A DNA stretch of 64,000 bases. It comes from Thermoplasmata archaeon. Lineage in GTDB: Archaea > Thermoplasmatota > Thermoplasmata > Lutacidiplasmatales > UBA184. Of the stretch, positions 1-64,000 are shown piece by piece; positions within the stretch are counted from its first letter, which is position 1, and every line of letters begins with the position of its first letter. The notes under the pieces were generated by a model that was not told where the DNA came from, did not search any database, and saw nothing but the letters and a program-made list of their open reading frames with translations. Both the position numbers and the translations under genes were made by a program. The stretch lies in assembly GCA_021828195.1 (NCBI GenBank), contig JAKASQ010000001.1, positions 468,335-532,334 of the forward strand, in the 5' to 3' direction.

Positions 1-1
1 C

Positions 2-1003
2 AAGATCGACCTGCGAACGCAGGTCCTCGAGGTCCCCCGTCAGGAAGTGATCACCAAGGACAACTCGCCCACGAATGTCGACGCGATCATCTACATCAAG
101 GTCGTCGACTCGCCGAAGGCGATCTTCCAGGTACAGAACTACCACCTTGCTACCGTCGCGCTCGCGCAGACCACGCTCCGGTCCGTGATCGGCGACATGG
201 AACTCGATGAAATCCTGTACAACCGCGAGCGGATCAACACCCGGCTTCGCGACATCCTCGACGAGGCGACGGACCGCTGGGGCGTCCGGGTCGAGGCGGT
301 CGAGATCAAGGAAGTCGATCCGGTCGGCCCCGTCAAGACGGCGATGGAGGAACAGACCTCCGCCGAACGCCAGCGACGCGCGGCCGTTCTGCGCGCGGAC
401 GGAGAGAAGCGCTCGGCGATCCTGGTCTCCGAGGGTCAGAAGCGCTCCCGCATCCTGCAAGCGGAAGGCGTGCGGCAGTCCGCCATCCTCGAGGCCGAGG
501 GCCAGCGGGTGGCTACGATCCTTCAGGCGCAGGGAGAGGCCCAACGCTTGCGCATCCTCGCTCTCGGTGCGACCGCGCTCGATGCGAAGGCCCTCACGGT
601 GCTCTCGCTCGACACCGTACAGCGGGTGGGCGATGGCCAGGCCACCAAGATCCTCTTCCCCTTCGAGTTCACGCGCCTGATGGAGGGCGCCTCGGAGTAC
701 CTCGGCGCCGGGCGGCAAACGCCCGACCGCCCGCTCAACTCGATGGAGGACCTCGAGAAGCACATCGGAACGATGGACAGTATCCTCGGGCCGATCCCGC
801 GTCAGGAAGAGCTCCTGACCGAGATCCAATCGATCGAGGACGAGATCAAGGCGGAGTCGGCCGAGTCGACCCGGATGGTGGCTCCCTTCGGCCACAGCGC
901 GAAGACCCCGACGCCGGATCTGCCGGGCGCCGACGACATCGCACCGGCACCGCCCCCGACCCCTCCCAAGAAGGCTTCCCCGACGTCGACCGAGCGACCG
1001 TAG
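2..1003 (+). CDS. SPFH/band-7 (stomatin/prohibitin-like) protein, 5'-truncated by window edge
   Basis: The reading frame is already open at base 2, so the N-terminus (usually a membrane anchor) lies outside the window. The visible part starts inside the SPFH fold (RQEVITKDNSPTNVDAI, then a YIKVVDSPKAIF strand) and passes into a long Ala/Glu-rich helix with repeated A-E-G-x-R units, the coiled coil typical of stomatin-type proteins. The tail is Pro/Lys-rich and probably disordered. Family members form oligomeric rings on the membrane that organise proteases or transporters; which partner applies here cannot be seen. It stands alone at the window edge, and the next gene has its own TATA box. 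Confidence 0.85.
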   Translation, partial: KIDLRTQVLEVPRQEVITKDNSPTNVDAIIYIKVVDSPKAIFQVQNYHLATVALAQTTLRSVIGDMELDEILYNRERINTRLRDILDEATDRWGVRVEAVEIKEVDPVGPVKTAMEEQTSAERQRRAAVLRADGEKRSAILVSEGQKRSRILQAEGVRQSAILEAEGQRVATILQAQGEAQRLRILALGATALDAKALTVLSLDTVQRVGDGQATKILFPFEFTRLMEGASEYLGAGRQTPDRPLNSMEDLEKHIGTMDSILGPIPRQEELLTEIQSIEDEIKAESAESTRMVAPFGHSAKTPTPDLPGADDIAPAPPPTPPKKASPTSTERP

Positions 1004-1030
1004 GACGTTCGGCCCGTCGTTCCCGATGGG

Positions 1031-1037
1031 CCTATAT
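1031..1037 (+). promoter_or_regulatory. TATA box for the crotonase gene
   Basis: CCTATAT lies 32 bases before the ATG at 1069. Transcription would start at about 1058-1063, giving a very short leader and favouring 1069 over the ATG at 1036, which overlaps the box itself. Confidence 0.5.
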
Positions 1038-1068
1038 GGGCCGGAGCCCCGAAGGGACCGGGACGAGT

Positions 1069-1857
1069 ATGGAGCCGATCCGAGCCGGGCGCGACGGGGC
1101 CGTCTTCACGATCACGATCAACCGGCCCGAGCGACGCAACGCGCTCGATGTCGTGTCGATGACCTCGCTACGCGAAGCGCTCCAGCGCGCGAGCCTCGAC
1201 ACCGCCGCCCGGGTCGTGGTGCTCACCGGGGCCGGTGACTCGTTCAGCGCGGGCGGGGACGTGTCCGTCATGGAGGAAGCGCGGACCGCGGGAACGCTCC
1301 CGAAGCTGTTCCACGAGCTCACGGCCGAGATGGAGCACGCGATCCGCGAGATCGTCAGCATGCCGAAGCCGGTGCTCGCGTCCCTGCCGGGCGTGGCGGC
1401 CGGCGGTGGCCTATCCCTCGCGCTCGCGGCCGATTGGCGCATCGCGAGCGACTCCGCCGTCCTCGTGCCGGCATTCTCCCAGCTCGGGGCGGTTCCGGAC
1501 GGCGGACTGACCTACTTCCTTCCCCACTACCTCGGGATCGGGCTCGCTCAACAGATGTTGTTCTCGAACGCACGCATCCCGGCCGCGCGGGCGCTCGAGC
1601 TCGGCCTTGTCCACGAAGTGCTCGCGTCCGGGGCCCTGGAGCCGCGTCGCATCGAACGGGCGGACGAACTCGCCCGCGGGCCGACGTTCGCCTACGGATG
1701 GACCAAGCGGCTTCTTCATTCGGCATTCACCGAACGCATCGAGGGGCAGATGGCGCTCGAGCGTCGGGGCGCGGTCGAGGCGGCCCGCGGGCCGGAGCTC
1801 GCCGAGGGGATTCGCGCGTTCCGCGAGAAGCGCCCGCCGAAGTTCCCGTCGCAGTAG
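1069..1857 (+). CDS. Enoyl-CoA hydratase/isomerase family protein (PaaG-like)
   Basis: Crotonase-fold protein of 262 residues. The CoA-binding core includes NRPERRNALD near the N-terminus, the first oxyanion strand FSAGGDV, and the second oxyanion helix GVAAGGGLSLALAADWRIA. The first catalytic Glu of true hydratases (GGGCELA in the family) is replaced by Ser. The second site reads LGAVPDGG, with Asp where hydratases use Glu, as in PaaG-type and enoyl-CoA isomerases. An isomerase-type reaction on an acyl-CoA is therefore more likely than water addition. Fatty-acid or aromatic acid degradation is plausible; a dienoyl-CoA reductase-like SDR lies at 27.5 kb. The start is chosen from the TATA box spacing. 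Confidence 0.8.
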   Translation: MEPIRAGRDGAVFTITINRPERRNALDVVSMTSLREALQRASLDTAARVVVLTGAGDSFSAGGDVSVMEEARTAGTLPKLFHELTAEMEHAIREIVSMPKPVLASLPGVAAGGGLSLALAADWRIASDSAVLVPAFSQLGAVPDGGLTYFLPHYLGIGLAQQMLFSNARIPAARALELGLVHEVLASGALEPRRIERADELARGPTFAYGWTKRLLHSAFTERIEGQMALERRGAVEAARGPELAEGIRAFREKRPPKFPSQ

Positions 1858-1878
1858 CGTTCGCGGGACCGCTATACC

Positions 1879-2496
1879 TCAAGCGGGAGTCGGCCAGGGG
1901 CGGGCCAGTTTCTCTTCCAGGCTCCGGCGCACGGCCGGCCACTCGGACTCGAGAATGCTGTAAAGTACGGAAGAGCGCCAGACGCCGTTCGGCAGGGGCA
2001 CGTCCTCGCGCATCTGGCCCTCCCGGACCGCTCCCAGCCGCTCGATGGCCCGCCGCGAGCGCACGTTCCGCGCATCGGTCTGGAGTTGGACCCGGTGGAC
2101 GTGCTCGACGTCGAAGGCATGGTGGAGGAGGAGGTACTTCGCCTCGGTGTTCAGAGGGGTCCGCCAGTAGGCCGGATCGTACCAGGTCCCACCGATCTCT
2201 ACGCCACGACTTTCCCGATCGATTCGTAGGAACCGGGTCATCCCGACCGGCTCGTGGCCGGGCAATCGCCGTACTGTGAAGCAGAGATCGGTACCCGCTT
2301 GTTGGCGCTCGAGCAGCACTCCAATCTGAGCGGTCATCGCGGGAAGCGTGGCCGCGGGGCCGGATCGGATGTACGTCCAAACCTTCGGATCTCGACCGGC
2401 TTCCGAGAGCGCCGGGGCGTGCTCGGTCTGGAGCGGGACCAGCTCCAAGCGGTTCCCGACCAGCGCGAGCGGTGGCCGGAACTCCGGTTCACGCAT
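1879..2496 (-). CDS. GNAT family N-acetyltransferase (RimJ/RimL-like)
   Basis: A 205-residue single-domain acetyltransferase. The family pattern is visible: an N-terminal NRLELVPLQTEHAPAL, a central strand VGMTRFLRID, the G-T-WYDPAYWRTPLNTEAKYLLLHHAF segment that binds acetyl-CoA, and the RSRRAIERLGAVREG helix-turn typical of ribosomal-protein acetyltransferase relatives. It converges with the crotonase gene on its 3' side and is divergent from the nuo operon. The substrate cannot be read from sequence; N-terminal protein acetylation or small-molecule acetylation are both possible. Confidence 0.85.
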   Translation of the reverse strand: MREPEFRPPLALVGNRLELVPLQTEHAPALSEAGRDPKVWTYIRSGPAATLPAMTAQIGVLLERQQAGTDLCFTVRRLPGHEPVGMTRFLRIDRESRGVEIGGTWYDPAYWRTPLNTEAKYLLLHHAFDVEHVHRVQLQTDARNVRSRRAIERLGAVREGQMREDVPLPNGVWRSSVLYSILESEWPAVRRSLEEKLARPWPTPA

Positions 2497-2591
2497 ACGA
2501 ACGCCGTCAGGATGCCCGGAAGATAACGGGGTCCGGTCCCCGTCGGCTCCGCGGCGGGAAATCGGCCCGTTCGCCGGAACCCGGGTCAGGC

Positions 2592-2601
2592 CTTAAATAA
2601 C
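2592..2601 (+). promoter_or_regulatory. TATA box of the nuo operon
   Basis: CTTAAATAAC is the only A/T-rich block between the GNAT gene and nuoA. It sits 50 bases upstream of nuoA, whose ATG is preceded by a strong GGAGGG ribosome binding site. It probably drives the whole 11-gene run. Confidence 0.55.
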
Positions 2602-2650
2602 GAAATGGGGTCCAACGGAACAGAGGCCGACCGGAAGGAGGGCAGCACGG

Positions 2651-3016
2651 ATGGACGCAGGACTGGACACTTTCCTCGTCTTCGCTGGCATCGCGGCCGC
2701 CTTCGGCATCGGCTCGATCTTCGCGAACCGGACGCTCGGAGCGAAGCGACGGCGCTCCTACCTTCAGCTCACGACGTATGAATGCGGCGAGGAGGCCGAG
2801 GGTGAGGCGCAGATCGACTTCCCCACCCAGCACTACGCGTTCGCGATCGTGTTCGTCGCGGTCGACGTGATCGGGTTCATTCTCGCGCTGTGGGCGCTGA
2901 CGTTCCGAGGTGTCAACTCCTCCTGGTACCCCGTCTTCATCGCCTTCGGGTTCGCGACCCTGGCGATCATCGGCATCTACTACGCGCTCAGCGGCGAGCG
3001 CCGGTGGGTCGTATGA
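2651..3016 (+). CDS. nuoA: NADH-quinone oxidoreductase-type complex subunit A
   Basis: A 121-residue membrane subunit of the proton-pumping Nuo/Fpo arm. Three hydrophobic segments are visible (N-terminal, [10 protein letters not shown] region, and C-terminal [10 protein letters not shown]). Between the first two lies the conserved loop with [16 protein letters not shown], corresponding to the ECG motif of the flexible TMH1-2 loop near the quinone site. It opens an operon in the order A-B-C-D-H-I-J-K-L-M-N. Its stop codon overlaps the nuoB start (ATGA). Confidence 0.93.
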
Positions 3017-3624
3017 GCGCGGCTCCCGAGAATCTTCCTCGGCCGCTGACTCCCGGTATGCCGCCCCCGGTCCTTCCGATGGCCGACGCGGCCCCCGCCA
3101 TTCCCTTCCTCGAGATCGAAGCCCTCCGCGCCCAGCAGTTCATCCCCGCCGCGAAGGAGGCTCTCGGGGCCATGATCGCGGAGCAAGGCCGGGACCGGCT
3201 AACCCGGCCCGTCTTCAACTGGGCCGGACGGAACTCGCTCTTCCCGCTCCACTGGGGCCTCGCCTGCTGCGCGATCGAGTTCGCTGCGGCGTTCGGCGCC
3301 CGCTGGGATGCCGAGCGCTTCGGGGTCGTGCCGCGATCGTCTCCGCGCCAGTGCGACCTCATGATCGTCAACGGGACCGTGACGTGGAAGGTGGCGCACA
3401 AGCTCGTCACGCTCTACGAGCAGATGCCCGAGCCGAAGTGGGTCATCGCGATGGGCAACTGCGCCACCGGCGGTGGCCCGTTCCGGACGGCGTACTCGGT
3501 CGTGCCCGGCGTCGACAAGCTCGTCCCCGTGGACCTCTACATCGCCGGGTGCCCGCCGCGTCCGGAGGCGATGCTCGATGGGATCTTGAAGCTCGAACAG
3601 CTCATTCGGGAGCGAAAGGAGTAG
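3013..3624 (+). CDS. nuoB: Nuo-type complex subunit B (cluster N2 carrier)
   Basis: A 203-residue connecting subunit that holds the last iron-sulfur cluster (N2) before quinone. The ligands are visible: adjacent Cys85-Cys86 in GLACCAIEF, Cys150 in GNCATGGG and Cys180 in AGCPPRPE. The first ~60 residues are a Pro-rich extension not needed for the fold. It overlaps nuoA by the ATGA arrangement, implying translational coupling. Together with nuoC, D and I it forms the peripheral hydrogenase-like module. Confidence 0.95.
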
Positions 3625-3660
3625 TCCCGCTCGGGACGCCTCGAGCACCGTAGGGGAGGT

Positions 3661-4137
3661 ATGGCAGCGGAGGAGTGGGCTCAGGAACTCGCTCGACACC
3701 TCGGCGACCGGATGATCTCGCTCACCCCGTTCGCCCGGACGCTCGGCCGAGTGAAGTTCCGCCCCGAGGCGGCGCGGGAGATCTTCCGCGCGGTGCACGA
3801 CGACCTCGGCTTCGACCATCTGTCGATGGTCGGCGGCATCGATTGGGTGGACCGCCGCGAGGTCATCTACACGCTCTGGTCCGATCGTCGCGTGGCCTAT
3901 CTGTTCTTGTCGGCCGACCTCGTCGGGGAAGCCCCGCACATCGAAACCGCGAGCGCGGTGTGGCCCGGTGCGAACTGGCACGAACGAGAGACCTGGGAGC
4001 TCGTCGGGATCCAGTTCGACCACCACCCGGACCTGCGCCACCTCTTGATGCCGGACGGGTACGCGTTCAACCCGCTGCTCCGCTCCTTCAAGCTCCACGA
4101 GCCGGAGGAGCTGGAGGTGAAGACGCGCCATGTCTGA
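3661..4137 (+). CDS. nuoC: Nuo-type complex subunit C (30-kDa subunit)
   Basis: A 158-residue subunit with the family signature around WHERETWELVGIQFDHHPDLRHLLMPDGY near the C-terminus. It is separate from nuoD, unlike the fused nuoCD of enterobacteria. The GGGGAGGT ribosome binding site abuts the ATG, unusually close, but no better start exists downstream. Its end overlaps nuoD by 8 bases. It is a structural element of the peripheral arm beside the quinone pocket. Confidence 0.93.
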   Translation: MAAEEWAQELARHLGDRMISLTPFARTLGRVKFRPEAAREIFRAVHDDLGFDHLSMVGGIDWVDRREVIYTLWSDRRVAYLFLSADLVGEAPHIETASAVWPGANWHERETWELVGIQFDHHPDLRHLLMPDGYAFNPLLRSFKLHEPEELEVKTRHV

Positions 4138-5275
4138 GATGTGGATCAACATGGGGCCCCAGCACCCCATGACGCACGGCCTGTGGAATCTCCGCGTGAA
4201 GATCGACGGGGAGCAGGTCCTGGACGTCGATCCCGAGATGGGATACCTGCATCGAGGAATCGAGAAGATCAGCGAGGATCGTCATTACAACGAAGTGATC
4301 ACCCTGATGGATCGTTGCTGCTACGTCGCCGGACTGTCCTGGGAGCACCTGTACGTGCTCGCGGCGGAGCAGGCGCTCCACGTCCAGCCGCCCGAGCGGG
4401 CCGAGTACATCCGCGTGATGAGCGACGAGTTCCAGCGGATCGGTTCCCACGTGATGTGGTACGCCGCCTTTGTCCAGGACATCGGGCTGATGACGCCGTT
4501 CCTCTATGGGATGCGCGACCGCGATCTCGTCCTCGACCTCTTCCAGAGCTACACGGGCGCCCGGATGACGTACGAATACATGCGGGTCGGCGGGGTTCGC
4601 AACGATCTGCCTCCGGGGTTCATCGGTGAGGCCCGCAAGGTCTGCGACTGGCTCATCGACCGCTTCGTCGAATACGACCAGCTCTGCCTCAACTCCGACA
4701 TCTTCCACAAGCGTTGCGACGGCCTCGGCGTGATGAACGCGCGAGCCTGCATCGATCACGGGATCACCGGTCCGATGCTCCGAAGCGCGGGCGTCCGCCG
4801 CGACCTGCGGAAGGACCGGCCCTACTCGGCGTACGACCGGCTCGAGTTCGATGTCGCCCACGCGGAGGCGGGAGACGTGACGGCGCGCTACCTCGTACGG
4901 ATGGAGGAGATGCGCCAGTCGATCCGAATCATCCGCCAGACGCTCGACTGGCTCGAGCACCACCCGGGGCCGGTGCTGGCCCAGGAGCTCCCCCGCTGGC
5001 TCGGAGCGCCGTACGCTCCCGTCGGTCGAGAAGGCTACCTGCTCAAGCGCAACTACCCGAAGGGGCTCGGCTTCTCCGCGATCGAGGAACCGCACGGCGA
5101 GGCGCTCGCCTACGTGGTGAACGAAGGATCCGAGCATCCCTATCGCGTGAAGTTCCGCTCGCCCGTGTTCGCCAACGTCAGCGCGGCCCGGCAGTACCTG
5201 GTCGGCTACCGGATCGCCGACATCCCCCCCATCATGGGCAGCGTCGACGTCTGCGTCGGGGAAGTCGACCGGTAG
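4130..5275 (+). CDS. nuoD: Nuo-type complex subunit D (49-kDa, quinone-site subunit)
   Basis: A 381-residue homologue of the [NiFe]-hydrogenase large subunit that lines the quinone pocket. The N-terminal NMGPQHPMTHG loop carries the conserved quinone-site His, followed by GYLHRGIEKI and DRCCYVAGLSWEHLY. The C-terminus ends at DIPPIMGSVDVCVGEVDR and lacks the Cys pairs that bind Ni in hydrogenases, as expected for Nuo/Fpo rather than a hydrogenase. The length is normal for archaeal FpoD/NuoD. Confidence 0.95.
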   Translation: MSEMWINMGPQHPMTHGLWNLRVKIDGEQVLDVDPEMGYLHRGIEKISEDRHYNEVITLMDRCCYVAGLSWEHLYVLAAEQALHVQPPERAEYIRVMSDEFQRIGSHVMWYAAFVQDIGLMTPFLYGMRDRDLVLDLFQSYTGARMTYEYMRVGGVRNDLPPGFIGEARKVCDWLIDRFVEYDQLCLNSDIFHKRCDGLGVMNARACIDHGITGPMLRSAGVRRDLRKDRPYSAYDRLEFDVAHAEAGDVTARYLVRMEEMRQSIRIIRQTLDWLEHHPGPVLAQELPRWLGAPYAPVGREGYLLKRNYPKGLGFSAIEEPHGEALAYVVNEGSEHPYRVKFRSPVFANVSAARQYLVGYRIADIPPIMGSVDVCVGEVDR

Positions 5276-5290
5276 GAGGGCGCACGATCA

Positions 5291-6418
5291 ATGACCACTT
5301 CGCTGCTCTCCGTCTCCATCGCGCTCTCGTCGGTCCTGCTCAGCGGAGTGGGATCGATCTTTCCGGCGCCGATCCAGGGTGGGCTGACGAACGGGAACAC
5401 GATCGATGCGCTGGGGATCCTGATCTTCGGGGTCATCCTGCTCGCCGCGAGCATGCTCAACACGATCTTCCTGATCTGGTGGGAGCGCAAGCTCCTCGGG
5501 CGGTTCATGGATCGGCGCGGCGCGATGCACGTCGGCTACGCCGGGCTCCTGCAGAACTTTGCGGATGGGTTCAAACTGTTCCGCAAGGACACCGTACGCC
5601 CCCGGGACGCGGATTCGATGGGATTCTTCGTCGGCCCGACCGCGTACCTCGTCACGAGCCTCGTCATCTTCGCCATCCTCCCCATCTCCACGGGATGGAA
5701 CTCCGGGAATCTTCCCCTGAGCCTCCTGCTCGCGATCACGATCTTCTCCTTCGCGCCGCTCTTCATCTTCATCAGCGCCTGGTCGAGCAACAACAAGTAC
5801 TCGCTGATCGGCGGGATGCGCTCCGCCGCGCAGATGATCGCCTACGAGGTCCCGATCCTCCTCGCGATCGTCGCGGTCGTCATCGTTTCCGGCACCTTCA
5901 GCCTCGACACGATCGTCACCGAACAGCAGAACTACTGGTACTGGGGACCGCTCTTCCTCGCGATGGTCGTCTTCGTCGCCGGAATGCTCGCCGAGATGGA
6001 ACGGATCCCGTTCGATCTCCCCGAGGCCGAGGCGGAGCTGGTCGAGGGCTGGAACACCGAGTACGGCGGGATGATGTTCGCGTACTTCATGCTCACCGAC
6101 TACGTTCGGGTCCTTCTCGGATGCTTCCTCATCGTCCTACTCTTCCTCGGCGGCTGGACGATGCCGAGCTGGGTGCCGAGCGCCTGGACGAGCTTCCCGC
6201 TCGCGGGCATCTTCTGGTTCATGCTCAAGGCGTATGCGGTGTTCACCGTCTTTGTTTGGATCCGGGCCTCGTTGCCTCGCGTGCGCACCGACCAGCTCCT
6301 CCGGGTGGGCTGGAACCGCATGATCCCGCTCAGCCTCGTTTCGATCGTGCTCGCGGCGGGACTCGTCCTCGCCAAGTGCCTCCCGGTCTTCGGTTGCCTC
6401 CCGAACCTGGGGGGATGA
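5291..6418 (+). CDS. nuoH: Nuo-type complex subunit H
   Basis: A 375-residue polytopic membrane protein, about eight hydrophobic segments, which anchors the peripheral arm to the membrane and forms the quinone entry channel. The diagnostic acidic loop EMERIPFDLPEAEAELVEGWNTEY is intact, and the preceding SAWSSNNKYSLIGGMRSAAQMIAYEVP is typical of the family. A TAGGAGGGCG ribosome binding site includes the nuoD stop codon. The stop overlaps the nuoI start (ATGA). Confidence 0.95.
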   Translation: MTTSLLSVSIALSSVLLSGVGSIFPAPIQGGLTNGNTIDALGILIFGVILLAASMLNTIFLIWWERKLLGRFMDRRGAMHVGYAGLLQNFADGFKLFRKDTVRPRDADSMGFFVGPTAYLVTSLVIFAILPISTGWNSGNLPLSLLLAITIFSFAPLFIFISAWSSNNKYSLIGGMRSAAQMIAYEVPILLAIVAVVIVSGTFSLDTIVTEQQNYWYWGPLFLAMVVFVAGMLAEMERIPFDLPEAEAELVEGWNTEYGGMMFAYFMLTDYVRVLLGCFLIVLLFLGGWTMPSWVPSAWTSFPLAGIFWFMLKAYAVFTVFVWIRASLPRVRTDQLLRVGWNRMIPLSLVSIVLAAGLVLAKCLPVFGCLPNLGG

Positions 6419-7212
6419 GCAGGGAACGATCCATGGCGGGTGCACAGGTCGAGGAGAAGACGAAGCCGAGCCGGTCGATCCTCTGGGTCGCCCGGCCGAT
6501 GCTCACGGCGGCCCGTCAGTTCGGCCGCAGCCTCCTCCGGCCGAGCACGATTGTTTACCCGTTCGAGCGCCTCGAGGACCCGAAGTTCCGCGACCGCGTC
6601 GGGATCGGCTCCGGCCGGCCCATCGGGGTCGGGCACATCTGGGACAACTACCGAGGCGTGCACGCGCTGAACATCGCCACGTGCATCAGCTGCAACCTGT
6701 GCGCGTTCAGCTGCCCGGATCTGTGCATCGACATGGTCACAGTCCCCGGCGGAGACCCGAAGCACCCGAAGAAGAGCCCCCAGATCGACTACGGGAAGTG
6801 CAGCTACTGCGGCTTCTGCTCGGACGCCTGCCCCGAGGGCTGCCTCACGATGACCACGCGCTACGAGCTGTCGGTCACCAAGCGCGCAGAGATGGTCTAC
6901 TCCCCTCAGAAGCTCCAGGAGGTCTTCGAACGAAAGCTTCCGATGAACCCGGTTCGTGTCGAGCGGCCGGCGAACGAGGACGCGATCCTGCTCGAACCGC
7001 TGCTGTGCATCGGATGCAACGCGTGCGCCCGGGACTGCCCCACCAATTGCATCACCATGCTCGATATCCCCAAGGTCGAGCCGAAGCCGGGGGAGAAGGT
7101 CGCGAAGCGGATCTGGAAGGAGCCCGTCGTTAACGATTCCGACTGCGTGCGCTGCGGCACCTGCATCAGCGTCTGCCCGAAGGAATGCCTGTTCTGGGGG
7201 ATTCGCACGTGA
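6415..7212 (+). CDS. nuoI: Nuo-type complex subunit I with four [4Fe-4S] motifs
   Basis: A 265-residue ferredoxin-like subunit, clearly longer than ordinary NuoI (about 160-190). Four CxxCxxCxxxC motifs are visible, starting at Cys90, Cys129, Cys198 and Cys244. The first pair is the normal N6a/N6b domain; the second pair looks like an added 2x[4Fe-4S] ferredoxin domain joined by a linker at about 150-195. Because nuoE, F and G are absent, the extra clusters could form an electron entry path from soluble ferredoxin. It overlaps nuoH and is followed by a GTG-started nuoJ overlapping its stop. Confidence 0.92.
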   Translation: MSRERSMAGAQVEEKTKPSRSILWVARPMLTAARQFGRSLLRPSTIVYPFERLEDPKFRDRVGIGSGRPIGVGHIWDNYRGVHALNIATCISCNLCAFSCPDLCIDMVTVPGGDPKHPKKSPQIDYGKCSYCGFCSDACPEGCLTMTTRYELSVTKRAEMVYSPQKLQEVFERKLPMNPVRVERPANEDAILLEPLLCIGCNACARDCPTNCITMLDIPKVEPKPGEKVAKRIWKEPVVNDSDCVRCGTCISVCPKECLFWGIRT

Positions 7213-7697
7213 GCCCCGAGGAACTGGCGTTCCTCGCCCTCGCCTTGATCGCGATTGTCACGGGCACCCTCGCCCTGCTCGTGCGCGAATTGATCCACAC
7301 GATCGTCTGGATCGGGGTGTTCTTCGTCGATCTCGCCGCGCTCTACTTCCTCCTCCTCGCCCCGTTCCTGGGGGTCCTCCAGCTCGGCGTGTACGCCGGC
7401 GCGGTGACGATCCTGCTCCTGTTCGGTATCATGGTCACGCGCAAACGGATCTTCTCCCGGGAAGCCGCGACCGGGATCACGGCGGTTCCGGTGGCTCTCG
7501 CCGTCGTCGCGTTCATCTTCCTGCTAGTCGCCTTACCCGAGTTCCCCCAAGGTGAGCTCACGGTCCGTTCCTTCGATCCGTCCCTCCTCTCCCAGAACCT
7601 CTTCGGCCCCGGGGGGCCGTGGCTCCTCCTTCTTGGTCTCGTGATGCTCAGCGCGCTGATCGGAGCGATCTACCTCGTGCGGGAAGGCCGCGAATAG
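7209..7697 (+). CDS. nuoJ: Nuo-type complex subunit J
   Basis: A 162-residue membrane protein with about five hydrophobic segments. The family core LLAPFLGVLQLGVYAGAVTILLLFGIMVT, with a conserved Tyr in a pi-bulge helix, is present. The chosen start is GTG at 7209, overlapping the nuoI stop as GTGA; an in-frame ATG at 7185 lies inside nuoI and adds only polar residues. The gene abuts nuoK with no spacer. Confidence 0.92.
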   Translation: MSPEELAFLALALIAIVTGTLALLVRELIHTIVWIGVFFVDLAALYFLLLAPFLGVLQLGVYAGAVTILLLFGIMVTRKRIFSREAATGITAVPVALAVVAFIFLLVALPEFPQGELTVRSFDPSLLSQNLFGPGGPWLLLLGLVMLSALIGAIYLVREGRE

Positions 7698-8027
7698 ATG
7701 ACGACGCTCGCGATCACCGGGTTCCTCGCGCTCTCCTTCGCGCTCTTCGCGATCGCAATCTTCGGGATCCTCACGCGTCGGAACTTCATCCTGCTCCTGG
7801 TCTCCTTGGAGATCGGGATGAACGCTGCGATCCTGAACTTCGTCTACTTCGCCGCGCTGGCGCCCGTGAACGCGGGATCGACGAACGGGCTACCCGGTCA
7901 GTCGATTGCGGTCGTGCTGATCGGCTTCGCCGCGACGGAGATTGCGGTGGGACTCGCGATCGTGCTCGCGCTCAACCGTTCGAAGGGATCGATCAACGTC
8001 GCCGACTCGACCACCCTGAGGAACTGA
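7698..8027 (+). CDS. nuoK: Nuo-type complex subunit K
   Basis: A 109-residue, three-helix antiporter-like small subunit. The two functional Glu positions of the family are visible in VSLEIGMNAAILNF and GFAATEIAVGLAIVLAL. The ATG follows the nuoJ stop directly. It forms part of the proton channel between subunits J and N. Confidence 0.93.
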   Translation: MTTLAITGFLALSFALFAIAIFGILTRRNFILLLVSLEIGMNAAILNFVYFAALAPVNAGSTNGLPGQSIAVVLIGFAATEIAVGLAIVLALNRSKGSINVADSTTLRN

Positions 8028-8039
8028 GGAGAAGTCTCG

Positions 8040-10037
8040 ATGGACCTGTCGATCCTGTTCGGCTGGGTGTTCCTCGTCCCGCTCCTTCCGGCACTCGCCT
8101 TCGTGATCATCGGGGTCTTGGGCGAGCGCCTCGGACGGTTCGAGCACGGAGGCTGGATCGCGGTCCTCCTCTCCGGAGCGGCGATGGTGCTCGGGGTCCT
8201 CATCGCGATCGGAGAGATGCTGAACCCGAACACGTACACCGACGTCAGCTACACCTGGTTCCACGTAGGTGCTTCCGGACCGTTCGCCAATGGGGTCTCC
8301 TTCGTCGTGGGGACGCTCGTCGATCCGATCTCGGCGTTGATGCTCATCGTCGTCACGGTCGTCGGATTCCTCGTGATGCTGTACTCCGTGGGGTACATGC
8401 ACCACGACGAGGGTCTCCCTCGGTACTACGCGTTGCTCTCGCTGTTCCTGACGGCGATGCTCGGCGTGGTCCTCTCCGACAACCTGCTCGAGTTCTTCCT
8501 GTTCTGGGAGCTTGTCGGCGTCTGCTCGTACTTCCTCATCGGGTTCTACTGGCGCAAGCCGAGCGCCTCGAGCGCGGCGAAGGAGGCGTTTCTGGTCACG
8601 CGGATCGGCGACGTGATGTTCCTCCTCGGGATTTTCATCTACTTCTCGGTCTACGCGATGACCGGCCCGAACGGTGGCTGGGCCGCGAACGGTTTCCTGT
8701 TCGTTCACGGGAGTGCGTCGTTCATCCCGATCGGCGCCCCGGGGAACAGCACGCTGCTCACCGTCGCCGGTCTCATGCTGCTGGGCGGAGCCGCCGGCAA
8801 GAGCGCCCAGTTCCCGCTCGATGTGTGGCTGCCGGACGCGATGGAGGGCCCCACGACCGTCTCGGCGCTCATCCACGCCGCGACGATGGTCGCTGCCGGT
8901 GTCTACCTGCTGGTCGTGGGAAGCATCTTCCTTGGGGGGTACACCTCGATCGTCCTGTTCGCGATCGTGGCGGTCGGGGGGTTCACCACCTTCTACGCGG
9001 CCACGATGGCCGTCGTCAATACCGACATCAAACGGGTGATCGCGTACTCAACGATCAGTCAGCTTGGCTACATGGTCCTCGCCGTCGGAGCTGGCTTCGC
9101 CATGGTCGGCCTGTATCAATTGTTCACGCACGCCTTCTTCAAGGCGCTCCTGTTCCTCGCCGCGGGCGCTATCATTCACACGATCGTCACGCAGGACCTG
9201 TTCCGGATGGGCGGTCTTGCGAAGAAGATGCGCTACACGTCGATCGCGTTCTTGATCGGTGCGCTGGCCCTCTCGGGAATCCCGCCGTTCGCCGGGTTCT
9301 GGAGCAAGGACGACGTCCTCGCGTCGGTGTATAGCCAACTCGGAGCGCACCCCGAGTACTGGCCGTTCTTCATCCTGGCCTTCGTAACGGTCTTCCTGAC
9401 GGCCTACTACATCTTCCGGGTCTACTTCCTCGCCTTCTCCGGCCAACGCACCCGCGATGCCAGCCTGCCCGAGGCGCACGAGGTCCCGTGGGTGATGCTC
9501 GTTCCGATGATGGTCCTTGCCGGGTTCGCGGTCGTTGCCGGACTCTTCGCCTTTGTTCCGAGCTTCGCGGCCCTGTTCACGGGGGTCCCGGGCCTGGCCA
9601 CCAACGTGCCCCCGGCGTACGGGCCGACCGACCTCCTCCTCTCGGCGATCTCGGTGACGCTGGCCGGCGCCGGGATCCTCCTCGCGTGGGGTCTCTGGGG
9701 CAACGGCCGCGTCTACGAGCTCCGGGCGAGCTCGCCCGTCCACTCGATCCGTAACCTCCTCCTCGCCCGGTACCACGTCAAGGCGGCCTACGATTGGGTC
9801 GGGATGGTCGGCATGTACACGGTCGCCCGGGCCGCCGACTTCTTCGACCGGTTCGTCATCGACGGCGCGGTGAAGGGATTCGAACGCTCGTTCCGCTCGA
9901 TGAGCGACGGGATGCGTCGGATCCAGACCGGGCTCGTATCCGATTACGCCACGTATGTCGTCGCCGGGGTCATCGCGGTATTCGTCCTCCTGCTGTTCGT
10001 CGCGCCGTACCTCGCGTCGTTGTTCGGGGGTGGCTAG
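8040..10037 (+). CDS. nuoL: Nuo-type complex subunit L (antiporter-like)
   Basis: A 665-residue distal proton-pump subunit. Expected landmarks are present: LLEFFLFWELVGVCSYFLIGF with the channel Glu, KSAQFPLDVWLPDAMEGPTTVSALIHAATMV, and the lateral-helix region near the C-terminus (residues about 540-665). A clean GAGGAGAAG ribosome binding site precedes the ATG. The stop is immediately followed by nuoM. Confidence 0.95.
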   Translation: MDLSILFGWVFLVPLLPALAFVIIGVLGERLGRFEHGGWIAVLLSGAAMVLGVLIAIGEMLNPNTYTDVSYTWFHVGASGPFANGVSFVVGTLVDPISALMLIVVTVVGFLVMLYSVGYMHHDEGLPRYYALLSLFLTAMLGVVLSDNLLEFFLFWELVGVCSYFLIGFYWRKPSASSAAKEAFLVTRIGDVMFLLGIFIYFSVYAMTGPNGGWAANGFLFVHGSASFIPIGAPGNSTLLTVAGLMLLGGAAGKSAQFPLDVWLPDAMEGPTTVSALIHAATMVAAGVYLLVVGSIFLGGYTSIVLFAIVAVGGFTTFYAATMAVVNTDIKRVIAYSTISQLGYMVLAVGAGFAMVGLYQLFTHAFFKALLFLAAGAIIHTIVTQDLFRMGGLAKKMRYTSIAFLIGALALSGIPPFAGFWSKDDVLASVYSQLGAHPEYWPFFILAFVTVFLTAYYIFRVYFLAFSGQRTRDASLPEAHEVPWVMLVPMMVLAGFAVVAGLFAFVPSFAALFTGVPGLATNVPPAYGPTDLLLSAISVTLAGAGILLAWGLWGNGRVYELRASSPVHSIRNLLLARYHVKAAYDWVGMVGMYTVARAADFFDRFVIDGAVKGFERSFRSMSDGMRRIQTGLVSDYATYVVAGVIAVFVLLLFVAPYLASLFGGG

Positions 10038-11522
10038 ATGGATCTCTCGACCCTCCCGATCATACCGATCACGCTCGGCACGCTGGCGGCCGGCACGGTG
10101 CTCACCTTCGCGAGCGGTCGATGGGCCCGCTGGGTAGCGCTCGCGACCTCGGTCGTCTTCCTCTTCGAGATCGGCCTGATGTTCCTCGGCTACACGAGCT
10201 GGCCGGGCCGCTCGAGCTCGTTGGTCCCGCAGTTCGGGGAGTACCAATCGTATTCGTGGATCAGTCTGTCCTGGTTGCAGATCAACTTCACGGTGGGGAT
10301 CGACGGGATCTCGCTGATCCTGGTCCTGCTGACGGGGTTCCTCCAGATCGCGACGGTCGTGTACACCTGGAACGAGACGAAGCGCCCCGCGGCCTGGTTC
10401 GGCCTCGTGCTGATGACGTGCCTCGGGAGCTTCGGGGTCTTTGTCTCGCTCGACGTCCTCCTGTTCTTCCTGTTCTGGGAAGCCGTGCTCATCCCGATGT
10501 TCTTCATCATCGGGTACTGGGGTGGCCCCAACCGCCGGTACGCCGCGCTCAAGTTCTTCGTGTACACCCACGTGGCATCGATCGTCATGCTCATCGGTCT
10601 GCTGGCCCTCGTCTTTTACTCCGGGGCCAGCTCGTTCGACTTCTCCTCGATCTCTGCGGCGGCCCAGGGTCTCACGGGAATCGTTCCGGTGGTGCTCTTC
10701 CTCTCGCTGTTCTTCGGTTTCGGCGTCAAGTTCCCGATCGTACCGTTCCACACCTGGTTGCCCGACGCGCATGTCGAGGCCCCCACGGGGGGTTCGGTCC
10801 TGCTCGCGGGGCTGTTGCTCAAGCTCGGAGGCTACGGGCTGATCCGGTGGGCGGTGATCATCCTACCGAGCACGCTGACCCGGGTCGATCCGATCCTGTT
10901 CTTCGTGGCGTTCCTGTCGATCGTCTGGGGAGCCGTGCTCTCGCTCTCCCAGCGCGATCTCAAGCGGATGATCGCGTACTCCTCGATCAACCACATGGGG
11001 ATCGTCCTCCTCGCGATCTCCCTGAACTCTGCGCTCGGGCTCACGGCCGCGGTGCTGCTCATGTTCGCGCACGGCGTCGTCAGCGCACTCCTGTTCATGG
11101 GAGCCGGGACGTTCCACCACACCTACGGAACGCGCGACATCCCGAGCGTCGGAGGCATCAACTCGCGCACGCCGATCCTCGCCTCGCTGATCATGATCGG
11201 GAGCTTAGCGTCGCTGGGGTTGCCCGCACTGATCAGCTTCCCCGCCGAGTTCGCGGCCCTGCTCGCCACGTGGGACGGGCTCACGTACCTCGTGCTGATC
11301 CCGCTGATCGCGCTCGTCGTGACCGCGGCGTTCTACATCTGGATGATGCAGCGCGTGCTGTTCGGTCCGCCGAAAGGGATCCCGAACGACGCGCACGATG
11401 TGCCCCCGGCCGAAGGGCTCGGGATGGGCATGCTCGCGGCGCTCACCGTCCTCTTCGGGGTGCTGCCGTTCCTGCTCGTGAACGTGATCACGATGTCGCC
11501 GATCACGGGGTGGCACGGATGA
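10038..11522 (+). CDS. nuoM: Nuo-type complex subunit M (antiporter-like)
   Basis: A 494-residue proton-pump subunit of the Mrp-antiporter family. Markers include FFLFWEAVLIPMFFIIGYWGG with the conserved Glu, FPIVPFHTWLPDAHVEAPTGGSVLLAGLLLKLGGYG, and LKRMIAYSSINHMG. It begins immediately after the nuoL stop. The length is usual for the family. Confidence 0.95.
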   Translation: MDLSTLPIIPITLGTLAAGTVLTFASGRWARWVALATSVVFLFEIGLMFLGYTSWPGRSSSLVPQFGEYQSYSWISLSWLQINFTVGIDGISLILVLLTGFLQIATVVYTWNETKRPAAWFGLVLMTCLGSFGVFVSLDVLLFFLFWEAVLIPMFFIIGYWGGPNRRYAALKFFVYTHVASIVMLIGLLALVFYSGASSFDFSSISAAAQGLTGIVPVVLFLSLFFGFGVKFPIVPFHTWLPDAHVEAPTGGSVLLAGLLLKLGGYGLIRWAVIILPSTLTRVDPILFFVAFLSIVWGAVLSLSQRDLKRMIAYSSINHMGIVLLAISLNSALGLTAAVLLMFAHGVVSALLFMGAGTFHHTYGTRDIPSVGGINSRTPILASLIMIGSLASLGLPALISFPAEFAALLATWDGLTYLVLIPLIALVVTAAFYIWMMQRVLFGPPKGIPNDAHDVPPAEGLGMGMLAALTVLFGVLPFLLVNVITMSPITGWHG

Positions 11523-11535
11523 GCGGAGGCGATCG

Positions 11536-13128
11536 ATGACCTTCGCCGATTTCGCGCTGCCGTTCCTCCCGGAGATCCTCGTCCTGGTGGGCGTTCTCCT
11601 CGTGCTCCTCCTCGATGTCTTCGGCGTCAAGCGGATCGAGGTGTTCGGATCGATCACGGTCGGGGCGACCCTCCTTGCGCTCCTGTTCGTGGTCGCGGAC
11701 CTGGGGTTCCTCCCGTTCGCCGCGCTCTCCACGGTGCCGGCGAGCCGGATCGACATTCCCCTCGCCGTCGTGGGAACGCCGTTGTACTCGTTCACGAGCC
11801 TCGGGTTCGTCTTTCAGGCGATCTTCCTCTCGGCGACCCTCCTCGTGAGCCTCGCCTCGATGAGCCGATCGAGCTACGAGAAGGGCGCTGGGGTCTTCTA
11901 CGCGCTCGTCGGGATGGCCACGCTCGGAATGCTCCTCGTGGGCATCGCCTCCGACCTGATCTTCCTGCTCCTCGCGATCGAGGTGACGGCGATCTCGACG
12001 TACCTCCTCGTCGGGTACACGCGCCGCGACCCCCGCTCCCTCGAGGCCGCGATGAAGTTCTACGTCATCGGCGCGCTCTCGACCGTGATCAGCTTCTTCG
12101 GAGCGTCACTGCTCTTCGGCGCGTATGGATCGACGAACCTGTACTACCTCCGGAGCGTCGGCGGCGCCGTCGGATACCCCACGCTGATCCTCCTCGGATA
12201 CGGTCTCCTGATCGCCGGGCTCGCGTTCAAGGTCACGCTGGTTCCCTTCCACGCCTGGGCCGTCGACGTGTACGACGGCGCTCCATCGGACGTCTCGGCG
12301 TTCCTCGCGGGCGGCACGAAGAAGATCGGATTGTTCGCGTTCTTCCTGGTCTTCTTGGGACCCGTGCTCTTCTTCACGACCACGGGCACCAGCAATCCGT
12401 TCAACGCGGGAGTGTTGAACACGGGGCCGATCTTCCAGATCGTGCTGGGGGTGCTCGCCGTCGTGACGATGACCGTGGGCAACGTGCTCGCGCTCATGCA
12501 GAAGGAGATGAAGCGGATGCTCGCCTACTCCTCGATCAGCCAGGTCGGATACATGATGATCGGCATCGTGATCGCCACCTCGCCGGCGATCGCCGGGGCC
12601 ACGCTGCAGATCTTCTCGCACACGTTCATGAAGACCGGAGCCTTCCTCGTCGTCGCCGCGGTCGCGAGCCTCGGGATCGGCCCGCTCATCTCCGACTGGA
12701 AGGGACTCGGGCAGCGCCGGCCGTGGCTGAGCATCGCCTTCGCGCTGATCCTCCTGAGCCTCGCGGGCGTTCCGCTCACGGTCGGCTTCGTATCGAAGTT
12801 CGTGCTGTTCAGCTCGGCGGTCCAGGCGCAGGGCTACTTCATCTGGCTCGCGGTCGCCGGTCTGCTCAACAGCGCGATCTCCGTGTTCTACTACGGGCGA
12901 GTGCTGAAGGTGATGTTCTTCGACGCGCCGGATCCCGAGCCGGAAGCCACGGTGGCGGGACCGAGCCCCCCGGTGTCCGAGCGCCTGTCCATGGGCGGTC
13001 TCGGGTACGCCCGCGCGAGCACGATCGCGCTCATCGCCGTCGTCATCGTCACCTTTGGCATCTTCCCCCAGGTGATCCTGGGACCGATCCAGAGCGCGGC
13101 GCAGCACTTCCTCATCGCCGGACCGTGA
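11536..13128 (+). CDS. nuoN: Nuo-type complex subunit N (antiporter-like)
   Basis: A 530-residue proton-pump subunit, the last Nuo gene of the operon. It has LIFLLLAIEVTAISTYLLVGY, FKVTLVPFHAWAVDVYDGAPSDVSAFLAGGTKK and MKRMLAYSSISQVGYMMIG. A GGAGGCG site sits upstream. No nuoE, nuoF, nuoG or F420-dependent fpoF lies nearby, so the input module must be encoded elsewhere or replaced by ferredoxin. Lipid genes follow after only five bases. Confidence 0.95.
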   Translation: MTFADFALPFLPEILVLVGVLLVLLLDVFGVKRIEVFGSITVGATLLALLFVVADLGFLPFAALSTVPASRIDIPLAVVGTPLYSFTSLGFVFQAIFLSATLLVSLASMSRSSYEKGAGVFYALVGMATLGMLLVGIASDLIFLLLAIEVTAISTYLLVGYTRRDPRSLEAAMKFYVIGALSTVISFFGASLLFGAYGSTNLYYLRSVGGAVGYPTLILLGYGLLIAGLAFKVTLVPFHAWAVDVYDGAPSDVSAFLAGGTKKIGLFAFFLVFLGPVLFFTTTGTSNPFNAGVLNTGPIFQIVLGVLAVVTMTVGNVLALMQKEMKRMLAYSSISQVGYMMIGIVIATSPAIAGATLQIFSHTFMKTGAFLVVAAVASLGIGPLISDWKGLGQRRPWLSIAFALILLSLAGVPLTVGFVSKFVLFSSAVQAQGYFIWLAVAGLLNSAISVFYYGRVLKVMFFDAPDPEPEATVAGPSPPVSERLSMGGLGYARASTIALIAVVIVTFGIFPQVILGPIQSAAQHFLIAGP

Positions 13129-13133
13129 GCCCC

Positions 13134-14234
13134 ATGGAGGAATTCGACGTGGTGGTCGTCGGCGCCGGGCCCGCCGGTTCCGTCGCGGCCCGCGCCGCGG
13201 CTGAATCGGGCGCGCGGACCTTACTGCTCGATCGGCGCGCCGAGCTCGGAGAGCCGGTCCAATGCGGTGAGTTCCTACCGACCCCGGCCGAGCTCGCCGA
13301 CATCTTCCACTCCCCGGAGCTGATCGAAGCGGCTTTCCAGATTCCCCCGGAGACGATCCTGCGGGAGACCCACTGGATGGCGTGCGTCTCTCCTTCGGGC
13401 CGCCGGTTCCGCTTCCCACTCTCGGGCTACATGGTCTCCCGACGGGCGTTCGACAAGGCCCTGGCCGGCGCGGCGGAGGGCGTCGGGGCCGAGCTGCGCT
13501 ACCCCGTTGGGGTCGCGCGCGTGAGCGGCGAGCGGGTCGAGATGGTGAACGGTACGACCGTGCGCGCGAAGGTCATCATCGGGGCCGACGGCCCGACCTC
13601 GACCGTCGCCCGATCGCTGGGCTTCGCTCCCGCCCGGGAGATGTTCCGCATGATCACCGCGACCGTCGACGGGGTCGGCAGCGATGAGATCGATCTGTAC
13701 TTCGGACGCTCAGCTCCCGGGGGATACGCCTGGTGGTTCCCGCGCTCGGCGGACGTGAACGTCGGCCTCGGTGTCACGGAGCTGCCGCCCGGCGCATCGC
13801 TCAGCTCGCTGCTCGATCACTTCCTCGAACGAGAGGGACTCGGCGTAGCTCGCGACCGGACCCGCTGGTGGGTCCCCATCGGGCCCCCGCCCGACACGCT
13901 CGTGTTCGGACGAGCCCTGTTCTGTGGGGATGCCGCGAACCTCGTGATGGCCACGAACGGAGGAGGGATCCCGACGGCGATGCTCAGCGGCTGGCTCGCG
14001 GGCCGTGCGGCGGCGCAGCACGCGCGGGAAGGCGCGCCGCTCTCCGGGTACGATCTCGCCTGGCGCGCGGTCCTCGCCCCTCCCCTCGCCCGAGGCCACC
14101 GGATCAAGGAAACGACCGACCGGATCGTCCGTTCGGACCTCGCCCTGACGCTGGGAATGAGATATATCGGAGCGTCGGGGTTGGATGCCGTGATGCGCCT
14201 GAGGTGGCCGCGCCGCCTCGGGAGGGCTTCGTGA
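13134..14234 (+). CDS. Geranylgeranyl reductase family FAD-dependent protein
   Basis: A 366-residue flavoprotein that, by family, saturates the double bonds of archaeal geranylgeranyl lipids or reduces menaquinone side chains. The FAD fold is clear: VVVVGAGPAGSVAARAAAESG at residues about 5-25, the VQCGEF loop near 45, and the second FAD motif ALFCGDAANLVMATNGGGIPTAM. It is only five bases behind nuoN and overlaps the prenyl synthase gene (GTGA), so reductase and synthase are likely made together. A role in menaquinone saturation would explain the link with nuo, but this is inference. Confidence 0.88.
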   Translation: MEEFDVVVVGAGPAGSVAARAAAESGARTLLLDRRAELGEPVQCGEFLPTPAELADIFHSPELIEAAFQIPPETILRETHWMACVSPSGRRFRFPLSGYMVSRRAFDKALAGAAEGVGAELRYPVGVARVSGERVEMVNGTTVRAKVIIGADGPTSTVARSLGFAPAREMFRMITATVDGVGSDEIDLYFGRSAPGGYAWWFPRSADVNVGLGVTELPPGASLSSLLDHFLEREGLGVARDRTRWWVPIGPPPDTLVFGRALFCGDAANLVMATNGGGIPTAMLSGWLAGRAAAQHAREGAPLSGYDLAWRAVLAPPLARGHRIKETTDRIVRSDLALTLGMRYIGASGLDAVMRLRWPRRLGRAS

Positions 14235-15295
14235 CGAGCAGTCATCCGCTTCCGGACGCAGGCATCGATTCCTCGGCCCTCGAGGCGGTCGTCCGACAAA
14301 CGATCGGGGCGGAGGCCCTCGCAGAGCTCTCCGCGCTCCTCCCGGTGCTCGTTCGCGACCTCGCGGACGTCGATTGGCGGGTCGAGCAGGCGCTGGGTTC
14401 GCAATACTCCCAACTGAGCGAGGCGGCGCGTTACGCGTGCTCCACCGGCGGCAAGCGGGTGCGTCCGCTCCTCATGGCGACGATGGCGCGCGCCCTCGGC
14501 GCCACCACCACCCAGCCCCTCTTGTCGCTCGCGGCCGCGTTCCAACTCATTCACACGGCCAGTCTCGTGCACGACGACGTCATCGATCACGCCGATCTGC
14601 GCCGAGGCAGACCGTCCATGCCCCGTGCCTATGGGACGGCTCTCGCGATCGTGACCGGCGATTACCTGTTCGTTCGCGCGTTCGAGCTGGCCGCCGATTA
14701 CCCAAAGTCGATCATCATCCGGTGCGGGGAGGCCTGCGCGGAACTGGTCGAGGGCGAGGTGCTCCAGGAGAACACCCTGTTCGACCTCGCCTCGGGCCGG
14801 GAACATTACTTGCGCGTGGTCGAGCGGAAGACCGCGTCGATCGTGGCGGCGGCCCTCTCCTCGGTCGCGGAGCTCGCCGGAGCTCCCCAAGCCACCATCG
14901 ACGCCGCGGGCACGTACGGCCGGTCGCTCGGCATCTCCTTCCAGATCCGGGACGATCTATTGGATGTCTACGGCGACCCGGACCTATTGGGAAAGCCACT
15001 CTATGCGGACTTCCGGGAGGGAAACCCCACCCTCGTCGCGATCGAGACCTACGCTCGGCTCGACCCGAAGCGCCAGACCGAGTTCGAGCGACTGTTCCAA
15101 CGCCGGCACAAGAAGGCGAGCCACCTCATCCGCATGCGGGAGCTGGCCGATGCCGCGGGAGTCCGAGAGCCGATCGCTCTCGAATCCCAGCTCTGGGCCG
15201 AGCGCGCGATCCGCGCGCTCGCTCCGGTCCCCCCGGGACCGTATCGCGTGCTGCTCGAGCGGCTGGCCCACGGGGCGGCCGAGCGCCGGTTCTGA
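14231..15295 (+). CDS. Polyprenyl (geranylgeranyl/farnesyl) diphosphate synthase
   Basis: A trans-isoprenyl diphosphate synthase of 354 residues with the GGKRVRP substrate loop, first Asp-rich motif DDVID at about 115-119 and second motif DDLLD at about 241-245. These bind Mg-diphosphate during chain elongation. The start is a GTG overlapping the reductase stop codon; the frame is open much further upstream, but that extension lies inside the reductase gene. The pairing suggests lipid or quinone side-chain synthesis. Chain length cannot be predicted safely from the residues before DDVID (LIHTASLVH). Confidence 0.92.
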   Translation: MTSSHPLPDAGIDSSALEAVVRQTIGAEALAELSALLPVLVRDLADVDWRVEQALGSQYSQLSEAARYACSTGGKRVRPLLMATMARALGATTTQPLLSLAAAFQLIHTASLVHDDVIDHADLRRGRPSMPRAYGTALAIVTGDYLFVRAFELAADYPKSIIIRCGEACAELVEGEVLQENTLFDLASGREHYLRVVERKTASIVAAALSSVAELAGAPQATIDAAGTYGRSLGISFQIRDDLLDVYGDPDLLGKPLYADFREGNPTLVAIETYARLDPKRQTEFERLFQRRHKKASHLIRMRELADAAGVREPIALESQLWAERAIRALAPVPPGPYRVLLERLAHGAAERRF

Positions 15296-15364
15296 GCGTT
15301 CCACTGGAGCGAAACCTACATAGTCGCCTCGACCGCATCGAACGGCTCGGACGGGACTTCAACG

Positions 15365-15820
15365 ATGTCTCCGGCAGCCCACGGTACGGTCCATGAATTC
15401 GACCACCTTCCGGAGTCCTGGGAGACGTTCGCCCATGTCCCGCGCCGCCCGATCGGCGTGGCCGTGATCTCGGCCCTCATCGCCGCCGTCGGGATGCTCG
15501 CCATCGTGGGGGCCGCCTTCTTCCTCATCTCCCATTACATGGGATGGGCGACGCCGACCCGCGTTCTACCGGCCCCTCTCGACTTTGCCGGGGTTCTCGC
15601 CGGTCCCTTCGGCGCGATGATCGCCCTCGTCGTGGGCGGGGTGGGCCTCGGGGTGGCGACCAGCCTGTGGCGCCAGGAGGTCTGGGCGCTGTGGACGGTC
15701 ACCGTGTTCGCCTTCGCCGGGGTCGCCTACTTGGTGCTGACCGGCTCGTTCACGGTGTTCCTCGCCCTCCTCGTGATCCTGGTGGTCTACATGCTTACCG
15801 TGCGCCGCTACTTCTACTGA
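15365..15820 (+). CDS. Small integral membrane protein, unknown
   Basis: A 151-residue protein with a polar, His-containing N-terminus (about 30 residues) and about four hydrophobic segments (roughly 32-58, 70-95, 105-122, 127-146), ending in RRYFY. No motif I can assign. It lies alone between the prenyl synthase and top6B. The hydrophobic pattern is a normal small archaeal membrane protein; function unknown. Confidence 0.7.
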   Translation: MSPAAHGTVHEFDHLPESWETFAHVPRRPIGVAVISALIAAVGMLAIVGAAFFLISHYMGWATPTRVLPAPLDFAGVLAGPFGAMIALVVGGVGLGVATSLWRQEVWALWTVTVFAFAGVAYLVLTGSFTVFLALLVILVVYMLTVRRYFY

Positions 15821-15866
15821 CCCCGGCGCGCCGTCCGGACCGAACTCCGTTCGACTCCAACCTTGG

Positions 15867-15874
15867 ACTTATAG
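15867..15874 (+). promoter_or_regulatory. TATA box for top6B-top6A
   Basis: ACTTATAG is centred about 28 bases before GTG 15899, the spacing expected for a leaderless archaeal transcript. The other in-frame GTG (15884) would then lie upstream of the transcription start. Confidence 0.5.
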
Positions 15875-15898
15875 AGGTCCCTCGTGCCTCGCACTCTC

Positions 15899-17917
15899 GT
15901 GGCCCCGGCCCGTTCCATCGCCGAGCAATTGGCGTCGAAGCAGCGCGAGATCTCGGTCGCCGAGTTCTTCGAGCGGAACCGCCAGATCCTGGGGTTCGAC
16001 AACCCCCAACGCTCCCTCCTGACGACGGTCAAGGAGGCCGTCGATAACGGCCTCGACGCCTCGGAGGAGGCCGGGATCCTGCCCGATCTCCGGGTAGAGA
16101 TCTCCAAGGAGGGCGAGAGCGGCGATCGGCTGCGGGTGGCGGTCGAGGACCGCGGGCCGGGGATCGTGCGCCGCGAGATCCCGAACGTCTTCGGCCGCCT
16201 CCTCTATGGCTCCCGATTCCATTCCAACCGCCAGGCGCGCGGCCAGCAAGGGATCGGGATCTCGGCGGCGGTGCTGTACGCGGGACTCACCACCGCTCGC
16301 CCGGCCCGGATCACCTCGAAGATCGCCGAGGAGGAGGGAGCGCGGGTGCTCGAGCTCATCCTCGACACCCAGAAGAACCTGCCCCGGATCCTCTCCGAAG
16401 AGGTCCAGCTCTGGGACCGAGAGCACGGTACGCGCATCGAGCTCGTCCTGAAGGCGAAGTACGTCCGCGGTCGGCAGTCTCCGCTCGAGTACCTCCGCGG
16501 CACCGCGATCGTCAACCCGCACGCACGGATCGTTCTCGTGGAGCCGGACGGGACCAAGATCACCTTCGAGCGCGCGACGAGCGAGCTACCGCCCATCTCC
16601 AAGGAGACGCTGCCGCATCCGTACGGACTCGAGCTCGGCGAGCTCGGCTACCTCTTGAAGGCCTCCAAACGGGAGAACATCCGCGAAATGCTCTCGCGCG
16701 ACCTCGCCGGCGTAAGCGTGCGGGCCTCGCGCGAGGTCGTGGGCGCGGCCGGCCTCAAAGGCAGCGAGGCACCGGCGTCGCTCTCGGGGGAGGCGCAGGA
16801 GAAGCTCCTCGCCGGCCTTCGCGGCGTGGAACTTGTGGCCCCCTCGGCCGAGGGTCTCTCCCCGATCGGTCCCCTGCTCATCAAACGCGGACTGCGCAAC
16901 GTGCTCGGCGACGTGCGGCCGGACTTCTTCGCGCCTCCCGTCAGCCGGCCGCCGAAGGTGCGCGGAGGGTTCCCCTTCCTCGTGGAGGTCGGCCTCGTCT
17001 ACGGTGGCGGACTGCCGGCCGACCAGCCTCTGCAGCTCCTCCGGTTCGCCAATCGGGTCCCTCTGCTCTTCCAGCAGGGCGCCTGCGCGATCACGAGCGC
17101 GGTTGGCTCGATCGATTGGCGGCGCTACGGTCTCGATCAGAAGGGTGGGAACGGGCTTCCGACGGGCCCGTGCCTGTTGCTCGTCCACGTGGCCTCCACC
17201 AAGATCCCGTTCACGAGCGAGGCGAAGGAGGCGCTCGCTGAGGACGAGGACCTCGACCGCGAACTCACGCTCGCGATCCAGGCCGCGGCCCGTCACCTGA
17301 AGACCCACCTCTCTCGGGTTGGGCGCCGTCAGTTCGCGAGCGACAAGTTCGCGATCATCCAGAAGATCCTGCCCCGGCTCGCGGAGAAGGCGAGCCGTCT
17401 GATCGACCAACCCGTGCCCGACCTCGCCCCGGTGATCACGAAGATCATGGACGTGGTGACCCTCGAACCCACGGTCGTGGCCGACGCGAGCTCGGTGCGG
17501 GTCACGGTGGAGATCACCAACTACACCGCTCGGCCCCGCGTCCTCGAGGTCTTCTTAGAGATCGATCCGACGACATTCGCCCTCGCCGAGTACGCTCCAA
17601 CTCCCGAGGGGATTGATCGCGGGCTCGGGCGGGCTTGGTGGACCCTCGACAAGCTGGCCTCCAACGCGCGCACCCGGATCGAGCTCGGATTCCCCGCCCG
17701 GACCGACGTCGAGGCCAACGACCTCGATTTCTACGTGGCGGGCGTCGACGAAGCTCATCTCCTGGGCGCCGATCCGCTCCCCGGCGACTGGGACGTTCGG
17801 CTTCCCCGCGCGATCATCGAGGCGGCCGAGGCCGCCGAGAGCGGCCCTATCGAGGAAGAGGAGGTGGACTACGATGCCGCGGAAGCGAGCGCCCACGTCT
17901 CCGAAGACGAAAGCTGA
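15899..17917 (+). CDS. top6B: DNA topoisomerase VI subunit B
   Basis: The GHKL-type ATPase subunit of type IIB topoisomerase. The ATP-binding motifs are visible: [18 protein letters not shown] (N box), VEDRGPGI (G1), and [29 protein letters not shown] (G2/lid). A helix-two-turn-helix region and transducer domain follow, with the switch Lys near [13 protein letters not shown]. The acidic tail overlaps top6A by 44 bases. I start at GTG 15899 because the TATA box points to a leaderless mRNA there; GTG 15884 is the alternative and adds five residues. It acts with top6A in relieving supercoils and decatenating DNA. Confidence 0.94.
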
Positions 17918-19016
17918 GGAGGAGGAGCCGAAGGTCCGGGCCGATGCCCTGCGGCCCACGATCGACCTCGCGCGGCTCATCCACTCCCAGCTCCTCGAGG
18001 GCGAGATCCCGCGGATGCGCCTGCCGCTGCGGACCAAGCAGAACATCGCCTTCCAGATGCGCGAAGGCGTCTGGCGGCTCGGCAAGGCGACCGGGACGCG
18101 GAGCGCCCGCAAGCTCGATGGTGCCTTGATGCTCCTGAGGACGTTCTACCTCGTCGATTTCATCAACGAGATGGCCCGCGACGGGAAGACGTCGACGTTG
18201 CGGGAGCTCTACTACATCAGCGAAGGATGGGAGGAGGGCAAGTTCCACAGCGAGGACGAATCGAACCTCCTCGTCGAGGACCTCGAGGTCATGTGCTCGC
18301 GCCTGCGCGAGGACTTCCGCCTCCACCCCGAGGAGAACGGAGCCAGCATCATCGGCGACATCACGATCCGCGAGCGGAACCGCAAAGGAGCGGTCAAGAC
18401 GATCAACTGCCGGGAGGACGTCGGAGACGGGGGATACGCACTCCCGTCGAACGTCGAGAAGGAGAAGATCGAGTTCGTGAAGGCGAGGGCCAAGTTCGTC
18501 ATCGCCATCGAGTGCGGCGGGATGGTCGACCGGCTCGCCGAGAACGGGTTCGACGAAGCGAACGATGCGCTCCTCGTGCACCTGAAGGGGCAGCCGGCCC
18601 GCTCGACGCGGCGCTTCCTCAAGCGCGTGAACGAGGAGCTGAAACTGCCCGTGGTGGTGTTCACCGACGGGGATCCCTGGTCGTTCCGCATCTTCGCGAG
18701 CGTCGCCTACGGCGCGATCAAGACCGCGCACATCTCCCAGTACCTGGCGACCCCCGGAGCGGAGTTCCTCGGTGTGACCGCCTCTGACATCGAGAATTAC
18801 GACCTTCCCTCCGACCGGCTCAGCGAGGTCGATATCAAGGCCCTGCAGGCCGAGCTCTCCGACCCTCGCTTCGCAACGGCCGAGTGGCGCTCGGAGATCG
18901 AGCTGATGCTCAAGAACGGAAAGAAGGCCGAGCAGCAGTCCCTCGCGAAGTACGGCCTCAACTACGTGACGGACCACTACCTGCCGGAGAAGCTCAAGGA
19001 GATGGGCGTTCTCTGA
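17874..19016 (+). CDS. top6A: DNA topoisomerase VI subunit A
   Basis: The 380-residue cleavage subunit, related to Spo11. The catalytic Tyr lies in [14 protein letters not shown], and the TOPRIM domain shows [12 protein letters not shown] (Glu) and [14 protein letters not shown] (the DxD Mg site). The first ~20 residues are basic and disordered. The start is inside top6B, with a GGAGGTG ribosome binding site upstream. The B-then-A order with overlap is the common archaeal arrangement. Its 3' end overlaps a convergent gene by 23 bases. Confidence 0.95.
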
Positions 19017-19458
19017 CGACGTGCGGCGCGCCGGCGATGCGGCGCGCGCCGTGGGCCGCCCACGCGATCAGCGCGACCAGCACGGCCAGGAACCCGAACT
19101 GGATCGAGGCGAGGCCGAGCGGGACCGCGCCCGACGCCAGTCCGGCCCCGACGGACGCCATTCCGACGAGCACCACGAACGCCCCGAGGCTCGCGCCCAG
19201 GACGTGGCCGGGTTCCCGGCGCAGTCCGGCGGCGAGCGCGATCATCGCGAGGGTGAGGAGGGCGAGAAGACCCGCCGCGATCTCATGGAGCGCACCAACC
19301 CACGTCGCGGGCGACGCAAGGCACGCGGGGAACGCAGGGCAGGTGGCGGTCTCGCTCGTCGTGCCGAGGACGATGAGCGTGGCCGCGACGAGGCCGACCG
19401 CGATCGCGACGAGCCCCACCGAGTAGAGCGCGCGGGCACGACGAGCGAACGGGGTCAT
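18994..19458 (-). CDS. Four-helix membrane protein resembling half-size heme A synthase (CtaA/COX15-like)
   Basis: A 154-residue protein with four clear hydrophobic helices. The loop after the first helix has CPAFPAC, reminiscent of the CPDWPLC pair in CtaA/COX15, and the second helix starts with ALHEIAAGLLALL, where CtaA has a heme-ligand His. Some archaea carry 4-helix half-size CtaA proteins. These local resemblances are all I see; it could equally be an unrelated membrane protein. It overlaps the end of top6A on the other strand. Confidence 0.5.
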   Translation of the reverse strand: MTPFARRARALYSVGLVAIAVGLVAATLIVLGTTSETATCPAFPACLASPATWVGALHEIAAGLLALLTLAMIALAAGLRREPGHVLGASLGAFVVLVGMASVGAGLASGAVPLGLASIQFGFLAVLVALIAWAAHGARRIAGAPHVVRERPSP

Positions 19459-19516
19459 GGAGGTGGCGGGGGAGCGCCGCGCCGGTTTATCTCCGAGCTA
19501 CCAAGACCGGGCGGCG

Positions 19517-19933
19517 CTAGGCGAGCCCGAGCGCGCGCCGACCTTCGTCGGAGAGGACGCGGTCGTGCTCTTCGCGGGCGACGTAGACGAACGAGTCGGG
19601 CGCGAGCGCGACGCGTCGGAAGTCGAACCCCTGCTCTCGGAACTCGGTCCCCTCCGCCGCCGACTCGACCGCCGTGCCGGCCTCGCGCGGGCCCGGCCGC
19701 ACGCCGTCCGGGGCGAGGAACAGTAGATCGGCGCCGATGTCGAAGACGACGGAGGCGCGAGGGACGATGACCCGCAGGTGGATCAGGCGGGGGCGCAGGC
19801 GGCTCTCGCTCTCGGTCTCGGTCCGGGTGAACACGACGAACTCGATCCCGCCCACGGTCGCGAGCCGGTCGTAGGAGAACGACTTGTGCCGGAACTCGAG
19901 GATGTTCACCTCAAAATCGGAGGGTTCGAGCAC
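19517..19933 (-). CDS. Conserved-looking hypothetical protein
   Basis: A 138-residue soluble protein beginning MLEPSDFEVNILEFRHKSFSYDRL. It is rich in beta-type segments (FVVFTRTETES, RLIHLRVIVPRASVVFDIG) and ends in a helical EEHDRVLSDEGRRAL. No signal peptide and no catalytic motif recognised. It is followed by an integral membrane gene in the same direction (59 bases apart). Function unknown. Confidence 0.6.
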   Translation of the reverse strand: MLEPSDFEVNILEFRHKSFSYDRLATVGGIEFVVFTRTETESESRLRPRLIHLRVIVPRASVVFDIGADLLFLAPDGVRPGPREAGTAVESAAEGTEFREQGFDFRRVALAPDSFVYVAREEHDRVLSDEGRRALGLA

Positions 19934-20027
19934 ACGCGCGGAGAACCGGGTTCGCTACATAACGGGGGTCGGGCGCGGAACGTTCCTGTCCCGGCCCGCC
20001 TCCGCCCTCGACCAGCCGCCGGTAACG

Positions 20028-20035
20028 CTAATAAG
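20028..20035 (+). promoter_or_regulatory. TATA box for the eL41 gene
   Basis: CTAATAAG lies about 40 bases upstream of the 35-codon eL41 gene, with a G+C-rich spacer as expected for a short leader. Confidence 0.45.
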
Positions 20036-20073
20036 CCATAGAGGCACCGCGACCCCACTCGGATTGGGGTGCG

Positions 20074-20181
20074 ATGAAACGTAGCTCGCGCGCATGGAAG
20101 AAGCGCGGCCACATGCGATGGAAATGGCGCAAGAAGCGGATGCGCCGACGCATGAGGGCCCAGAAGATGCGTAAGCAGTGA
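20074..20181 (+). CDS. rpl41e: Ribosomal protein eL41
   Basis: A 35-codon gene starting MKRSSRAWKKRG and ending MRAQKMRKQ. More than half of the residues are Arg or Lys and the product would be a single basic helix, which matches eL41, the smallest ribosomal protein, located at the subunit interface. A TATA box lies upstream and a perfect 12-bp hairpin follows, so this is an independent, highly terminated unit. Genes this short are easily missed. Composition and pattern give good confidence despite the size. Confidence 0.85.
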   Translation: MKRSSRAWKKRGHMRWKWRKKRMRRRMRAQKMRKQ

Positions 20182-20206
20182 GGGCCGGCCGGCCTTCACT
20201 GCAACC

Positions 20207-20232
20207 GGATCCGCTCCGTTCGGAGCGGATCC
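20207..20232. terminator. Perfect 12-bp hairpin between convergent genes
   Basis: GGATCCGCTCCG (20207-20218), loop TT, CGGAGCGGATCC (20221-20232). It sits between the eL41 stop (20181) and the convergent Zn-protein stop (20246), so it can serve both strands. No long T-run follows on either strand. Confidence 0.6.
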
Positions 20233-20245
20233 CCTTCCCCGGCGT

Positions 20246-20452
20246 TTACCAGTCGAGACGGGCGAGCTTGCGGGCCTCTTTGGTGGCTTTCTTCCACTCC
20301 TTGTAGTGGACCTTGCACAGGGGCGCCCGGCGCCCCTTCTCCGAGAGCTGCGGGAACGCTTTGCGCGCCTCGGTCACGGCGAGGTTGCGTTCGGCCTCGC
20401 CCCCGCAGCCCGGGACCGCGCAGAGGGAGGGCGTCGGGGCCTCGGGGCTCAC
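20246..20452 (-). CDS. Small Cys/His (zinc-binding-like) protein
   Basis: A 68-residue protein with CAVPGCGG near residue 11 and CKVHYKEWKKATKEARK near the C-terminus: a C-x4-C ... C-x2-H arrangement that could bind one zinc ion. The rest is basic. Its start overlaps the sucD stop (ATGA), so it is translated as the third gene of the sucC-sucD operon. The role is unknown; a nucleic-acid or ribosome-associated role is possible from charge only. Confidence 0.7.
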   Translation of the reverse strand: MSPEAPTPSLCAVPGCGGEAERNLAVTEARKAFPQLSEKGRRAPLCKVHYKEWKKATKEARKLARLDW

Positions 20453-21333
20453 CGGCGGCCCCGCTCCCGGAGGACCTCGGAGACGAGGTCCGGGATCTCA
20501 AAGGGGAACCGCCCGACCCGTGCACCGGCGGCCTCGAGCGCGGCCTGCTTCGATTGCGCCGTGCCCTTCCCACGCGAGATGATCGCTCCGGCGTGGCCCA
20601 TTCGTTTTCCGGCGGGTGCGGCGCGGCCGGCGATGTAGGCCACCACGGGCTTGGTGAAGTGTTGACGGATGTACTCCGCGGCGTCCTCCTCGGCGGTGCC
20701 TCCGATCTCTCCGACCAGGACGAGGAGATCGGTGTCCGGGTCGTTCTCGAACCAGGGAAGGGCATCGACGAAGGAGGTGCCGACCACGGGATCTCCACCC
20801 AGGCCGATGCAGGTCGACTGGCCAAGACCGTTCTCGCGGATCCCGTTGACGATCTCGTAGGTCAGCGTCCCGCTTCGGCTGATGACCCCGACGCGTCCCG
20901 GGCGGAAGACGACGTTCGGGATGATCCCGACCTTCGCCTTCCCCGGCGAGGCGACGCCCGGGCAGTTCGGGCCGACGATACGGGTGCCCCGCTCCTTGGC
21001 GTAGTGGTACATGATGAGCATGTCGTGGAACGGGATGTGCTCGGTGACGATCACGACCAAGCGGATGCCCGCGTCCACAGCCTCGAGGAGCGCGTCCTTC
21101 GCGAACGGCGCCGGAACGAAGATGCACGAAGCGTTCGCCCCCGTTCGATCCACGGCCTCTTGGACCGAGTCGAAGACGGGAACCCCTTCGACCTGGGTGC
21201 CGGCCCTACCGGGGGTCACGCCGGCGACGACCTTCGTGCCGAAGAGCTTCATCTGGAGCGTATGCCCGCTCCCCTGATGGCCCGTGATGCCCTGCACGAC
21301 CACCCGCGTATCCACGTCGACGAGGACGCTCAT
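20449..21333 (-). CDS. sucD: Succinyl-CoA synthetase (ADP/GDP-forming) subunit alpha
   Basis: The 294-residue CoA-binding, phospho-His subunit. The N-terminal Rossmann part includes [15 protein letters not shown] and [36 protein letters not shown] is the classic family signature. The phosphorylated His lies in [18 protein letters not shown]. The start overlaps the sucC stop (ATGA). Catalyses substrate-level phosphorylation in the TCA cycle, or the reverse reaction; the korAB genes in this window would supply or use succinyl-CoA. Confidence 0.95.
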
Positions 21334-22481
21334 GCGCGACCTCCCGCCGGCGGGGGGCCCTGGGCGGCCGCGACGACCGACTGGGCCGACTCCTTCAGGC
21401 TCGAGAGCGCCGTGATGCCCGCCTTGCGGAGGATCTCGATCCCCTCGACCTCGTTGTTCCCGCGGATCCGCGCGACGAGCGGGAAGCGCTCGGCCGGCGG
21501 GATCTGGCCCATCGCCTGCACGAGACCGGTCGCGACGGTGTCGCACCGCGTGACGCCCCCGAAGATGTTCAGGAACACGGCCCGCGGTCTCGCTTGAGCC
21601 ATCAGAAGGAACGCCTCGGACACCTTCGCCGGGTCGTCCGTCCCCCCGAGGTCGAGAAAGACCCCCGGGTGGCCCCCGAACTCCATGAGCACATCGAGCG
21701 TGGCCATCGTGAGCCCGGCCCCGTTCGCGATCACGCCGATGTTGCCGTCGAGCTGAACGAAGGCGATCTCCTTCTCCCGTGCGATCTCCTCGAGCGGGGT
21801 CCGGTCGTCTCGGATCTCGGAGTACTCCGGATGCCGAAACGCGGCATCATCTTCGATGATCACCTTGGCGTCCAGGGCGACCAGTCCTTCTCCGACCACC
21901 GCGAGCGGGTTGATCTCGACGAGCTCGGCATCCTCGGCGTTGAACGCCTTCCACAAGGCGTCGAGCAGCAGGGAGAGGGCCTTGCTCGCGGCTCCCGTGA
22001 GCCCGAGCGACTGGGATGCGCGACGCTTCTCGTACCCGGCGAGGCCGGGGAACGGGTGGATCGGCTGGCGGACGATGGCCGAGTCCTCCACAGTCTCGAT
22101 CTCGACTCCTCCCTGGGAACTCGTTAGGAGGAGGGGGACACGCGCGCTCCGATCGAGCGTGATCGCGACGTAGAGTTCCCTCCCGATCGCGAGCTTGCCT
22201 TCGAGGAGGACCTCGCGGACCCGCTCTCCCTTGAACTCGAGTGCGAGGATCGCCTCCGCCGCCGCGCGAACCTCTTCCGGGGTGTTCGCGAATCGGACGG
22301 CCCCGCCCTTCCCACGGCCCCCGGCGAGCACCTGGGCCTTGATGACGCAGGGGAGAGGCACGCTGCCGTCCCGGACCCACTGCTCGGCCTCCGCGGGGCT
22401 CCGGGCGACGCGCCCGGGGGGCAGCGGAACCCCATACTTTCGAAAGATCTCCTTGCCTCTCCACTCGGCCAGTTTGACCAT
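21330..22481 (-). CDS. sucC: Succinyl-CoA synthetase subunit beta
   Basis: A 383-residue ATP-grasp subunit. It opens with the typical VKLAEWRGKEIFRKYGVPLP, has KAQVLAGGRGKGGAVRFA at the nucleotide site, and the C-terminal ligase domain with NIGVIANGAGLTMATLDVL and FLNIFGGVTRCDTVA. A TATA-like TTAATACG lies about 35 bases upstream on this strand. It leads the sucC-sucD-Zn protein operon. Normal length and no missing motif. Confidence 0.95.
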   Translation of the reverse strand: MVKLAEWRGKEIFRKYGVPLPPGRVARSPAEAEQWVRDGSVPLPCVIKAQVLAGGRGKGGAVRFANTPEEVRAAAEAILALEFKGERVREVLLEGKLAIGRELYVAITLDRSARVPLLLTSSQGGVEIETVEDSAIVRQPIHPFPGLAGYEKRRASQSLGLTGAASKALSLLLDALWKAFNAEDAELVEINPLAVVGEGLVALDAKVIIEDDAAFRHPEYSEIRDDRTPLEEIAREKEIAFVQLDGNIGVIANGAGLTMATLDVLMEFGGHPGVFLDLGGTDDPAKVSEAFLLMAQARPRAVFLNIFGGVTRCDTVATGLVQAMGQIPPAERFPLVARIRGNNEVEGIEILRKAGITALSSLKESAQSVVAAAQGPPPAGGRA

Positions 22482-22517
22482 GCTTGCGCGCCTCGCTCGC
22501 GCGAAGGTTGCAGCGTA

Positions 22518-23816
22518 TTAAGGCCGATGGCGCCGCACCGCGGGCTTCCGGGATCCGGCCGCCCGGGCCGGGGGTCGCGCCCGGCGGTTGCTGAGCTCGC
22601 GTCCGACGTCGTCGAGCAACTTTCCCGCGAATGTGCTCTTGGGGCCCCGGATCCAGTGACGGCCCCCGCCCGGAGGCAGCACGAGGGCGTCCGTGGTCGG
22701 ACTCCCCATCGTAGCGACGTCGTTGGCGATGACCCAATCGAGACCGGCGGCACGCTGCAGGCGGCGCGCGGAGGCCTCGAGCTCCTCGTCGGATCGATCG
22801 GCTTCGAGCTTGAACCCGATGAGTCGCGTGGGAGGGGGGGCGAGCCGTCGCAGCTCGGGGAGCACTTTGGGGGCCGGGCGCAGGACCAGTTCGAGATCCC
22901 CGCGATCGTGGGACGATATCTTCCCCGACGCACGCGTTGTCGTGAAATCTGACAACGCGGCGGGCACGAGGATCGCGGAGGTCGCGCGAAGCTCCCGAGC
23001 CCGGCGGCGAGCCAACGCGCGAAGGTCCGGGACACTTCGCCAGGTGCGAGTGGCCAGGAAGGAGGGTATGGGCACTTGCATCGGCCCGGCCCAGAGCTCC
23101 ACGTCCGCCCCCCGGAAGTGCGCCTGCACGGCAAGGGCGATCCCGGTAGCGCCACTGCTCTCGTTGGTGATCGATCGGACGCGGTCGATGGGCTCGCGGG
23201 CGGCTCCCGCGATCACGACGACCTTTCGTCCGGCCCATGGGCCACGGGCCGCGCGGTGCAGCACCGCCGCGGCGATCTCCTCCGGGGTTGCCAGCTTCTC
23301 CTCGCCCTCGACCGTCTGACCCTGGATCAGCTCGATTCCCCAGGAGCTCAGCTTCGCGAGGTTCTCGCGGACGGCGGGGCTGAGTCCCATGTGGGCGTGC
23401 ATCGCGGGGGCGATCAGCATCGGAACACCGCCGCCGAGGGCCATCGAGGCGCAGGCGGTCACCGGGGTGTCGTCGATTCCGTGGGCGATCTTCGCGATCG
23501 TGTTCGCGGTCGCCGGGGCGATGAGGTAGAGGTCCGCACGTCCTTCGCCGGGGCCGAGCAGGGTAACGTGTTCGACGTTCCCGCTCAGTTGCACCACCGG
23601 GGGACGGCCCGTGGCGAACTCGATGACCTCCGGAGTCACTAGGCGGGTCGCATCCGCGCTCATCACGGCCTGGACCTCGGCGCCATGGCGTATCAGCTCG
23701 CGAGCGATCCGGGGAACCTCGATCGCGGCAACCGATCCCGAGATCCCGAGCACGATGCGTCGCCCGGCAAGGAGGGACGTCGCTCGACCGCGGATCGATT
23801 CGCTCGGGTGGACCAT
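22518..23816 (-). CDS. coaBC: Bifunctional phosphopantothenoylcysteine decarboxylase/synthetase
   Basis: A 432-residue CoA biosynthesis enzyme. N-terminal CoaC flavodomain (about 15-190): GRRIVLGISGSVAAIEVPRI, the His in NVEHVTLL, ACASMALGGG, and PAMHAHM in place of the usual PAMNxxM. C-terminal CoaB (about 195-410): VIAGAAREPIDRVRSITNESSGATG, close to the family motif, and the DYxx-like region ILVPAALSDFT. It makes 4'-phosphopantetheine from phosphopantothenate, cysteine and CTP. It is divergent from a HAD gene. The His for Asn change in PAMHAHM is worth noting; the Arg/Lys-rich tail is disordered. Confidence 0.9.
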   Translation of the reverse strand: MVHPSESIRGRATSLLAGRRIVLGISGSVAAIEVPRIARELIRHGAEVQAVMSADATRLVTPEVIEFATGRPPVVQLSGNVEHVTLLGPGEGRADLYLIAPATANTIAKIAHGIDDTPVTACASMALGGGVPMLIAPAMHAHMGLSPAVRENLAKLSSWGIELIQGQTVEGEEKLATPEEIAAAVLHRAARGPWAGRKVVVIAGAAREPIDRVRSITNESSGATGIALAVQAHFRGADVELWAGPMQVPIPSFLATRTWRSVPDLRALARRRARELRATSAILVPAALSDFTTTRASGKISSHDRGDLELVLRPAPKVLPELRRLAPPPTRLIGFKLEADRSDEELEASARRLQRAAGLDWVIANDVATMGSPTTDALVLPPGGGRHWIRGPKSTFAGKLLDDVGRELSNRRARPPARAAGSRKPAVRRHRP

Positions 23817-23900
23817 GGATCACTGCTCCCGGCGGGCGCAGGGAGCTTCGGGAGCGTATAGGCCGGCCCCCTTAAGACGGTCGTTCCGCTTTGCCCCTCG

Positions 23901-24800
23901 ATGCCCTCACGGAAGCCCCGTCCGCCCCGCACGGCGGCTCGAACGACGCCGCCGGGGATCGCTCCGCTCGAGGGCCCGGAGCTCCCCCTTGTGGGCCTTG
24001 CCTCGGAGTCGTCCTTCGTGGCCGTGCCGGCGGTCCGTGTCGCTCCCGCGAGCGTGGCTCCTCGTCGGGTGCGCCGGGGCGTGGTGGTCTTCGACTTGGA
24101 CGGCACGATCCTGGACGATCTCTCGCTGATCAGCCACGTGGCGTCGGACGTGCTGAACAAGGCGTTCGGGACCCCGCCCGAGGAGGGCCGGATCCACTAC
24201 TTGGCCACGACCGGGATGCCGTTCGAGGCGCAGCTCGCCCAGTTGTACCCGGACGCCCCTGCGGCCCTGCGTGCTTCGACGGCGCGGACCTTCCACCAGC
24301 GCAAGGTCACCGAGGCCTACGCCCACGCCGGGACGTTCCCCGAGGTCCCTAAACTGCTCAAGCGGCTCGATCGAGAGCAGTGGACGATGGTCATCTCCAC
24401 CGGTGCGGAGGCCGAGATGGCCGATCTGATGCTCGAGCGAGAGGGGTTGCGGTATTGGTTCGAGGACGTCCTCGGCTCCAAGGACGGGACCAAGCGCGAA
24501 CACCTCGCGGAGTACCGCCGACGATACCCCGGGGTCCCTCTGTTCTTGGTGGGAGATTCACGCTTCGACATGGAGGCCGGCCGCGGCGTCCCCGGAGCCA
24601 TCGCGGTCGCGCGCGCCACCAGCCTTCATGGCTGGACCCTGGCGCCGGAGGATCTGCGACGTTGGGGAGCCGCGTGGGCGGACTACTCGCTCGCGGGCCT
24701 ACCGGAGGCGCTCGCCTCTCTCGAGATCGGACCCGCCGCGCCGTCGAAGGTCGCCGCGAAGAACCGCCCGGGAGCCGCGCGCCGGCGCGGCGCGAAGTAG
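23901..24800 (+). CDS. HAD superfamily hydrolase (phosphoglycolate phosphatase-like)
   Basis: A 299-residue protein with a 55-residue Pro/Arg/Ala-rich N-terminal extension, then a HAD fold: motif I FDLDGTI at 64-70, motif II MVISTGAEAE, motif III Lys in SKDGTKREH, motif IV LFLVGDSRFDMEAG. A four-helix cap follows motif I. This is the phosphatase type with both catalytic Asp residues. The substrate is unknown. The stop codon abuts the 3' end of the tRNA-His gene on the opposite strand. TTAAG at about 23872 may be its promoter. Confidence 0.85.
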   Translation: MPSRKPRPPRTAARTTPPGIAPLEGPELPLVGLASESSFVAVPAVRVAPASVAPRRVRRGVVVFDLDGTILDDLSLISHVASDVLNKAFGTPPEEGRIHYLATTGMPFEAQLAQLYPDAPAALRASTARTFHQRKVTEAYAHAGTFPEVPKLLKRLDREQWTMVISTGAEAEMADLMLEREGLRYWFEDVLGSKDGTKREHLAEYRRRYPGVPLFLVGDSRFDMEAGRGVPGAIAVARATSLHGWTLAPEDLRRWGAAWADYSLAGLPEALASLEIGPAAPSKVAAKNRPGAARRRGAK

Positions 24801-24908
24801 GGCCGGGACCGAGAGTCTCAGGAAACGGGGGATGGCCCCGTCTCGCTTTGAACCCGGGTCGAGGGATCCACAGTCCCCCAGGATAGGCCAAGCTACCCCA
24901 TCCCGGCC
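24801..24908 (-). tRNA. tRNA-His (GTG anticodon) with T-loop intron
   Basis: Read on the minus strand from 24908. G-1 is encoded and pairs with discriminator C73 (24801), the identity pair of tRNA-His. The acceptor GCCGGGA pairs with TCCCGGC. The D-arm is GGGT-AG...GG...A-TCCT. The anticodon stem GGGGA/TCCCT encloses loop CTGTGGA, anticodon GTG. The T-stem CCGGG/CTCGG and T-loop TTCAAAT are complete only after removal of a 32-base insert between positions 59 and 60. The spliced length is 76 with G-1. A TATA-like TTTTCAT lies at 24933-24939, about 28 bases upstream. Confidence 0.85.
24814..24845 (-). other. 32-nt tRNA intron at position 59/60 (bulge-helix-bulge)
   Basis: The flanks form a textbook hBHBh' motif: T-stem CCGGG/CTCGG, 4-bp central helix TTCA/TGAG, 5' bulge AA^G and 3' bulge AC^T, and an internal intron stem GAGACGGGG/CCCC-GTTTC. 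Cuts after A59 and before T60 restore the standard T-loop TTCAAAT. Edges are derived from this folding, not from RNA data. Confidence 0.75.
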
Positions 24909-24976
24909 ACGCCGGCTGGAGTTCGGGCCAAGATGAAAAGCCTTGCTCGCGGCGGAACCACCCGCCGGTCGCTTCT

Positions 24977-25204
24977 TCACCGAGGCAGGGAGGAATTCTC
25001 GCGCTCCAGGAACGCTTGCCGCGCGTGTCGTTCGGCGCGTCCGGCGTAGACAAAAAACCCGCCGAGGCCGACACCGAGCCCTACGTAGGCGTAGAGATAC
25101 ACCCCTTCCCACGCGATCCCTGCGGCCGCGAGCGCGACCCAGAAGCTGACGCCGAGCGCGATGAGGAGCGCTCCTCCGATGACGAATCCCGTTTCGCGGA
25201 GCAT
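24977..25204 (-). CDS. Two-helix small membrane protein
   Basis: A 75-residue protein with two hydrophobic helices (about 7-30 and 35-55) and a charged tail RAERHARQAFLERENSSLPR. No family recognised. It lies upstream of the tRNA-His gene on the same strand and is divergent from the next gene. Coding status rests on the clean membrane pattern. Confidence 0.55.
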   Translation of the reverse strand: MLRETGFVIGGALLIALGVSFWVALAAAGIAWEGVYLYAYVGLGVGLGGFFVYAGRAERHARQAFLERENSSLPR

Positions 25205-25282
25205 TCGAGTGGTGCCCTGTTCCCGGCAGGCCCCGTTGGGTTAAGACCGTGCCGTCGGGCCGTTTCCCCGGCCCGTGCCGTT

Positions 25283-25861
25283 ATGACCTCTGCAGTTGCT
25301 CCGGGTGCGATGGCGTTCACGCCCTTCGCGTCGGTCGACCGCGAGGCCCTGCGCTGGCTCCGCGCCGGCCCGACCTCGCCCGAGTTCCAGCTCCTCTCGG
25401 GGCCAGTGCTGGTCGGTTCGCTCTCCTGGACGAGGGCCCAGGGATCCCTCGCGCTCGCTCGCATCGCCCTTCGGGAGTTCACGATCAAGCGGGTCGGTTT
25501 CCTCAACCCCCACATCACCGTTCGGCGGAAGGGGGAGGAGAAGGATCTCGCCCGCCTCACCAGCCACCTCAGCCACCATCGCATCGAGCTCGCCGGCGGC
25601 GCCCACTATGACCTGAAGCGCGCGGGACTGCTCGTTCCGGCCTGGCAGCTTCTCGCCGACGATGGAACGGAGCTCGCGCACGTCGAGCCCGTACGGGAGG
25701 GCCGTCGTCTCGACGGAGGGACCGTTCAGGTATCCGCTCCCGCTCGTGACCTCACCGAGCTTCCCCTGCTCCTCTTCCTAACGTGGTACTTCATCGTCCT
25801 CTCCTGGCGCGAGGACGAAGCCGTCTCCGAATGGACGGACCACGCCGAGGGCCAGTTCTGA
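25283..25861 (+). CDS. Hypothetical protein
   Basis: A 192-residue protein with alternating beta-like segments (PVLVGSLSW, ALREFTIKRVGFLNPHITVRRKGEEKDLARL, GAHYDLKRAGLLVPAWQLLADDGTELAHVEPVREG) and a hydrophobic segment TELPLLLFLTWYFIVLSW near the C-terminus. This resembles the general layout of DUF-type beta-sandwich proteins with a membrane-associated tail, but I cannot assign a family. A TTAAG at about 25239 may be the promoter; the ATG at 25283 is the first plausible start after it. Confidence 0.6.
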   Translation: MTSAVAPGAMAFTPFASVDREALRWLRAGPTSPEFQLLSGPVLVGSLSWTRAQGSLALARIALREFTIKRVGFLNPHITVRRKGEEKDLARLTSHLSHHRIELAGGAHYDLKRAGLLVPAWQLLADDGTELAHVEPVREGRRLDGGTVQVSAPARDLTELPLLLFLTWYFIVLSWREDEAVSEWTDHAEGQF

Positions 25862-25883
25862 GACCGCCCTGTACCGCGCGCGC

Positions 25884-26951
25884 TCACTTCGGGGCCGGCG
25901 GGAAGCCCACCGCCCGGAGCAGGCGCGGGATCATCACGTCGTATCGTGGGCCCTTGTCGAAGTGGCCTCCGGGAAACTCTTGGAGATCGATGGAGACTCC
26001 CTGGCGGCGTGCCTCGGCCGCGAAGACCCGGGAGGAGACATCCAGCCCGAACTCGTCCTTCAAGCCCCCATCGGCGTAGACATAGGCGAGCGATCGGAGC
26101 GCGGATCGGTACCGCTCCTCACGGATCATGCGGACCGGGTCCCAGGCGAGCCACCTCGCCCAGACGTCGGGGCGGAGCTCCCCGGAGTCGAGATCAAACG
26201 GTAGGTCGAATCGGCCCGGTTCGGAGTCGATTGGCGAGTAGCAGGAGGCGTACGCCATCGTCGACAGCGCCTGCAGATCCTCGTTCTTCGGCCCGAAGTC
26301 GTCGGTCGGAGTTTGGAACAGCTTGCGTAGCAATGCTTCCGGCCCCCCGGCTTTGCGGATGGCGCGGAGCGCGTGGGGGAAATCCGGCGGATAGCAGTAC
26401 TCGAAGTACATGTCCCCCGCGTTCGACGCGGCGGCGCGGAAGACATCGGGGTGCCGCAGGGCTAGGAACAGGGCCCCGTACCCTCCGCTCGAAGTCCCCA
26501 GAGTGACGGTTGGCCCCGTGCGGTACTTTTCCTGGACCATGGGAACGATCTCGTCAACGACGTAATCCTCGTAGCGTCCCGTGGCGCTCGAATTCATGTA
26601 CTGGCTCCCCCCGAGCGTCGTGATGCAGTCCGGCCCGACCATGACGGCCTCGGCTGCGGCGCCGCTCCGGATGAGGCGATCGAACCGCGCGACGATCGAC
26701 TCGCGGAGGTAGTCCGAAGAACGGAAGTGGGCCGGGCCGGCCCCCGTGTACCCCGAAAGCAAGACCAAGAGCGGTCGGCCTTCGGTGCGGCCGGATGGTG
26801 GGATGTAGACGGGCACGCTACGCTCAGCCGGGTCTCCCCATGGATTCCCGCGGAGCACCGCACTCGTGAACCGATGGGTCTCGATACGGCCGCTCAGCGT
26901 TGGGGGGAACATCTCTTCGGTGCGTGCGTAGGTCGGGACTTTCCAGGACAT
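25884..26951 (-). CDS. Esterase/alpha-beta hydrolase (esterase D/Fes-like)
   Basis: A 355-residue serine hydrolase. The nucleophile elbow is TLGTSSGGYGALFLALRHPDVF, as in the putative-esterase (antigen 85/esterase D) group, with an upstream RPLLVLLSGYTGAGP oxyanion strand. A likely catalytic His is in EFPGGHFDKGP, and an Asp in the YADGGLKDEFG region. No signal peptide is seen, so it is probably cytosolic. Single gene, facing away from the thioredoxin-like gene. Confidence 0.8.
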   Translation of the reverse strand: MSWKVPTYARTEEMFPPTLSGRIETHRFTSAVLRGNPWGDPAERSVPVYIPPSGRTEGRPLLVLLSGYTGAGPAHFRSSDYLRESIVARFDRLIRSGAAAEAVMVGPDCITTLGGSQYMNSSATGRYEDYVVDEIVPMVQEKYRTGPTVTLGTSSGGYGALFLALRHPDVFRAAASNAGDMYFEYCYPPDFPHALRAIRKAGGPEALLRKLFQTPTDDFGPKNEDLQALSTMAYASCYSPIDSEPGRFDLPFDLDSGELRPDVWARWLAWDPVRMIREERYRSALRSLAYVYADGGLKDEFGLDVSSRVFAAEARRQGVSIDLQEFPGGHFDKGPRYDVMIPRLLRAVGFPPAPK

Positions 26952-27091
26952 GGCACCCCCATTCCGAAGAGGGGCTTACGGGTTCTGTTCGGGCGCGCTT
27001 GGGCCCGCGCACTCTTTGGGTGCCGCGGGAGTGAGGTGCGTGTTAGCGCCGGCTTGAATACGGCTGCGGGCTCGTTTCTCACGGAGCCGAC

Positions 27092-27418
27092 ATGGAGAAG
27101 TGGGGTGCGGAAGCGTTCCGCGGGGACCGGCTCGGCCGTCCCGGAGATTGGGGAGTCTGCTTCCTCGCCGACTGGTGCCCCTTCTGCCGGGCGTACGCAC
27201 GCTTGTTCCAGAGGCTCGATGGGGTCGCTCCGTTCCCCCTCGCCGTCGCCGACGTGACGGATCTCGAAAGTCCCCTGTGGGACGCCTTTCACATCGACGT
27301 CGTCCCCACGCTCGTCGCGTTCCGCGACGGAAGGGCGATCTGGCGCAAGGACGGGGTGCGAATGGTCGGACTCAACGCGGGGGACCTTGACGAGCTACGC
27401 AAAGCGCTCGCCCGGTGA
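27092..27418 (+). CDS. Thioredoxin-like protein (CPFC)
   Basis: A 108-residue thioredoxin fold with redox motif ADWCPFCRAYARLF (Cys29, Cys32) and the cis-Pro in DVVPTLVAFRDG. The N-terminal beta-alpha part is shortened. The CPFC sequence differs from CGPC of classic thioredoxin and suggests a glutaredoxin- or TlpA-like reductase partner. A TATA-like TTGAATAC lies at about 27054. A dienoyl-CoA reductase-like gene follows after 66 bases on the same strand. Confidence 0.82.
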   Translation: MEKWGAEAFRGDRLGRPGDWGVCFLADWCPFCRAYARLFQRLDGVAPFPLAVADVTDLESPLWDAFHIDVVPTLVAFRDGRAIWRKDGVRMVGLNAGDLDELRKALAR

Positions 27419-27484
27419 CTCCGGCCCCGCTCCGCACTCCCTGCCGGCCGTCGTCGGGGTTTTTGACCCCCTGGCGGCTTCCGG

Positions 27485-28318
27485 GTGACCGTGGAACCCA
27501 CCTCGAAGCCCGTAGCACTCGTCACGGGAGGAGGTACGGGTCTCGGGCTTGCGATCGCGGCGGGGCTGGCCGACGACGGGTACGACCTCGCGATCGCGAG
27601 CCGATCGGACGAGCACCTGACCCGAGGTTCGGCCGCCTTGCGCCGGCACGGGGCTCGGGTCGTTGCGGTCCGGACGGACGTGCGGGAGCCGGATCAGGTC
27701 GATCATCTCCTTGAGGAGATCCAGCGTGAATACGGACGACTCGACGTCCTCATCAACAACGCCGCCGGCAATTTCCCGATCGCCGCCGAGTCGTTGTCCC
27801 CGAACGGATGGAGAGCCGTTGTAGGGATCGTCCTGGACGGAACGTTCTTCTGCTCGCGGGCGGCTTTTCCCCTGCTCTCTCGCTCGCCCCACGCCTCGAT
27901 CGTCAACATCATCGCCGCGTACGCGTGGATGAGCGGGCCGGGAACCGTGCACTCGGCGGCCGCCAAGGCCGGAGTGCTAGCGCTCACGCGAACCCTCGCG
28001 GTCGAGTGGGCCTCCCGGGGAATCCGGGTGAACGCGGTCGCTCCGGGACCGATCCGCACGGAGGGCACCGATCGGCAACTGTGGACCTCGGAGGAACTCG
28101 TCGAGCGGGTCCGGCGCGGCATCCCCATGGGACGGTTCGGAACTCCGGAGGAGATCGCCGACGCGGTTCGCTTCCTCGTGAGCTCTCGGGCGGGCTACAT
28201 CACCGGCCAGGTCCTCGCCATCGATGGGGGCCAGTGGCTCGGCACGGGGGTCATGGAGCTCCTCCAGCCGTTCGCATCCGACCGCTCCTCAGTGCCTCCC
28301 GGGAAGCCCCCGGGGTGA
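27485..28318 (+). CDS. Short-chain dehydrogenase, 2,4-dienoyl-CoA reductase-like
   Basis: A 277-residue SDR starting at GTG. The NADP site is ALVTGGGTGLGLAIAAGL and the NNAAG motif is present. At the usual Tyr-x3-Lys position the sequence reads AYAWMSGPGTVHSAAAKAGV: the Lys is kept but the Tyr is missing, exactly as in 2,4-dienoyl-CoA reductases. The C-terminus has the common GYITGQVLAIDGGQWLGTG. A role in unsaturated acyl-CoA reduction fits with the PaaG-like crotonase at 1.1 kb. Confidence 0.83.
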   Translation: MTVEPTSKPVALVTGGGTGLGLAIAAGLADDGYDLAIASRSDEHLTRGSAALRRHGARVVAVRTDVREPDQVDHLLEEIQREYGRLDVLINNAAGNFPIAAESLSPNGWRAVVGIVLDGTFFCSRAAFPLLSRSPHASIVNIIAAYAWMSGPGTVHSAAAKAGVLALTRTLAVEWASRGIRVNAVAPGPIRTEGTDRQLWTSEELVERVRRGIPMGRFGTPEEIADAVRFLVSSRAGYITGQVLAIDGGQWLGTGVMELLQPFASDRSSVPPGKPPG

Positions 28319-28461
28319 CGCGTCGATTTCTCTCGGCCCGGGGGCGGCGACAGACCCACGAGTCCGGCACGGCGAGGGCGGGGCCCAGATGGTCGAACTC
28401 CGAGGTCGCACCTACTACGCGGGCCGTAGGCAGAACGCGCTGGGGTCGGGACCGGCGCGGA

Positions 28462-29295
28462 TCACATCGTCGGGACGTTCCGTTCGACGAGGAACGCGAG
28501 CAGCGTGGCGACGTACAGGTCCGGGTGGGTGATCTGGGGATCGTGCCCCGCGTCCCGCAGCGGCCGCACGGTCGCGTTAACGAGCGCTCGCTCGAGCGCT
28601 GCGCTCATGCGGTGCAGGAAGGCGGGGCTCACCGTTCCCTCCGTCAGGAGGATCGGGATCAACAGCTCGCGGAGGCCCGGTCCCGTCGGAGGTCGTTCCG
28701 TCGCCCGGTCGCTGAACTCCTCCAACCATCGCGGAGCGTAGCGCAGCAGCTCGGCCCTTGTCTCGGGCCGGAACCGATCCCACGCCGTCGCGTCCCCAGC
28801 GAAGTGCCCGAAGAGGTCCCGAGCTGCCCCTTCCAGGTCCCCGCGCCGGATGCGGTCCTGCTCCGCATGAAGGCCCGCGCGCATGCGCTCGGCCTCGGGC
28901 GCCGTCGCCGGATCGTCGTCCAGCAGGCCCAGGTACGGCGGCTCGTGCAGCGACAGGCTGCGCACCAGTTCGGGCCGGTCCACGGCGAGGCGGAGCGCCA
29001 CCATCGCCCCGTAGGAGTGTCCGACGAGGTGGGCCGGATAGTGGTCCGTGGCCTCGAGCAAGGTGCCCAGATCGGTCGCGTCGCTCTCCAGAGCGTGGGC
29101 ACGAGGCGCGAACGTGCTCTGCCCGTGTCCCCGACGGTCGTACGCGATCACCTGCATCGACCCGGCGAGCCCCGGAAGGACCGCGCGCCAGGAGCGTAGG
29201 TCGACCCAGGACCCATGCACGAGCGCGACCGGATCTCCCTCGCGGCCCTGGGCCAGGTAGTGGAGTTCGACTCCGTTCGCGTGGATGCTCGGCAT
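28462..29295 (-). CDS. Alpha/beta-fold hydrolase
   Basis: A 277-residue hydrolase. Start chosen at MPSIHANGVELHYLAQG, the usual N-terminus of this family; the frame continues upstream but with non-family residues. Motifs: VALVHGSWVDLRSWRAVLPGL (oxyanion), VIAYDRRGHGQS, nucleophile elbow LVGHSYGAMVALRLA, and catalytic His in RDAGHDPQITHPD. The substrate is not predictable (epoxide, ester or C-C). It is 16 bases downstream of the methyltransferase gene and likely co-transcribed with it. Confidence 0.85.
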   Translation of the reverse strand: MPSIHANGVELHYLAQGREGDPVALVHGSWVDLRSWRAVLPGLAGSMQVIAYDRRGHGQSTFAPRAHALESDATDLGTLLEATDHYPAHLVGHSYGAMVALRLAVDRPELVRSLSLHEPPYLGLLDDDPATAPEAERMRAGLHAEQDRIRRGDLEGAARDLFGHFAGDATAWDRFRPETRAELLRYAPRWLEEFSDRATERPPTGPGLRELLIPILLTEGTVSPAFLHRMSAALERALVNATVRPLRDAGHDPQITHPDLYVATLLAFLVERNVPTM

Positions 29296-29311
29296 CGATT
29301 GCTCCGACCGC

Positions 29312-30382
29312 TCACCGACGACGCGCGACGTAGAGGACGGCGAGGGAGTTCGCCGGCGCATTGTGGGTCTCGACGCGATGGAAACCGCTCGCGTGCAGTA
29401 GCCGGCGTGCCCGCTCCACTCCCCATGCCGTCCCCAAGCCCGCGCTCCCGTGCGCGAGCGACACCGGTAGGCAGTACGAGACGCTGATACCGTAGAGGAA
29501 CGCCGCCCCCGGGTTCCCGAGGTTCGCCTCGAGACGGCTCGATGCTCGCGGTTCTTCCGCGAACAAGATTCCGCCCGGCTTGAGCGAGCGTGCTACGGCT
29601 CGGAGCGCGGCGGGAGGATCGGCGAGATCATGGATCGCATCGAACATCAGGGCCGCGTCGAAGGGCCCGAACTCGGTCACCCGTTCCATCGTACCTCGCA
29701 CGTGCTCGACGTTCGTCAGGCCCCAGGTGCGAGACTCGGCGCGTGCCATGCGCAACGCCGCCGAAGCGTCGTCGATCGCGATGAACGTGGAACGGGGGAA
29801 CGCTCGAGCCAGGAGGTGGGTCGTGTGCGCACTGCCACAGCCCAGGTCGGCGATCCGCGCGCCCGCCCGCAGTCGCGCGGCGAGCCCCCGCGCGAGCGGA
29901 AGATACGCCTGTACCAGCAACGCGTCGTACCTCCGGCGGTTGAGCTCGTTCATGATCTGGGGGAAGTCCGGAAGATAGGCGGAGTACCGGATCCCGCCTC
30001 CGCGGCGGAACGCCCGGACGAGGCGGGACGCCTGCGGCGCGCCGACGAGGGCCATTCGGCTGCCCGCCGCTAGATTGTACGGCGAGTCTCCCGTGAGGCA
30101 GACCGCGCGATCGGGATCCAGGGAGAACACGCGGCGGCGCGGCTCGTAGGCCACGATGCCCGCGGCGGCGACCGCGCTCAACCACTCGCGGACGTACCGC
30201 TCCGTCAGGTGCGATCGCTCGGCGATCTCCGCGCTCGTGCCGGGAGTGTCGGCGAGGGTCTTCCATAGACCCGTCCGGGATCCGAGGTCGATCATCAGTG
30301 CGAGCGTCGCATGGGAGTACGTATCGAGGAGAGTTCGCGCGAACCGTCGCGTCTCGGGGGCGAGTTCGATCCGGTCGGCCAC
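29312..30382 (-). CDS. SAM-dependent methyltransferase with N-terminal winged helix
   Basis: A 356-residue protein. The N-terminal ~100 residues form a winged-helix-like domain (LWKTLADTPGTSAEIAERSHLTERYVREWLSAVAAAGIV), the arrangement seen in small-molecule O-methyltransferases and Rv2258c-type proteins. The class I core has motif I RIADLGCGSAHTTHLLARAFP, motif II FIAIDDASAAL, and PFDAALMFDAIHDLADP. The start is GTG at 30382, 21 bases downstream of a TATA box at 30403-30410, suggesting a leaderless mRNA. It is paired with the following hydrolase gene. The substrate is unknown. Confidence 0.85.
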   Translation of the reverse strand: MADRIELAPETRRFARTLLDTYSHATLALMIDLGSRTGLWKTLADTPGTSAEIAERSHLTERYVREWLSAVAAAGIVAYEPRRRVFSLDPDRAVCLTGDSPYNLAAGSRMALVGAPQASRLVRAFRRGGGIRYSAYLPDFPQIMNELNRRRYDALLVQAYLPLARGLAARLRAGARIADLGCGSAHTTHLLARAFPRSTFIAIDDASAALRMARAESRTWGLTNVEHVRGTMERVTEFGPFDAALMFDAIHDLADPPAALRAVARSLKPGGILFAEEPRASSRLEANLGNPGAAFLYGISVSYCLPVSLAHGSAGLGTAWGVERARRLLHASGFHRVETHNAPANSLAVLYVARRR

Positions 30383-30402
30383 GTTCAGCCGACCCCTCGG
30401 CG

Positions 30403-30410
30403 CCTATATC
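30403..30410 (-). promoter_or_regulatory. TATA box for methyltransferase-hydrolase pair
   Basis: GATATAGG on the minus strand, with spacing to the GTG start that fits a leaderless transcript. Confidence 0.45.
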
Positions 30411-30533
30411 GGTGCCCGCCGGGCCGCGCGGACGGCGTCGCGGACCCGAGGGGACGACCGACCGCCGGCTTTACGTTCGGCGGCCGGTTGCGCGCTCCGG
30501 ATGAGCCATATCTTCCAGCGGCCGCTATGCGAT

Positions 30534-30779
30534 ATGGGTCGGGCGTACGACTTTGCGTTCCGACCGCTGACCGGCGAGACCGAACCGACCACGGGAGGAC
30601 CCTGCGATGATCGGCCCACGCGCTTCGAGCTGTATGCCGCACTCGCGGATCCGGCCTCTCCCGACGCCGATCGGCAGCGCTTTGCCCTGTGTTCCGAGCA
30701 CGTCGCTCAGTTGCGAGGCTACGACGCCAAGCTCCAGACGATGGGCCGGCCCAGCCGGTTCCGCACGACGCCGGCCTAG
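30534..30779 (+). CDS. Small hypothetical protein
   Basis: An 81-residue protein beginning MGRAYDFAFRPLTGE. It contains TGGPCDDRPTRFELYAALADP and FALCSEHVAQLRGYDAKLQ, with a Cys and a Cys-x2-His that might bind metal. A TATA-like CATATCT at 30507-30513 fits a leaderless ATG at 30534; an upstream ATG at 30501 would overlap that box. It converges with the SDR gene. No family recognised. Confidence 0.5.
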   Translation: MGRAYDFAFRPLTGETEPTTGGPCDDRPTRFELYAALADPASPDADRQRFALCSEHVAQLRGYDAKLQTMGRPSRFRTTPA

Positions 30780-30789
30780 GTCGGATCGG

Positions 30790-31680
30790 TCAGGGTAGAG
30801 GCGCCCGGTACGCCGCGGTCCGATCGAGGCAGATCTCCCACAGACGACCCGCCGCCTCGCGGTCGCGAGAGGCGCGCGAGGAGCCGTGGGGTCGGCTCTG
30901 GACGAAGTAGCGGCCGGTGACGCCCTCGAGCTCCCGGGCCGTCGCGACGTACGTCGGGGTGTCGGCCCCGTGCTCCGCAGATAGCCCGAACATGCGTTTC
31001 GCGAGGCGGAAGCCCCGGGCCGAGAACGTTCCCCCGGCGTCGCCGAATCGGCTGCGGATGAAGCCCGGGTGGCAAGCGTTGAAGGTGACCCCGCGACCCG
31101 CATGGCGCCGGGCGGCCTCGTACGTCACCATCAGCAGGGCGAGCTTGGACTGGCCGTAGGCCCCCCATGCGGAGTATCCCCGGGCCCGGTCGAGATCGTC
31201 GAGGTGGAGGCCGGCGGTCCGATGGGCCGCCGAGGAGACGTTCACCACCCGCCCGTGGTGGAGCTCGAGCCGATCGAGCAGGAGCTCCGTCAGAAGGAAC
31301 GGTGCGAGGACGTTCAACGCGAACGTGGCCTCGTTGCCCTCCGCGGTGAAGGTCGGGACAAAGAAGATCGCCCCGGCGTTGTTGATCAGCACGTCGAGAT
31401 GATCCGAGGAGGCCCGGACCTCGGTCGCGAGGTGGCGGACCGCGGCCGGTCGGGAGAGATCCGACAGGTAGAGGCGGAGATCAGCGCCAGGGACCATGCT
31501 ATGGATTCGCTCGATCGTCTGCGCTCCGCGCTCCGCGGAGCGGCCCACGAGAAGGACCCGAGCGCCCTGGGCCGCGAGACGGGCGGCCACGACCTCCCCG
31601 ATGCCCGAGGTCGCCCCCGTGAGCAGGCAGACGGGTCCGGTGCGGGCGGATGCGTCCTCCGGGGATCCTCGGCCGGTCAC
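30790..31680 (-). CDS. Short-chain dehydrogenase/reductase (retinol dehydrogenase-like)
   Basis: A 296-residue SDR with GPVCLLTGATSGIGEVVAARL (cofactor loop), VLINNAGAIF, the catalytic VNVSSAAHRT Ser, and Tyr-x3-Lys in AYGQSKLALL. The overall order matches the RDH/WW-oxidoreductase branch of the family, which acts on hydrophobic alcohols or ketones. The C-terminal lid segment RMFGLSAEHGADTPTYVATARELEGVTGRYF is typical. It is divergent from the ferredoxin gene. Substrate unknown. Confidence 0.83.
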   Translation of the reverse strand: MTGRGSPEDASARTGPVCLLTGATSGIGEVVAARLAAQGARVLLVGRSAERGAQTIERIHSMVPGADLRLYLSDLSRPAAVRHLATEVRASSDHLDVLINNAGAIFFVPTFTAEGNEATFALNVLAPFLLTELLLDRLELHHGRVVNVSSAAHRTAGLHLDDLDRARGYSAWGAYGQSKLALLMVTYEAARRHAGRGVTFNACHPGFIRSRFGDAGGTFSARGFRLAKRMFGLSAEHGADTPTYVATARELEGVTGRYFVQSRPHGSSRASRDREAAGRLWEICLDRTAAYRAPLP

Positions 31681-31763
31681 GAGAAAGGCACCGCGGCGTC
31701 ACGTTCCCAGAGGCCCTTGGCGGTTGTGGGAGCGGCCCGCCTCGCCGCCTGGAGCGTTCACCG

Positions 31764-31770
31764 TTATAAG
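31764..31770 (+). promoter_or_regulatory. TATA box for ferredoxin gene
   Basis: TTATAAG, 53 bases before the ferredoxin ATG at 31823, which has GGAGGGA as ribosome binding site. Confidence 0.5.
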
Positions 31771-31822
31771 CCCCGGAAGTTGGCAGGTGTACATATCGGG
31801 GAAACCCCCGGATGGAGGGACC

Positions 31823-32101
31823 ATGGTTACTGTAGAAGTCCAGCACAACAAGTGCACGGGTTGCCAGCACTGCCGCGATGTTTGCCCTGTGACCGTGTTC
31901 GAGATGCAGCCCCGCGAGAAGTTCCCGGACGCCGTGGACGACCCCGCCGTAGCGGCGAAGTTCCAGTTCCGGGCCGAGAAGTCCGCCGTCATCGCCGGAC
32001 CGGACTGCATCATGTGCGAAGCGTGCCTCGCGGAGTGCGAGGGCGAATGCATCACGATCGTGGACGACGAGGGTAAGGTCCACCAATCCACGTACAAGTG
32101 A
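31823..32101 (+). CDS. 2x[4Fe-4S] ferredoxin
   Basis: A 92-residue electron carrier. Motif 1 is CTGCQHCRDVCP (Cys11, 14, 17, 21); motif 2 is CIMCEACLAECEGEC (Cys62, 65, 68, 72). The about 30-residue insert between them (EMQPREKFPDAVDDPAVAAKFQFR) is a loop expansion. It could carry electrons from 2-oxoacid:ferredoxin oxidoreductase (korAB here) to the Nuo-like complex, an inference from gene content. The stop codon touches the end of an IS605-type element. Confidence 0.88.
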   Translation: MVTVEVQHNKCTGCQHCRDVCPVTVFEMQPREKFPDAVDDPAVAAKFQFRAEKSAVIAGPDCIMCEACLAECEGECITIVDDEGKVHQSTYK

Positions 32102-33460
32102 CATCCTCCCCCAACAAGTTGGGGGGCTTCGACCGGGACTCAAGTTGCTACCCCCGTGTCCCGTGGCGGTTCCCGCTTCCTCGACCGGACTCGCCGCCCC
32201 TTGCGGTGCGGTGGAGGTCCGATCTCCACGGGCGTCGATTCCCCGGTGCCCCCGGGCACTGTGCAAAGCGCGCGGGCGAGGACGTTCCTCGCCGCGTTCA
32301 GGTCTCGGTCGAGGCGAGGGCCGCATGGACACGAGTACGTGCGGTCCTTGAGCGGGAGCGGAGGGTCGGCGAGACGACCGCACTTCGAGCAGATCTGCGT
32401 GGTCCCCTTCGTCGGCACCTCGACATACCGACCCGAGCGATTCCTCTCCTTGTACTCGCAGAACCGGCGCAGGAGGCCCCAACCCGCGTCGGCGGTGGCC
32501 TTGGGGAGTCGCCCCTGCATGTGCCCACGCAGGTCCATGTCCTCGAAGGCGAGGAGATCGTGGGCCTCCACCCACCCGGTCGTGACCTTGTGCGCGAAGT
32601 CCCGCCGCTGGCCCCGCACCCTTGCATGACACCGCGCCACCCGAACCCGTTGCTTCTGCCAGTGGTGGGAGCCCTTACGCTTCCGCGAGAGCTTCCGCTG
32701 CTGGCGCTTCAACCGGACTTCGGCGTGGCGGAGAAACTTCGGCGCTTCGACCGTCTCCCCCGTCGAGAGGACGGCGAGGTGGGCGAGACCGAGGTCCACG
32801 CTCACGGAGATTCGGGAGGTGCGGAGGGAGGTGGAACGGGTTCGGGAAGCTCCACGGTGAGGATAGCGAACCAGCGGTCCCCCTCCCGCTCGATGGTGCA
32901 CGTCTTGATGCGGCTCTCGGGAGGCGTGCGATGCACCTCGACCGGAACATCCCCGACCCTCGAGAGTCGGAGGCGGTGAGTCCCATTCCGCCCCGGGACG
33001 ATCCCCACGACCTCGTACGCTTGGGGGTAGGTGAGGGAGGAGACCTCCCTCTTGAAGTGGGGGAACCCGGGCCGGTCGCCACCCTTCACGCGTCGGAAGA
33101 AGTGTCCGAACGCGTCGTGGAGCCGGGCGCGAGCTTCCTGTGCCACTTGCGCGTTGATGCGTCCGATTCCGCCCGCGTCGAACGCACGCCACCGCGTGAG
33201 GTCCCGGCACTGGTCCACGTACGTGAGCGAGCGTTGCTCCTTCCGCCACGCCTCCTGTCGCCGTTCGAGCGCGTGGTTCCACAGGAACCGAAGCTCCTCG
33301 AACTGCTGAAGGAGTTCCCTCTCCTGCGAGTGGAACGGATACAGACGGAACTTGTGGGGAACGAACATGCATGCGTGGGGCGAATCCATCACGCCCCACG
33401 CCAATAGGACGAGGCCGATTCATCCTCCCTGCAAATAGGGAGGCCCTCTCGGCCTTCACT
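32102..33460 (-). mobile_element. IS200/IS605-type element with decayed tnpB, no tnpA
   Basis: The element is framed by two short palindromes that both follow CATCCTCCC: an 8-bp stem CCCCCAAC/GTTGGGGG at 32108-32125 and a 7-bp stem CCTCCCT/AGGGAGG at 33424-33443. Such subterminal hairpins are what TnpA transposases of this group recognise. No tnpA is present and tnpB is frameshifted, so it cannot move by itself. The edge beside the ferredoxin stop would also be the 3' end of the guide (omega) RNA. Exact ends are approximate. Confidence 0.65.
32140..33368 (-). pseudogene. tnpB: RNA-guided endonuclease TnpB, frameshifted
   Basis: The N-terminal half reads MFVPHKFRLYPFHSQERELLQQFEELRFLWNHAL and ends at a stop at 32802. 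The C-terminal half lies in another frame with all RuvC parts: SVDLGLAHLAVLS (Asp), LLAFEDMDLRGHM (Glu), a CSKCGRLADPPLPLKDRTYSCPCG zinc finger, and DRDLNAARNVL (Asp). A -1 shift near 32805-32825 would rejoin them. No clear slippery site is seen, so a one-base deletion or an assembly error is likelier than programmed recoding. Family role: nuclease guided by an RNA from the element end. Confidence 0.8.
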
Positions 33461-33498
33461 TGTAGATCCCGCGGACGCAGGCCCCGAAGAGCCCCGGC

Positions 33499-34287
33499 CT
33501 ACGGCGCGCGCCCGGATGGGCGATCGAGGGGGAAGAGGTCCTCGAGCAGCGGGGGCAGGTCCTTCCACGACGAGAGTACCCGCTCCGGAGGCGGGTCGAT
33601 CCGGTCCTCGGTGTGGGAAAGCGCCGAGTACAAAGCGCCGTAGTTGCGCGCTCCCTGGAAAAGGACCGCGCAACGGAATCCCGCGGCCCGGGCGCCGTGG
33701 ATGTCGCTGCCGAGATCCCCGAAGTGTACCGCATCGGCGGGCGATGTCCCGATCGGCTCGAGGGCCTTCCAGAAAATCTCCGGTGCGGGCTTCGCCCACG
33801 GAAGCTCTTCGCTGAGCGCCCAGGACTCGATGAACCGGGCCATGTCGAGACGCTCCAAGACCCTGCGCATGCTCCGACCGCTCTCTCCTACCAAGTTCGA
33901 AACGACCGCGATCCGGTAGCCCTCGTCGACCAGCCGGCGAAGCTGGTCCCGGGCCCCCGGGACCTCCTCGAAGGGCTGGGCCGCCACCAGGGTCTCGATG
34001 GCGGCGACCCAGCGTTCCGGTTCCGATCGCCGACCCGCGTGGCCCGCCGCGACGCGAGCGAGATCGGAGATCGGCGCACCCCGGCCCTTGCGGGCGATCG
34101 CTGAGGACCACGCTTCGTGAGCGGCATCGGCCGGATCTTTCGCCTGTCCCGGCTCGCGCCCGGGTGCGGCGGGGGAGCTCCGGAGGATCTCGGCAAGGGT
34201 AGCCTCCTGCAGCCCGATGTACCGGTCCTCGGCCTCGGGAGCCAGCTGGATCAGCGTGTGCCATAGATCGAACGTGATGGCGGCCAT
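33499..34287 (-). CDS. HAD-like hydrolase
   Basis: A 262-residue HAD-fold protein. Motif I is TFDLWHTLI: the nucleophile Asp7 is present but the second position carries Trp-His instead of Asp-Gly, as in some dehalogenase-like relatives; it may not be a standard phosphatase. Motif II is IAVVSNLVGESG, motif III Lys in PWAKPAPEIF, motif IV VHFGDLGSDIHGARAAG. The helical cap is at about 15-110. The substrate is unknown. It is upstream of, and reads toward, the tnpB element. Confidence 0.82.
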   Translation of the reverse strand: MAAITFDLWHTLIQLAPEAEDRYIGLQEATLAEILRSSPAAPGREPGQAKDPADAAHEAWSSAIARKGRGAPISDLARVAAGHAGRRSEPERWVAAIETLVAAQPFEEVPGARDQLRRLVDEGYRIAVVSNLVGESGRSMRRVLERLDMARFIESWALSEELPWAKPAPEIFWKALEPIGTSPADAVHFGDLGSDIHGARAAGFRCAVLFQGARNYGALYSALSHTEDRIDPPPERVLSSWKDLPPLLEDLFPLDRPSGRAP

Positions 34288-34402
34288 CCGTCCCCTCCTT
34301 GGAGCCGTGGGCGAAATATGACGGTGCCGGGCGGGTTTCGGGCTCGGTAGGACCGCCGGTCGGAGAGGGGGGAAGCGGAGTGGCGCGTCCGCGGTCGTGC
34401 GA

Positions 34403-35410
34403 TCAGACGGTCCAAGGCGTGGGGATCCGCCGGAACGCGTGCTTCACGGTGGGCGTGCCTCCGCCCCGTGGGAAGCGCACGTCCACCGCGGCGGATCGAC
34501 CGAACGCGCCGAACTCGAGCGAGTACCAGGTGACGACGTACCCCGTCGCGCCGTCGTCCCCCACATACCCAAAGTGATAGCTGTCGGCCAGGAAGCGGCT
34601 CGAGTTCCGTGCGAGCGGGTACGAGCGCTCGAGCGCGTCCTCCGCGCTCGTGATGGGCCGGTCGGGGGGCCCGGGGGACTCGAGCGGGACGTCCACCGTG
34701 AGGGGCCCTCGGGTGATGCCACGCCCGAAGACGTACCGGGCGAAGCTCGTGCGCATCCGATCCGCGCTCTTGCGCTCGGAGATCACGATCCACACGAAGG
34801 GATTGGAGGTCGGGACGACGTGATCGTAGTCCCCGAGGTGATGCAGGCGACGACCGACGTAGAGGCGGGCCGAGAGTCGTAGCGCGAAGTACGCGATGAA
34901 GAACCCTGCGAGCGCCCAGAGCGTGCCGAGGTAGATCGAGTAGGCCACGCTGTTGCGCTCGACCCCGAGGAGGAGATAGAAGGCGACGACGCTCACGATC
35001 AGCGTGAAGAAGTTGATCGCCCGGTCGGCGTCGAGCTCGAGCTTGCGCTCGGAGAACGGAGCGAGCGGGGGCACGGAGAAGTTCGTGAACCCGTCCTGGA
35101 GGATGTGGGCGCCGCCTCCGATCTCCATGACGACGAAGTAGATCCAGGGGCTCCCCGGGAGGATCAGCGGCGCGAGGAAGGCGCCCGCGATCGCGATGAC
35201 GGTCACCCCGAGCAGCGAGTGGGTGATCCCGTGGTGGCGCAACAGCGGCCAGCGCTTGCTCAACGGGAACAGGAGGGCGTCCGCGTCCGGGAGCCCACCG
35301 GCCAGCGCGCCGGCCGCGAGATATCCCGGCTGAAGCCCCGTGATCCCGAAGGTGATGAGGTAGGCGACGAGGACGTGGGTGAAGAGATCCACGGAGGGGA
35401 GCGGAGGCAC
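34403..35410 (-). CDS. DUF457/YdjM-type membrane-bound hydrolase-like protein
   Basis: A 335-residue protein. The N-terminal part carries the family pattern GALAGGLPDADALLFPL, LLRHHGITHSLLGVTVIA and GGGAHILQDGFTNF, i.e. conserved Asp/His clusters on membrane helices as in LexA-regulated YdjM-like putative metal-dependent hydrolases. Further hydrophobic helices follow to about residue 180. The C-terminal 150 residues are a soluble domain I do not recognise. GTG start; an alternative GTG six codons later is possible. It follows the EF-1 beta gene by four bases. Confidence 0.75.
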   Translation of the reverse strand: MPPLPSVDLFTHVLVAYLITFGITGLQPGYLAAGALAGGLPDADALLFPLSKRWPLLRHHGITHSLLGVTVIAIAGAFLAPLILPGSPWIYFVVMEIGGGAHILQDGFTNFSVPPLAPFSERKLELDADRAINFFTLIVSVVAFYLLLGVERNSVAYSIYLGTLWALAGFFIAYFALRLSARLYVGRRLHHLGDYDHVVPTSNPFVWIVISERKSADRMRTSFARYVFGRGITRGPLTVDVPLESPGPPDRPITSAEDALERSYPLARNSSRFLADSYHFGYVGDDGATGYVVTWYSLEFGAFGRSAAVDVRFPRGGGTPTVKHAFRRIPTPWTV

Positions 35411-35414
35411 CGCT

Positions 35415-35681
35415 TTACAGCAGGCCTTCCTCCATCACCTCGACGGACTCTACGTGGGGGATCTTGGCCAGCGCCTGTTCCGTCGAATCGAGCACGCCGC
35501 CCTCGTCCGTCATGACGACGCTCACGAGGAGGGCCTTGAGTCCGAACGCGATGTCCTTGACCTGCATGCCACGGACCCGGACGCCCTCGGGCATCGCGGC
35601 CCGCACGGCCTGCGCGATTCCTTCCATGTTCGTCTCGACGCCCGTGGGCATCAGGCGGAAGAGCACGGCCACTTGACCCAT
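35415..35681 (-). CDS. ef1b: Translation elongation factor 1 beta (archaeal EF-1B)
   Basis: An 88-residue alpha-beta sandwich protein, standard for aEF-1 beta. It starts MGQVAVLFRLMPTGVETN and contains VRVRGMQVKDIAFGLKALLVSVVMTDEGG, matching the nucleotide-exchange domain that releases GDP from EF-1 alpha. It is the second gene after a small zinc-ribbon gene with 19 bases between; this pair recurs in archaea as far as I recall. The length is complete. Confidence 0.9.
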   Translation of the reverse strand: MGQVAVLFRLMPTGVETNMEGIAQAVRAAMPEGVRVRGMQVKDIAFGLKALLVSVVMTDEGGVLDSTEQALAKIPHVESVEVMEEGLL

Positions 35682-35700
35682 CGCTCGACTCCCGGCCCGC

Positions 35701-35874
35701 TCAGGGCCCCGTGAACCCGCACTTCGCGCACGTGTAGAGCACGCTCTGATCGCGGCAGCGCGGACAGCGGCCGATCGTGGCCTCCCCGCAACCCGGGCAC
35801 AGGAACTGGGTCGAGCCCTTGACGGGCAGCGCGTTGCCGCAGCTGGTGCATTCGAGGGTCGCCGCCTCTGCCAT
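35701..35874 (-). CDS. Zinc-ribbon protein (DUF1610/HVO_2753-like)
   Basis: A 57-residue protein composed almost entirely of two zinc knuckle pairs: CTSCGN, CPGCGE, CPRCRD and CAKCGF. Four CxxC motifs give two zinc sites. The same small protein is commonly found upstream of archaeal EF-1 beta. Start at the ATG 35874; the upstream frame extension is not conserved-looking. Role unknown but likely linked to translation. Confidence 0.85.
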
Positions 35875-35903
35875 GATGGATCTTCCAACCGCCCGCGAAC
35901 CGT

Positions 35904-36779
35904 CTACGAACGGCCTCGGTTCCGCCGGCGGCCGCCCACCAAGATGAGAGATATAAAGGCCGCGGCTGCGAAGGCGACCACGCCGAGCACGATCCACAGC
36001 GTGTAGTCCGGTGCGGGCCCCGTGATGTAGAAGGAGTAGGAGTAGCTACCCTGCCCGTTCGGGAACGTGACGAGGCCCTTGTCCGCGGTCGGGATCGCGA
36101 GCGTGAACATGTGCGAACCCGCGGAAAGGGGCGCCGAGGCGTAGGCCCAATTGATGGTGTAGACCTCGCCCGGTGTCAGCGTGGGCACCTTGTAGTCGCC
36201 CGCATAGGAGCCATCGAGATAGATGTTGATCAGGAAGCTCAGGATCGTGGAGTTCGGTCCGGCGGTGATCGTCACCGTGAGCGTGTAGGGCTTCACGATG
36301 AGGACGTCGTACGTCAGGTTGATCGATTGGTTGTTGTCAAGGTAGACGGAGGAGATCATCACGTGGATCGTGACCGTCTCACTGACGTTGCTTACGGTGA
36401 GGCTGCTGAACTGAGCGGTCGAGTTGATGAGGGCCCCCTTCGTGGGGCTCATGGAGACCTTGGTGAGGTTGGTCGCGCCGAGGGTGATGTAATACGTGAT
36501 GTTCCCGATCATCACGCCCGAAGGACTGTAGGCCGGGCCCCCGGCCGCATTGATCGCGTAGAACTGCGTCGCGTTATATCCGAGCACCGTCGGGCCCGTG
36601 ATCGATCCGGTCAGGGGAGGCGATGCGGCGGTGGCGATCGGGTGGGCTACCGGCGGTGGGGCGGTCGGGCTTGCCGCCACGCCGCCGACGAAGCCGATCG
36701 CGCCCGCGGCGAGGAGGGTCGTCAATAGGACCGCGAGGAATACCGGACCGGCCATGCGCCCGCGAGGGTTTCCGCTCAT
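35904..36779 (-). CDS. Secreted, membrane-anchored surface protein
   Basis: A 291-residue protein with an N-terminal signal/anchor ([25 protein letters not shown]), an extracellular beta-rich region with many N-x-S/T sequons (NATQF, NITYY, NLTKV, NVSET, NQSINLT), and a C-terminal helix [20 protein letters not shown] followed by RRRNRGRS. The topology is outside with a cytosolic tail. Its start overlaps the aglB stop (ATGA), so it is co-translated with the oligosaccharyltransferase and may be an accessory subunit or an abundant glycosylation target; this is inference. Confidence 0.75.
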
Positions 36780-39700
36780 CGTCGCTCCCACCGGCGCGTG
36801 CGGTTCCAGCGCCAGACGACCACGAGGACGAGGAGCGCGATCGCCGGGATGAACACGAGGACCGGGACGAGCCAGTCCGGCAGGGTCGCCGGGGGGCTAC
36901 CTACCCCCGCTCCCACCAGATGGAAGGTCGTCGGGTCGACCGACATCGTCACGACCGGGACCGTCAGCTGGGAGGTGCGCACGAGACTCGAGCTCGCGGG
37001 GGACGTCGCCGCGCTGATCGTGACCGATCCCGGCAGGATGAAGATCGATCCGCGGGCGGTCAGGTTGAGGAGGTACGTGGTGTTCGCACCGGCGGCGAGA
37101 TGGACGGGCCCGGAGACGACCGCGCCGTTCCCCGTGATGTTGTACGACCAACCGAGACTCGCGAGCTGGGTCCCGTCCACGACGGTCATTGTGGCCGTCT
37201 CGTTGATGTTGCCCGTGTTGGCGATGTAGAACGGTATCAGGATCCGCGTGGGGGCGACCTGAGCGGGGGCGCTCGTCGGCGCCGAACCGAGCGAGAGGCC
37301 GTAGTACGGCACCACATGAACAATCGGAGCCGGCGCGACCTCGGCGAGGGTCGTCCCGTTCGAGGCGACGATCGTGAGCACGATCGGCGGATGCGCCACG
37401 AGCTCGCCCGCCGGCACCCGGATGGTGACCCCGACGTTCACGGCGCCAGAGGTCGCGCCGGCCGGAAGCGTGACCGTGGACGGGGAGAAGGTGAAGTTCC
37501 AGTAGGACGGGCTCCCGACGAAGTGCACGGTCTCCGGTCCGGTGCCGTTGCTCGTCAGCCGGAAGGAAAAGCCCGTGGTCGCTCCTCCGGGGATCGTGGA
37601 GGACGTCGGTCCGGCAAGCGTGCCCGTGACTCGGTACTCGAAGGCGTAGGCGAGCGTGAGGGTCGAAGCGAGGTTGCCCCGCACGATCGAGATGGTTTGG
37701 GACACGGTCGCGTTCGCGGAGGGCCCGTACGGCGTGCCCACGGCATAGGCGCGGACGGTGTAACTTCCCACGGGCAACGAGACGGTGTACGGCACGCCGA
37801 GCGCGAGGCCCGTAAAGATGGCGGTGGCGCTCGTCCCGGTCGCGCCCACGCTGAAGGATACCGTCCCACCGGCGATCCCGCCCGCCGTCGGGGCGACCAC
37901 CGTTATGCTGTAGCTCCAGGTCGGCTGGAGCGGGATCGACAAGGGGCCTATGGACGGTATCAGGATCACCTGGCGGATCGCGGCGAGGGGGTCGCTCGGA
38001 CCTCCACCGGTCGCATAAACCGTGTACTCCCCAGGGGCGAGGAGAACGGAGAACGCCCCGTTGGTCGCGGGGAGCGTCGTCACGTTCAGCGACGGGTAGG
38101 GGCCGGAGATGCGGATCGTTCCCGACACCGGAAGTGTCCCAGCGGGATTCGTCAAGGTCCCGTTGAACCAGACCGGGTCGATCCTCGCGGTCGTGACGAT
38201 GGTGCAGACGGTATTGGCCGCCGTGGGGACCGCGCAGGTCGCTCCGACGGCCGAGTAGGTGGTGTAGATGCTCCCGTTGGGGCCGGGGCCGAGGAGGGTG
38301 TCGCTGAAGGTGACGGTGTACGTCGTCGCGGCCGGTAGGAGGACCGAGTACGATCCGGCGCTCGCGCGAGCGGTGACGTTGGCGAGGTCCGGAGCGTGGA
38401 ACGTCAATGTCGCGTTCGAGTTGAGGATCTGGCCGGCGGGGTTCACGACCGTCCCGTTGACGACGTTGGCCCGTTGGGACAAATCGACGGGTGCCGTGAC
38501 CTTGGCATTGCGGCCGACCTGCACGAGGGAGAGGTTCCCGTAGCTCTGCCCGTTCCCCTTTCCGGTCGCGTAGAGGGAATACGTTCCCGGGATCGCGAAG
38601 AAGCCCTTCTCGAACTGGGTTCCCGTCACGGTCGTGTTGATGAGCGCGGAGCGGAGGTGAACGGTGACCGAGGAGAGCGGGACGCCGGCCGGTACGACAA
38701 GCGTTCCGGTCACCAGGACCTGGGAGATCAACACGAGCGAGAGCCGGGTCTGGCTAGTGCCGACGAGGATCGTGGTCGAGAGCGCCTGCGGCGGCAAGAA
38801 GATCGTGCTATTCCCGATCGTCGCGCGAGCGCCCACGCCGTAGACTCCAGGGTACATGGCAAACGAGTAGACCGGGCCGCCGGCGACCGTGAACGACCTC
38901 GCGGTCGGGCTCGAGCTCGTGAGGTTCACGGTGATCGGAACGCCGGCCGGCACCCCGTAGACGGTCAGGGTCACGGGGACGGGGGTCATCGGCACGACGA
39001 AGTGCGTGAGGGCGACCAACCCGGTCGGTGTGATCCCGCACTGCTGGGTTGTGTTGAAACCGAAGTCGGAGGCTCGTACGCAGTAGCTACCGCCGGAGAC
39101 CTGCGCCGCCACCAGCATCGTCACGCTTCCCCCCGCATCTGCGAACGCGGTCTCGGTCGGGCCCCCCAGACCGGCCGAGATGTTCACCATCGCGAATGCG
39201 GCCGGATAGAGCTGACCGGTAGAGTTGATCGGACTCCCCGACTGGAAGTGGACGAAGTTGCCGACGACGGGAGTCAGCGAGATCGTGCTGCCGTAGACGA
39301 GCGATACGGAGGTCATCGTCGTGTAGACGGGGGTGGCGGCCGTGCTCAATCCCTGGACCGCCTGCACCGTGTACGTGCCAGAGGGCAGGAGCAGGGTGAA
39401 CGCTCCGCTCGCGTTCGCCGGGGTCACGATCGAATTGCCCGCTGCGTTGTAGGCGATCACGAACGTGCTCGTGGAATTGTGAGCGTCGGCCTTGCCCACG
39501 CTACCCGAGAGAGGGAATGCCGGCGCGAGGGCAAGCGTGGTCGGATTGGTAAAGTCGAGGCTCGCGGGAGTATGGATCGATGTCAGGCCACTATACAGCC
39601 GGTTCCCGACGTACCCCGCGGCGTAGATCGAGTAGTTGCCCGTGGGCAGGGTACCCGAGACCACTCCGTTCGAGTTCGTGGTGAAGACCATCGCCGCCGC

Positions 39701-42700
39701 CTGGGCCGTCGCGTAGTAGCTCAGTGCCGAAGCGTTCGAGGAGAGCGTCACTATCGGGATGAACCGAACGGGGAACCCCGCGACGGGCTGCCCATTCGCC
39801 GTCACCGAGAAGCCGAAGGAGACGCTTGGGGTGACCACGAGGGTCAGGTTGATCCGCTGGCCGGGCTTGGTCACGGTCGCGGCTTCCCCGAGCGAACGGT
39901 AGCCCGCGTACGGGCCGCTCGCGGTGACCGTGTAGTTTCCGGGTCCGAGGTTCCCGAGCACGAACTTGCCCGTGGAATTGGACGTGGTGCTCGATACGAC
40001 GCCCGTCGCGGAGATCGCGGTCACGGTCGATCCCGATACGGAGGCGCCGCTCGGTAAGGCGACCGTGCCCTGGAAGATCGCCGGTGCGAGCCCGACCGTG
40101 GCGTTCTCGGGAGTGCTCGGTTTCACGGTGACCGCGCTCTCCGTGTAGTTCGTTCCCGCGTAGAGGATGTTGTAGTTGTATACGCCCGGCGGAACGTTCG
40201 ACAGCAGGAACGATCCGCTCGCGTCCGTGGTCGCCGTGAGCTTGGTCTGGTTGGCGGTCCCCCAGAAGACGAGCTTCGCGCCCACCAGGAGCTGGTCGAC
40301 CGACGAGTTGTAGGAGGTCTGGTTGGCGTTGTTCCAGTACACGAAACCCTGTAGGCTGGAGGAGTGAACGACGATGGGGACGACCATGTTCGGGGTGTTG
40401 TACCCGAACCCCTGCGCGGTGGAGACGTTGATCTTCATCGAGGAGAGGAGCACGTTGCCGGCCTGAGAGAGTCCCTGGAACGCCCCCGTCGTCACGTTGA
40501 CCGTATCCTCCCCGGGAGGAAGGATCACGGAATAGGAGCCGTCCGCGCTGGTCCGGGCCATCTGGTGCGGAATCCCCCATGAGTCGTAGACCGTCACCAT
40601 CGCTCCCGGTACCGGCGCGCCGTTCGGCAGGTTGACCGTGCCGAGGAGCGGCTGGCCGGCGTAGTAGACCAGCATCGACTCCCCGCCGTTGAAGTAGGAC
40701 GTGGCGGAGGTGTCGGCGGTTCCGCCCGCCCGCGCTGCGAGCGCCGTTGCGGCGGGCAGGTTCATGGCGACATTGCAGTTCGGATTGGAGGAGGTCTCCC
40801 CCGGCGGACAGTAGTAGGCGGTCTTGTAGGCGACCTGGAAGTGCTGGAGCATCCAACCGGGTTCGATCGGAGAGCTCGCGGCAGCGCCCTGAAGCCCCGG
40901 GATCCCGTTCGCGAGCCCGATATCGGTTCCGTTGTACCCGATGTAGATGTGATAGATCATCGACCGGTAGAACGGCGTGAAATAGTTGATGTAGTACTGG
41001 ACCGCGCTGACGGTCGCCGGCAGGGTGCCGGCGTCGTAGTACCTCCCATCGGACCCGAGGATGGTGACGTTGAAGTATGTCTTGGGGTTGCCACCGGAGT
41101 CGATGACGCGGCCGGTCAGGTCTGCCGGCGCGTAGAAGATCCCCGTGTTCTGGCCGCTGAATGGGAAGAGGCGGCTGTCGCTCATCGCGTAGCGAATCGA
41201 CCAGCCCGTGTAGGACTGGAGGTCGTTGTAGAGCTTCGCGACCCCGTTGAGGGGAAGGACCTGCGCGATGTAGTACGAGATCACCATGTACATCGCATTC
41301 AGGCTCGTGAGCGTGTTCGGATTGACCGGCAGGAAGACTTGCGGGTTGTTGATCACCTGATAGTAGTCGGTCGTCAGGTTGACCAAGAATCCGTTGATGA
41401 CCGTCGAGTTGACGCCGTCGGCCGCGAGGATCTGGTTGATCGGCGCGGGCAGGGTCGCGCCCGGTCGGCCCTGGACCCCGACGAGCAGCGTGGCGATCAA
41501 CACGCCGATCGCGATCGACTCGTTCTGACTCAGGAGGAACTGGCCGCTCGGGTCGATCCCGTTCTGGAAGTTGTCGGCGACGGCCGGGTGCTGACCTTGA
41601 TCGATCGCCTGGAATCCGTAGTCCCACCAACTGATGAACGCCGGACGTTGCGGAGCCGGTACGTTCGTGTCCTGCATGGCGAGCCAGTTGTACGCCGCGG
41701 AATCATACAGGTTCGGCGTGTCGATGGACGAGCCGGCCGCTCCGAGGTAGTAGCCGCTCGCGCCCGCACCGCTGGCCTGGAGCCAGGATGGTAGCGAGTG
41801 GTAGATCTGGGCCGAGTACTGGGACTTCTCGTTGCTCGGGATCCCCGCATCCATCGCGTACCAGACGTTGGGTACGAGGAGCCCGACCACAACGATGATC
41901 ACGAGCACGTGACGCGGCTTGATCGATCGTCGGAACGCCCTCCAGCGGCTGCGGCGCTCCTCGGCGAGGGAGCTCATGCTCTCGCGCATCTCCGAATACC
42001 GGCCCACGTCCCAGAGCCGCTTGATCGCGAACGCGGGCAGGAGCGCGAACGCCGGGGCTCCCAGCAGCAGGAACTTCGATGCCGAGAAGGGTAGGTAGAG
42101 CGAGAGGATCCCAAAGACGAGGAACAATGTCAGCCAGCGCTGGAACTTGTTGCGGACCAAGTCCCAAGCGACGAGGGCCACGCCCACGAAGGCGAGGAAG
42201 AAGGCGATCACCCCGTAACTGACGATTAATTGGTCGATCGATGGCGACTGGGCCTCGGCGACGGTTGAGTAAATGAGTGTCTTGGTGAAGTAGCCCTGGC
42301 CCGTGACCAGGTTCGTGAAGTAGACCGGGCTCACGATCGATAGCGCGAGGGTGGCGAACCCCACGATGGCGACGAGGATTGGGAGGGAGATCACCCAGGG
42401 GTAGTCCCGCATCAGCAGGAAGGGGAGCAGGAGGAGAAGGGTGCCGAAGAACAGCAGCAGCGGCAGGTCGAACCAGTTCGTGAACTCTCCCTGCACGAGG
42501 TAGTAGGGCACCGCGAGCGGGAAGCCCACGAGCCCGACGATCCAGGTGACGACGTAGACCCCGAAGGAATCGACACGCCGGATCCGTTCGATGATCATCG
42601 TGATCAAGATGAACACGGCGATGATCGCCACGAGGTAGGTGTACCCCTGCCAGGCGAGCGCCAGCGCCCCGAAGCAGACCCCCGCGAACACCGCCCATTT

Positions 42701-43363
42701 GACGGCGCTGCGTTCGTAGAGCAGGAAGTTCCTAAGCCCGGCCCGGAACGACCCGGCGGACCGGTAGCGGACCACCCACCGACGCGAGCCGACCGCCTTC
42801 ACGGCCCGCATGTACGCGTAGAGCGCGACCAAAATGATGAACGTGTAGAACGAGAGATAGTTGGCGTAGCCGTAGATGGATTCGTTGATGCTGGCGACGA
42901 GGAACGGGGAGATGATGGCCGCGATGAGGCCGACCCGGCGGCCGCCGACCTCACGCCCGATGAGGTAGGTCGGGAACACGCTGAGCGCGGCCCAGAGTGG
43001 GGCTTGAAGGTCCAGAAACCACGCCCCGGCGACGTTGGCATTCCCGCCGAAGAATGGAGCGAAGACGATGCCGAGGATGGCGTTCATCCAGTCGAACAGT
43101 GGCTCCCGCGGGTTGATGTCACCGATCGGGTAGCGCAGAAGCGGATCGTGGATCAGATTCGTGTGATTCGCGATGATGTAGCTCATCACGCGCGAATGGT
43201 AGTACGAGTCGGAACCGCCGGCGTAGGTGTAGAGCGGCCCCCAGAGTTCTACGACGGGCCCCGCCCAGATGGTACGGACGGCGAACGCGATGCCGAACGC
43301 CGTGAGGAGGATGGCGGCCGTCCAGCCGTGCTTATGCCACCAGCCTGACTTCTCCGATTCCAT
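36776..43363 (-). CDS. aglB: Giant AglB/Stt3 oligosaccharyltransferase with beta-sandwich tail
   Basis: A 2195-residue membrane protein. The N-terminal catalytic part (about 1-500) is multi-helical with the Asp site GGSDSYYHSRVM; the WWDYGFQ catalytic motif lies near residue 580. Ordinary archaeal AglB ends near 850-1000. Here about 1200 further residues form a string of carboxypeptidase-regulatory/Ig-like modules (each with DGSYSV-, GKFVLG- or GTYTVQ-type ends), then a NEW3-like region and a final helix LVPVLVFIPAIALLVLVVVW. Start at ATG 43363 with a GGAGG site; the TATA box at 43409 is just inside the transposon junction. Confidence 0.88.
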   Translation of the reverse strand: MESEKSGWWHKHGWTAAILLTAFGIAFAVRTIWAGPVVELWGPLYTYAGGSDSYYHSRVMSYIIANHTNLIHDPLLRYPIGDINPREPLFDWMNAILGIVFAPFFGGNANVAGAWFLDLQAPLWAALSVFPTYLIGREVGGRRVGLIAAIISPFLVASINESIYGYANYLSFYTFIILVALYAYMRAVKAVGSRRWVVRYRSAGSFRAGLRNFLLYERSAVKWAVFAGVCFGALALAWQGYTYLVAIIAVFILITMIIERIRRVDSFGVYVVTWIVGLVGFPLAVPYYLVQGEFTNWFDLPLLLFFGTLLLLLPFLLMRDYPWVISLPILVAIVGFATLALSIVSPVYFTNLVTGQGYFTKTLIYSTVAEAQSPSIDQLIVSYGVIAFFLAFVGVALVAWDLVRNKFQRWLTLFLVFGILSLYLPFSASKFLLLGAPAFALLPAFAIKRLWDVGRYSEMRESMSSLAEERRSRWRAFRRSIKPRHVLVIIVVVGLLVPNVWYAMDAGIPSNEKSQYSAQIYHSLPSWLQASGAGASGYYLGAAGSSIDTPNLYDSAAYNWLAMQDTNVPAPQRPAFISWWDYGFQAIDQGQHPAVADNFQNGIDPSGQFLLSQNESIAIGVLIATLLVGVQGRPGATLPAPINQILAADGVNSTVINGFLVNLTTDYYQVINNPQVFLPVNPNTLTSLNAMYMVISYYIAQVLPLNGVAKLYNDLQSYTGWSIRYAMSDSRLFPFSGQNTGIFYAPADLTGRVIDSGGNPKTYFNVTILGSDGRYYDAGTLPATVSAVQYYINYFTPFYRSMIYHIYIGYNGTDIGLANGIPGLQGAAASSPIEPGWMLQHFQVAYKTAYYCPPGETSSNPNCNVAMNLPAATALAARAGGTADTSATSYFNGGESMLVYYAGQPLLGTVNLPNGAPVPGAMVTVYDSWGIPHQMARTSADGSYSVILPPGEDTVNVTTGAFQGLSQAGNVLLSSMKINVSTAQGFGYNTPNMVVPIVVHSSSLQGFVYWNNANQTSYNSSVDQLLVGAKLVFWGTANQTKLTATTDASGSFLLSNVPPGVYNYNILYAGTNYTESAVTVKPSTPENATVGLAPAIFQGTVALPSGASVSGSTVTAISATGVVSSTTSNSTGKFVLGNLGPGNYTVTASGPYAGYRSLGEAATVTKPGQRINLTLVVTPSVSFGFSVTANGQPVAGFPVRFIPIVTLSSNASALSYYATAQAAAMVFTTNSNGVVSGTLPTGNYSIYAAGYVGNRLYSGLTSIHTPASLDFTNPTTLALAPAFPLSGSVGKADAHNSTSTFVIAYNAAGNSIVTPANASGAFTLLLPSGTYTVQAVQGLSTAATPVYTTMTSVSLVYGSTISLTPVVGNFVHFQSGSPINSTGQLYPAAFAMVNISAGLGGPTETAFADAGGSVTMLVAAQVSGGSYCVRASDFGFNTTQQCGITPTGLVALTHFVVPMTPVPVTLTVYGVPAGVPITVNLTSSSPTARSFTVAGGPVYSFAMYPGVYGVGARATIGNSTIFLPPQALSTTILVGTSQTRLSLVLISQVLVTGTLVVPAGVPLSSVTVHLRSALINTTVTGTQFEKGFFAIPGTYSLYATGKGNGQSYGNLSLVQVGRNAKVTAPVDLSQRANVVNGTVVNPAGQILNSNATLTFHAPDLANVTARASAGSYSVLLPAATTYTVTFSDTLLGPGPNGSIYTTYSAVGATCAVPTAANTVCTIVTTARIDPVWFNGTLTNPAGTLPVSGTIRISGPYPSLNVTTLPATNGAFSVLLAPGEYTVYATGGGPSDPLAAIRQVILIPSIGPLSIPLQPTWSYSITVVAPTAGGIAGGTVSFSVGATGTSATAIFTGLALGVPYTVSLPVGSYTVRAYAVGTPYGPSANATVSQTISIVRGNLASTLTLAYAFEYRVTGTLAGPTSSTIPGGATTGFSFRLTSNGTGPETVHFVGSPSYWNFTFSPSTVTLPAGATSGAVNVGVTIRVPAGELVAHPPIVLTIVASNGTTLAEVAPAPIVHVVPYYGLSLGSAPTSAPAQVAPTRILIPFYIANTGNINETATMTVVDGTQLASLGWSYNITGNGAVVSGPVHLAAGANTTYLLNLTARGSIFILPGSVTISAATSPASSSLVRTSQLTVPVVTMSVDPTTFHLVGAGVGSPPATLPDWLVPVLVFIPAIALLVLVVVWRWNRTRRWERR

Positions 43364-43408
43364 CGGCCTCCGGCTCTCCGAGCCGGCGGCGCGCGAGACC
43401 AAGGGCCG

Positions 43409-43418
43409 CTATAAATAG
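43409..43418 (-). promoter_or_regulatory. TATA box of aglB, next to the transposon insertion
   Basis: CTATTTATAG on the minus strand, 46 bases upstream of the aglB ATG and only five bases from the target-site duplication. The insertion therefore kept the core promoter but replaced everything upstream of it. Confidence 0.6.
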
Positions 43419-43423
43419 CCTCT

Positions 43424-43432
43424 GCCTCGTCT
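43424..43432. repeat. Left copy of 9-bp target-site duplication
   Basis: GCCTCGTCT directly abuts the left terminal inverted repeat. The identical 9 bases abut the right end at 55645-55653. The match does not extend on either side, as expected for a true duplication. Confidence 0.9.
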
Positions 43433-43458
43433 GGCTTTGTAGGAGAATTTCTCGGCGG
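43433..43458 (+). repeat. Left terminal inverted repeat
   Basis: Begins GGCTTTGTAGGAGAAT. Over 26 bases it matches the reverse complement of the right end at 22 positions, with the outer 12 identical. Confidence 0.88.
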
Positions 43459-43494
43459 TGACCGATTGTCCTACAGGCCATTCGATTCTCCTAC
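43439..43494. repeat. Left subterminal transposase-binding-like motifs (3 copies)
   Basis: GTAGGAGAATT at 43439-43449, then the inverted forms GATTGTCCTAC at 43464-43474 and GATTCTCCTAC at 43484-43494. The transposase stop codon lies inside this array. Confidence 0.75.
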
Positions 43495-44808
43495 AGGCAC
43501 CGGAATCGGGGTTCCGGTAGGTACCGGCCCAATCAAGAAATCCGGCACGATCCCATGCTCGAAAATCTCGTGGATCAGCACCGTCAGGTTGTAGGCGAGG
43601 ACCTTGGCGAGGAGTTCGTTCGTCTGCGCCGTCGGGGTCCGGGATCGCAGCGTCTCCCCGAACTTGCGCTTAAGCGCGCTGAATACGGACTCTACGTTGG
43701 AGCGCGCGTGGTACTTGGCCTCGAATTCGTCACGGTGTAGCTGAAAGAAGTAGAACGCCTTGCGCCAGAGAATTGAGTGAGCCTTGCCCTCGCCGACAGC
43801 CTGCCCCCGGGTTGACACGCGGGCCCGGGCGTTGGACTTGAATGGGACGAACAAGTCGAATCCGATCTCCTCGGCGAGGGCGTAGTTGGAGCGAGCCGAG
43901 TACGCCTTGTCGGCGTAGACCTCCTTGAGCGGGAAGCCGGCGTCGGCCGCCTCTCGAATCAAAGGCTCGAATTGAGGGTTGTCCGCCCCATCCTTTTCGG
44001 TGACGATGGCCCGGATGATCACATGGGTTTTCGTCCCGGCGAGTGCGTGCGCCTTGAGCCACACGTGCTCGCGACCGTCCCCGTGTTTCTCTCCCATCCA
44101 CGCACCGAAGGAGGTCGTGCGGATGCCGGTCGAGTCCGGGGCGAACCCGGCTTCGAGGGCGGCGAGAGGGAGGGCCGACCGCGTGATCAGGTCCTTGAGG
44201 ATCGGAGTGAGCTCAGGTCGGTTCATCGCCTCGGACGACAGCGTATAGTGCGGAGCCTTCGGAAGTTGCCCACGTTCGACCGCGAACCCGAAGAGACTGC
44301 GAGCGCGACGGCAGGAGAGTTGGGAATAGACCTTCTGGACCACGCAGAAGAGTTGGTCGGCCAAGGGGATAGGGTGACGGCCGGCGCGGGTCGGCTCGCG
44401 TTCGGGCTCCGACACGCTCGCCACGAGGTCCCGGAGGAGCACGTCGAACAACCGAACCTCCTCGGTCTGGCCCTTGTCGTACGCGGCCCACGCCTGTTGA
44501 TAGGTGATGGGGACGCGTTCGCTCCGAATCTCTCCCGTGGGTAGAACGGTCTGCTTCTCAAGGTAGAACCGCACCGAAGCCGCGTGTTTGCATGGCAGGC
44601 TCCGCTTGGCGAAGTCGGGGCAGTTACACTCGACGCGCCCGGCTCCCAAAGAGACTCGGTACATACCGGGTCCACTCTGCGACTTCACGAGGAAGAGGCC
44701 GTCCTTGACCTCCTCCACCGCCCCCGGGATCTCGGCGATCTGCCGCCCCTTCTCGCTCCTCTCGGCGTCCACCTGAATCGCACCCATCGTTTCCGCCAGC
44801 GCCGTCAT
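43471..44808 (-). CDS. Transposase: SWIM zinc finger plus DDE domain
   Basis: A 445-residue transposase. The SWIM finger is C-x-C-x9-C-x-H at residues 61-75 (VECNCPDFAKRSLPCKHAA), probably for DNA end binding. The DDE triad is Asp225 in APDSTGIRT, Asp300 in EVYADKAYSARSN and Glu373 in NVESVFSALKRKFG, an IS4/IS5-superfamily layout. I start at ATG 44808 because GGGGGGAGGAAGG lies eight bases upstream and an A/T-rich promoter region follows; the open frame continues further but across that promoter. It lies against the left end of the 12.2-kb element and is its only intact transposase. Nine-base duplications are known in this superfamily. Confidence 0.85.
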   Translation of the reverse strand: MTALAETMGAIQVDAERSEKGRQIAEIPGAVEEVKDGLFLVKSQSGPGMYRVSLGAGRVECNCPDFAKRSLPCKHAASVRFYLEKQTVLPTGEIRSERVPITYQQAWAAYDKGQTEEVRLFDVLLRDLVASVSEPEREPTRAGRHPIPLADQLFCVVQKVYSQLSCRRARSLFGFAVERGQLPKAPHYTLSSEAMNRPELTPILKDLITRSALPLAALEAGFAPDSTGIRTTSFGAWMGEKHGDGREHVWLKAHALAGTKTHVIIRAIVTEKDGADNPQFEPLIREAADAGFPLKEVYADKAYSARSNYALAEEIGFDLFVPFKSNARARVSTRGQAVGEGKAHSILWRKAFYFFQLHRDEFEAKYHARSNVESVFSALKRKFGETLRSRTPTAQTNELLAKVLAYNLTVLIHEIFEHGIVPDFLIGPVPTGTPIPVPVGESNGL

Positions 44809-44844
44809 CTGTTCCTTCCTCCCCCCGTAGACTACATGTAACCT

Positions 44845-44909
44845 ATAATCTCGGTAGTACTTAAGTGCGTTGCCTACGAGGGTGTCCACCAATAGGCTAT
44901 AGTTATGTA
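44845..44909. promoter_or_regulatory. Divergent promoter region of transposase and AbrB-like gene
   Basis: This is the most A/T-rich stretch nearby. On the minus strand GATTATAGG at about 44845-44853 fits the transposase start at 44808; on the plus strand GGCTATAGTTATG at about 44896-44908 fits the AbrB-like ATG at 44942. Confidence 0.5.
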
Positions 44910-44941
44910 GTCGTTCGGCCGTGAGGCTAATCGGAGAATCC

Positions 44942-45148
44942 ATGCCTGGAACCTTCAGATCGCCGATATTGCTCGCCCGTGAAGGCTCACCCTCGGTCAG
45001 AGTGACGATCCCGGAGGGCATCGCTACGGCACTCGAAGCGAAGCCGGGTGGAGTCCTCCTCTGGACTTTGGACCTCAAGGCCGGCAGTGTGACGGTCTCG
45101 GTGGAACCGCCCCAACAGGGTGGGGCAAAGTCGTCTAGACGGCGCTGA
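44942..45148 (+). CDS. AbrB/SpoVT-like DNA-binding protein
   Basis: A 68-residue protein whose centre reads SPSVRVTIPEGIATALEAKPGGVLLWTLD, the swapped-hairpin AbrB pattern (V-T-I-P-x-G-I-x-x-A-L-x-x-K-P-G). The tail PPQQGGAKSSRRR is basic. Start ATG 44942 with GGAG six bases upstream; GTG 44921 is an alternative. It is divergent from the transposase and shares its promoter region, so it may repress transposition or the element's genes; no toxin partner is adjacent. A strong hairpin terminator follows directly. Confidence 0.7.
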   Translation: MPGTFRSPILLAREGSPSVRVTIPEGIATALEAKPGGVLLWTLDLKAGSVTVSVEPPQQGGAKSSRRR

Positions 45149-45174
45149 GAAGAGGGCATGAAGCGCCCTCTTCT
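45148..45174 (+). terminator. Hairpin terminator after the AbrB-like gene
   Basis: Perfect 10-bp stem AGAAGAGGGC (45148-45157) with GCCCTCTTCT (45165-45174), 7-base loop, followed by TCTGTT. It overlaps the stop codon and separates this gene from the convergent CRISPR transcript. Confidence 0.65.
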
Positions 45175-45205
45175 TCTGTTGAGGAACTCTTCATCATGAA
45201 ATGAT

Positions 45206-45341
45206 CTATAGGCCACCTGTTTCTCGGAGCTCCGGGCCGACCTTCTTCTGTTTCAAGGCGTCCAGGACAGCCTTGGCTTCCTCGATTACCGCGTCCTCCG
45301 GAACGATCCGCTCGCTTGGGAACGGGCCGACTTTCGCTTTC
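45206..45341 (-). pseudogene. Possible gene remnant at the leader-distal end of the array
   Basis: Beyond the last repeat, the minus strand has a clean coding-looking stretch ending KAVLDALKQKKVGPELRETGGL and a stop at 45206. Upstream it runs into the CRISPR repeats without a start codon outside them. It may be the 3' end of a gene cut by the array or by earlier rearrangement. No family recognised; it could be a chance frame. Confidence 0.3.
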
Positions 45342-46285
45342 CGGTACACCCCCACGTGCGTGGGGAATAGCTGGCGCAGCACGACCATCGCCGCCTCGAT
45401 CTCAGTACACCCCCACGTGCGTGGGGAATAGGCGCTGGCGTACGACTCCGGCAACGGGTACATCGGTACACCCCCACGTGCGTGGGGAATAGACCGACTC
45501 GGTGGGAGTCGCGACCTCCTACAGCGGTACACCCCCACGTGCGTGGGGAATAGCTGAGCGATCCCACGCTCCTCGTCTTGGAGTTCGGTACACCCCCACG
45601 TGCGTGGGGAATAGATGGCGAATGCGGGGAGCGTCGTGGCGCTGGTCGGTACACCCCCACGTGCGTGGGGAATAGCCGACCGCGTGATGCTCGGTACCGG
45701 CGCGCATCGGTACACCCCCACGTGCGTGGGGAATAGCACGATCACCTACGCGTGGACCGTCGACGGCTCGGTACACCCCCACGTGCGTGGGGAATAGGCA
45801 AAGACGTGGCAAGGTTGGGTCTCTCCCTTCGGTACACCCCCACGTGCGTGGGGAATAGACCAGGTCACGGTCTACCCCGAGAACCCGACGCGGTACACCC
45901 CCACGTGCGTGGGGAATAGGGCGGGAGTTCCGGTAGTCTCCTCTGCACTCCCGGTACACCCCCACGTGCGTGGGGAATAGCATATCGCCCACTTGCCGTT
46001 GGCGATGTCCTCCGGTACACCCCCACGTGCGTGGGGAATAGGGGATGGCCGCGATGGCCGCCAAGCACCCCGACGGTACACCCCCACGTGCGTGGGGAAT
46101 AGCTGCTCTACCACGGAGAGGTTCAGAGCTTCTACGGTACACCCCCACGTGCGTGGGGAATAGGGCCTCGACCCGTTCGTTCCCGGCCTTGTGTACGGTA
46201 CACCCCCACGTGCGTGGGGAATAGCCGCTGTCCGCCATCGAGTACGCCTCCCTGATCGGTACACCCCCACGTGCGTGGGGAATAG
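45342..46285 (-). CRISPR. Type I-E CRISPR array, 16 repeats and 15 spacers
   Basis: Repeats are 29 bases and start every 61 bases from 45342 to 46257; all 15 spacers are 32 bases, the I-E standard. In transcript orientation (minus strand) the repeat starts CTATTCCCC, has a stem CCCCACG-CA-CGTGGGG for Cas6e, and ends GTGTACCG. Fifteen repeats look identical; the one at 45403-45431 has a single change (next-to-last base), near the old end. The leader-proximal end is at 46285, beside cas2. Uniform repeats and spacer lengths suggest an active or recently active array. Confidence 0.97.
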
Positions 46286-46313
46286 ACTAAACTCAGTAAA
46301 CACCGGCGCATTC
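46286..46313 (-). promoter_or_regulatory. Very short leader between cas2 and the array
   Basis: Only 28 bases, moderately A/T-rich (contains ACTAAACTCAGTAAAC on the plus strand), separate the cas2 stop from the first repeat. Any integration or promoter signal must lie here or within cas2. The array may be transcribed as the tail of the cas operon. Confidence 0.5.
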
Positions 46314-46613
46314 CTAAGTGTTGCCGTTGGAGAGCTTCTCCTTTGGCTCGTAGATTAGCGGGACCCCATCGAAGTCTCGGAACATCTTTCGCATCCGACC
46401 TATCTGCCTCCATTGGAAGCCGCAGGGGGCGCTGGCAGTCCATAGCATTGTGGCTCCTCCCTTCCCCACGCCCTTTTCAATCCTCACCCAAAGCTCCTCC
46501 CGAACGCGGGCTGTCGGACTGCCCACGAAGACTCCCGCTTTCGGCTCGAGCAGCCATCGAGACAGCGCGCCCTTCAAGCTCGTCGGGACTCTCTCCAAGA
46601 AAATCACCAACAC
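46314..46613 (-). CDS. cas2: CRISPR-associated endonuclease Cas2 (type I-E)
   Basis: A 99-residue Cas2e. The start is GTG at 46613, giving MLVIFLERVPTSLKGALSRWLLEPKAGVFVGSPTARVREELW, which aligns closely with E. coli Cas2 ([26 protein letters not shown]). It forms the Cas1-Cas2 integrase that adds new spacers. It overlaps the 3' part of cas1 by 137 bases in another frame, more than usual for this gene pair. The stop is 28 bases from the array. Confidence 0.9.
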   Translation of the reverse strand: MLVIFLERVPTSLKGALSRWLLEPKAGVFVGSPTARVREELWVRIEKGVGKGGATMLWTASAPCGFQWRQIGRMRKMFRDFDGVPLIYEPKEKLSNGNT

Positions 46614-47427
46614 CGAAGACCTCCTCGATGTCCGGAAGGATCCGCCGAATCAACTGCTTTTCGCGGAGGATGTCCCGGCAGACGCGACGGACTTGTATCT
46701 CAAGGTCCTCAGGCGGAGCCGCCCCGAACCGAAATGCGATGGGGAGTGCCACCTCGGTCTTGTAGAGGTCCGCCACGTCATAGACGAAACTGAGCATCCG
46801 GCCACGATGCACGAATCCGAGGGCGGGAGAAAGCCCGACGGAGACGATGGCCGCGTGGCAGACTCCGTAGAGGCACGCATTGGCCGTCGAAAGCGCACGG
46901 TTGAGGGGGCCGCCGGCGTCCCAAGCGTCTTGGTCGTACGCTCTGCCCTGCCACGGTACGTGGAACTCCTCTGCGAGTCTCCGATAGCTTTGTCGGACGC
47001 GGATGCCCTCCATTCCCCGCAGTTGCTCCATCGTGATCTCGGGGGGAAGGGGATTCGAGAATCGCTTCTGGTACATCCTTCGGGCGACACCCAAGCGAGC
47101 CAGCTCGTCCGTTGCAAGCCTCGCCTGAATCTGGATGCGTCGTGAACTGAACGTGGCCCCAGTGCTGTGGGCGTAGAGCCGGACTCCTTGCTCCCCCACC
47201 CAAGCGACCAGGCAGCTGTTGTCGGCGAGTGCGCGCATCGCCGCATGGGAAATGACGGTCCCCGGCCCAAGCATCAGGAGTGCCAGCTGGTCGACAGGTA
47301 TCCGCGTGACTCCATCTTTATCGTGCGCGCAAAGGCCGTCCGCATCTTGGTCCACCTTGCAGTGTTCCAAGTAGAGATGGCTCCAACGGTCCTCGAAGCG
47401 CGGCACTTCATGGAGCCGCCGGGGCAC
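46477..47427 (-). CDS. cas1: CRISPR-associated endonuclease Cas1 (type I-E)
   Basis: The 316-residue spacer integrase. The beta-domain shows LALLMLGPGTVISHAAMRALADNSCLVAWVGEQGVRLYA, matching Cas1e. Metal ligands are Glu140 in LRGMEGIR, His207 in GFVHRGR, and Asp217/Asp220 in SFVYDVADLYK. All are intact. The last ~35 residues (ESPDELEGRAVS...) are an extra tail that overlaps cas2. The start lies one base after the cas6e stop. Confidence 0.95.
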   Translation of the reverse strand: MPRRLHEVPRFEDRWSHLYLEHCKVDQDADGLCAHDKDGVTRIPVDQLALLMLGPGTVISHAAMRALADNSCLVAWVGEQGVRLYAHSTGATFSSRRIQIQARLATDELARLGVARRMYQKRFSNPLPPEITMEQLRGMEGIRVRQSYRRLAEEFHVPWQGRAYDQDAWDAGGPLNRALSTANACLYGVCHAAIVSVGLSPALGFVHRGRMLSFVYDVADLYKTEVALPIAFRFGAAPPEDLEIQVRRVCRDILREKQLIRRILPDIEEVFGVGDFLGESPDELEGRAVSMAARAESGSLRGQSDSPRSGGALGED

Positions 47428-47428
47428 T

Positions 47429-48196
47429 CTAACCTCCTGGAATGGGCCTCACGGAGACCAGCCCGAAGCCGAACGCCTTGCCCGGACCAATGCCGTGTAT
47501 GAAGGCGTGGCGGAAAGACTGTGGGTCGGTCACCTCAAGGATGCCGTCGTACTGAGCCGAACGCAAGCGAGTCCCTGTTCCCTCCCCGTTCTTCGCCACA
47601 TACAGGTAACCGGGCTGCACGTTGTACAATCGGACGACCCGAAATCCCGCGTCTCCAGCGCGGCGCATGAGCCAGTCCTGGAGCATTCCCCTTGGCACCG
47701 GGACGCGTTTGCCTTTCCCCTTCAAGTTCTTCCAGAGTTCCGGATTGATGAGTTTCCCATCGGGTCCGAGGGAAGCCTCGCGCAGCCGTTTCGTCGGATT
47801 CGCGAGCAGGCGGAATCTCCAGGCCTGCCCCGCTTCGAACAATGGGTCGTAGGGCTGTACCTGAGGAGGGGCAGCGAGAAGGTACCCTGCGTTCTGAAAG
47901 GCATACTCCCAGTCTGGCCGTGTAGCCGACTGGACCAAAATCAACGCACGGTTTCCAGGCTGAGGGTCAACACGGAAAAGGAACGCCTGCAATTCGGAAC
48001 GGGGGCCGTGGACATGCGTGAAGCTCCCCGGAGAGTAAGGCTTCAGGAACGCGGGATCGTCGGCTTTCGCAGCAAGAGAGGGAAAGGCCATGCAGAGCCG
48101 CTGATGGACCCGGTACCGGTTACGGAGCCACAACCGCCCAGGCCGAGGGCGGTCGGGGTTGTCCCCCAGGTCTACCAAGAGGGAGGAGAGATGCAC
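47429..48196 (-). CDS. cas6e: CRISPR RNA endonuclease Cas6e
   Basis: A 255-residue crRNA processing nuclease. I start at GTG 48196 (VHLSSLLVDLGDNPDRP, the normal beta-strand N-terminus), 11 bases after the cas5 stop, with AGGATAGGGGGG upstream; the frame is open further into cas5. The YRVHQRLCMAFP segment holds the likely catalytic His, and the C-terminal Gly-rich loop is HGIGPGKAFGFGL. It cuts the repeat hairpin CCCCACG/CGTGGGG and stays bound to the crRNA in Cascade. Confidence 0.92.
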   Translation of the reverse strand: MHLSSLLVDLGDNPDRPRPGRLWLRNRYRVHQRLCMAFPSLAAKADDPAFLKPYSPGSFTHVHGPRSELQAFLFRVDPQPGNRALILVQSATRPDWEYAFQNAGYLLAAPPQVQPYDPLFEAGQAWRFRLLANPTKRLREASLGPDGKLINPELWKNLKGKGKRVPVPRGMLQDWLMRRAGDAGFRVVRLYNVQPGYLYVAKNGEGTGTRLRSAQYDGILEVTDPQSFRHAFIHGIGPGKAFGFGLVSVRPIPGG

Positions 48197-48207
48197 TCGT
48201 GTCCCCC

Positions 48208-49299
48208 CTATCCTTCCGACAGCCGCCGTCGACGGTTCTCCACAGAGCGGAAGCTCACAATTTCCGCCCGCTTGGCGAGGATCTTCCCGCGCCATTTCGG
48301 GTCCTCCGGGTTGATCCGGTCGATCCCCATGCCGTGGCCGTACTCGACCATGGTCGCAGCATCATGGCAGAGACGACACATGGAGCGCAGGTCATCCAGC
48401 AGCTCGTCCCCTCCCGCCCGACGATAGGTGATGTGCTGGACGGTACCGGCCGGCGATTTGCACAGGACACAGAGCTCGCGGTCGGTCTGGAGACGCTCCT
48501 TGCGCCGTTGGCGGAACCGTCCGTTGGCGTAGTCAGCCCGCGGACGAGGTGGCGCCGTGGTCGCGCTCTGCCCTGGTTCCTTCGCGATGCTCACGCCACC
48601 GGTCGGTGCGACCTTCAGCTCGCGCCGGACGACGAAGCGAGGCCGGTGGACCGGCGGCTCGAAGCTCACCGGCACATCGTAAGAGACCCGCTCTCCGGTG
48701 GGGGCCCTGGGCAGTCCATCGGACGGGTGCCAGTCGAGCAGACACGTCAACAATTCTGGGGGCAGGTCCCCCTTCAAACGAGGACGCCAAGGGACCGAGG
48801 CAAGGGCGGAGATCACGTCGGGGTGATCCGTCGCGGGACGCTCCAAGATAGGGGACGAGGGGGGACAGGATTTCCTCCCGAGGTACGGGACCCAACAAGG
48901 CTCACGCAGCGCCCGTTCGAGTTCGGCCACCAAGGTCGACTCTCCCTGTAGAGCGACGAGGAAACTCGCATCGCAGAGGTACTCCCTTCTCGAGAGGAGC
49001 GGCCCCTCCTTCCCCGTTGAATCGGCGGTCCGCAACCTGCTCCCGGCCCCGACGGTCTGATAGTCCCACCAACGGACCCCGGGACGGTCGATGCGGACCC
49101 CCATCCGAAGGGACCCCAGTCGGTCGAGCCACCCCTCCGCGCACCGGCGTCGCTCGATACCGAGCGCGGCGCACAGCAGGCCAAACACTCCCGACTTCGT
49201 CGGGGCCTCCGAGGTTCGGCGGACCACGAACCTCGATTGCTGGTCCCCCCACGATTGTAAGGGACCTTCAAGCCGGAGGAAGAACGTGTTCGCGCACAT
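48208..49299 (-). CDS. cas5e-hnh: Cas5e fused to a C-terminal HNH nuclease domain
   Basis: A 363-residue fusion. Residues 1-235 are Cas5e: FFLRLEGPLQSWG, GLLCAALGIERRR, WWDYQTVGAGSR, SRREYLCDASFLVAL and PCWVPYLGRKSCP match E. coli CasD motif for motif. After a Pro-rich linker (about 236-260), residues 265-345 form a zinc-type HNH domain: Cys277-x2-Cys280, His289 in VQHITYRR, LLDDLRSMCRLCHDAA with Cys308-x2-Cys311 and His312, then GMGIDRINPEDPKWRGKI. The middle N of HNH is Asp here. With cas3 absent, this domain is the obvious candidate for DNA cleavage by Cascade. Confidence 0.93.
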   Translation of the reverse strand: MCANTFFLRLEGPLQSWGDQQSRFVVRRTSEAPTKSGVFGLLCAALGIERRRCAEGWLDRLGSLRMGVRIDRPGVRWWDYQTVGAGSRLRTADSTGKEGPLLSRREYLCDASFLVALQGESTLVAELERALREPCWVPYLGRKSCPPSSPILERPATDHPDVISALASVPWRPRLKGDLPPELLTCLLDWHPSDGLPRAPTGERVSYDVPVSFEPPVHRPRFVVRRELKVAPTGGVSIAKEPGQSATTAPPRPRADYANGRFRQRRKERLQTDRELCVLCKSPAGTVQHITYRRAGGDELLDDLRSMCRLCHDAATMVEYGHGMGIDRINPEDPKWRGKILAKRAEIVSFRSVENRRRRLSEG

Positions 49300-49317
49300 G
49301 GTGGTGCTCGTCGGCCT

Positions 49318-50550
49318 TTACCTTGCCGCGCCTGCGACCGGGCGGGGTAAGCTCCCGACCGCTTGCTTGGCGAAAGCGATGAGTTCGTCGAGCGACCTAA
49401 CCTCCTTCGTGGCCAAGGCGAGGGCAGGCTTCGACCCCGATGGCGGGACCTCCAATCGGTAGCGGCCGTTCGGGGAGAACCAGCATCTGGCGCTCGGTGC
49501 GCCATACCCGGTGTCCAGGTCGTATACGTACTGGGACAACTGGGCGACGCTCTGCTCGACAATGTCGCGTTCCCCCGGTACAACAGGTCTCGCGAAGGCG
49601 TTGGCATAGCTGAGAGGGGTTTCGCGCATCTCCACGAGGATGCCGTCCGGCGGATTGTGTGCCGCGAAACTGTTCTGCTTGCCCGTCGGGGTGACCAGCG
49701 TCGCCGCTTGTACAAACGCCGCCACGACTTCTTGGGCGACCGCCTCGGCGTTCGCAATGCCCTCGAGGTTTCCGACGAGCGTCCCCCAGTCGATGGAGAA
49801 GTACTTGTAGAAGCAAGCAGAAGCGAAGGCGGCCTCGCCCACGTAGCCCGCCCCCGCGTCATCCCCGTGGACATCGTCGCGGGCGGTATAGTAGTCAGTC
49901 TCAGGGCGGGCCTCGTGCGTGGAGATGGCGTGCGCTACTTGCGCTGAGGCCTCCACAGTCTTCCGCTCCTGATGCTGCTGCCAGACCTTATTGAAGACCT
50001 TCCTGACCTCCTTTCCATTCCAGTCATTCCCTCCGGGCGTTTTGGGCTCAAGCATTCGCCCGAAGAGGGCCATGTCAGGGGCCAGAGTGCCGCCGGCGAT
50101 TTCTGCGGCGAATCCCTGTGCTAGCTCGCCGTCCGCTCTTGCGTCCCCCTCCTTGAGGGACTTGGCCATCGCGACAATCGCGGCCCGGGTTGTGAAAATG
50201 AGCATCTTGCTCCGCTTGCCCTCTTCGGCGGCCTCTTCCTCCGAAGCCTCGCTCTTGCCACCGTTCGGCGCGAACCCGCACATTCCTATGACGCGCTCGG
50301 CCCTGGCTTCGAGCTCGGGATCCCCTTCCGCGATCAACTTCGCCAGCTGGCGCGTCCGCACACCACGGGGAAGAGACCCGAGCTCATCGAACTGAGGACT
50401 CATGCGGATGCTCCGCTTCAGGCACTGGCTCGAGATTCGCGAACGCAAGACCCCGCCGAAGAAGCAGGTCTTGGGGACCCCGAGATCGTCGCGGTTCAGG
50501 TTCGCAGGGCTGTGGTTCTGGATCATGTGGATTCCAATCAGTTTCGCCAT
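49318..50550 (-). CDS. cas7e: Cascade backbone protein Cas7e (Cse4/CasC)
   Basis: A 410-residue RAMP subunit that polymerises along the crRNA. Start ATG 50550 (MAKLIGIHMIQNHSPANLNRDDLGVPKTCFFGGVLRSRISSQCLKRSIR), five bases after the cse2 stop; the N-terminus matches Cas7e almost exactly, whereas the longer frame runs into cse2. A mid-protein segment with YYTARDD and AFASACFYKYFSIDW is also typical. It is somewhat longer than E. coli Cas7e (363), with insertions in the thumb region. Confidence 0.95.
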   Translation of the reverse strand: MAKLIGIHMIQNHSPANLNRDDLGVPKTCFFGGVLRSRISSQCLKRSIRMSPQFDELGSLPRGVRTRQLAKLIAEGDPELEARAERVIGMCGFAPNGGKSEASEEEAAEEGKRSKMLIFTTRAAIVAMAKSLKEGDARADGELAQGFAAEIAGGTLAPDMALFGRMLEPKTPGGNDWNGKEVRKVFNKVWQQHQERKTVEASAQVAHAISTHEARPETDYYTARDDVHGDDAGAGYVGEAAFASACFYKYFSIDWGTLVGNLEGIANAEAVAQEVVAAFVQAATLVTPTGKQNSFAAHNPPDGILVEMRETPLSYANAFARPVVPGERDIVEQSVAQLSQYVYDLDTGYGAPSARCWFSPNGRYRLEVPPSGSKPALALATKEVRSLDELIAFAKQAVGSLPRPVAGAAR

Positions 50551-50555
50551 CTCCT

Positions 50556-51059
50556 TCACTCCGTACTCGTTTCGTTTTGGTCGAGGAACTCCTTCACCCA
50601 TCGCTCGCGCGTACTTGCCCTTCGCCATCTGGAGAGGTCATTGGTCAGCGCGACCCAGTCTAGCGCGCTCTGCCGCGATGCAATCGCACGCAGCGCCCAG
50701 CGCAACGATGGCTCGATGTCGCTGAGCGAGGAGGTCACCAGCCGGTCGAAGCGTTCCTGGAACGATTTCGCCGCCCGAGGCTCCTTGGGCTGCGCATGGC
50801 ACAGCTGGATCGCCATCTTTCGGCCGGGGTGGTGGGCCAGCGGGACCTTGGCGTAGAGCTTGGCGACCAGCCAAGCCGCCTCGCGACGCGGCGCCTGCGG
50901 GCTCCTTTCCCTCAGGGGCCACCACAGGCTCGTGAAGAGGTCGAAACCGACCACGGACCTATCGAGCGGCAGCCCGGCGTGGGCGCGGAGCACCTCAAGG
51001 TCTCCGGGCCCGAGTTCGGTAAGGGAGGCGACGTACTCTTCCGTGGGGCTGGGGCTCAT
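50556..51059 (-). CDS. cse2: Cascade small subunit Cse2/Cas11e
   Basis: A 167-residue, mostly helical protein between cas8e and cas7e, where Cse2 always lies in type I-E. Visible are FDLFTSLWWPLRERSPQAPRREAAWLVAKLYA and a basic helix RFDRLVTSSLSDIEPSLRWALRAIASRQSALDWVALTNDLSRWRR, similar to the Cse2 WxxLxxDLxxW pattern near the end. It stabilises the R-loop in Cascade. The start overlaps the cas8e stop (ATGA). Confidence 0.88.
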   Translation of the reverse strand: MSPSPTEEYVASLTELGPGDLEVLRAHAGLPLDRSVVGFDLFTSLWWPLRERSPQAPRREAAWLVAKLYAKVPLAHHPGRKMAIQLCHAQPKEPRAAKSFQERFDRLVTSSLSDIEPSLRWALRAIASRQSALDWVALTNDLSRWRRASTRERWVKEFLDQNETSTE

Positions 51060-52504
51060 GGGGAACCGGCTCCTGCGGCTTCAGGCGCGCCGCCTGCCCG
51101 TCGGGGCGCGGCGCGTAATCCCGACGTGGCTCTCGTTTTCGATCCGCGACGTTCGCCGTCTCCCTTTCCCTCGCCCCCAACCAGTATGCCTGCAAGTTCC
51201 CGCTGTCGTCGCAGGGAGCTGGACGTCCTCCCCGGGAACAGCGCGGATGCCACGGCTTCGAACACGACACGGTGCTGATAAAGGGCATTGGCACCGTCGC
51301 CTCCTCCGTCCGCAAAGTTCGCTTGAACGCTCGTTGAGACTAAGTGCTCCAGTTGTGGGAAGATCGAAGCGTAGAGCGGTTTCCGCTTCGCGTCTTTGGT
51401 GGAGACCCGATGCATGCTCCGTTGCCACCGTTCGAATTCCCTTGCTGCCCGCGGAACGTCGTCGGGGGAATCGGGACGGGGCACAGAGCTTTCTTGTACG
51501 TCCAGGAACTTGGCCCGGTCTGTGGCAAAGGCGACGAGCCACGTCCTTCCCACCACATCCGACACTGCTCCGTTCGTCTGATCGAGAAGGCTGAGGAGCT
51601 TAACCCCTTGGGCGGCCGCCCCTGCGGGATTGGACAACGAATCGACCGGTGTGACGACTCTCCGGTCGCGGAGCACATGGGGGTCTTCCCACGTGAACCC
51701 CCGCACCGGGGCGACGCCGGTCCGGACGAGGTGATGGATTAGCGGGGCCCGATGACCGCAGGCCGCGCAGGCGTCGATCTCCCCGCGCGGGTCGTCGATC
51801 CAAACCCGCCATGGGAGCCAGGTGAGCCCGGTCAGCACCGGGACGTCCCCTTGCGATGGCAACTTCAGCTCTGGCTGGATCCATGCCGGAGTCCCGATTT
51901 GGCCGACCGAACTCCACGAGAGCCGCAGGGTCTCTTCCAGCGTCGCGCCCACGGGAACTGCATAGACGGGAGGCTTGCCGTTGATCCCGTGGGTGAACGT
52001 CCGGCCCCAGATTGGCGTGAACGCGGGTAGCCGGATCAGACCAATCGCACAGCACGCGGGACAGAGCCCCTCGGCCCCGTCGACGGCGTGGCGAAAATGC
52101 GACGCGCTGGTCCCCGTCGGAATCTCGTGCCGGAGATAGCCGACCGGTTGGAGGTCCCTTTTCCCGGAACTACGTGTCTGGTAGAACCGTCGGTTGGGGC
52201 CGAGAAGATCGAAGCACTCCCGGTCGACATCCAACTTCCGCAAGACCTCCGCGGGGAACAACTCCCCTGCTCCTTCCGAGGCAGGGGCTCCCGGTGGATT
52301 CTCCCGGCACCAGTACAGCAGCGCCAGTAGAAGCCGGCAGATGGCGACGCGGTCGAGGGGACTGCTGGCTGCGACGCCGCGAATCCGAGGAGACTCACGG
52401 AGTGCTTCCCGAACGCCTACTTGGCGAACCTCGCCGCCGGTGCGTAACACCGGTATCCAAGGCTCGTCAAGGAGGTTGTAGCTCGCCGAAATCCCACTGG
52501 TCAT
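51056..52504 (-). CDS. cas8e: Cascade large subunit Cas8e/Cse1
   Basis: A 482-residue PAM-recognising large subunit. The N-terminus YNLLDEPWIPVLRTGGEVRQVGVREAL is diagnostic for Cse1, followed by CRLLLALLYWC, LLGPNRRFYQ and AEGLCPACCAIGLIRLPAFTPIWGR, with a second Cys pair in DACAACGH. The C-terminal four-helix bundle ends in a basic, low-complexity tail. AGGAAG precedes the ATG. It leads the cas operon; in a standard I-E locus cas3 would lie upstream, but here only a transposase remnant and an IS are found. Confidence 0.93.
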   Translation of the reverse strand: MTSGISASYNLLDEPWIPVLRTGGEVRQVGVREALRESPRIRGVAASSPLDRVAICRLLLALLYWCRENPPGAPASEGAGELFPAEVLRKLDVDRECFDLLGPNRRFYQTRSSGKRDLQPVGYLRHEIPTGTSASHFRHAVDGAEGLCPACCAIGLIRLPAFTPIWGRTFTHGINGKPPVYAVPVGATLEETLRLSWSSVGQIGTPAWIQPELKLPSQGDVPVLTGLTWLPWRVWIDDPRGEIDACAACGHRAPLIHHLVRTGVAPVRGFTWEDPHVLRDRRVVTPVDSLSNPAGAAAQGVKLLSLLDQTNGAVSDVVGRTWLVAFATDRAKFLDVQESSVPRPDSPDDVPRAAREFERWQRSMHRVSTKDAKRKPLYASIFPQLEHLVSTSVQANFADGGGDGANALYQHRVVFEAVASALFPGRTSSSLRRQRELAGILVGGEGKGDGERRGSKTRATSGLRAAPRRAGGAPEAAGAGSP

Positions 52505-52560
52505 GTCTTCCTACGAGCGCCCAGAGCTTCCACTATGGGACGGACCAGATGAACATGTCG
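52501..52560 (-). pseudogene. C-terminal remnant of an IS4/IS701-like transposase
   Basis: Read in its own frame, the sequence just before cas8e gives RHVHLVRPIVEALGARRKT and a stop at 52501. This resembles the C-terminus RLHEIIRPLVEALALPR of the nested IS transposase at 52903. It looks like the scar of an earlier insertion or deletion exactly where cas3 is usually encoded. Short, so tentative. Confidence 0.4.
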
Positions 52561-52853
52561 GCGTGAAATGGAGACCTCTGAGGGGACAGGCCGGCTCGTG
52601 AAGTCAAACCTGGTATCGGGGCGGGGATGGTCCTCGAGAGGTTGAGCGACTGCCCGTTCCCCATCCGAGGAGTTCGGTCCCGGCAGAGCGGGACAGGAGG
52701 AGAGGCTCACCCTACGTGGTGAAGGGGGACTTCGGTCACGTCCGAAATGAGCGCCTTGACCACACGACGTTCCGGGCCGTCCTAGACCTGGCCGGCCGAA
52801 CCTTTCGAGCCGGTCAAGATCCTGTAGGTTCTTCTCGCGTATGCTTCCGTCGT
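52561..52853. other. Non-coding gap upstream of cas8e
   Basis: Between the remnant and the nested IS I see no gene, no Cas3-like motif on either strand and no convincing TATA box. The cas promoter, if here, is not recognisable by eye. It may be decayed DNA left by the events that removed cas3. Confidence 0.5.
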
Positions 52854-54390
52854 CTTTCGCACAATCCGGACCCCTCCCGGACCCCCGGCAAGGGGTCTCC
52901 CGCTACCGTGGGAGCGCCAGCGCCTCCACCAGTGGTCGGATGATTTCGTGAAGTCGTGGTTCGCCCCCGAACCTTGACGAAACCTCCTCCCGCCACAGGT
53001 CTCCTCGCAACGCGGAGATCGCGTCGAGGAAGGAGGGACGCGCTTTCTTCGGATACCACGGCAGTCTCACCAGCCTCGGTTTGGGGCCCTGCGTCTCGAG
53101 ATACCACGTCCAGACCGCCGAGTAGAGCCAGAAGGCGAGCGAGGCCGCTCGCTCCGGCCCCTTGCCCTTCCAGCTCTGTGGCTCCTCCCCGCCGAGGCTC
53201 TGCTTCGCGCTCCTCAGCGTATCTTCGATCGGCCACCTTCCGAAGTAATGGCTCACCACCGCCCCGGGACTCAGGGCGAGGTCGGTGGTGAACAGGAAGT
53301 CGTCCCTCTCGCGGCCCGTCGGGTCCCGGGAAACCACGACCCGGATCGGCTGGGTCCCGCAAGTCCCATACCACAGGACGACGCGCGACAGCACGAGCCG
53401 TCGGTCGAGTCTCCCGCGTCGGTCCACGACGACGTTCTCCCACCCCTGGTGCGTCCGAGTCGCCCACGCCGTCAGCGACGGGAGCCGCTCGCCCTTCTTG
53501 CGGGGTCGGCCGTTCTGTCCCGGGCGGCGAGGCGCCGGGAAGTCGTAGAGCGCGGCGTCGCGACGAATCCGCGAGGTGACTGCGGTGCGGGAGAGTTCGG
53601 CCCCCGCCAGAGGCGAGTAGGCCCCGTCGGCGATGAGATGGAGCTCCCGGTCCGGGTGCCGCTCGGCGAGCCGTCGGACCGAACGGGCGCCGAGTTCGGG
53701 GAGGGTCGTACCACCCTTGCGGTGGAGGTGGACGGCGAGGGGAAGGGCGAGCGGTTCGCCGCCCCAGGGCGGCCGCACCCGAAGGGCGAGGACGAGGAGG
53801 TTGAGACCGCGGTCGTAGACGACGGAGCTCTTCGAGGAACGGACGGCGTCGCGGAAGAGGCCGGCGTCCTCGACCTTCCGTCCCCGACGGTGGAAGAGGG
53901 TGTCATCGAGGAGGAGGTCGATGCGCGCCTCGGAGGCGAAGAGGCCGATCAGGAAGGGCGGTGTGGTCCCAGAGCTCGTCGAGGGACCAGGCGGCCGCCC
54001 GAACGAGGCGATGGTAGGCGTCGTGGGGTCGGCGATGGAGGAGGCCTCCCCCACGAATCATCCCCGTGACCGTGCGACGGGCCGGGCAGAGAATCCAGGC
54101 GGTGGCGAGCTCGCGGAAGAGGGCCGCCGCCGGGGTGGTAAACACCTCGGCGAAGAGGTCGAGGAGGGTGGCCCAGAGGGCCACGGAGGCCGAGACCGAG
54201 TGGACCGATGCGTTCTTGGGACGGCGTGCTCCCGGGTCGGTTGCAGCCGCAAGGCTGCCCCCGATGGCGTGTTGCTTCACACCGACTCGTCTCGGGGTCA
54301 CTATCAATTCGAGGGGGTTCCACTGGCAATCCCCGGGCAGACAAGCGGCTCATGAGGACTGGCTCAGCCGGGGCTCAAAATGTGCGAAAG
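52854..54390 (-). mobile_element. Nested insertion sequence (IS701/IS4-like)
   Basis: Short inverted ends CTTTCGCACA (52854-52863) and TGTGCGAAAG (54381-54390) bracket a frameshifted DDE transposase. No target duplication is clear next to these ends. Ends and transposase differ from those of the 12.2-kb element, so this is a later, independent insertion within it. Confidence 0.7.
52903..54307 (-). pseudogene. Frameshifted DDE transposase of the nested IS
   Basis: The upstream frame (54307 to about 53960) reads LFAEVFTTPAAALFRELATAWILCPARRTVTGMIRGGGL and RAAAWSLDELWDH, the usual N-terminal domain. The downstream frame (about 53975 to 52903) continues with RIDLLLDDTLFHRRGRK (first Asp), LIADGAYSPL (second Asp) and YFGRWPIEDTLRSAKQSLGG (Glu). 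The two parts are joined only by a +1 shift near 53950-53975. No obvious programmed site, so probably inactive or a base-call error. Confidence 0.8.
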
Positions 54391-54477
54391 TCGACAGACT
54401 GAGCTGCTTCACTAACGGGCGGTCCTCGTGAACCGTAGCCTCGCCTCTCCGCTCGCAAAGCAGAGGTCGGGCTAACG

Positions 54478-54503
54478 CGAGAGAGCCTTTCGAGAGAGCC
54501 TTT
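54478..54503. repeat. Tandem duplication of 13 bases
   Basis: CGAGAGAGCCTTT occurs twice head to tail, upstream of the cargo-gene promoter. It may be simple slippage or a binding site pair. Confidence 0.6.
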
Positions 54504-54527
54504 CGACACAAAGCTCCAGTCGAGGTT

Positions 54528-54575
54528 CAAATTAAATAAGGGCCCCGGTGTTCTCATTGGCCGAAGCTTTAAGTG
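54528..54575 (+). promoter_or_regulatory. Promoter of the two cargo genes
   Basis: Two candidate TATA boxes are present: AAATTAAATAAG at about 54528-54539 and CTTTAAG at about 54567-54573. The second is about 30 bases before ATG 54601, suiting a leaderless mRNA. Confidence 0.45.
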
Positions 54576-54600
54576 GGTGTGGCTTTCCCCAGGAACGAGC

Positions 54601-54801
54601 ATGGACGAAAAGTACTCCGACATTCGCATCCGCAAGGTGAAGATTCTCCGCGGGCGCGCTCGTGAGGCGGCCGACAATGCCGGTGCCGCGGACGACGACC
54701 TGGTCATTTTGAAGACCTCTGAGTACCACTCCCAGCCTACGTACGTCGCCGAGAAGATCGAAGGAGACCCCACTGGCTTCTTGCTCAGGCCCAAAAAGTA
54801 A
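54601..54801 (+). CDS. Transposon cargo: 66-residue unknown protein
   Basis: A small protein starting MDEKYSDIRIRKVKILRGRAREAADNAG and ending GDPTGFLLRPKK. Mixed charged, no Cys, no membrane segment. The first 25 residues could form a DNA-binding or partner-binding element. It is followed after 23 bases by a second gene with its own GGGAG ribosome binding site, so a two-gene operon is likely. A toxin-antitoxin, accessory CRISPR or transposition role are all possible; none can be shown. Confidence 0.65.
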   Translation: MDEKYSDIRIRKVKILRGRAREAADNAGAADDDLVILKTSEYHSQPTYVAEKIEGDPTGFLLRPKK

Positions 54802-54824
54802 CGGACGACGCGGGAGTGTCGTCG

Positions 54825-55421
54825 ATGGGCGATTCAACTCATTCAGACGGAGGACGGACCCTTATCCTGATCCTGCCCAAAACGTTTTTTGACCAGAGTT
54901 TCCTCCTTCCATTCGATAATAGTCCATCCGGATTCAAGGTGACCAACTCATATCGCTTCATCGCAAATACCCTCATCGAGGTCACGGCAGGCCTCCCGGA
55001 GAACACGGTAATGGCGGCAACCTCGTTGTCCGCTTTTGACTCGTTTGGTAAAGAGCTGGAGAAGAAATCGTTGGCGACGGAAGCCAAGGAGGTCTTGGCC
55101 CTCTTTCGAAACATGGTGGTCATCGTGCCAACCGAAAGCATGAACGCCCTCAACGAGGTGGATTCCATGATTGCCCTCGCCGACCGGATGGGGACGACCT
55201 CTTGTCTCGATCCGGTGATTGTTATCCACCCCAAGAGTGCGGAGAAGTACCGGAGGGCGATTGCGTCCTACTACGGGACTCCCGCGGGGAAGCCTAGGCC
55301 ATCTGCCCAGACTTTCCGAGTCCTAGAGCCGGCCGAGGCGAAAGTTCTGCTTGAGGTGACGTTTCCTGAGGAGACTCGCATCGTTCTCACGAGGACCGCC
55401 GCACCATTCAACATCTTTTAG
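54825..55421 (+). CDS. Transposon cargo: 198-residue unknown protein
   Basis: Starts MGDSTHSDGGRTLILILPKTFFDQSFLLPFDN (ATG 54825 with GGGAG upstream; GTG 54816 is possible). Alternating strands and helices (NTVMAATSLSAFDSFGKELEKKSLATEAKEVLALFRNMVVIVPTESMN, CLDPVIVIHPKSAEKYRRAIASYYG) look like an alpha/beta globular domain. I cannot assign a family. G+C is lower than in host genes, consistent with foreign origin. It is the last gene before the right end of the element. Confidence 0.7.
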   Translation: MGDSTHSDGGRTLILILPKTFFDQSFLLPFDNSPSGFKVTNSYRFIANTLIEVTAGLPENTVMAATSLSAFDSFGKELEKKSLATEAKEVLALFRNMVVIVPTESMNALNEVDSMIALADRMGTTSCLDPVIVIHPKSAEKYRRAIASYYGTPAGKPRPSAQTFRVLEPAEAKVLLEVTFPEETRIVLTRTAAPFNIF

Positions 55422-55577
55422 TTCGCCGTGATCTACTTGATGGGTCCCTTTCATGCTCCTCGTCGCATCGGCCCACAAGTCGTAGGGACCGCCCCTCGGT
55501 CTCGCTCCTCAACTGTCACTCCCGGTCAGGGCCGAGGCTCATCCGCCGATTTGTTACCGAACCACAGGTGGGGGTCG

Positions 55578-55638
55578 ATTCTCCTACATTCGGCTCAAGC
55601 CCGGATCGATTCTCCTACTGACGAGAGATTGTCCTACA
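55578..55638. repeat. Right subterminal motifs (3 copies)
   Basis: GATTCTCCTAC at 55578-55588 and 55609-55619, and GATTGTCCTAC at 55628-55638, the last being part of the terminal repeat. Same motif family as at the left end. Confidence 0.75.
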
Positions 55639-55644
55639 AAGCCG
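55619..55644 (-). repeat. Right terminal inverted repeat
   Basis: Reverse complement begins GGCTTTGTAGGACAAT; it matches the left end at 22 of 26 positions. Confidence 0.88.
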
Positions 55645-55653
55645 CCTCGTCTT
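55645..55653. repeat. Right copy of 9-bp target-site duplication
   Basis: GCCTCGTCT, identical to 43424-43432. Confidence 0.9.
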
Positions 55654-55694
55654 CGTCAATACCGGCGCGCTCGTCACCGTCGCAGCGCCCGGGG

Positions 55695-56231
55695 CTACCC
55701 GACCGCTCGGAACCGGTAGAACGATCGCCCGTCGGCCAGCGGGTAGGACTCGAGGCGGACCTCGTCGCCGATCTTCAAGGCCGTCCACGGCCGGCCCACG
55801 ATCCGGCCGAAGAGGCGCAGGGGAGAGCCGGCAAGATCGACCAGGCCGACGGCGAAAGGCACGTCGGCCTCCATCCCGAGGGGCGCCCCGCCCAGCACCG
55901 CGCTGAACGCATAGATCCGTCCGTGCTCGGGCAGATCGATCCACTCGAGCTCTTCCCCATGGCAAATCGGACACGCGACGCGCGGTGGCCAGTGGACTTC
56001 ACCGTCCCGGGGACAGCATGTGGTCGAGACACGGCCTTCCTTGAGCCGGTCGTAGAACCGCGACAGCCGAGTCTGTCCGGCGCCTTGGAGCGGGAAGAAG
56101 TCCAGAAGGAAGGGAGGCGAAGGCGCCACCACCACCTTCGGGCGCGGCCGCTCCGAGGGGACCGACGTGGGCGGTGCGGGAGCGACGGTCACCCGGGGGC
56201 GCTTACGGCCGGGGGGCGCGGGTTCGCTCAT
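55695..56231 (-). CDS. DUF35 OB-fold/zinc-ribbon protein (thiolase partner)
   Basis: A 178-residue protein: a Pro-rich N-terminus (about 1-45), then a helical hook, a rubredoxin-like zinc ribbon with CCPRDGEVHWPPRVACPICHGEELEW, and an OB fold (GRIYAFSAVLGGAPLGMEADVPFAVGLVDLAG). DUF35 proteins bridge acetoacetyl-CoA thiolase and HMG-CoA synthase in the archaeal mevalonate pathway, passing the CoA intermediate. Its start overlaps the thiolase stop by four bases, supporting that role. HMG-CoA synthase is not in the window. Last gene of the leu-thiolase operon. Confidence 0.88.
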   Translation of the reverse strand: MSEPAPPGRKRPRVTVAPAPPTSVPSERPRPKVVVAPSPPFLLDFFPLQGAGQTRLSRFYDRLKEGRVSTTCCPRDGEVHWPPRVACPICHGEELEWIDLPEHGRIYAFSAVLGGAPLGMEADVPFAVGLVDLAGSPLRLFGRIVGRPWTALKIGDEVRLESYPLADGRSFYRFRAVG

Positions 56232-57409
56232 CGCCCGCCACCTCCTTCGTAGACCATCACGGAATGCACGTTGGCGCTGCCCGAGAGATTATGGACGAGC
56301 GCGAAGCGAGGATCGGGGACCTGACGCGCTGCCGGGACGACTCCCGCAAACTGTTGGAAGACCTCGACGGCTTGCGCGATCCCCGTCGCCCCGAGCGGGT
56401 GGCCGCATCCGAGAAGCCCCCCTCGCGGGTTGATCACGATATCACCACCGAGATCGCTCCGCCCCTCAAGCGCGTACGATCCTCCCTCGCCCGGCGGGCA
56501 CAGACCGAGCGCCTCGTACTCGACGATCTCCGAGATGGTGAAGCAGTCGTGGATCTCGGCAAAGTCGATGTCCTGGATGGTGAGATTGGCCCGGCCGAGC
56601 GCCTCGCCGGCGGCTCGTGTCAGACCGGGCCACTGCGTCAGCGACCCCGCGTGGGCGAGGTTGTGGAAATCAGAGTACTGACCGGTCCCCCGAATCCATG
56701 CTGGACGATCGGTGAAGCGGCGAACGAACTCTTCCCCGGCCACGACCACGGCCGCCGCACCATCGGTCATCGAAGAACAGTCTCCCAGCCGTAGCGGGGG
56801 CGCGACCACCGGAAGGCCAAGTAGCTTCTCGGACGAGAACGTCTTGGCGTAGAACTGCGCGGTCGGGTTCGTATTCGCGAACCGGTGGTTCTTCTCGGAG
56901 ACCCGCGCCAACGCTTCCGTCGTCGTCCCGTGCTCGAGCATATGGCGCTGGGCCACCATCGCGAAGAACGGTGGCGCGGTCGCTCCGTGCGGCCCGTCCC
57001 ACGCCCGGTCCATCACGCATCCCATCGAACTGTTCGCCTCGGCCATCGACGGCAGGTTCATCTTCTCCACACCGACCGCGACGGCCACGTCGGAAAGCCC
57101 GGCCGCGATCGCGGCGTAGGCCGAACGGATCGCGGACTGACCGGAAGCGCACGCGAGCTCGGTGCGCTGCAGGATGCGATGCGGCCGAAGACCCATCTGC
57201 TCGGCGGCGAGCGGCGCCACATGCGACTGGAATGCGAAACGCTCGGGCTCCGCGGAACCCACGAATAGGGAGTCGACGTCCTCGGCCCGCAACGCAGGCA
57301 CCGCGCGGAAGAGCGCGGCCCCCACCTCCTGAGCGAGTTCCGACCACGTGGTAGGGCGCACCCCGAAGGGTGTGGTCGCACCTCCCACGATCGCCACGCG
57401 CCGGCTCAT
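56228..57409 (-). CDS. Thiolase (acetyl-CoA acetyltransferase/SCP-x type)
   Basis: A 393-residue thiolase-fold enzyme. Nucleophile Cys87 is in TELACASGQSAIRSAY; the C-terminal catalytic region has DFAEIHDCFTISE and NPRGGLLGCGHPLGATG, including the GHP His and second Cys. This is the archaeal type that works with a DUF35 protein, encoded next to it, to make acetoacetyl-CoA for isoprenoids. The start overlaps the leuB-like stop (ATGA). Confidence 0.9.
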   Translation of the reverse strand: MSRRVAIVGGATTPFGVRPTTWSELAQEVGAALFRAVPALRAEDVDSLFVGSAEPERFAFQSHVAPLAAEQMGLRPHRILQRTELACASGQSAIRSAYAAIAAGLSDVAVAVGVEKMNLPSMAEANSSMGCVMDRAWDGPHGATAPPFFAMVAQRHMLEHGTTTEALARVSEKNHRFANTNPTAQFYAKTFSSEKLLGLPVVAPPLRLGDCSSMTDGAAAVVVAGEEFVRRFTDRPAWIRGTGQYSDFHNLAHAGSLTQWPGLTRAAGEALGRANLTIQDIDFAEIHDCFTISEIVEYEALGLCPPGEGGSYALEGRSDLGGDIVINPRGGLLGCGHPLGATGIAQAVEVFQQFAGVVPAARQVPDPRFALVHNLSGSANVHSVMVYEGGGGR

Positions 57410-58539
57410 CGTCGCTCTCCCCGCAGCGCCTCGACCACGCGGTCCCCGGCATCGGAGGTGGTGGCCGTGCCTCCTTGATCATACGTGCGCGCGCTCCCGC
57501 GCTCCAAGACGCCGGCAATCGCTCGCTCGAGGCGCTCGGCCTGGGCGGTGAGGAGGCGATCGCTGTTCCGGTCGGCGAGCCAGCGCAACATCATCTCCAC
57601 CGCGAAGAACGTCGCGAACGGGTTGACCTGGTTCTTCCCCGCGTACTTCGGCGCGCTTCCGTGGACCGGCTCGAACATCGCATGGTCGTCACCGATGTTT
57701 CCCCCGGCGGCGAACCCCATGCCCCCCTGCAACACCGAGGCGAGATCCGTAATGATGTCCCCCATCATGTTCGTGGCGACGACCACGTCGTAGTGCTCGG
57801 GGTTCCGCACGAGCCACTGGGTGAAGGCATCGACGTACGCGTAGTCCCGACTGATCGTGGGGAAGTCCGACGCGACACGGTCGTAGGTCTCCCGGAAGAA
57901 GCGGCAACCCTCCATCACGTTCGACTTGTCCACGCAGGTGACCCGTCGAACCCCGTCCTCCGGAGCGCCCCGGTCGCGGCGCTGGGCAGTCTCGAAGGCC
58001 CGTCGAAGGATCCGCTCGGAGCCCTTGCGGGTGATCACTCGGGAGTCGATCGTCAGTTCGGTCTCGCCGGCCCGTGCGAGCCGACCGTGGAAGGGCGCGT
58101 AGAGGTCCTCGGTGTTCTCTCGCACGATCACCATGTCGACCTTCGCCGGGGACCAGATCGTGCGGTACTCGCCACTGATCCGGTGGGTGACCCCCGGGTA
58201 GAGCCGGCAGGGCCGGACGTTCGCATATAGATCGAGCCGAGAGCGCAGACCCAGTACGAGCGCCGCGCCGGCGATGTCACCGTTCGGGAGAGAGATCCCC
58301 GGCCAGCCGACTGCGCCGAGGAGGATCGCGTCCGCGGCGTGGGCCGCCGCCTCGGCCTCGGGCTCCCACTCCCGTCCGGTACGTTGGTAGTACTGGGCCC
58401 CTCCGGGGTGCTCGGAGATCGTCCACTTCGGCGCACCGGTCTCCGCCAGCGCGTCCAGGACACGCCTCCCCTGGGCGATGACCTCCGGGCCCGTGCCGTC
58501 CCCGGGAAGCGCGACGATGTCGTAGCCGCTCGTCCTCAT
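57406..58539 (-). CDS. Isocitrate/isopropylmalate dehydrogenase family (LeuB-like)
   Basis: A 377-residue beta-decarboxylating dehydrogenase. DIVALPGDGTGPEVIAQG opens the fold; DMVIVRENTEDLYAP is the substrate loop; the Tyr/Lys pair and NMMGDIITDLASVLQGGMGFAAGGNIGDDHAMFEPVHGSAPKYAGKNQVNPFA is the metal and NAD part of the family signature. It could be 3-isopropylmalate or homoisocitrate dehydrogenase; the adjacent genes do not decide between them. The ATG overlaps the leuD stop. Confidence 0.85.
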   Translation of the reverse strand: MRTSGYDIVALPGDGTGPEVIAQGRRVLDALAETGAPKWTISEHPGGAQYYQRTGREWEPEAEAAAHAADAILLGAVGWPGISLPNGDIAGAALVLGLRSRLDLYANVRPCRLYPGVTHRISGEYRTIWSPAKVDMVIVRENTEDLYAPFHGRLARAGETELTIDSRVITRKGSERILRRAFETAQRRDRGAPEDGVRRVTCVDKSNVMEGCRFFRETYDRVASDFPTISRDYAYVDAFTQWLVRNPEHYDVVVATNMMGDIITDLASVLQGGMGFAAGGNIGDDHAMFEPVHGSAPKYAGKNQVNPFATFFAVEMMLRWLADRNSDRLLTAQAERLERAIAGVLERGSARTYDQGGTATTSDAGDRVVEALRGERR

Positions 58540-59066
58540 GCCCGGGGGGTCCCGGCGGCGGCCTTGCGCTGCGCGAGCTCGACCTTCACCTTCTCGACGA
58601 GACCGCCGGCCTCGAGGAGATCGAGGAGGTGGTGAGGGATAGGAGGGAAGGTGATCGAGCGATTCGTCCCTAGGTTCGTGATCCGGCCCGCCCGCATCTC
58701 GATCCGGGCGGTATCGCCCATCTCGAACAACGCGCGGACGCCCCGGGCCTCGATCGTCGGGATGCCGAGATTGATCGAGTTGCGATAGAAGATGCGGGCG
58801 AACGAGTCGGCGACGATCGCTCCGATCCCCACGGCCTTGAGCGCGGCCGGCGCATGCTCCCGGCTCGAGCCGGAGCCGAAGTTCTCGTCCGCAATGAGGA
58901 TGTCCCCGGGTCGAGCGCCGGCGGCGAACTCGGGAAGGCCGATCTCGAGCACGTGCTTCTTCAGTTCTTGCGGATCGATAATCGTGAGATACTTTCCCGA
59001 GATGATCTGATCGGTGTCCATGTCGCGCCCAAGCGTCCAGACCCGCCCCTCGATGAGGTCCTTCAT
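58536..59066 (-). CDS. leuD: Aconitase-family small subunit (LeuD-like)
   Basis: A 176-residue swivel domain protein. RVWTLGRDMDTDQIISGKYL and ENFGSGSSREHAPAALKAVGIGAIVADSFARIFYRNSINLGIP match the isopropylmalate/homoaconitate isomerase small subunit. I prefer ATG 59066 (MKDLIEGRVW, like known LeuD) because GGCGGGG then has proper spacing; ATG 59075 is possible. It pairs with the large subunit just upstream. Confidence 0.88.
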   Translation of the reverse strand: MKDLIEGRVWTLGRDMDTDQIISGKYLTIIDPQELKKHVLEIGLPEFAAGARPGDILIADENFGSGSSREHAPAALKAVGIGAIVADSFARIFYRNSINLGIPTIEARGVRALFEMGDTARIEMRAGRITNLGTNRSITFPPIPHHLLDLLEAGGLVEKVKVELAQRKAAAGTPRA

Positions 59067-59081
59067 CGTGTCCATCCCCGC

Positions 59082-60362
59082 CTAGGCGAACTCCCGCGGG
59101 TCGGCGATCTCGCCCCGGATGGCCGCGGCGACGGTCGCGGCCGGGCTCATGAGGTAGATCCGGCCCTCCTTCGGCCCCATCCGACCGGGAAAGTTCCGGT
59201 TGGAGGAGGATGCGCACACTTCGTCCGGGGCGATGATGCCCATGTTGCCCCCAAAACACGCCGAGCAGCTCGAGTTCGTGAAGACCGCGCCGGCCTCCGT
59301 GTAGAGCTCGATGAGGCCCTCCTGGAGGCATTGTTCGTAGATGGACGTCGACGCCGGCGAGACGATGAACCGAGTGCCCGGGTGGACCTTGTGGCCCCTC
59401 AGGATCGCGGCGCCTTCTCGGATATCCTCGATACGGGCGTTCGTGCAGGATCCCAAGAACGCCTGATCAACGTGGATGTGCTCGTTCACGACATCGGTGA
59501 GCGGGCGGACGTTGTCGGGAGAGTACGGGCAAGCGACCATCGGCGGCATCCCGTCCACGTCGATGTCGATCGTGCGCTCGTACGTCGCGTCGGCATCCGC
59601 GTAGACCGGATGCATCGGATGCTTGGCGATCGTGCGCAGGTACTCGAACGTCTTCTCGTCGGGGGCGACAAGTCCGCACTTCGCTCCCATCTCGGTTGTC
59701 ATGTTGCAGATTGTGAGGCGCTCGGGCATGGAGAGCCGTTCGATCGTCGGCCCGGTCCACTCGACGGACTTGTACGTCGCCCCGGTCGTTTTCACCTCGC
59801 CGAGCGCGCGCAGGACGAGGTCCTTCGCGACGACCCCGGGCCCGAGGCGACCCTTCACGCGTATGCGCAGCGTCGACGGTACCTTCAGCCATAGGCGGCC
59901 GAGCGCGAGAACCGCCGCCATCTCGGTGGGCCCGATACCGGCCGCCACGGCGCCCATGGCGCCGAGCATGTTCGTGTGGGAGTCGGTACCGACCGCGAGG
60001 TCCCCCGGCACGACCCACCCGTGCTCCGCGAGGATCTGGTGACATATGCCGTGGTTCCCGACATCGTAGAAGTGGGGAAGGTTGACCTCCGTCGCGAACT
60101 TGCGCAGGATCCGGTGGAGCACCGCGGCTCCCTCGGTCGACGCGGGAACCCAGTGATCGATCGCGATCACGACGCGTTCTCGATCCCAGACCTTCTCGGC
60201 GCCCATTTGATGGAACGGAGCGACGGTCTGCGCGCCCTGTTCGTGCATCATCGCGAGATCGACGCGCCCCTCGATGATCTGGCCGGAAGCGACGTGATCG
60301 AGGCCCGAGGCGCGTGCCAGGATCTTCTCGGCGAGGGTCATCCCGCCGTTGGCGCCGCTCAT
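59082..60362 (-). CDS. leuC: Aconitase-family large subunit (LeuC-like)
   Basis: A 426-residue hydro-lyase. The three cluster Cys positions are in FLGSCTNARIEDI and SCSACFGGN, and GVVPGDL/GTDSHTNMLGAMGAVAAGIG is the family signature. Short archaeal type, as in MJ1003/MJ0499 relatives that work on several 2-oxoacid chain-elongation steps. The start overlaps the upstream synthase stop by four bases. Confidence 0.9.
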   Translation of the reverse strand: MSGANGGMTLAEKILARASGLDHVASGQIIEGRVDLAMMHEQGAQTVAPFHQMGAEKVWDRERVVIAIDHWVPASTEGAAVLHRILRKFATEVNLPHFYDVGNHGICHQILAEHGWVVPGDLAVGTDSHTNMLGAMGAVAAGIGPTEMAAVLALGRLWLKVPSTLRIRVKGRLGPGVVAKDLVLRALGEVKTTGATYKSVEWTGPTIERLSMPERLTICNMTTEMGAKCGLVAPDEKTFEYLRTIAKHPMHPVYADADATYERTIDIDVDGMPPMVACPYSPDNVRPLTDVVNEHIHVDQAFLGSCTNARIEDIREGAAILRGHKVHPGTRFIVSPASTSIYEQCLQEGLIELYTEAGAVFTNSSCSACFGGNMGIIAPDEVCASSSNRNFPGRMGPKEGRIYLMSPAATVAAAIRGEIADPREFA

Positions 60363-61606
60363 GTGCGGACCTCCTTGAGCCCCACCGCATCGACCATCTT
60401 CCAGAACTCCGCGTCGGAGACCCCCGGTTGTTCAAAGAGGTGGCGATACTCCTCGAGGAACGCTTGGAGTTCTTCCTTCGAACGCGCCTCGCCCTGGGCC
60501 TTGAGGCGTTGGAGGAGCTCGGCGAGCCGCGGCTCCGGGGCGACGATGCCCCGTTCTTTGAGCTTCTCGACGACCGCGGCCTTGCCGCTGTGCTTGCCCA
60601 ATATCATCCGCCGGTGCCGCCCGACGACCTCCGGCTGCATCGGCTCGTACGTGAGCGTGTGCGCGAGGATCCCATGCGTGTGGATACCGGCTTCGTGCGA
60701 GAAGGAGTTGTACCCCACAATCGCCTTGTTCGGTTGGACGACGACCCCCGAGAGTTCCTCCACCAGCTGGGAAAGCTCGTACATCCGCTCGGTCCGCAGC
60801 CCGGTGCGTACCCCGTAGAGGCGCTCGAGCGCAAGCGCGACCTCCTCGAAGGCGGCGTTCCCGGCTCGCTCTCCCAATCCGTTGACGCAGGTATGGGGAG
60901 CGGTGACTCCGACCTCGAGCGCGGTGAGCGTGTTTGCCGCCGCGAGGCCGAAGTCGTTGTGGCAGTGGACCGAGAGATCCTTCGGGTGCACACGACGCTG
61001 GAACTCCTCCAGGTACCACCGGAACGTGAGCGGTGTCATGATGCCGACCGTGTCGGAGATCACGAGCCGGTCCGCGCCGGCCTCTTGAACGTCCCGATAC
61101 AAGCGTTCCACGAAATCGAACGGGGCCCGGACCGTGTCCTCGGTCACGAATGCGACGTGGAGGCCGGCGCTCTTCGCCCGCCGAACGCTCGCGATCGATA
61201 CCTTGCGGACCTCCTCCTGGGTCATCTTCAGCTTGTAGCGAAGATGGACCTGGCTCGCGGCGACGAAGATCGCGATGTGGCTTGCGCCACTCTGGATGAC
61301 CGCCTCGACGTCGGCGGGGACCGTCCGCGCCGAGGCGAGTATCTTCGATTTGAGCCCGGCGTGGGCGAGCAGATCGACCGCACGGGCCTCCTCGGTCGAG
61401 ACGACCGGGATGCCGGCGTCGATGAGGGGAACGCCGATGCCGGCCAAGACTTCCGCGATCCGCAGCTTCTCTTCCGGGTTGAAGTGCACCCCGGGCGTCT
61501 GCTCGCCGTCGCGCAACGTCTCGTCCCAGAAGACAATCGGATCGGCGAACCGCCGTCGGTCGGCCGTGACGGAGTGGTAATCCTCGACCAACCGCTCGTC
61601 GGCCAC
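60359..61606 (-). CDS. 2-isopropylmalate/homocitrate/citramalate synthase family (no regulatory domain)
   Basis: A 415-residue DRE-TIM metallolyase. IVFWDETLRDGEQTPGV is the R-D motif, LSVHCHNDFGLAAANT the metal His pair, and GLGERAGNAAFEEV the second signature. It lacks the ~120-residue LeuA regulatory domain, as homocitrate synthases and some AksA-type enzymes do; the helical C-terminus is about 50 residues after the NPKAIVG-like region. With leuCD and leuB homologues it forms a full elongation module. GTG start 24 bases after a TATA box, leaderless. Confidence 0.85.
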   Translation of the reverse strand: MADERLVEDYHSVTADRRRFADPIVFWDETLRDGEQTPGVHFNPEEKLRIAEVLAGIGVPLIDAGIPVVSTEEARAVDLLAHAGLKSKILASARTVPADVEAVIQSGASHIAIFVAASQVHLRYKLKMTQEEVRKVSIASVRRAKSAGLHVAFVTEDTVRAPFDFVERLYRDVQEAGADRLVISDTVGIMTPLTFRWYLEEFQRRVHPKDLSVHCHNDFGLAAANTLTALEVGVTAPHTCVNGLGERAGNAAFEEVALALERLYGVRTGLRTERMYELSQLVEELSGVVVQPNKAIVGYNSFSHEAGIHTHGILAHTLTYEPMQPEVVGRHRRMILGKHSGKAAVVEKLKERGIVAPEPRLAELLQRLKAQGEARSKEELQAFLEEYRHLFEQPGVSDAEFWKMVDAVGLKEVRT

Positions 61607-61629
61607 GACCTCTACGACCGGGAGTTTTC

Positions 61630-61638
61630 AGATAACCT
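61630..61638 (-). promoter_or_regulatory. TATA box of the leu-thiolase-DUF35 operon
   Basis: GGTTATCTG on the minus strand, about 26 bases before GTG 61606, matching a leaderless start of the six-gene operon. Confidence 0.5.
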
Positions 61639-61704
61639 TTGTTGCGAATCTTACGCCGGGCGACGACCGAAAAATGCCAGAACTTCCCCTCGGCCGGGTT
61701 ATCC

Positions 61705-61713
61705 GTTAAATAC
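61705..61713 (+). promoter_or_regulatory. TATA box of korA-korB
   Basis: GTTAAATAC, 56 bases before the korA ATG; it gives a leader of about 30 bases. Confidence 0.5.
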
Positions 61714-61768
61714 GAGGGGGGCCTCGATTCTCTCAGAACCGGGGCGGTCCGCCGCCGGGTTCCGTACA

Positions 61769-63562
61769 ATGACAACCCCTGCGAGCCGCACCGAAGCGAT
61801 CGCCACCGAACCGATCCCCTCCCCCGGCACCCCTCCGAAGCGGCTCGCCGATATCAGCGTCATGATCGGGGGTCAGGGAGGCGACGGGACCCTCACCGTC
61901 TCCGACCTCTTGGGACGCTACTTCCGCAAGCTCGGCCTCTACGTCTACACCTCGCGCAACGTCCTCTCCCGCATCCGCGGGGGCCACGCGGACGCGTCGA
62001 TCCGCGCCTCCTGCCAGCCCATCCTCTCGATCAAGCCCGATGTTGACATCCTCATGGCGTTCGACGAGCAAGCCATCGAGATCGGACGATCCGAGCTCGG
62101 CCCGGACGGGATCGTGCTCTACGACTCCACCGGGTCGGCCGCGGACGTTCCAAAGGCCTATGGATTCCCGTTCGCGACCCTCGTCGGGGGCCAGGTCGGC
62201 CAACCGATCTACAAGAACACCGCCGCCTACGGCGCCCTCAGCGTGCTGCTGGGGTTCGATCCGGTCGTGACCCGCCAGGTCATCGAGGAACGGTTCACGC
62301 GTAGAGGGGAAGAGGCGCTGGCCAAGAACCTCAAGGCGCTCGATATCGGGCGGCAGGCCGCTCTCTCCGTCCCTGGACTCGCCGACCGCTGGCACGTCGA
62401 AGCCGGGGACGCGCACGACCAGATCCTCACGATCGGCAACCAGGCGGTCGCGCTCGGTTTCGTGGTCGGGGGCGGGCGGTTCTTTGCCGGCTATCCCATC
62501 ACGCCGGCCACCGAGGTGATGGAGTACCTCCAGCGCTACCTACCGGCATTCCAGGGCGTCGTGCGTCAAGCCGAGGACGAACTTGCGGCCATCAACATGA
62601 TCATCGGCGCCGCGTACGCCGGCGCGCGGGTGATGACCTCCACGAGCGGTCCCGGTCTCTCCCTCATGACCGAGGGGATCGGTCACGCGGGTGCGGCGGA
62701 GATCCCCATCGTCATCGCCGACTGCGCCCGGGTGGGCCCGTCCACAGGGCAGCCGACGCGGCACGAACAATCAGACCTCGCCCACCTCGCGAACCTCGGG
62801 CACGGAGAGTTCCCCCGGTTCATCCTCGCGCCCGCGACTCCCCTCGAGTGCTTCCAGCTCACCGTCGACGCACTCAACATCGCCGACAAGTGGCGGGTCC
62901 CCGTCATCCTACTGCTCGATCAGGCGCTCTGTCAGAACACGACGACGAGCCCGCCGTACGATCTCGAGGGGATCCACATGGTCCGAGGGAAGCGCCTCTC
63001 GGGAGCCGACCTCGAGAAGATGGCCGAGTACAAGGGCTACGCATTCACGGCCGACAGCGGAAGCCCGATCGCGCCACCCGGAACTCCGGGAGTGTGGAGC
63101 CAGGTCACGGGCAACGAACACGACGAGTGGGGGCACGTATCGGTCAATCCGGTAAACCGCCTGAAGATGATGACCAAGCGGATGGGAAAGATGGTGGCGG
63201 CGGTCCCCGATCTTCCGACCGGAAAGTATTTCGGTGAAACCCACGCCAAGATCGGCATCATCGGATACGGGAGCACGATCGGCCCGATCCTCGAAGCCCA
63301 GGAGCGCCTGAAGACCCGGGGGATCCACACCCGGTTCTACCAGCCGCGGACGCTCTGGCCGGTTCCCGGGCACGAGCTCGATCCGTTCCTCCATGGTGTC
63401 GACGTGGCGTACGTCGTGGAGAACAACTACACCGGACAGTTCGCGCGACTCATCCGCGAGACGGTTCCCTGGCATCACGCCAAACTCCGATCGATCCTGC
63501 GCTACGATGGCCTCTCGTTCCGCTCCCCCGACATCGTCCGCCCGATTACGGAGGGCGTGTAA
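61769..63562 (+). CDS. korA: 2-oxoacid:ferredoxin oxidoreductase, fused gamma-alpha subunit
   Basis: A 597-residue fusion. Residues about 28-215 are the gamma (CoA/linking) domain: ISVMIGGQGGDGTLTVSDLLGRYFRKLG and RIRGGHADASIR. Residues about 220-597 are the alpha domain: FFAGYPITPATEVMEYL and VMTSTSGPGLSLMTEGIGHAGAAEIPIVIADC, typical of KorA. It oxidatively decarboxylates 2-oxoglutarate (most likely) to succinyl-CoA, reducing ferredoxin. Followed by korB with one base between. Complements sucCD in this window. Confidence 0.9.
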   Translation: MTTPASRTEAIATEPIPSPGTPPKRLADISVMIGGQGGDGTLTVSDLLGRYFRKLGLYVYTSRNVLSRIRGGHADASIRASCQPILSIKPDVDILMAFDEQAIEIGRSELGPDGIVLYDSTGSAADVPKAYGFPFATLVGGQVGQPIYKNTAAYGALSVLLGFDPVVTRQVIEERFTRRGEEALAKNLKALDIGRQAALSVPGLADRWHVEAGDAHDQILTIGNQAVALGFVVGGGRFFAGYPITPATEVMEYLQRYLPAFQGVVRQAEDELAAINMIIGAAYAGARVMTSTSGPGLSLMTEGIGHAGAAEIPIVIADCARVGPSTGQPTRHEQSDLAHLANLGHGEFPRFILAPATPLECFQLTVDALNIADKWRVPVILLLDQALCQNTTTSPPYDLEGIHMVRGKRLSGADLEKMAEYKGYAFTADSGSPIAPPGTPGVWSQVTGNEHDEWGHVSVNPVNRLKMMTKRMGKMVAAVPDLPTGKYFGETHAKIGIIGYGSTIGPILEAQERLKTRGIHTRFYQPRTLWPVPGHELDPFLHGVDVAYVVENNYTGQFARLIRETVPWHHAKLRSILRYDGLSFRSPDIVRPITEGV

Positions 63563-63563
63563 G

Positions 63564-64000
63564 ATGGTGCAATCCGCTAAACCCACCCAGCCGATCTGGT
63601 GCCCCGGGTGCGGGGACTTCGCGCTCCTGGCGTGCGTCAAGAAGGCGGCGGCCGAGCTGAAGATCCCGACGCACGAGCTCGTGCTGGTCGGGGGGATCGG
63701 CTGCTCGGGATCGATCCACAATTTCCTCGAGATCAACGGCCTGCACGCGCTCCACGGACGCCTTCTCGCCCAGGCAGTCGGAGTAAAGCTGGCGAACCCG
63801 AACCTCACGGTGTTCGCGGCCGGCGGCGACGGGGACGGTTATGCGATCGGGATGGGGCACTTCATGCATGCGTTCAAGAAGAACGCCTCGATCCTGTACA
63901 TCGTGATGAACAATGAGACGTACGGCCTGACGAAGGGCCAACCCTCGCCCACGAGCCAGATCGGCTTCGAAGGGAACATCGAAAAGCCGTTCGACGCGAT
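63564..64000 (+). CDS. korB: 2-oxoacid:ferredoxin oxidoreductase subunit beta, 3'-truncated by window edge
   Basis: The first ~145 residues of the TPP-binding subunit. IWCPGCGDFALLACVKKAAAEL gives the first cluster/TPP Cys pair; VLVGGIGCSGSIHNFL follows, and FAAGGDGDGYAIGMGHFMHAFKKNASILYIVMNNETYGLTKGQPSPTS is the TPP-Mg motif (GDGD...NN) with the substrate-binding T-KGQ-SPTS. The frame is open at the window end. Confidence 0.93.
   Translation, partial: MVQSAKPTQPIWCPGCGDFALLACVKKAAAELKIPTHELVLVGGIGCSGSIHNFLEINGLHALHGRLLAQAVGVKLANPNLTVFAAGGDGDGYAIGMGHFMHAFKKNASILYIVMNNETYGLTKGQPSPTSQIGFEGNIEKPFDA

Follow-up and report, generated by a model that had tools for sequence, protein, structure and literature searches.

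A Cas3-less type I-E CRISPR-Cas system as probable cargo of a DDE transposon in a Thermoplasmata archaeon

Ends and genes of the element

The locus belongs to a Thermoplasmata archaeon (GCA_021828195.1, contig JAKASQ010000001.1, 468,335-532,334, forward strand), and all coordinates refer to this whole stretch of 64,000 nt, hereafter the window. A CRISPR-bearing transposon spans 43433-55643 (12,211 bp). Repeat comparison identified terminal inverted repeats of 27 nt each at the left (GGCTTTGTAGGAGAATTTCTC..., 43433-43459, + strand) and right (...GATTGTCCTACAAAGCC, 55617-55643, - strand) ends, which are 85% complementary and identical at the outermost 12 of 12 positions. Directly outside them stands the target-site duplication GCCTCGTCT, whose left (43424-43432) and right (55644-55652) copies match exactly over 9 bp. 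Both the inverted ends and the exact 9-bp duplication had been claimed in an earlier note on this DNA and are borne out. Subterminal repeats (family D4) are common to both ends: two copies of CGATT(G/C)TCCTACAGGC, which from their sequence are likely transposase-binding repeats, are found at 43463-43498, and two copies of CGATTCTCCTAC... at 55576-55622.

The transposase gene tnpA (43471-45216, - strand) terminates 38 bases inward of the left end, as the earlier note had read it, and encodes a protein of 581 aa in which profile searches and alignment recognise a SWIM zinc finger and a DDE_Tnp_1 domain. The Pfam DDE_Tnp_1 profile is matched at 89.3 bits (cutoff 23); an assignment to the IS5 family falls short, the best NCBIfam profile (NF033579) scoring 121.3 bits against a cutoff of 140. 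D361, D436 and E509, as well as the SWIM motif C-x-C...C-x-H, are invariant in an alignment of nine transposases, and the first three, read from motifs, are presumably the catalytic triad. Every taxon-named relative of tnpA among the 120 matches listed is archaeal, and no relative by sequence was found among solved structures at E <= 1. The single ordinary transposase of the earlier note stands insofar as tblastn detects one tnpA only in the element, but a second transposase ORF does lie inside it, split into 52903-54054 and 53949-54353 within a nested IS701-family element (52846-54398, - strand; inverted repeat I3; NF049999). The split IS701 copy indicates that the cargo region itself also takes insertions. 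To its right are a small cargo ORF of 66 aa without a Pfam family (54601-54801, + strand) and another of up to 201 aa without a Pfam or NCBIfam family (54816-55421, + strand). No Rfam family was found within the element.

The CRISPR-Cas genes occupy the middle of the element, all on the - strand. The array (45342-46285), defined by repeat analysis, consists of 16 repeats of 29 bp and 15 spacers of 32 bp. It is followed by cas2e (46314-46613; TIGR01873, 63.9 bits, cutoff 33.15) and cas1e (46477-47427; TIGR03638, 367.9 bits, cutoff 215.6), and then by a full type I-E Cascade gene set: cas6e (47429-48295), cas5e with a C-terminal HNH nuclease domain (Cas5-HNH, 48208-49299), cas7e (cse4, 49318-50628), cse2 (cas11, 50556-51059) and cse1 (cas8e, 51056-52504). 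Profile searches identified cas6e, cas7e and cse2, whereas cas5e was identified by profile, alignment and structure-sequence matches; cse1 matches PF09481 at 119.8 bits (cutoff 24.7) and TIGR02547 at 67.4 bits, just under the cutoff of 70.05. No cas3 was found among the scanned proteins of the element, and the Cas3_HD profile (PF18019) has no match in its own genome, which is 93.6% complete, while 7 of 14 control genomes were positive. The HNH domain of Cas5 scores 20.6 bits against PF01844, slightly below the cutoff of 21.4, and its residues C277, C280, H289, C308, C311 and H312 are invariant in 16 aligned sequences; the protein also matches, in two segments jointly covering residues 3-360, the solved HNH-Cascade subunit 8yb6. 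Because an HNH domain with conserved residues is borne on Cas5 and cas3 is missing, the system is the known Cas5-HNH variant of type I-E, most examples of which lack cas3. RNA-guided DNA cutting without Cas3 has been demonstrated for a relative of this system, according to passages of PMC10910872. The complete array with adaptation and interference genes announced by the earlier note is thus present as regards the array, cas1e/cas2e and Cascade, except that there is no cas3 and Cas5 is fused to HNH. Similarly, the locus looks competent for immunity, as had been proposed, but judging from its genes this would be through Cas5-HNH, with its conserved residues, rather than Cas3.

Spacers and distribution of the CRISPR-Cas genes

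When the array was searched against 78 genomes of the same genus, matches were obtained in six besides its own. For spacer 5, 29 of 32 bases agree with an ORF in the sister genome G001, and a phage-type integrase gene adjoining a tRNA-Arg lies at a distance of about 3 kb from that ORF. Neither Pfam nor PHROGs assigns the ORF to a family and its 15 relatives are all without a name, but it contains a HWHA stretch that, we assume, resembles those of HUH replication proteins. The other matches are those of spacer 15 in G021, a lone repeat-like match in G012 and those of spacer 14 in G009, G007 and G124, which extend over 23-26 bases in repeated YDSGNG-type surface-protein coding sequence; the matches of spacers 14 and 15 and of the repeat were left out as evidence. 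Of the 15 spacers, numbers 1, 2 and 5 were searched in IMG/VR and gave no exact match of 22-24 bases; the array had no match in a phage collection, and no spacer hit the window beyond the array itself at E <= 0.01.

The distribution of Cas5-HNH is narrow. It is present in only one of the 78 same-genus genomes, the element's own, and, although a Cas7e match occurs in 16 of the 400 genomes of the class that were searched, only one of those 16 has Cas5-HNH; the 15 others have ordinary type I-E genes. A search for Cas5-HNH on plasmids returned 212 records, all of less than 60% identity and none covering 80% of the query, the 20 records listed being annotated as ordinary cas5e, and searches of IMG/VR with tnpA and Cas5-HNH gave no confirmed relative. 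Every taxon-named Cas5-HNH relative among the 120 matches listed is bacterial. Since the taxon-named relatives of tnpA are archaeal and those of Cas5-HNH bacterial, the cross-domain step is unexplained by the transposon, which explains spread within Thermoplasmata and not a jump between the domains; the direct route of type I-E into archaea that the earlier note had seen here is not supported.

Empty sites and related elements

An empty site, which the earlier note had proposed to look for in relatives, was found in G001, where the joined flanks of the element align unbroken to C24:224269-225064 (94% over 1-800), although 6 bases fewer are present there at the junction (a TCGTC tandem), so that this allele does not represent the pre-insertion state letter for letter. 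By our own reading of the match listing, a single match crosses the junction in 46 of the other 77 genomes of the genus, among them G001. No relative was found with the same genes at the same place without the ends. The locus consequently presents the features of a cargo-carrying DDE transposon: paired inverted ends, a target duplication, an internal transposase and an empty site in a relative.

Further copies with other duplications and other cargo, as also suggested in the earlier note, were found as well. Seven complete elements have the same GGCTTTG... end type, other exact 9-bp duplications and related transposases, and a ninth element is divided between two contigs of G001, with TCTCCGGCG flanking it at either outer side. 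Both ends were found at 8 of 44 transposase loci, one stretch being present twice (L034 and L129); the remaining loci are broken by contig ends, decayed or have ends outside the pattern used. The eight complete elements with a transposase, including the CRISPR element, measure 3.6-12.2 kb, the smallest containing a methyltransferase; none of the eight is a bare IS, and all nine elements hold further ORFs. Transposase identity correlates with end similarity (Spearman 0.70; none of 2000 label permutations as high). A second empty site was observed in G070, which spans the junction of the L041 element at 78%. The match to a transposase in L125 has two stop codons upstream of an open frame of 451 aa.

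The ends were controlled against chance with all pairs of the patterns GG[C/G]TTTG and CAAA[C/G]CC lying 1-20 kb apart across the 44 loci (n=76). Flanking 9-mers with at most one mismatch accompany nine of the 76 pairs, including that of the CRISPR element, and all nine are exact, whereas none of the same 76 pairs match when the left 9-mer is shifted 11 and 23 bases outward. The possibility that the ends are chance matches is thus rejected.

According to profile searches, six of the nine elements have defence-type genes. Besides the CRISPR element, one carries KwaA and KwaB (Kiwa), one a methyltransferase and Mrr, one two methyltransferases and a NOV_C protein, one Csa1/Cas4-like and BrxC/D-like genes and one NucS_C; in the three others (L033, L041 and L125) no recognised defence gene was found. 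In a PADLOC control on 10 flanking proteins, three match at E <= 0.01, the best at 3.6e-12 to a methyltransferase-like model. Since the other elements share its end type but lie between different exact 9-bp duplications, and several of them carry other defence-type sets, the CRISPR element seems to belong to an archaeal family of cargo transposons. The cas proteins of the window have no tblastn match (E <= 1e-4) in the 43 other fetched loci; since only one CRISPR-bearing element was found, the association of CRISPR with this transposon counts as a single event.

Alternative explanations and meaning

Several scenarios may explain this arrangement. In one of them, the CRISPR locus would be resident and vertically inherited, an IS having landed beside it and its right end having arisen by chance. 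IS are generally frequent near CRISPR loci, but Cas5-HNH is restricted to one genome of the genus, the duplication is exact while the controls gave no match, the subterminal repeats are common to both ends, and the empty site in G001 refutes residence unless all relatives lost the locus precisely; we regard this scenario as having next to no probability. A composite transposon, in which two ordinary IS copies once flanked the cas locus and one decayed, would leave a transposase at one end only, as is observed. Yet no two flanking IS copies were detected, the element has one tnpA only, the unit as a whole is bordered by a single 9-bp duplication and none of the eight complete copies with a transposase is IS-sized, all of which makes a composite origin very unlikely.

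Alternatively, the Cas3-less Cascade could pick the insertion sites of the transposase, as in RNA-guided CRISPR-associated transposons (CASTs). The missing cas3, as in most type I CASTs, and the direct adjacency of the transposase gene to the array would agree with this, and passages of PMC11656645 name type I-E among CASTs and describe type I-D CASTs in which the system is retained complete and functional. Nevertheless, most CASTs have lost the interference nuclease, whereas here the residues of HNH are preserved and DNA cutting is established for a relative; cas1 and cas2, which few CASTs have, are present; beyond the array no spacer match was found in the window at E <= 0.01, so that no homing spacer is apparent; and the complete elements among the 43 loci without a match to the cas proteins are bounded by ends of this kind and by 9-bp duplications. 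Moreover, the scan of ten element proteins recovered only the SWIM and DDE_Tnp_1 protein and the IS701 transposase as mobility proteins, and none of the Tn7/Mu type (TnsA/B/C, TniQ, MuA/B), in agreement with the absence of tnsABC or tniQ-like genes remarked on earlier. Guided insertion is highly improbable on these grounds. Casposons, for their part, use Cas1 as integrase, encode PolB and have no array; here Cas1e is found beside cas2 and an array, the mobility gene is a DDE transposase and PolB was not found among the ten proteins scanned.

It is thus very probable, from the sequence evidence, that the 12.2-kb transposon holds a Cas3-less type I-E system as cargo and moves as a unit by means of its own SWIM-DDE transposase, and the empty site and the other copies, with their other duplications and gene content, uphold the original proposal that CRISPR is transposon cargo. 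The predicted binding sites of the transposase are the ends and the subterminal repeats of the TGTAGGAGAAT type; it would then cut and place the entire element at the target with a stagger of 9 bp, presumably by cut-and-paste chemistry. Once inserted, Cas1-Cas2 would add spacers, Cas6e would process the transcript, and Cascade would locate the target, which the HNH domain of Cas5 is predicted to cut in Cas3's stead. We infer transposition, immunity and a benefit to the host or the element.

The cargo resembles the Cas5-HNH type I-E systems of Candidatus Cloacimonetes in its Cascade set, C-terminal HNH, absence of cas3 and 32-nt spacers, as given in passages of PMC10910872 and PMC11822464 and in PDB 8yb6. 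It differs from them in its archaeal host, in having cas1 and cas2 and in being enclosed by a transposon that has ends and a duplicated target site; the parts of PMC10910872 and PMC11822464 consulted make no mention of transposon carriage of this variant. End repeats and defence cargo are shared with the Tn7-like transposons described in parts of PMC8649781, few of which carry a complete CRISPR system; those have a multi-subunit machine instead of one SWIM-DDE transposase, and the survey, of 2021, reports there no Tn7-like transposase homologs in archaea. The element has CRISPR genes within a DDE transposon in common with Tn7-like CASTs and CasMu, most CASTs also missing cas3 (passages of PMC11656645 and PMC10910872); unlike them, it has an HNH nuclease, an adaptation module and CRISPR-less relatives with the same kind of ends, and no adaptor proteins were found. 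With casposons, the subject of PMC4046053 among others, it shares an archaeal host, inverted repeats, a target duplication and a cas1 gene, which here is an ordinary I-E cas1. Complete CRISPR-Cas systems are also known on thaumarchaeal cryptic integrated elements, of a different subtype (I-B) and archaeal phylum, which the consulted parts of PMC6563490 separate from IS-like transposons of one or two genes. Neither this transposon family nor a transposon with Cas5-HNH is named in the titles or abstract openings among the matches listed from the open-licence literature.

What is known of how whole CRISPR-Cas systems travel from one genome to another comes mostly from inference on patchy trees. 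In the present case a vehicle becomes visible through its ends, its duplication, the empty site and the sister elements that carry defence-type genes of other kinds, and the compact Cas5-HNH variant is placed on a mobile unit. Judging from their sequences, such elements likely act as shuttles moving immune systems between places, an archaeal equivalent, in function, of the Tn7-like carriers of defence genes. We consider it reasonably likely, with less assurance than for the CRISPR element itself, that archaea own a family of immune shuttles with a single transposase, GGCTTTG ends and 9-bp duplications, which moves whole defence systems such as Cas5-HNH CRISPR, Kiwa, restriction-modification and Cas4/BrxD-like sets through Thermoplasmata, and whose CRISPR member is adaptation-capable and Cas3-free on a DDE transposon that is neither Tn7 nor Mu. 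The transposase could be tried as an archaeal genetic tool and, together with the ends, provides a search handle that should bring to light more defence systems of archaea through their carriage on such elements.

Insertion of the element

The element (43433-55643; 12,211 bp) is bounded by 27-base arms that are 85% complementary and identical in their outer 12 bases, with a TGTAGGAGAAT-type repeat present further inward at both ends and GCCTCGTCT on the outer side of each. Its 581-aa transposase combines a SWIM zinc finger with a DDE_Tnp_1 domain; since its score against the NCBI IS5 model (121.3) is below the cutoff of 140, it is placed in no named IS family. The host genome (1.62 Mb, 7 contigs) is 93.6% complete and the window lies within a 799-kb contig. 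The earlier note had read the CRISPR-Cas system as transposon cargo and proposed seeking the empty site by aligning the flanks with relatives. This site does exist: the joined flanks align without break to the closest relative, G001 (C24:224269-225064; 94% over 1-800), where the junction holds a single GCCTCGTC and is 6 bases shorter due to a TCGTC tandem. Of 78 genomes from the genus, counting the host's, 72 show some match to the joined flanks, and, by reading of the match listing, a single match crosses the junction (from position 16 or less to 739 or more) in 46 of the 77 others; Cas5-HNH, the type I-E variant carried by the element, was found in one of the 78. The presence of the element is an insertion and not an inheritance.

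The insertion points of this element (43409-43432) and of a related one, L040 (near 6490), are intergenic and a few bases from the TATA-box-like TATAAATAG and TATATAGG, two neighbourhoods that suggest a possible target preference for promoters. Another genome, G037, carries a 52%-identical transposase copy (L049 9410-10333) about 1.5 kb from a homologue of stt3, a gene that also flanks the window element.

The CRISPR-Cas cargo

From the transposase inward, the cargo consists of the array, cas2e, cas1e, cas6e, cas5e, cas7e, cse2 and cse1, all on the minus strand. Beyond cse1 lie an IS701-family copy nested in the cargo, its transposase frame split (52846-54398), then, towards the right end, two plus-strand ORFs of 66 aa and at most 201 aa, neither with a Pfam family. 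The nested copy occupies the place that cas3 takes in ordinary type I-E operons. No cas3 was found in the element, and a Cas3_HD search of the host genome, which gives matches in 7 of 14 control genomes, returned none. The C-terminal part of the 363-aa Cas5 matches HNH (PF01844) at 20.6 bits, slightly below the cutoff, and the solved Cas5-HNH subunit 8yb6 matches the protein in two pieces covering residues 3-360, HNH region included. C277, C280, H289, C308, C311 and H312 are invariant in 16 aligned sequences taken from the 120 relatives listed. A published relative of this already known variant is described as cutting double-stranded DNA without Cas3 and leaving 3' overhangs (PMC10910872).

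Spacer 5 (45981-46012) matches G001 at 29 of 32 bases, inside an ORF for which no family was found; some 3 kb from this ORF stands a Phage_integrase gene (PF00589, 5.6e-9) adjoining tRNA-Arg, and the region has the look of a plasmid or virus integrated in a sister species. At E <= 0.01 none of the spacers matches any part of the window beyond the array itself, and thus nothing points to a homing spacer; IMG/VR, searched with three of the 15, gave no exact match. As far as sequence can tell, the system likely serves immunity.

Spacer 14 (45432-45463) matches, over 23-26 bases, YDSGNG-type repeat-rich surface-protein genes of three genomes from the genus (G007, G009, G124). Only 28 bp (46286-46313) separate the cas2 stop codon from the nearest repeat, so that a leader at this place would be very short.

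A family of transposons with varied cargo

The earlier note had also proposed searching for further copies with other cargo, and these were recovered. The sample was the window and 43 further stretches fetched around transposase relatives (L034 and L129 being the same DNA), in which every GG[C/G]TTTG / CAAA[C/G]CC pair 1-20 kb apart was tested. Exact flanking 9-mers occur in 9 of the 76 end pairs and in none at two offset controls; a transposase lies inside eight of these nine. Besides the window element (12.2 kb), the complete transposase-bearing elements are those of L033 (6.6 kb), L039 (7.2), L040 (3.6), L041 (4.5), L047 (10.3), L125 (4.2) and L128 (6.2). A ninth is found in G001 at another place, with a 79-81% identical transposase and different cargo; its two ends are found close to where contig C2 stops and C27 starts, with TCTCCGGCG on both outer sides. 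The remaining one of the nine exact end pairs bounds the L050 element (5491-6914; 1.4 kb), which has the same end type and an exact duplication, GGAGTAGAC, but no transposase; it is likely a non-autonomous copy, and a transposase relative lies some 3.3 kb away. The other loci yielded no complete element, which may be due to contig ends, decay or unlike ends, so that the count is a lower bound.

A second empty site is found in G070, which spans the junction of the L041 element at 78%. The nine transposases show no variation at D361, D436 and E509, which presumably form the catalytic triad, nor at the SWIM cysteines and histidine. The more alike two elements are in their first 16 end bases, the higher the identity of their transposases (32-79%; Spearman 0.70; 0 of 2000 permutations), as expected if each transposase acts on its own ends. 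All eight complete elements examined have a lower GC than their flanks, though the difference is minimal in L039 (0.486 vs 0.489). At L051 11550-11595, CAAAGCC, GGGTGGTCC and GGCTTTGGGATTTTT follow in succession; this could be a pair of element ends set back to back, or just a terminator-like hairpin that follows the transposase.

The window's cas proteins have no tblastn match (E <= 1e-4) in any of the 43 other loci. L047 carries a Kiwa pair (KwaA, 6.9e-21; KwaB, 6.4e-8), L040 a DNA methyltransferase with an Mrr-type domain, L128 a NOV_C protein and two methyltransferases (1.4e-110, 1.8e-127), L039 Csa1/Cas4-like (6.3e-25), BrxC/D-like and ABC/GNAT proteins, and the G001 element a NucS_C nuclease; nothing was recognised in L033, L041 and, by Pfam only, L125. 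In PADLOC, 6 of 20 cargo proteins reach 1e-20 and 8 reach 1e-10, against none and one (a methyltransferase-like match) of 10 flanking controls, a contrast that is an indication and not an enrichment test, since the scanned proteins were chosen by hand. Two G001 element proteins without Pfam or PADLOC match (L035 17435-18814, 459 aa; L092 9-1274, 421 aa) are candidate unknown defence genes. In L041 (8350-9707) and L033 (283-1078), a small protein that appears HicA-like by eye, without Pfam match, stands behind an unknown gene, possibly forming toxin-antitoxin pairs.

Origin and relation to known systems

Among the 120 listed of 1629 matched Cas5-HNH relatives, identities are 61-68%, the query's own entry apart, and those named by taxon are bacterial (Terriglobia, Chloroflexi, Hydrogenedentes, Zixiibacteriota, Desulfobaccales). 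In a search of 400 Thermoplasmata genomes, Cas7e matched in 15 others, and in all 15 the Cas5 match goes no further than residue 229 and falls short of the HNH domain. The taxon-named transposase relatives among the 120 listed of 270 matched are archaeal. The simplest reading is a single capture of a bacterial-type CRISPR system by an archaeal transposon.

Defence genes are frequent cargo of Tn7-like transposons, but a complete CRISPR system seldom is, and a survey of these transposons found none of them in archaea (PMC8649781). Most CASTs lack nuclease and adaptation genes, though some type I-D CASTs keep a full system, and the subtypes named as captured include type I-E (PMC11656645). Complete I-B systems are reported from thaumarchaeal cryptic integrated elements (PMC6563490). 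We rate the element as a cargo transposon, a known kind, from a novel carrier family; as far as the searches show, the novelty lies in the vehicle itself, in a family whose members carry varied defence-type cargo, and in Cas5-HNH on such a vehicle in an archaeon.
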